Assembly (NCBI GenBank): GCA_030598425.1
Contig: JAUVPY010000008.1
Span: 1-16,212 of the forward strand
Origin: Anaerolineae bacterium
Lineage (GTDB): Bacteria; Chloroflexota; Anaerolineae; 4572-78; NAK82
Reading direction: 5' to 3'
Length of the DNA stretch: 16,212 nt
This document shows, one piece after another, positions 1 through 16,212 of the stretch. Made by a program: the position numbers and the translations under genes. How positions within the stretch are numbered: the first letter of the stretch is position 1; every line of letters begins with the position of its first letter. The notes beneath the pieces were generated by a model. It did no database searches and was not told the origin of the DNA. It worked only from the letters and a program-made list of their open reading frames with translations.

Positions 1-619
1 GGCTGTCGCGTTGTTCAAGCGCCCTCTCCCAGTACCCTCCCGCCTTTTCGCGGTCTATCTGCTGTTCGGCCAGCTCGGCCAACGCTTCAGCCGATCTTTC
101 TTGGAGCTGGCTGATCTCTCCTTCTGCCTCTTCGAGCCTCCTGATCTCTTCCCCCAGATCGGTCACAGACCGCAAGCCAACTCCTTGTTGGTACGCTTCC
201 AGCAATGCCTCTTTCCTGGCTGTAAGTGCCTCTCCCTCTTGCTCGTGGCTGCGCCGATATTCTTTGTCGAGGCGCTCACTTAGTTCCAGCTTACCCTGGA
301 CAGTGTGCAACTCTTCTTCGTATTCTTTTTGCAGACCTTCTACAAACCCTGGGGTCAGCCGGGAGGCAACCGGCCGGATCTCAGCCTGAATGGTATCCAG
401 TATGTAGCTGATCGCCTCTGCCTCTTGTTTCAAATCCTCGTAGGATCTAAAGTCGGCTCCGGTACGGGTGGCTGGGATGCAAGACTCAAGCTGGCGCTTG
501 ATGTCCTCCTGAACGGACTCTATCGAGATTTGCCTGGGCATCCTGACGCCCAGGTCCTTGGCTAACTCGATAAGACGCAGGTATTGGGCGAGCGGAAGTC
601 GGTTGGGCTGCCCGATCAT
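1..619 (-). CDS. Coiled-coil protein, C-terminus beyond window edge
   Basis: This open frame starts at an ATG at 619-617 and stays open for 206 codons to the left edge, so it is the N-terminal part of a longer protein. Its ATG overlaps the TGA of the kinase-like gene (ATGA). A good Shine-Dalgarno (GAAGGAG) lies 7 nt upstream inside the kinase gene, so translation is probably coupled. The first ~110 residues look helical and mixed (start MIGQPNRLPL). From about residue 110 the composition is strongly Glu/Lys/Arg/Gln-rich with leucine spacing typical of a coiled coil, for example EEIRRLEEAEGEISQLQER near residue 165. No signal peptide or membrane segment is visible in this part, so it is probably cytoplasmic. 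I recognise no family. As the last visible gene of the tubulin/vWA/kinase run, it is likely a structural or scaffold partner (inference). Confidence 0.85.
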   Translation of the reverse strand, partial: MIGQPNRLPLAQYLRLIELAKDLGVRMPRQISIESVQEDIKRQLESCIPATRTGADFRSYEDLKQEAEAISYILDTIQAEIRPVASRLTPGFVEGLQKEYEEELHTVQGKLELSERLDKEYRRSHEQEGEALTARKEALLEAYQQGVGLRSVTDLGEEIRRLEEAEGEISQLQERSAEALAELAEQQIDREKAGGYWERALEQRDS

Positions 620-2748
620 GCCACGTCTCCTTCAGCCATACTCCTCTGCTCCTCTTCCAGCCTTGCCTTGAGAGTGACCAAAGCCGGCCCGCTTTGCAGA
701 ACGCCTTCCAACTCATCTATCACTTTGGCCGCACGCCGCTTCAAGTAGCTATTACCTCGAGCCTTGTCGGCAGCCTCAAGCGCTGCCAGCACTTGAAAGA
801 CGTCATCGGAGCCAGCACTCTGCTCCAGCAATTGGTCCGCCTGAATCAAATCCAAGACTCTTTTCCACTCGACTTTGACTTGAAGACGCTTCTTTCCAGC
901 CATTGCATCAACTTCCGCTAGCAGGTTCTGGGCAGAACCAGGCTCCCTACGCGTGGTGAAATCGAAATCCCGGTCAGTGGCTTCTAGTATCCATTTGGCT
1001 TGCTGGAATTTGCCCCGGTCTGCCAGCTCAGCAGCTTCGGCCAAAACATCATCGGCCTTCCGGCACACGTCAAGTTGCTGATCCAGGCTCTTCAGGGAGT
1101 CTTGGGACCAGAGGGCTCCGGCTTCCTCAAGTAAAGGCTGATAGGATAGTTGTCCTTGTAGCGCACGCACTGCGTCTGAGGATGCGTATACTTCTTCCAG
1201 TCGCCCACGGGCCAGATTGGCCGCCAGGTTTAGCATGTGGTTCCGCAGCTCCGCCTCAATCAGCAAGGACAGAATCCCTCCCCACTGGCTATATTGGGGC
1301 AAGAAGGCATTGTTCAATAAGTCGATAACGGCGGTAGCCGGAGCCGGCTCAAGCGCCGACAGGTCTTCGACGCCAGCCCGAATGCACTCTTGAGCCTCAA
1401 TCCGTTCACCACCATGCAGAGACTCTCTGGCTTGGTGGATCTTGGCTTCAATGTCTGGATTCTCCTGATTGGGCGACACGACGCGGGGGAGCGGTTGCCA
1501 GAATAGATCGAGTGCCTCCTCCCACCTCTCTCCCTCAATAGCTTCGATGGCTTCGCTCCACGGTCCGACCACTTCTTCTCGAAAGACATGCTGGGCCTCG
1601 GTCGATAGGCTGCCACTGAACTCGGCCAATATCTTCCACCTCTGGGCGCGGAGCTGCCACTCCGGATCATCGCCATATGCCTCGGCGCCTCTGGTCAGAG
1701 GCCGCCTGATGTTCGAGTCGGCCAGGGTTTCTCCGCGTCTGATCGCCTCTGTGATTTGCCTGACCAGCATGCTGGCTATGTCTATCTCGCTTAGGAGCGC
1801 GTCAACCTCGTCTTCGTGCCTACGCCAACGGGGAGGATCGACCAATCGAAGGGTATCGAGACACTTCAGAGCCTTGTCGTATGCCTTGGCACGGCGGGCC
1901 TGTTCAAAGGTTCGTTCCAGTTCCGCCGGGGTTTGATTCCAAAACGCCCCCAACTCGCGCCAATCACCCAGCAACTCCACGATTCCGCGATAGCGTCGTT
2001 GTGCGACCCGGCTGAGCCCTCGGCTCAGTATTTGCCGGGCACCGTAGCTCAGTTCTGACCAGCGTCGATGATGTTCCGGTCTACGGGTGCCCAGCCTTAC
2101 GTCGGGAAGCGAATGGCCGCCCAACAACAATCTGTACCAGAACTGGGTGAAGAGCAGAAGGTCAAATTCAGCCAGCGAGGGGGTCAGGCTGGCGACCCCG
2201 CCCCAGTCAACCACAACCAGGCGCCAGTCATCTCCGCTAGTATCGCTGAGCAAAGGGCGATCGTTGCCGGTTAAGGTGGTCTGTTCTACCAACAACAGGT
2301 CGCCCAGCTTACGGTCGGGCGCCGCGAAGTCAACATCGTGCAGGGCGCTAAGAAGCTCCCCGTAGCGGGTTGCCCAGTAGACAGCCTCTTTCTCTGGTGA
2401 ATGGCCTTCCGGGCGGTCCCGGGCGAAGTCGGCCAGGGAACGCACAGAAGCCAGATACTCCATGACCAGGTAAGGTCTCTCGGCTTCGAGATTCGAAGCG
2501 TAGAGCTCTGGGACAGCGCCTGGAATCATATCCCACAATAGGGACAGAACCTCGGCCTCTTTTTCGAAGACCTGTCTCTGATCTGAACCGAGCGCCATCT
2601 TGACGGCCACCCTACGGCCCGCTTGGCCCTCAGGAGTGACCTGCTCTCCTAGAAATAGTTGCGAGGTGGAGCCATGGTCGATGGGGTTGGCAGAGAGGAT
2701 CTTGAATTGCCCACCCCCCTGACCGGAGAGAAGGGTCTCGTCTGTCAT
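616..2748 (-). CDS. Protein-kinase-like protein with long helical C-terminal region (710 aa)
   Basis: Residues ~16-260 resemble a Ser/Thr protein kinase fold. There is a poorly conserved glycine loop (DHGSTSQLFLG, 24-34), a VAVK lysine at K50 and a candidate helix-C glutamate at E64 or E66. A hinge-like LVMEYL follows at 94-99. The catalytic loop is PDRKLGDLLL, with D145 and K147 in the expected places but Asp150 where Asn is usual. The DFG motif reads DWG (D181). The essential Asp and Lys residues are therefore present, and activity is plausible but not certain. Residues ~270-710 are helical and TPR-like with motifs such as GERWEEALDLFWQ (406-418), and end in a charged helix. There is no membrane segment, so it is probably cytoplasmic. 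It begins 13 bp after the tubulin-like gene with only a weak GAG-type ribosome site, and overlaps the next gene by ATGA. The likely targets are products of the same operon (inference). A pseudokinase is the main alternative. Confidence 0.85.
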   Translation of the reverse strand: MTDETLLSGQGGGQFKILSANPIDHGSTSQLFLGEQVTPEGQAGRRVAVKMALGSDQRQVFEKEAEVLSLLWDMIPGAVPELYASNLEAERPYLVMEYLASVRSLADFARDRPEGHSPEKEAVYWATRYGELLSALHDVDFAAPDRKLGDLLLVEQTTLTGNDRPLLSDTSGDDWRLVVVDWGGVASLTPSLAEFDLLLFTQFWYRLLLGGHSLPDVRLGTRRPEHHRRWSELSYGARQILSRGLSRVAQRRYRGIVELLGDWRELGAFWNQTPAELERTFEQARRAKAYDKALKCLDTLRLVDPPRWRRHEDEVDALLSEIDIASMLVRQITEAIRRGETLADSNIRRPLTRGAEAYGDDPEWQLRAQRWKILAEFSGSLSTEAQHVFREEVVGPWSEAIEAIEGERWEEALDLFWQPLPRVVSPNQENPDIEAKIHQARESLHGGERIEAQECIRAGVEDLSALEPAPATAVIDLLNNAFLPQYSQWGGILSLLIEAELRNHMLNLAANLARGRLEEVYASSDAVRALQGQLSYQPLLEEAGALWSQDSLKSLDQQLDVCRKADDVLAEAAELADRGKFQQAKWILEATDRDFDFTTRREPGSAQNLLAEVDAMAGKKRLQVKVEWKRVLDLIQADQLLEQSAGSDDVFQVLAALEAADKARGNSYLKRRAAKVIDELEGVLQSGPALVTLKARLEEEQRSMAEGDVA
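627..633 (-). promoter_or_regulatory. Shine-Dalgarno of the left-edge coiled-coil gene
   Basis: GAAGGAG on the minus strand lies 7 nt before the ATG at 619, inside the last codons of the kinase-like gene. With the ATGA stop/start overlap it fixes the start of the downstream gene and suggests translational coupling. Confidence 0.65.
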
Positions 2749-2761
2749 AAGTGTATCTCAC

Positions 2762-5700
2762 TCAAACATACTGCTTGAGCAACCCGGCGCCTGTATCATA
2801 TCTCTCTTGGGCCCAGTCTTTTGAGACCAAATACATGACTGAATACAGATCAAATTCTTCGCTTGCCGCAGGATTAGTCCGCAGCTCCTCGCCCAGCCTC
2901 TTGAGTTGCACGCCGATTTTGTCGTTGACCCTGCGCTGGATGACATCCTTGGCCAAAAGCAAATCGGTCACTGTCTCCCTCATGGCATCATCGGGCAACT
3001 TGGGCAGGAGATTTGTCTGCCGTTCATCCAGCGTCACAGGTCTCTCCTCGTCCGCCATTGCCTTTTCGATCACACCTTTTAGGGCTTTTTCCACCGCCCG
3101 GCGGCAACGGGCATAATCGATGCTCTTGGCCTGATGCACAATATCGTTTTCAAGATATCCAAACGTATGTAGCGCGTCCAGCAGCTTTTCGTGCTGCTCT
3201 CCGGTTTCTGGTCTGGTCAGATGAAACAATTCTGGCGGCGTTGCCGAATCAAATGTTCCTTTGGGTGGTTCTTCTGGAAGATCAACGACCCAGCCAATTC
3301 TGGTGCGGTCCGTCTCGTCGGGCGTGGTGACTTTGATCAGGTCGGTGATGTAACAAAAACAGAACAATTTCAGACGATCGAGATCTTCCAGCATCTTGAC
3401 CACGCTCTCCCTGAAGGGGCCCATTGTTTCCCGATCCTGATGCAGTTCTTCCACGGCCCGTTGCTCAAATCGGGCAGCGTGCACTTCGGCTGGGAAGATG
3501 TGCAGCATCTCGCGGGGCAGCTCGATATCGCCTTCCAACTTGCCCTGCCACCCCAGATAAGATGGCAGAGCATCGAGATGCTCCTGGATCATATCGATAT
3601 CGTATAGATCTTTGGTATAAATGAAGGATATCTTGAAGGGATCGTCACATTGGATCAGTCTGGCGAAGCTTTGCGACTCATCTTCATAATTCGGCTCTGC
3701 ACCGCTTTCGCCAGCCGCCGTCAACAATGCCTGCCGCAAGTAGGATTCCTCGTCTGTTCCGGGGACATACCGGGCCCTCAGATAATTCCCGGGCCACCCC
3801 CGGTCAGAAACGCCGGCCACAGAAAGTAACACCCCTCCTTTTTGGACAAATTCCTGTCCCAGGCTCTCTTGCTGTCCAGGTTTGAATTCGACGAAGTACT
3901 TCAGGATAGACTCGTTTTCCCAAATGCCCGAGAACGTTTGGCGTGACCCGCCGAGAAAAACGTCTCGATTCTTCTCCCTCAACTGCGTCTTGCGGTCATC
4001 GTCCTCAAATTCCCTGGGAACCACCATGTCCTGTCCGGCCACTCGAAAACCCATGGAGAACTCGTCCTTCTCTGGGTCCACAGGGATCTCCCACCTGACG
4101 CTTTCCAGGAATTCATTCAAGCGCTCCGGGCCGCCATATTTCTCAAAAAGACTCTTTTCGTAAGCTTCGTCGCTGATGACGCTTTGAACTCTGGTATCAT
4201 CCCCGGCCTTCTTGATAATCCCCTCCACTTCGTGGAGACGTTTGGCCACCTGAGCAAAGAGGCTATTCGGCCCCTGAGCGACCGTGTTGGCCCAATTCTT
4301 GTGTTCCTGGGCAGCTTGCTTCACGTAATGTTGCATGGCATTGACTGTGTTACGCACCGATTGGCGGATGGCATCCGCCATCAGGAAATGCATCAGCTCT
4401 TGTTCGGCCTTGATATATTCATGTTGGACTTTGCTGGATTCGCCAGGCCAGCGGCTACGGCATCTATCATGCATGCGTGTTTTCTTCGCCTCGGCGGTTG
4501 CGTACAGATTCCTGCGTCGATTTTGCAGGCGTGTGCTGTTTTCGGTACTGGCCAGTCGCTGGCTATAACTATCCAACACCCTGGCCAACTCATCCAGAAA
4601 AACAGTGACGTAGCCCAGCTTGCCCCCCAGCGCCAGGGGTTTGTCGTAAACAGAGGCCCCATTCAATATGTTCTCACACTCGATGGGGAGCGTTTTGCGC
4701 ATCGTCTCGAGCTGGATGGTGTGATATTCCTGCAGCAAGCCCCTTAGCTCCCCCCCTGCTCGCCGCCGGCTCGAGTCTATCTCACCTCCCAGGAACGCGT
4801 TCTTACGAGCGCTGATGGCCCGCTCAATACGTTGAGCGCCGTCGCACGCGTGTTCCCTGCCCACCTTATCCGACGGCGGGGCGATCAGCTCAAGGTCCCT
4901 GTTGACCTGAGCTTCCACTCGCTGGCGTACTGGCGCGAAGAGCTCGTGGCCAGGGGTGTAAACATTCAACCACTCTTGAAACCCAAGCCCGATCAAGGCC
5001 GCCTCCGCCTTGCCTTCGTCGCCCGCCGCCCGGCGTGCTCGAGTCTCAATGCGCCTGATCTCACCAAAGAGCCGGGTCGCCCCACCAGTAAGATCAGGAT
5101 CGCGGCGGCTGGTGACATCTGCCTTGTTCAGAAACTCAAAAGCGTGTTCCGCGCCCGTACTTCCCGCCTCCCGGTTAGTCTCGCTGCTCAATGCCAGCGG
5201 AACATCCAGCGCCCCTTCCTTGGTGACCCTGCCCGGCGCGGGGGGAAAGAGAATGCTCAGCGCCTGATAGGCCAACTGGTGAGCGAATCTATCGATAATC
5301 TCGTGGACTGGCAATATCTTGGTGTAAGTGCCCAGGCTTGAATAGAAATGGCCGCCTACTCCGCGCGCCATGATGTTGTTTTTGTGCTGGTCAAAAACCT
5401 GGCCGCCGACTTGATCCAGATGAGCTGCGATGCATTCTCCCAAGGTGGGTGCCACCCCATAGCGCAACTCGACGCGATCGAGGCTGTTGTTGCGACGTTT
5501 GCCGTCAACGGCATACAGCATATCAAACAGACGGCTCTTATAAACGCCTTGCAGCGGATCATCATCCGGCCCCGAGATATCGGACGTATAATGCATCGGG
5601 TAACCAGGCTCGCGGAAGTCGCTCATGAAGCGATCCATTTCGCGCAGGGCAGCATACCCCTGGCCCTTCATAGACGGCGACACCGTCAAACCTGGTTCTC

Positions 5701-6334
5701 CACTGAAGGCAGTCGGCAACACCACGAAACCACGCGTGAAAACGGGTGTACTGCCGGCCAATTTGCGCACCAGGTAGGCAATGTCAACGAACATGCCCGA
5801 TCCAGTCCCGCCCGCCACTGAGGCGACGAGGAAGACCTGCACCGCTCGTCCTTGAGCGTAGCCAGCTACTTTGTTGATCGCGTTTCTTAGAGCTTTGCGT
5901 ATCTTGGAGTTATCGCCGTGGCCGAGATCGTAGAAAACGGCCAGACGTCCCATCTGACGCATCTGGGCAGCGCCGTCCTCAATGTTAAACAAATGATCAG
6001 GCAGATTGTTCAACATCCAGCCATCCTGTAGCCAGGCGGCGATATAGTCTTGATCTCCATTCCTGATGGTCTCTACAAGTGGTTTGGACCATCCGCCGAT
6101 GTGCACATACTCGCCCAGCCTGGCCTGAAGCCTGACCGGAACTGAATGGCCACTTCTGGTAACTACCCGCAGATCGTGCCACCAACTCTCCGCTTTGGAG
6201 GTCGTGTCAAGGGCGAGCAGCGTTATCTCCGGCGGGACAACCCCATCATTGTTGCGCATGAGGTCCTGTTTTGCGAATGTAAGGGCCTTTACCCCGGTTC
6301 CCCCCAGACCGATCACCAGTGCTGGAACTGCCAC
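2762..6334 (-). CDS. Tubulin/FtsZ-like GTPase, Tubulin_2 type, with large helical C-terminus (1190 aa)
   Basis: The N-terminus has a nucleotide-binding start (VIGLGGTGVKAL, residues 7-18) and the tubulin signature loop GGTGSG at 175-180 after a hydrophobic strand (VFLVASVA). YAALREMDRFM (227-237) and YSSLGTYTKILP (331-342) match my recollection of the tubulin-like family PF13809. The tubulin-like domain probably covers about residues 1-370. The remaining ~800 residues are mostly charged helices of unknown function, so the protein is about three times the length of FtsZ. No signal peptide or membrane segment is seen. Such proteins probably bind GTP and may polymerise in the cytoplasm. The start is a GTG preceded by a near-perfect AAGGAGGAA 6 nt upstream, so the start is firm. 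It follows the vWA gene after 136 bp that hold a nested hairpin, and precedes the kinase-like gene by 13 bp. An FtsZ-like family paired with vWA proteins has been proposed to remodel membranes. Confidence 0.92.
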   Translation of the reverse strand: MAVPALVIGLGGTGVKALTFAKQDLMRNNDGVVPPEITLLALDTTSKAESWWHDLRVVTRSGHSVPVRLQARLGEYVHIGGWSKPLVETIRNGDQDYIAAWLQDGWMLNNLPDHLFNIEDGAAQMRQMGRLAVFYDLGHGDNSKIRKALRNAINKVAGYAQGRAVQVFLVASVAGGTGSGMFVDIAYLVRKLAGSTPVFTRGFVVLPTAFSGEPGLTVSPSMKGQGYAALREMDRFMSDFREPGYPMHYTSDISGPDDDPLQGVYKSRLFDMLYAVDGKRRNNSLDRVELRYGVAPTLGECIAAHLDQVGGQVFDQHKNNIMARGVGGHFYSSLGTYTKILPVHEIIDRFAHQLAYQALSILFPPAPGRVTKEGALDVPLALSSETNREAGSTGAEHAFEFLNKADVTSRRDPDLTGGATRLFGEIRRIETRARRAAGDEGKAEAALIGLGFQEWLNVYTPGHELFAPVRQRVEAQVNRDLELIAPPSDKVGREHACDGAQRIERAISARKNAFLGGEIDSSRRRAGGELRGLLQEYHTIQLETMRKTLPIECENILNGASVYDKPLALGGKLGYVTVFLDELARVLDSYSQRLASTENSTRLQNRRRNLYATAEAKKTRMHDRCRSRWPGESSKVQHEYIKAEQELMHFLMADAIRQSVRNTVNAMQHYVKQAAQEHKNWANTVAQGPNSLFAQVAKRLHEVEGIIKKAGDDTRVQSVISDEAYEKSLFEKYGGPERLNEFLESVRWEIPVDPEKDEFSMGFRVAGQDMVVPREFEDDDRKTQLREKNRDVFLGGSRQTFSGIWENESILKYFVEFKPGQQESLGQEFVQKGGVLLSVAGVSDRGWPGNYLRARYVPGTDEESYLRQALLTAAGESGAEPNYEDESQSFARLIQCDDPFKISFIYTKDLYDIDMIQEHLDALPSYLGWQGKLEGDIELPREMLHIFPAEVHAARFEQRAVEELHQDRETMGPFRESVVKMLEDLDRLKLFCFCYITDLIKVTTPDETDRTRIGWVVDLPEEPPKGTFDSATPPELFHLTRPETGEQHEKLLDALHTFGYLENDIVHQAKSIDYARCRRAVEKALKGVIEKAMADEERPVTLDERQTNLLPKLPDDAMRETVTDLLLAKDVIQRRVNDKIGVQLKRLGEELRTNPAASEEFDLYSVMYLVSKDWAQERYDTGAGLLKQYV

Positions 6335-6340
6335 GTTCTA

Positions 6341-6349
6341 TTCCTCCTT
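6341..6349 (-). promoter_or_regulatory. Strong Shine-Dalgarno of the tubulin-like gene
   Basis: AAGGAGGAA on the minus strand ends 6 nt before the GTG at 6334. It is one of the two strongest ribosome sites in the window and supports the non-ATG start of the tubulin-like gene. It lies just beyond the nested hairpin, so folding of that hairpin would leave it accessible. Confidence 0.85.
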
Positions 6350-6360
6350 AGCTACCAGGA

Positions 6361-6459
6361 CTCGTGCAAAGTCGCCTTGGCAAACCCGAGACCCGCATCC
6401 TTCGGCATGGCGGCCTCAGGCCGCACATCAGGATGCTAGGTTCTCGGACTTCGCACGAG
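6361..6459 (-). repeat. 99-nt nested imperfect palindrome between the vWA and tubulin-like genes
   Basis: Four nested stems can be read. The outer stem pairs 6361-6373 with 6447-6459 (CTCGTGC arms, 13 bp, one mismatch that becomes G-U in the minus-strand transcript). The next pairs 6387-6393 with 6439-6446 (one bulged base). The third pairs 6395-6401 with 6430-6436 (GCATCCT/AGGATGC, 7 bp perfect). The innermost pairs 6410-6415 with 6419-6424 around a 3-nt loop. No T-run follows on either strand, so it is not a standard intrinsic terminator. It fills the gap almost exactly, starting 11 nt after the vWA stop and ending 11 nt before the tubulin ribosome site. It may be a dispersed palindromic repeat (REP- or MITE-like) or an mRNA processing or stability element. 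I cannot tell which from one copy. Confidence 0.75.
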
Positions 6460-6470
6460 CGCTGCCCTTT

Positions 6471-9113
6471 CTACTCTAGGATTGGATTAACGTACTTGAT
6501 TTTGAAATCTCTGCCTGAGTCCCATTCGGTCTCGTGCATTATCGTGGTAGGTACGCCATCGACTGTGACTTCCACCGCATCGTCAGACAAGTATCTAACC
6601 TGGAGCTTCTTGATACCGGTGGACGAAGGCAAGTCGGAAAAGGTGTGTTGGTTGACATTTGGCGGCAGCGATTTGATGCCACCCGCTAATGGAATGTCGT
6701 TTTCATCCAGAATCTCCAGATGGCCTACCAAGTGCGGCCCACTGCGTTTGGCCCTGGCGCGGTTGATGCGCGACACAACCAAGCCCAGCAGGACGAGGGC
6801 AACGACACCCCACACGGCCAGGGCGGGATAATTCTCAACCCGGGTGACGGTCGCCGAGGGGCTGGCGTCCGCCAGCGCAAAACCGTCCTGCAGGTCAACG
6901 TCCTCGGGCAGCGTGACGGTCCACTCGCCGGACCGGCCGAATCCATCCCCAGCGAAGCGAAGTACACCCGGTTCGGAGTCGATGGGCTGCAGCTCAACTG
7001 TCCGAGGCTGTCCCTTAGGGCCCTGAACTTCGACATTGATCGTTGGAGCCGCACCGCTGGCCCGCACCCCCTCCCAATCGACGGGTTCCCCGCTCTCCGC
7101 ATCGATCAGGGCTGCCTCTACTTCCAGAGGCACGGATTGCAAGAGCCAGCTACGTTTCACCTGTCGTGAGCCGTCCGTCGGTTGTGTTAGTACCAATTCC
7201 AGACCCTTGGTCAATCCCACATCAAAGGCCCGGGCGCCATCCCCTCTGGCGTCCAGGGGCACGCTCGTCTGCTCGCCAGTTGCTTCGTTAATCACGAACA
7301 ACTCAAAATCTAAATCATAGGTGCCAGTTGATTCCGGCTTGTATTTTGCCGAGAATACGCCATCGCCATCCTCATCCGCCGCCTCAACGATCAGAGGGGT
7401 CGCAAAATCGGGATGGTTCAGCTCAAACTGGCCCGCGTAACGATAGCCATCCGCCAGCGTTTGGAAACCGCCCAAATCCACCTGGTAGTTCAGGGGCGCT
7501 TCTTCTTTCTCCAACACTGCCTCAGGTGGTATGAACTCTCCCGTTAAGCGTTCGATCGTGAAATCACCGTCCAGGCTATGATCCAAGACCTCAAACTCTT
7601 CACCATCCGGCGCGCGCGCGGCGCCAATCAGACGGATTTGGAAGTTGTCGCCCGGTTCGGTGACCACAACCTGACCGCTGAAGGTCCCGGGATCCAAAGT
7701 CGTTTCCGCCACCTGCTGCCCCTCGCCGGCAATCACAGACGCGCTCGAGTACAGAGCATACCGGCCGTTCTCATAGCGGGGCAGCACGTTACCATCCAGA
7801 TCAAGCATGGCGATCTGAATGTCTACGGGAACGCCTTCCGGATACCGTTCGCCCGCGGGTTTAACCAGTTGGGGGGCGAAAAGTAAACTGCGCGTTCCGA
7901 TGCGCACCGTGTCATACACATTCTGTGACGCGGGAATGGTGGCCTCTGCCCGCCATATGCCGGGGTCAGGTTGGGAGACGACCACTTTGTCGATCAGTCT
8001 GCCCAGATCGTAGTAACAGAGTCCATTCCGGCACTCACCATCCGCCAGATTCAGATCGAGGGGAGCCCCTTGCGGGTCGAAAATCTCAACGATGTCCGAC
8101 GGGGTGGTTCTGACGATGTAAAAGGTGAGTGACTGTAGATAGGGACGTACGGGAAAATCGCCCAGTTGAGACAGCCACTCGGTAACAACCCCTGGCCCCT
8201 CGGGCGGCAAAGGCAACTTGGATAGGGCCGTGTTTACGACTTCGCCCATAAACTGCGCGACTTCATTTTGACTCTCTACAAGGCGCGCCTCGCCGTTATG
8301 CCGGACAGCCAGGTTCTCCCAGAATGGCCCGTTGTTTGTCCAGTAATCGGACGCCTCGTCGGCCATACCCACCACGTAAAAGTAATAATCCTCTCCGTCC
8401 AGATTGGCGTCTAATTCACTTTCCACCTGCGGCAACATGTCACCAGGGCCGAAACACTGCTCCTCGGCAAACGGATTATCTTGCGGGCCTCTGGGATAAC
8501 ACACCGCCGATTGACCGTCAGTTAACAACACGATAACCTTCAGCCGTCTTGACGGGTCGCTCGCCTGCATTTGGTCGAGCAATTCGGTTGATCTCCGGAC
8601 CGCTCCCAAGTGGTCGGTGTTTCCCAGGTTTTGCGCTTCCCTCTCGGCCTGATAAAGCGTCATGCGTTGCAGAAGCTGCTCGCGCTGAACTGCCCAGGCC
8701 TCGAGGTCTGATTCTATGGTTGTGGGGGGCAACACGTCGTTGATGGCGATGTTCTCATACTCGATGTCCTCACCGGCCCTGTATTGTGCTATGTCAACAT
8801 CCTGGCCAAACTCGACGATGCCGATTCGGGCCGTGGAGGCCACGTAGATCTCCGACATTTGATCGCCCAAAAAGTCGATAATGGCGAACTTGGGTCCCTC
8901 GAAGCGAAAGCCTTGTGGGTCGTTCTGCCTTTCTATGCTGCTATTGCAGGCTGCACCGCACATGCTTCCTGATTGGTCGATCAGAAATACGAAGTCGACG
9001 CCGGTATAGGGTTCTGGCTCTTGGGCCAGAGCCGGTCCTGCCGGAACAGTAAGTGAGACGGCCAACATTACGGCCATAACCAAGGCAGTCAAGATCCTGC
9101 TATTTCTGCCCAC
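6471..9113 (-). CDS. Exported vWA-domain protein with C-terminal membrane anchor and cytoplasmic tail (880 aa)
   Basis: A Sec signal peptide is clear: a basic start, a hydrophobic core at ~8-27 and an ALA-QE cleavage site near 30/31. A vWA domain follows (~39-300) with a complete-looking MIDAS metal site: DQSGS at 46-50, a Thr at 166 (NTD) and an Asp at 199 (LLTDG). Residues ~310-760 are beta-rich and Ig-like in character, with no named domain recognised. A single hydrophobic segment (~763-781) is followed by basic residues (RINRARAKR), so an ~98-residue beta-rich tail should face the cytoplasm. Six cysteines (52, 56, 205, 220, 361, 366) lie in the exported part, two of them beside the MIDAS, and could form disulfides. 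The start is a GTG with a strong AAGGAGGTC site. It lies 20 bp after the metallophosphoesterase gene. Its likely role is metal-dependent ligand binding or complex assembly at the membrane surface, linked through the tail to the tubulin-like protein (inference). Confidence 0.92.
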   Translation of the reverse strand: MGRNSRILTALVMAVMLAVSLTVPAGPALAQEPEPYTGVDFVFLIDQSGSMCGAACNSSIERQNDPQGFRFEGPKFAIIDFLGDQMSEIYVASTARIGIVEFGQDVDIAQYRAGEDIEYENIAINDVLPPTTIESDLEAWAVQREQLLQRMTLYQAEREAQNLGNTDHLGAVRRSTELLDQMQASDPSRRLKVIVLLTDGQSAVCYPRGPQDNPFAEEQCFGPGDMLPQVESELDANLDGEDYYFYVVGMADEASDYWTNNGPFWENLAVRHNGEARLVESQNEVAQFMGEVVNTALSKLPLPPEGPGVVTEWLSQLGDFPVRPYLQSLTFYIVRTTPSDIVEIFDPQGAPLDLNLADGECRNGLCYYDLGRLIDKVVVSQPDPGIWRAEATIPASQNVYDTVRIGTRSLLFAPQLVKPAGERYPEGVPVDIQIAMLDLDGNVLPRYENGRYALYSSASVIAGEGQQVAETTLDPGTFSGQVVVTEPGDNFQIRLIGAARAPDGEEFEVLDHSLDGDFTIERLTGEFIPPEAVLEKEEAPLNYQVDLGGFQTLADGYRYAGQFELNHPDFATPLIVEAADEDGDGVFSAKYKPESTGTYDLDFELFVINEATGEQTSVPLDARGDGARAFDVGLTKGLELVLTQPTDGSRQVKRSWLLQSVPLEVEAALIDAESGEPVDWEGVRASGAAPTINVEVQGPKGQPRTVELQPIDSEPGVLRFAGDGFGRSGEWTVTLPEDVDLQDGFALADASPSATVTRVENYPALAVWGVVALVLLGLVVSRINRARAKRSGPHLVGHLEILDENDIPLAGGIKSLPPNVNQHTFSDLPSSTGIKKLQVRYLSDDAVEVTVDGVPTTIMHETEWDSGRDFKIKYVNPILE

Positions 9114-9117
9114 GGAA

Positions 9118-9126
9118 GACCTCCTT
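9118..9126 (-). promoter_or_regulatory. Strong Shine-Dalgarno of the vWA gene
   Basis: AAGGAGGTC on the minus strand lies 4 nt before the GTG at 9113 (AAGGAGG to GTG is 6 nt). It confirms the GTG start, which also places the signal peptide at the true N-terminus. Confidence 0.85.
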
Positions 9127-9133
9127 GTGGTTC

Positions 9134-10144
9134 TTATCTTCGAAATTCCCCTGTTTCAAGACAACTTGCCAGCCTTTCAGCCCACGCTTCTTCCCGCTCA
9201 ATTGTCTTGTCATCTGCCTCACTGTTCACCATCTTGAATAGGTCATCGTATGCAGCTCTATAATCATAATCGAGGCGGCAGAATTGAACCGTATTCTCAT
9301 CGCAGTCAAGTATGGCCATGGCTGCCGCCGGGCAACCATCACGTGGCTGCCCTACACTGCCCGGGTTCATATAAATCGGTTCCCCACCCGGGCTGAGGAG
9401 TATTGGTTCGATCGCATTCCAACGACGGCAAGATCCATCTCCCAAGCATCGGGGGCATTGACGCCAGGGCTGACGCTCTCTGGTGGCTGACTCGGCCAAA
9501 GGCTGCCGCGTCCACACCCCCTGCCCCGACCTGTGCCACAGCATGGCCCGATGGCTGTGCCCGCCGATCATAATTCTGGGCTTGACCTCAGAACTAGCGG
9601 CCTGCGCCAGTGAGAATTGGTAGCTTCTCTCGAGCCGATCCGTATCTTCCCACGTATCATCGCGAACATAACTATCGTACCCGAAGACGTTTGGGCTTTT
9701 CTCCCGGTTGTATTGATCTTCCCCCTCGACCGAGACACCGTGCATGAGCCACAAACCGCCACACACCTCCGATGCTTTGAAGGTTGGATGCCCGTTAATC
9801 ATTTCTCTAAATTGGTCAAATAGCGCCTTGTTTTTATCCAGAGCGGCCTGGCGCTTAAGCCACGCCAGGCTCCATCTGGCCTCAGCCGAGGCCAGCGGTA
9901 GCTGCAATCTGAGAGATGCCTCGCCGGCGGCTATCAAGTCGTGGTTGCCAACCACCAGATCGTGCGCTCGAGAATTAGAGTTGATCTCCACGATTTGGCC
10001 TATCGTCTCGAAGGGCATCCCAAGATAACCGACGATATCCCCCAAGATCAGATAGCCATCTACGTTTTGGGTTTCGGCGTGTTCAACGACGCGCCGCAGG
10101 GCGAAGTAATTGCTGTGTATATCTGATAGTATGGCTAGGCGCAT
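9134..10144 (-). CDS. Calcineurin-type metallophosphoesterase with Cys-rich insert (336 aa)
   Basis: All family motifs are visible. With the ATG at 10144 they are D8-x-H10 (LSDIHSN), GD at 35-36, GNHD at 66-69 (N67, H68), H135 and GHSH at 195-198, forming the two-metal site. NPGSVGQPRDG (260-270) is typical of the YfcE/MJ0936-like Metallophos_2 group of phosphodiesterases or phosphatases. Between GHSH and NPGS lies an unusual insert with CPRCLGDGSC (C230, C233, C239), resembling a zinc knuckle. The ~45 C-terminal residues are charged and helical. No signal peptide is seen, so it is probably cytoplasmic. The ATG gives the classical MRLAILSDIH start 13 bp after the previous stop. The nearest GGAGGA (10169-10164) is 19 nt away, rather far. 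A CTG at 10153 in the same frame would be better spaced. An open frame reaching to 10228 would overlap the upstream gene and add residues unlike the family. The substrate is unknown. It may reverse the kinase or cleave a nucleotide signal (inference). Confidence 0.9.
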   Translation of the reverse strand: MRLAILSDIHSNYFALRRVVEHAETQNVDGYLILGDIVGYLGMPFETIGQIVEINSNSRAHDLVVGNHDLIAAGEASLRLQLPLASAEARWSLAWLKRQAALDKNKALFDQFREMINGHPTFKASEVCGGLWLMHGVSVEGEDQYNREKSPNVFGYDSYVRDDTWEDTDRLERSYQFSLAQAASSEVKPRIMIGGHSHRAMLWHRSGQGVWTRQPLAESATRERQPWRQCPRCLGDGSCRRWNAIEPILLSPGGEPIYMNPGSVGQPRDGCPAAAMAILDCDENTVQFCRLDYDYRAAYDDLFKMVNSEADDKTIEREEAWAERLASCLETGEFRR

Positions 10145-10157
10145 ATGCGGCAGTGGT

Positions 10158-13100
10158 CTAGGGTCCTCCGAATCGCTCTCGCATGGCATAAGGATAGGGA
10201 TAATCTGGACAAATCCTGCGGCACTCATTGTAAGCCAGTTGGCCGGACATGGCTATTTTGTCCACTTCTGAACTCCTGAACATCTGCAATTTCATAGATC
10301 TGAGTTTATCCAGGCTTTGTTGGGCCGTGATATAGTGGGTCGTAAACTGCCTGAACAGGTTTGCGATTCTTTGTACCTCGTCCTTCGCTTCATCCAGCCA
10401 GCCCTCTACGTCAGTTCGAATCATCTCTATGTGAGCCAATTCCAAGATGACGCGCGGATTGGGCGATCCCTCTGGTAATACGTCAGGAAATCTGGCAGCC
10501 ATCGTCAGGAAGTAATGCCACGAACCAACGCTGAAGAAATGCTCATCGCCCGGGCCGACCAGGTTCTCAGCGATTTCTTTTGTGCGTTTGACAAACGGGC
10601 CCGGGTTGTTGTTAGCACTCGCTTCGTTCCTCAGTCTTCTAAGCTGCTCGTGCAACTTGGCCTCTTCCTTAGGCTGGTTAAAGGCGGCTTGCCAACAGCG
10701 TATGATGGCTTCTTCCCATCTGCCTTCGCGCAGACTGTAATATACCTCGCTCTGGACCGTGTCTTTCTCTTCCGAGTAAGATCGGTCCAGGTCATCCACG
10801 CAGATCTCCTGTACCATACGGCGATAAGTTTCGACGGCATCCTGGATATCACGCCGTTGATCGGAGCGCATTTTATCAACAACCTCGTTTATCTCTGAGT
10901 GCGTCAGCAAACGCTCACGGTCGGGCACACCCCACAGCCCCTGAGTGTCTTTCCAGCGCCGTAGGCGTCGGGTATGCGTGGAGATCAACTGGCTTACCTC
11001 GACCACCGCCTTTTCTCTTTCGAGCAGGACCTCTTCCAGGGAGGCCAATGTAACAGGCGCAGAGGCTTTCAGAATACTTCTCAGATCATCTTCAAAGCGA
11101 TAGGTGTCCCAACCTTCCACAGCCCTTATCTCGTCCATCAACTCGATGGCAGCCGCGTACAGGTCTTGGTCCACCAAGCGCTGCAACTCCCCAAATAGCG
11201 CCTTGAGTCTGCGCTGATCCTCCCGACTCTTCATCACCTCGTTGAAGAAGTACTTGACCTGCTCGTGCTGCCGGAGACGTCTCAGCGCCCCATATTCACC
11301 CGTACCTGTCTGTAGCGCATTCACCCGTCTTTCCAGACTATCCCAGCGCGTGTCGTTGGGTTCCCTGGCCTCGCGTACCTCTCGCCAGTCGGACTGAAGC
11401 GCGGCCAGTTCTGAGCGCAGGCGGCTGAGCTCGCGCTTGTGGGCGCTAAGCGCCTCAATCTGCTCTCGCAACGAGACACTTTTTTCTCGTCTCTCTTCGG
11501 CGTCGCCACCTCGTTCATAGTAAGTCTCCAATATCCTGGAGACTTCCCTGGCGCGTGCCATCAAGCTGTCAATTCGTTTGATTTGCTGGTTTAACCAATC
11601 CTGTGCATCGCTCGCCCGGCCACTGGTGTCCCTGGCTTCCTGCTCCAACTCTCTTTGCAGATCCAGGCTATACACCCCCAACTCGTCCAGGGCATACCTG
11701 GCTTCCTGAGATTGAGGCGCAAACAGCCAAACCCGGATCATCTTATTGCAAGTGTCTACCCGGTCGGCCCCTCGATCTCTCACATCCTTGGCCTGTTCCA
11801 GCAGCGCACTTGCAAAGTCTCTTTTTTGGATCTCAAACCAGTCTTTGAGCTCGAAGTAATTGGGTGCACCTGGCTCCAGGGGGGCGTCTGTCAGCATGTG
11901 GCTGGCTGATTTAAGGCTGTCCAGGCCGGCGTCAGGGTCAAACTGCTGGATAACTGATCTTTTCCAATCGTGAATCTTGACTTGCTCTTGAACCCTACCC
12001 TCCAGCATCTCTGCGTCCGGGCCGCCCGCCTTGCCCCGTCTCTGCAGGAGCTTCAGATGGTCGGCGATGCCCTGGGCCTTGAGGGGCTCCTCGCGTCGCA
12101 GATAAAGATCAGCTAATAGCTCCAGAACTTCAACGTCATTTGGGTAACGCACCCGCATCTGTTCGAGCATGAGCACTCGCTTGTGCTCGTCGCTCTCCTG
12201 GCCCAGCTCGCTAAAATCGTCCTCTCTCTGTAACTCAGTCAGTTCTGCCATAACGTAGCCATAGGCAGCTGATGCTTCGGGTGCCACCTGTTCCGCTACG
12301 CCCAGCCAATAACTTTTCTGAGATGGCTCGGCCCGGGCCATACCCAGGTAACAAGAAGCTCTCAACTCCTGGAAACGCTGAACAACACTCTCGCCGGCCA
12401 GTTCCTGGAGTGTGTCGAGGTCATTCAGGATGGTGCTTAACTCGTTTGATTCATATCTGGTTCGAACCCGGTCCAGATCAGCCGCTTCGTGCGTCAGCTT
12501 CTCGGCGAGGTAGATCTTCCATTCGACCTCCATCTGGTACTTGCGTTGAATCAGAGTGGGGTCGTTGGGGTAAAGGCCAAATAGAACATCCAACAAGCTG
12601 TCGGCAGCTTCGAAATCTTGGGCCTCAATTTTCTCCTGCAACGGATCGAGGCGTATTACAATCTTCTCATAGTCGCGCTTTTTCTGGTTCAACCACTTAC
12701 TCAGCGAATTGACCCTGCGCATCAACTGCTGATCTGGTTCATTGGCCTCTTGCAACAATGTGCCTATGGAATTGATTGTCTCAATTTCGACCTGCAACCC
12801 CTCACTCAGCAGGCCGTATTCCTTGTCGGTCTCAAGCGCAGCCAACTTGGCTCGAGCCTGGTATCGCTTGTGGATTCGTTCGAGCTCGTCGTCCTTCAGA
12901 TGGGCGAATTCCTCAACGGCTATTTCAACAGAAGCCAGATTTTGGAGCAGCTTGTCTTCGTCCTCCATCTCGGCGAGCCAAACCTTCTTTTGAGCACGCA
13001 GATTGAGGTGGGCGTTGATGAGTTGTCGCGCGTCGTGCACGGCGGAATAAAGAGCAGCGCGCTGGAGCTTGATCAATTTGTATTCAAGTTCCTCCAGTTC

Positions 13101-14606
13101 TTCGTCGGCCTCGTGGGGCGCAACTCTCAGCTTGGCCTGGATCCCGGGCAGCTTCTGATCGATTTCGGCGTCCAGATCACGGAAATCGCCCAGATCCTTG
13201 ACGATACGCCCCAGTTCATCGTAGTACTGACCCAACGGACCATAGCCGGCCAGCAGCGACTGCAGGTCGGACAGAGACGTTATGCGGTTGTCCCAACTCT
13301 CGGGCCCTCTGTCATCAAGAATGCCGATTTGCTGATACTCAGGCAACACCTCTTGCTCGATAACCACCTGCAACTGCCTGCCGATCTCTAATTTGGCCTC
13401 TCCCAGGCCAGGTATTTCGTCGTCCATGGCCTCGGCTTTCAGCACCGCTCGCCAGGCCTCGATGGCGCTTGCCTCGGTACGCGCTTTTTCCAGCGCATCT
13501 CTCGCTTTTTCGCGCCGATTTAGGCGAAGCTGGTAGTCCTGTAGCTTGTGCTCCAGTCGTCTCCTGTGGGTTTCCCGTAGAACATCAGTGTATTGCGCCC
13601 TGAACTCTTTGAGGGTGTCGATAGCGCCTTTGGGATTGGTATCCGCCTGCTCGTCGGCCAGGTGGATGTATTGGTTGGTCTTGGTGTCGGCGTATTTGAA
13701 CTCTATGTCACTCAGCCGGCTCAAGGCATCGTCAATGGCTATGGGTTCTCCTTCAGTCAAGGTGAGGATCTCCTCACCTCCCTCGACTCCGAATACAAGA
13801 TCGCCTTCGTCGTCGAGAACGGCCTGGTAAGGGACAACCTTTTCTTCGCCCGCTCGCTTGGCTTGTTCCCATTGCCTCCTGACTCGATCAAACTGGGCGA
13901 ACCGGGCGGAGGTCACCAGGCCGTTGCTCCAGGTTTCTTTACGCCTCTCATAGAGATTCCGGGCGTCTATGGACAGATCCCGGGCCGCTTGCTCAGTGGC
14001 GTGATTGTCCGCCAGCCGCTTGGCCTCTTCGTAGGCGCGACGCATTTTGCCAATCGCGCTTCCCTCGTTGTTGACCGGGTCTGTGTCGTAGAGGGCCGTG
14101 GCCTCATCCTGTAGCTGGGTTACTTTTTGCCTGGTCTCTTGATATTCCTGCTCGAACCTGCCCGGGACCTCCACCACCGACTTCTGCTTGCGCCAGCCTG
14201 TAACCAGAGTCTCTCTGTCCGGGAAACACAGCCGGTATTCCTCAACCCATTGGTTAAATTCCGGGGACAGTCCATCTTCGCCGTTGGCAAGCATCGACTC
14301 AATCATTCCCCGGCGCTGCTCTCCCCAGAAAGTCAGTGCATCCAGTGCCTGCCTCTCAAGTTCCCTGGCTCTCTCACCAATCACCGTCAGCTCGAACGTC
14401 TCGCTCATTTCGACGGCGTCCGTGATCTTCCTTCTGGCTTGTAGCAGTTCAGCCGGGTTGCGCAGCTGTACGTCTGCAGCCTGACCCTCGTAATTCTGAA
14501 GATGAACCTCTGTTTCGTCGATCAGGGCTCGGATGGTTGGCACGGCCTGCCTTTTATCCCCAGGCATGACCGCGTCGATTATTCGTTGAGCAATGTTGCG
14601 TTCCAT
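10158..14606 (-). CDS. Giant helical-repeat/coiled-coil protein, function unknown (1482 aa)
   Basis: This is the first gene of the run. I recognise no enzymatic domain. The sequence is almost wholly predicted-helical, rich in Glu, Arg, Leu and Gln, with no signal peptide or membrane segment, so it is probably a soluble cytoplasmic scaffold. Stretches look TPR-like: EAQDFEAADSLLDVLFGLYP (661-680), YPNDVEVLELLADLYLRREE (821-840) and REGRWEEAIIRCWQAAF (1293-1309). The region ~985-1075 is more like a continuous coiled coil. A small non-helical island rich in Gly and acidic residues occurs near 255-290 (DDEGDLVFGVEGGEEI). The last ~120 residues contain aromatic and proline-rich patches (CPDYPYPYAMRERFGGP). 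The ATG has a stop codon in frame just upstream and only a distant GAGG, so initiation may be weak. The TAG stop lies 13 bp before the metallophosphoesterase ATG. The shared RWEEA motif with the kinase C-terminus suggests the two helical proteins are related or interact (inference). Confidence 0.88.
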   Translation of the reverse strand: MERNIAQRIIDAVMPGDKRQAVPTIRALIDETEVHLQNYEGQAADVQLRNPAELLQARRKITDAVEMSETFELTVIGERARELERQALDALTFWGEQRRGMIESMLANGEDGLSPEFNQWVEEYRLCFPDRETLVTGWRKQKSVVEVPGRFEQEYQETRQKVTQLQDEATALYDTDPVNNEGSAIGKMRRAYEEAKRLADNHATEQAARDLSIDARNLYERRKETWSNGLVTSARFAQFDRVRRQWEQAKRAGEEKVVPYQAVLDDEGDLVFGVEGGEEILTLTEGEPIAIDDALSRLSDIEFKYADTKTNQYIHLADEQADTNPKGAIDTLKEFRAQYTDVLRETHRRRLEHKLQDYQLRLNRREKARDALEKARTEASAIEAWRAVLKAEAMDDEIPGLGEAKLEIGRQLQVVIEQEVLPEYQQIGILDDRGPESWDNRITSLSDLQSLLAGYGPLGQYYDELGRIVKDLGDFRDLDAEIDQKLPGIQAKLRVAPHEADEELEELEYKLIKLQRAALYSAVHDARQLINAHLNLRAQKKVWLAEMEDEDKLLQNLASVEIAVEEFAHLKDDELERIHKRYQARAKLAALETDKEYGLLSEGLQVEIETINSIGTLLQEANEPDQQLMRRVNSLSKWLNQKKRDYEKIVIRLDPLQEKIEAQDFEAADSLLDVLFGLYPNDPTLIQRKYQMEVEWKIYLAEKLTHEAADLDRVRTRYESNELSTILNDLDTLQELAGESVVQRFQELRASCYLGMARAEPSQKSYWLGVAEQVAPEASAAYGYVMAELTELQREDDFSELGQESDEHKRVLMLEQMRVRYPNDVEVLELLADLYLRREEPLKAQGIADHLKLLQRRGKAGGPDAEMLEGRVQEQVKIHDWKRSVIQQFDPDAGLDSLKSASHMLTDAPLEPGAPNYFELKDWFEIQKRDFASALLEQAKDVRDRGADRVDTCNKMIRVWLFAPQSQEARYALDELGVYSLDLQRELEQEARDTSGRASDAQDWLNQQIKRIDSLMARAREVSRILETYYERGGDAEERREKSVSLREQIEALSAHKRELSRLRSELAALQSDWREVREAREPNDTRWDSLERRVNALQTGTGEYGALRRLRQHEQVKYFFNEVMKSREDQRRLKALFGELQRLVDQDLYAAAIELMDEIRAVEGWDTYRFEDDLRSILKASAPVTLASLEEVLLEREKAVVEVSQLISTHTRRLRRWKDTQGLWGVPDRERLLTHSEINEVVDKMRSDQRRDIQDAVETYRRMVQEICVDDLDRSYSEEKDTVQSEVYYSLREGRWEEAIIRCWQAAFNQPKEEAKLHEQLRRLRNEASANNNPGPFVKRTKEIAENLVGPGDEHFFSVGSWHYFLTMAARFPDVLPEGSPNPRVILELAHIEMIRTDVEGWLDEAKDEVQRIANLFRQFTTHYITAQQSLDKLRSMKLQMFRSSEVDKIAMSGQLAYNECRRICPDYPYPYAMRERFGGP

Positions 14607-14709
14607 AGATCCGTGGCCTCAAACCAGTATTCTTCTCGGTGCTACGCTCCTCAAACCTGCCCAGAAGGAGACCGCCAGATGGCATCTAACTTGGCGATTG
14701 CTGGTAGGA

Positions 14710-14764
14710 TGACCGGCACTTCTCGATTTGAATCTGCCCAATTCAAATCGAGAAGTGCCGGTCA
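14710..14764. repeat. Perfect inverted repeat, 24-bp arms, 7-nt loop
   Basis: The left arm 14710-14733 (TGACCGGCACTTCTCGATTT and four more bases) is the exact reverse complement of 14741-14764, with a 7-nt spacer CTGCCCA. Arms this long without a mismatch imply a recent origin or strong selection. No T-run follows on either side, so it is not a normal intrinsic terminator. The ends (AAGTGCCGGTCACC) resemble dispersed palindromes of the REP type that are spread by RAYT transposases, but no transposase is in the window. It lies ~100 bp upstream of the giant helical gene and could alternatively be a protein-binding or transcript-folding site controlling the operon. Confidence 0.85.
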
Positions 14765-14894
14765 CCTGAAGACCTCGAACTCGGCCTAACAGGAAACATC
14801 AGAGACAAGAAGACAATTACAATGTGCGGACTCAGCCTAACGCAGATACGCTAATCGCTGGTCTAACAATACCATAGGAAACAGGAATATTCAA

Positions 14895-15038
14895 ATGAGT
14901 CGCTGGTTCAGGGGGCACGCAGATTCGTTGCTGGACGTCGCCTGTGGCGCCTGCCTGACCTCACGGCGGCTGGTCGCCACGAGTGTCGAGGTGGTCGTCT
15001 TCGACCTCTTGAGGGGATGGATGCAGTCGGGGGTCTAG
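14895..15038 (+). CDS. Possible small protein, 47 aa
   Basis: An ATG at 14895 opens a 47-codon frame ending at TAG (15036-15038), the only plus-strand candidate not lying opposite a real gene. An AGGAA lies about 8 nt upstream, a fair ribosome site. The product begins MSRWFRGHAD, has two cysteines (17 and 20, CGAC) and a hydrophobic stretch near residues 31-39 (VEVVVFDLL). No family is recognised and no promoter is obvious. It could be a chance ORF in a non-coding gap. Confidence 0.25.
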   Translation: MSRWFRGHADSLLDVACGACLTSRRLVATSVEVVVFDLLRGWMQSGV

Positions 15039-15136
15039 GAGCTGCCTGCGGTGCTTTGCACTGCTGTCTGTTTCCGTCAGGACAGCTGGCATTTCGGGTG
15101 GGTTTTACATGGTCTTAGCCATTGGAATAGGTGAAA

Positions 15137-16212
15137 TCAGAGGCCGCTCAGATAAGTCTCTATCCTGTCCAAACCCTCGGCGATGTTCTCCAGGGAGTTG
15201 GCATAGGAGAATCTAAGATATCCCTCACCATTCTCCCCAAAGTCGATGCCGGGTGTCACACCCACGTGCGCCTTCTCCAGGATGTCGAAAGCCAGTTGGT
15301 ATGAATCGTTTGAGAAACGTCTGGCATTGGCGAAGACGTAAAATGCCCCCGTCGGCTCAACGGTGATGCCAAAACCTATCTCCCTCAGGCGTTGGACTAT
15401 AAACTCCCTGCGTTCGTTGTAGATGCGCTTCATGCGCGCCACGTCCTCGCCCGCTTGCTCCAGGGCGGCCACCCCGGCCATCTGGGCCACGGAACTGGCA
15501 CAGATGAAAAAGTTCTGCTGGATTTTCTGGATGGGCCGGATAAAGGGCTGGGGCGCGATCAGATAGCCAAGCCGGAGCCCCGTCATCGCGTACAGCTTTG
15601 AAAAGCCATTCAGGACAAAGGCGTGGTCTGTGAATTCTAAAATGGAACGTTCCCGGCCCTCATACACCAGGCCGTGATAGATCTCGTCGGAAACGACGTA
15701 GGGCGAGAACTCGGCGATGGCCCGTATGCGGTTTGCGGACAGCAGATTGCCGGTCGGATTTGACGGGGAGTTTATGAATATGGCCTTGGTCTTGTCGGTA
15801 ATCTTTTCCTGGATGTCCTCAGGCCGGTATTGAAAGCCGTCTTCTTCGCAGACCGGCACGGCCACCGGGACCCCCTCCAGGAAATTGATAAAGTTGGAGT
15901 AGCAGGCATAGCGTGGGTCGGAGACGATCACCTCGTCCCCGGCTTCGAGCAAGGCCGAAAACAGCAAAAACATGGCCGGCGAAGTCCCGGAGGTGATCAC
16001 AATCTGGTCGGGTTCCACCGCTACGTTGTACGTTCTGCGGTAGTACTCGCCAATGGCTTCTCTGAGTTCCAGCACCCCCAGGCTGTGGGTGTAGTGGGTG
16101 TGCCCTTCGTCGAGGGCCCGACAGATAGCCTCTTTGACGCACTCAGGTGTGTCAAAATCGGGCTCACCGACTTCCAGATGGATGACGTCGACCCCGTCGT
16201 GTTCCAGAGCCC
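15137..16212 (-). CDS. Class I/II PLP-dependent aminotransferase, N-terminus beyond window edge
   Basis: The frame is open to the right edge. It contains 358 full codons plus the stop, and family members are ~390 aa, so about 30 N-terminal residues are missing. A GTG at 16075 is in frame but cannot be the start, because upstream residues read IHLEVGEPDFDTP, a conserved N-terminal motif of the family. Other motifs are SPSNPTGN (cofactor-binding Asn), SDEIYHGL (Asp and Tyr contacting PLP) and GFSKLYAMTGLRLGY, whose Lys (codon 15598-15596) forms the Schiff base. YLRFSYANS near the C-terminus carries the carboxylate-binding Arg. The enzyme should transfer an amino group between an amino acid and a 2-oxo acid in the cytoplasm. 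Aspartate- or aromatic-type specificity cannot be decided. It is 530 bp from the next gene and probably unrelated to the tubulin-containing run. Confidence 0.93.
   Translation of the reverse strand, partial: ALEHDGVDVIHLEVGEPDFDTPECVKEAICRALDEGHTHYTHSLGVLELREAIGEYYRRTYNVAVEPDQIVITSGTSPAMFLLFSALLEAGDEVIVSDPRYACYSNFINFLEGVPVAVPVCEEDGFQYRPEDIQEKITDKTKAIFINSPSNPTGNLLSANRIRAIAEFSPYVVSDEIYHGLVYEGRERSILEFTDHAFVLNGFSKLYAMTGLRLGYLIAPQPFIRPIQKIQQNFFICASSVAQMAGVAALEQAGEDVARMKRIYNERREFIVQRLREIGFGITVEPTGAFYVFANARRFSNDSYQLAFDILEKAHVGVTPGIDFGENGEGYLRFSYANSLENIAEGLDRIETYLSGL

Follow-up and report, generated by a model that had tools for sequence, protein, structure and literature searches.

A recurrent gene set around a Tubulin_2 protein and the case for a possible envelope-linked apparatus

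Given that a gene for a tubulin-like GTPase lies here in a run with genes for a von Willebrand A (vWA) protein, a kinase-like protein, a metallophosphoesterase (MPE) and two helical proteins, the question is whether these six genes belong to one system and what such a system might do. The window, that is, the whole stretch analysed (16,212 nt), is an entire contig (G000:C39) of a 63%-complete MAG, probably one of the Chloroflexota. All six ORFs of the run are on the minus strand, spaced by gaps of 13, 20, 136 and 13 bp and one 4-bp ATGA overlap; these coordinates agree with the preliminary description, the last gene being cut by the contig end. The MPE ORF is listed as 9134-10228, its likely start being an internal ATG at 10144 (MRLAILSDIHS), from which the 13-bp gap to the giant gene follows. 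Since the gene at 2..619 is cut and the window is the whole contig, the run may continue past this end. An ordinary aminotransferase gene (Pfam) occupies the other flank.

The gene set was found to recur. The order giant, MPE, vWA, tubulin-like GTPase (TubL), second tubulin and kinase is present in L088, L101, L104, L112 (with one extra gene between giant and MPE) and L129; in L105/G036 the same order from the giant to the second tubulin is followed by three genes before the kinase, and L097 and L113 carry MPE, vWA, TubL, second tubulin and kinase. A rotated order is seen in G403 and G176 and likewise, in fragments, in G053. Giant, MPE, vWA, TubL and kinase are together in several Chloroflexota, with the rotated order in others, and Acidobacteriota and Aminicenantes records hold TubL, kinase, giant and MPE. 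All five genes recur together outside the family and the class, and four of the five also outside the phylum. Longilinea arvoryzae KOME-1, a named strain, also has the set of the relatives. The preliminary description had named, as the observation that would speak against it, homologues of the tubulin-like gene never sitting beside the kinase, phosphoesterase or giant, and the recurrent loci contradict this. In 10 of 25 further genomes the MPE is on the same contig as TubL or the second tubulin. A DO-GTPase (DO-GTPase2) takes the MPE slot in L091 and an AAA+ ATPase stands immediately upstream of TubL in L089, and from the gene content of these two loci the MPE is not universal. The MPE at first seemed confined to one TubL clade (12 of 15 rows, support 80), but the rotated operons seen in wider flanks contradict this; L139 (3.5e-6, a 525-aa protein) was left out of the strong MPE count.

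TubL is encoded at 2762..6334 (minus strand; GTG start; 1190 aa) and belongs to the Tubulin_2 / FtsZl1 family, matching PF13809 at 140.3 bits (1.2e-40; Pfam cut-off 27). Its AlphaFold2 model has a pLDDT of 88.2, and the best 50 Foldseek rows are all FtsZ, CetZ, TubZ or tubulin at probability 1.00, none of them at E <= 0.001 and with TM-scores by target of 0.3-0.5. The T1 and T4 nucleotide loops are present, the GGTG of T4 in 32/32 TubL rows. The tubulin-like GTPase first described is upheld by family match, model and GTP-binding loops, and TubL is predicted to have a tubulin fold with conserved nucleotide-binding loops. The T7 synergy motif of FtsZ, NxDxxD, occurs in 0/32 TubL rows in the region examined, so that FtsZ-type polymer-coupled hydrolysis may be lost; near the expected T7/H8 position, D307 (32/32) and N320 (31/32) are kept, which makes a diverged T7 possible. 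In the model, the tubulin elements are interrupted and followed by large helical insertions, with long helices between 529 and 712, after the GTPase part. TubL shares with FtsZ a predicted core fold and the T1/T4 loops but differs in lacking NxDxxD and in its length. Of the 14 genomes examined, 12 encode a canonical FtsZ separately, and the two without it, the window MAG and G006, are both incomplete. No experimental study of Tubulin_2 proteins was found in the literature searched.

The predicted link to the membrane is the vWA protein (6471..9113, minus strand; GTG start; 880 aa), which has a signal peptide and one predicted transmembrane segment. Its VWA_2 match (2.3e-5, 25.4 bits) is just below the Pfam cut-off of 27, and the MIDAS DxSxS is intact in 13/13 aligned relatives, window included. 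Hydropathy suggests a signal peptide, an external vWA and ectodomain, one transmembrane segment near residue 761 and a cytoplasmic tail. The tail was ruled out as the best-conserved part of the protein (0.197 vs 0.275 in the vWA).

The second tubulin of the relatives is joined through transmembrane segments, within a single chain, to an external vWA and in many cases also to a beta-propeller (topology by hydropathy). By profile, 12 of 79 loci have vWA and Tubulin_2 in the same chain, and Pfam recovers vWA, PD40 and Tubulin_2 in 8/8 propeller chains tested. One CxxCH haem-c motif is found in each of the 14 propeller-bearing chains, and none in the 14 compared chains lacking the propeller. All 14 genomes with CxxCH chains have the cytochrome-c assembly family, yet so do 132 of 150 genomes of the class, which leaves this co-occurrence as weak support for haem; no cytochrome-c assembly genes were found in the window's MAG, which is 63% complete. 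The window contig has no second, tethered tubulin gene, which may lie beyond the contig end. Elsewhere in the MAG other matches were partial stretches, and C462 and C79, when opened, held ordinary propeller proteins.

The giant helical protein (10158..14606, minus strand; 1482 aa) gave no Pfam match above the cut-off. It scores 61.6 bits (E 2.2e-18) with a profile built from six relatives without it; of 400 shuffles made, 392 were scored, the best at 3.1 bits, and the reversed sequence gave -41.9. With hhalign the value is 99.8% (E 2e-28, 1293 columns), whereas five other operon-type proteins, run as controls, stay at or below 0.35%. These controls rule out a match through composition alone, and the giant belongs to a helical family that is conserved at these loci. 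The proteins in the giant slot of G403 and G176 have no relation to it detectable by hhalign. A model of residues 1-1000 is all-helical (pLDDT 70, pTM 0.35) and, with very low TM-scores, is matched by Foldseek to Ski3, Ctr9, IFT-A and TPR solenoids, from which we infer a TPR-like solenoid scaffold. The helical gene at 2..619 (minus strand), the start portion of a protein with 206 aa in the open ORF, has no Pfam match over cut-off and was rejected as a conserved family, having no homologue among 1216 compared proteins; its match is positional only. Its weak matches to a transposase model (1e-3) and JetC3 (1.5e-3) look like coiled-coil noise.

The kinase-like protein (616..2748, minus strand; 710 aa) has a kinase-like N-terminal domain and a helical C-terminal region. 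Pfam gives two weak matches, Fructosamin_kin (2.3e-5) and a sub-threshold protein kinase, and the VAIK-type Lys, alpha-C Glu, catalytic-loop Asp and DFG-type Asp are present in 21/21 aligned relatives including the window, with the catalytic-loop Lys read in 20/21; the HRD His was not found in these 21. The MPE (9134..10144, minus strand) is calcineurin-like (Metallophos_2, 3.9e-14), with the dinuclear-metal ligand motifs D-x-H, GD, GNH, H and H-x-H invariant in 13/13 operon MPEs and 3rqz as the closest solved chain (8e-16). The kinase and calcineurin-type phosphoesterase recognized at the outset thus both keep their key residues. Nucleotide hydrolases, and not just phosphatases, are among the nearest relatives of the MPE, which therefore need not oppose the kinase. 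TerY-P type triads also encode a vWA protein, a kinase and a phosphatase together, the phosphatase being PP2C and not calcineurin-like, and are not known to include a tubulin or a giant.

FtsZl1 (Pfam Tubulin_2) and vWA proteins were predicted to form a membrane-remodelling system in an article that lists protein kinases as frequent FtsZl1 partners (Makarova and Koonin, 2010; PMC2875224), so the vWA and kinase partners of the family are already published. As described there, the likeness consists of a Tubulin_2 protein with an N-terminal GTPase part and a long helical region, an adjoining membrane or secreted vWA partner with MIDAS, and a kinase. The differences are that the MPE and the giant TPR-like protein are regular members here and that the relatives have the vWA-propeller-tubulin chain with CxxCH. 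An OmpA or P-loop GTPase gene, frequent but not universal in the 2010 system, is lacking from the truncated window contig, whose seven proteins gave no Pfam match to either family. As to the departure from the 2010 set that had been claimed, the MPE and giant do depart from it in the passages compared, but the kinase does not, because the article lists it. The MPE, the giant and the receptor chain were not found in print, within the literature searched and the passages and named partner families of the 2010 article that were compared. Tubulin and vWA genes are also described in GAP1-N2 GTPase loci, and calcineurin-type effectors are predicted in the related GAP1-N1 loci (Kaur et al., 2020; PMC7159879). 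In the account given there, the GAP1-N2 / DO-GTPase systems similarly have genes for tubulins with helical C-termini beside extracellular vWA proteins and, in some, kinase and phosphatase genes; the window has the MPE and giant in place of GAP1/DO-GTPase, neither of which was found by Pfam among its genes.

We contend, at about an even chance, that the genes encode one envelope-linked apparatus in which a tubulin-like scaffold, TubL, would be under kinase and MPE control. A ligand, a surface or a redox partner may be bound by the external vWA (and, in relatives, the propeller). The resulting signal would cross to the cytoplasmic side, reaching the vWA tail and also the tethered tubulin domain; this domain might recruit or nucleate TubL as a submembrane assembly, scaffolded or cross-linked by the giant solenoid and with kinase and MPE setting the phosphorylation state that controls it. 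Possible outputs are membrane remodelling, cell shape and filament integrity. Counting against this reading are the missing NxDxxD, a vWA tail conserved no better than the rest of the protein, an MPE that is not universal and need not oppose the kinase, the lack of the tethered tubulin in the window, and giant-slot proteins in G403 and G176 with no detectable relation to the giant. Of the membrane-linked cytoskeletal machine proposed in the preliminary description, the conserved set, the membrane link and the predicted tubulin-fold core hold, while filaments and remodelling we infer. A reviewer of the 2010 article raised the question of how a tubulin in the cytoplasm could cooperate with a vWA outside the cell. 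In the relatives the two are physically linked within one predicted transmembrane chain, haem c on the outside is a candidate signal, and both the kinase/MPE pair and the scaffold are conserved; the question becomes directly testable. It can be speculated, though we regard it as rather doubtful, that these loci encode a haem-gated bacterial tubulin, whose receptor, with an external vWA and a c-type-cytochrome propeller, would sense ligand, gas or redox, and whose cytoplasmic tubulin-like domain would template a TubL assembly tuned by kinase and MPE on the TPR-like scaffold; of these parts the window has TubL, vWA, scaffold, kinase and MPE, and the receptor may lie beyond the contig end.

Other readings were weighed against the envelope-linked apparatus. 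Chance neighbourhood of unrelated genes would suit the helical gene at 2..619, with its lack of a detectable relative, and the ordinary aminotransferase on the other side, but it is contradicted by the five genes that recur together beyond the family and class, and by the four that do so beyond the phylum, which leaves it a negligible probability. TubL could instead be a non-polymerising, GTP-dependent switch or hub within a transmembrane signalling pathway whose output is the kinase and MPE. The missing NxDxxD and the large helical insertions argue for this, and the 2010 authors, unable to place T6-H7 of FtsZl1, left filament formation open; the same article states, however, that those members of the superfamily that had been characterised assemble into filaments, and the conserved D307 and N320 would be compatible with a diverged T7. 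We think such a switch unlikely, if worth keeping in mind.

A conflict or immunity system seems to us improbable as well. In it, an invader or a peptide would be sensed by the vWA, TubL and the kinase would assemble in a nucleotide-dependent way, and the MPE would act as the effector by cleaving nucleotides. The paper that predicts the calcineurin-type effectors of GAP1-N1 loci proposes such a role for the GTPase/tubulin/vWA loci that multicellular bacteria carry (Kaur et al., 2020), and the patchy distribution and the DO-GTPase2 in the MPE slot of L091 point the same way. The window genes, however, lack GAP1 and DO-GTPase, and in most loci seen the MPE belongs to the conserved core as a gene of its own and is not a variable effector that is swapped. 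The kinase has weak PADLOC matches to PD-T4-6 (8e-8) and mad6 (4e-4), but these may reflect the kinase fold only, and in the flanks of four loci one of nine proteins had a PADLOC match (HerA/mad8 ATPases), which is nothing firm.

Promoter and terminator scans gave site numbers not above those in shuffles. About 100 bp before the giant gene, a perfect inverted repeat (14711..14763, minus strand; 23-bp arms, 7-nt loop) that has no second copy elsewhere in the MAG could form a hairpin, a possible regulatory element; its RNA fold is -50.2 kcal/mol (z -9.2), with 0 of 200 shuffles as low.

The gene set of the window is real and conserved, and it is a variant of the FtsZl1/vWA kind. The ORF coordinates bear out the six genes and the spacings of the preliminary description, and the window is a complete contig (C39) of the MAG G000 (2.96 Mb, 482 contigs, 63% complete). 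About 530 bp from the gene of the 1482-aa helical protein (the giant; 10158-14606), Pfam identifies an aminotransferase gene at 15137-16210. A perfect inverted repeat with 23-bp arms and a 7-nt loop lies at 14711-14763, about 100 bp before the giant start, and is a possible regulatory hairpin; a T-run after it is absent and a second copy was not found across the MAG. As far as the literature was searched, the relevant prior work on such loci consists of two papers (Makarova and Koonin, 2010, PMC2875224; Kaur et al., 2020, PMC7159879). In the text consulted, vWA and kinase partners are already reported for Tubulin_2/FtsZl1 (Makarova and Koonin, 2010), and no mention was found there of the metallophosphoesterase (MPE), of the giant or of a single chain joining vWA, propeller and tubulin, the PMC2875224 supplements with unnamed families aside.

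The family of the tubulin-like protein (TubL) is patchily distributed, with a TubL match in 12 of 100 genomes of relatives and a Tubulin_2 match in 46 of 400 genomes of the phylum, the window's own counted in both. The order giant, MPE, vWA, TubL, second tubulin (a further Tubulin_2 gene) and kinase is seen in three relatives: G036, where three extra genes precede the kinase, G031, and G347, where both tubulins are one ORF spanning a run of N, a fusion that is probably an artefact. A rotated set (vWA, TubL, second tubulin, kinase, large helical protein, MPE) occurs in G403 and G176, and vWA, TubL, kinase and MPE are co-directional in the frame-broken assembly G053. Sulfidibacter corallicola (Acidobacteriota, L090) and an Aminicenantes bin (L121) carry TubL, kinase, a third gene, a giant-like gene and MPE, followed by a further Tubulin_2 gene; vWA was not detected at either within the locus DNA compared (flanks of at most 10 kb). 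A scan of named genomes yielded 343 relatives, from which the best 79 loci were retained, and within flanks of at most 10 kb these hold vWA in 50, kinase in 31, at least two tubulin matches in 25, MPE in 14 (13 strong) and the giant in 10, all ten with MPE, the vWA, kinase and MPE profiles including window and relative rows that match by construction. Some records are duplicated across the sets (L088/G031, L105/G036, L104/G347, L153/G002, L110/G176, and L099/G053, whose contigs differ by 100 bases). TubL is broken by frameshifts at L113 (4375-8036), as are several set genes in L099/G053, perhaps through sequencing error or decay.

The second tubulin of relatives is often one chain comprising a signal peptide, in some cases a CAP domain, then vWA, two transmembrane segments (TMs), a PD40 beta-propeller, a TM and Tubulin_2. 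By profiles, vWA and tubulin share a single ORF at 12 of the 79 loci; Pfam finds vWA, PD40 and Tubulin_2 in all eight propeller chains tested (L091, L097, L101, L105, L112, L113, L119, L129), and vWA plus Tubulin_2 with the propeller absent at L103 and L131. With a profile from which the CxxCH motif had been excised, the propeller was found in 14 of 28 hand-chosen chains; exactly one CxxCH is present in each of these, none in the other 14, and none in 275 other proteins of at least 500 aa from the named loci. The tubulin domain is visible in 13 of the 14 propeller chains, the L106 sequence ending before it, and L117, among the propeller-less chains, gave no tubulin match. On the inferred topology the CxxCH would sit outside, and haem c is attached on the outer side. 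In most complete relatives the second tubulin lies between TubL and kinase, which only 13 bp separate in the window. Because the copy of Longilinea arvoryzae (L119) stands downstream of the kinase, that of the window could be located past the end of the contig; the rest of its MAG (63% complete) yielded none.

TubL matches Tubulin_2 at 140 bits (Pfam), and an AlphaFold2 model (32-row alignment) has a pLDDT of 88.2 and a pTM of 0.76. All 50 Foldseek rows listed for it show FtsZ, CetZ, TubZ or tubulin, as single chains or in complexes, at probability 1.00, over about 350-380 columns and with TM-scores by target of 0.29-0.49; the best E is 1.1e-3, none of the matches listed reaching 0.001. The T4 motif GGTG is present in 32/32 aligned rows and the FtsZ motif NxDxxD in 0/32, D307 is kept in all 32 and N320 in 31, and the modelled secondary structure would be compatible with a T7/H8 that has diverged and lies at D307. 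The vWA protein is predicted from hydropathy to have a signal peptide, an outside part, one TM and an inside tail, and DxSxS is conserved in 13/13 such proteins. The aligned kinases (21/21) possess the Lys, the Glu and both Asp, with the HRD His absent, and the metal motifs are invariant in 13/13 MPEs. The best reading is an envelope-tethered tubulin-like scaffold controlled by the kinase and MPE, which we consider about evenly balanced between right and wrong; that the set is instead a conflict system, or a switch that does not polymerise, is in each case possible.

In a 36-row TubL tree, most loci with an upstream MPE group together with weak support (80), and the two sequences from Acidobacteriota and Aminicenantes fall outside this group. 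The TubL sequences of L094, which bears the title Acidithiobacillus ferrivorans, and of L093, titled Cyanobacteria, are nested within those of Chloroflexota, reflecting either mislabelled bins or recent transfer.

By blastp alone, the window giant was not linked to those of G036, G031 and G347. A giant profile of six relatives, built without the window protein, matched its seeds and four to five others among 1216 proteins, some duplicated (E <= 10); the non-seed matches at or one gene from MPE are in L129, L106, L121, L112 and the window, plus another gene of the G036/L105 locus. Among 400 phylum genomes seven match at E <= 0.001, five marginally (~1e-4) and two strongly (window and G347, both rows of the profile used), with no further strong copy seen. 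Residues 1-1000 are predicted all-helical at medium quality, and Foldseek matches the model, with very low TM-scores, to TPR-type solenoids that include Ski3, Ctr9, IFT-A and APC. The proteins that occupy the giant position in G403 and G176 show no detectable relationship to the giant.

Since the locus flanks reach at most 10 kb, the search for MPE was extended to the whole genome for 35 hand-chosen loci out of the 79, and for 25 of these TubL was also searched. At E <= 1e-17, MPE shares a contig with TubL or the second tubulin in 10 of the 25 (L090, L094, L098, L100, L110, L111, L115, L117, L119, L121; L090 and L119 being profile rows), about 3 to 22 kb away and, in L098, through the second tubulin. 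The TubL contig is under 18 kb in 11 of the other 15, and the longer ones of L091, L109, L120 and L125 gave no MPE match at this threshold, nor did the whole genomes of the remaining 10 of the 35, which are distant and have a short TubL. MPE-type genes are common (24 of 25 genomes in a search at E <= 1e-15), and mere presence in a genome therefore means little; the four operon MPEs in that search, all profile rows, score 266-324 bits versus at most 162 for other copies.

At L091 a DO-GTPase2 gene (5915-7024) occupies the MPE position before vWA, and at L089 an AAA+ ATPase gene (2927-3901) stands immediately upstream of TubL, as if the module were exchangeable. Tandem FHA domains, which are phosphothreonine readers, lie just upstream of the vWA gene at the distant TubL locus L120 (3-638), and the G031 contig encodes a HerA/mad8-like ATPase (L053, 12390-15307) that follows the kinase gene at a distance of about 10 kb downstream.
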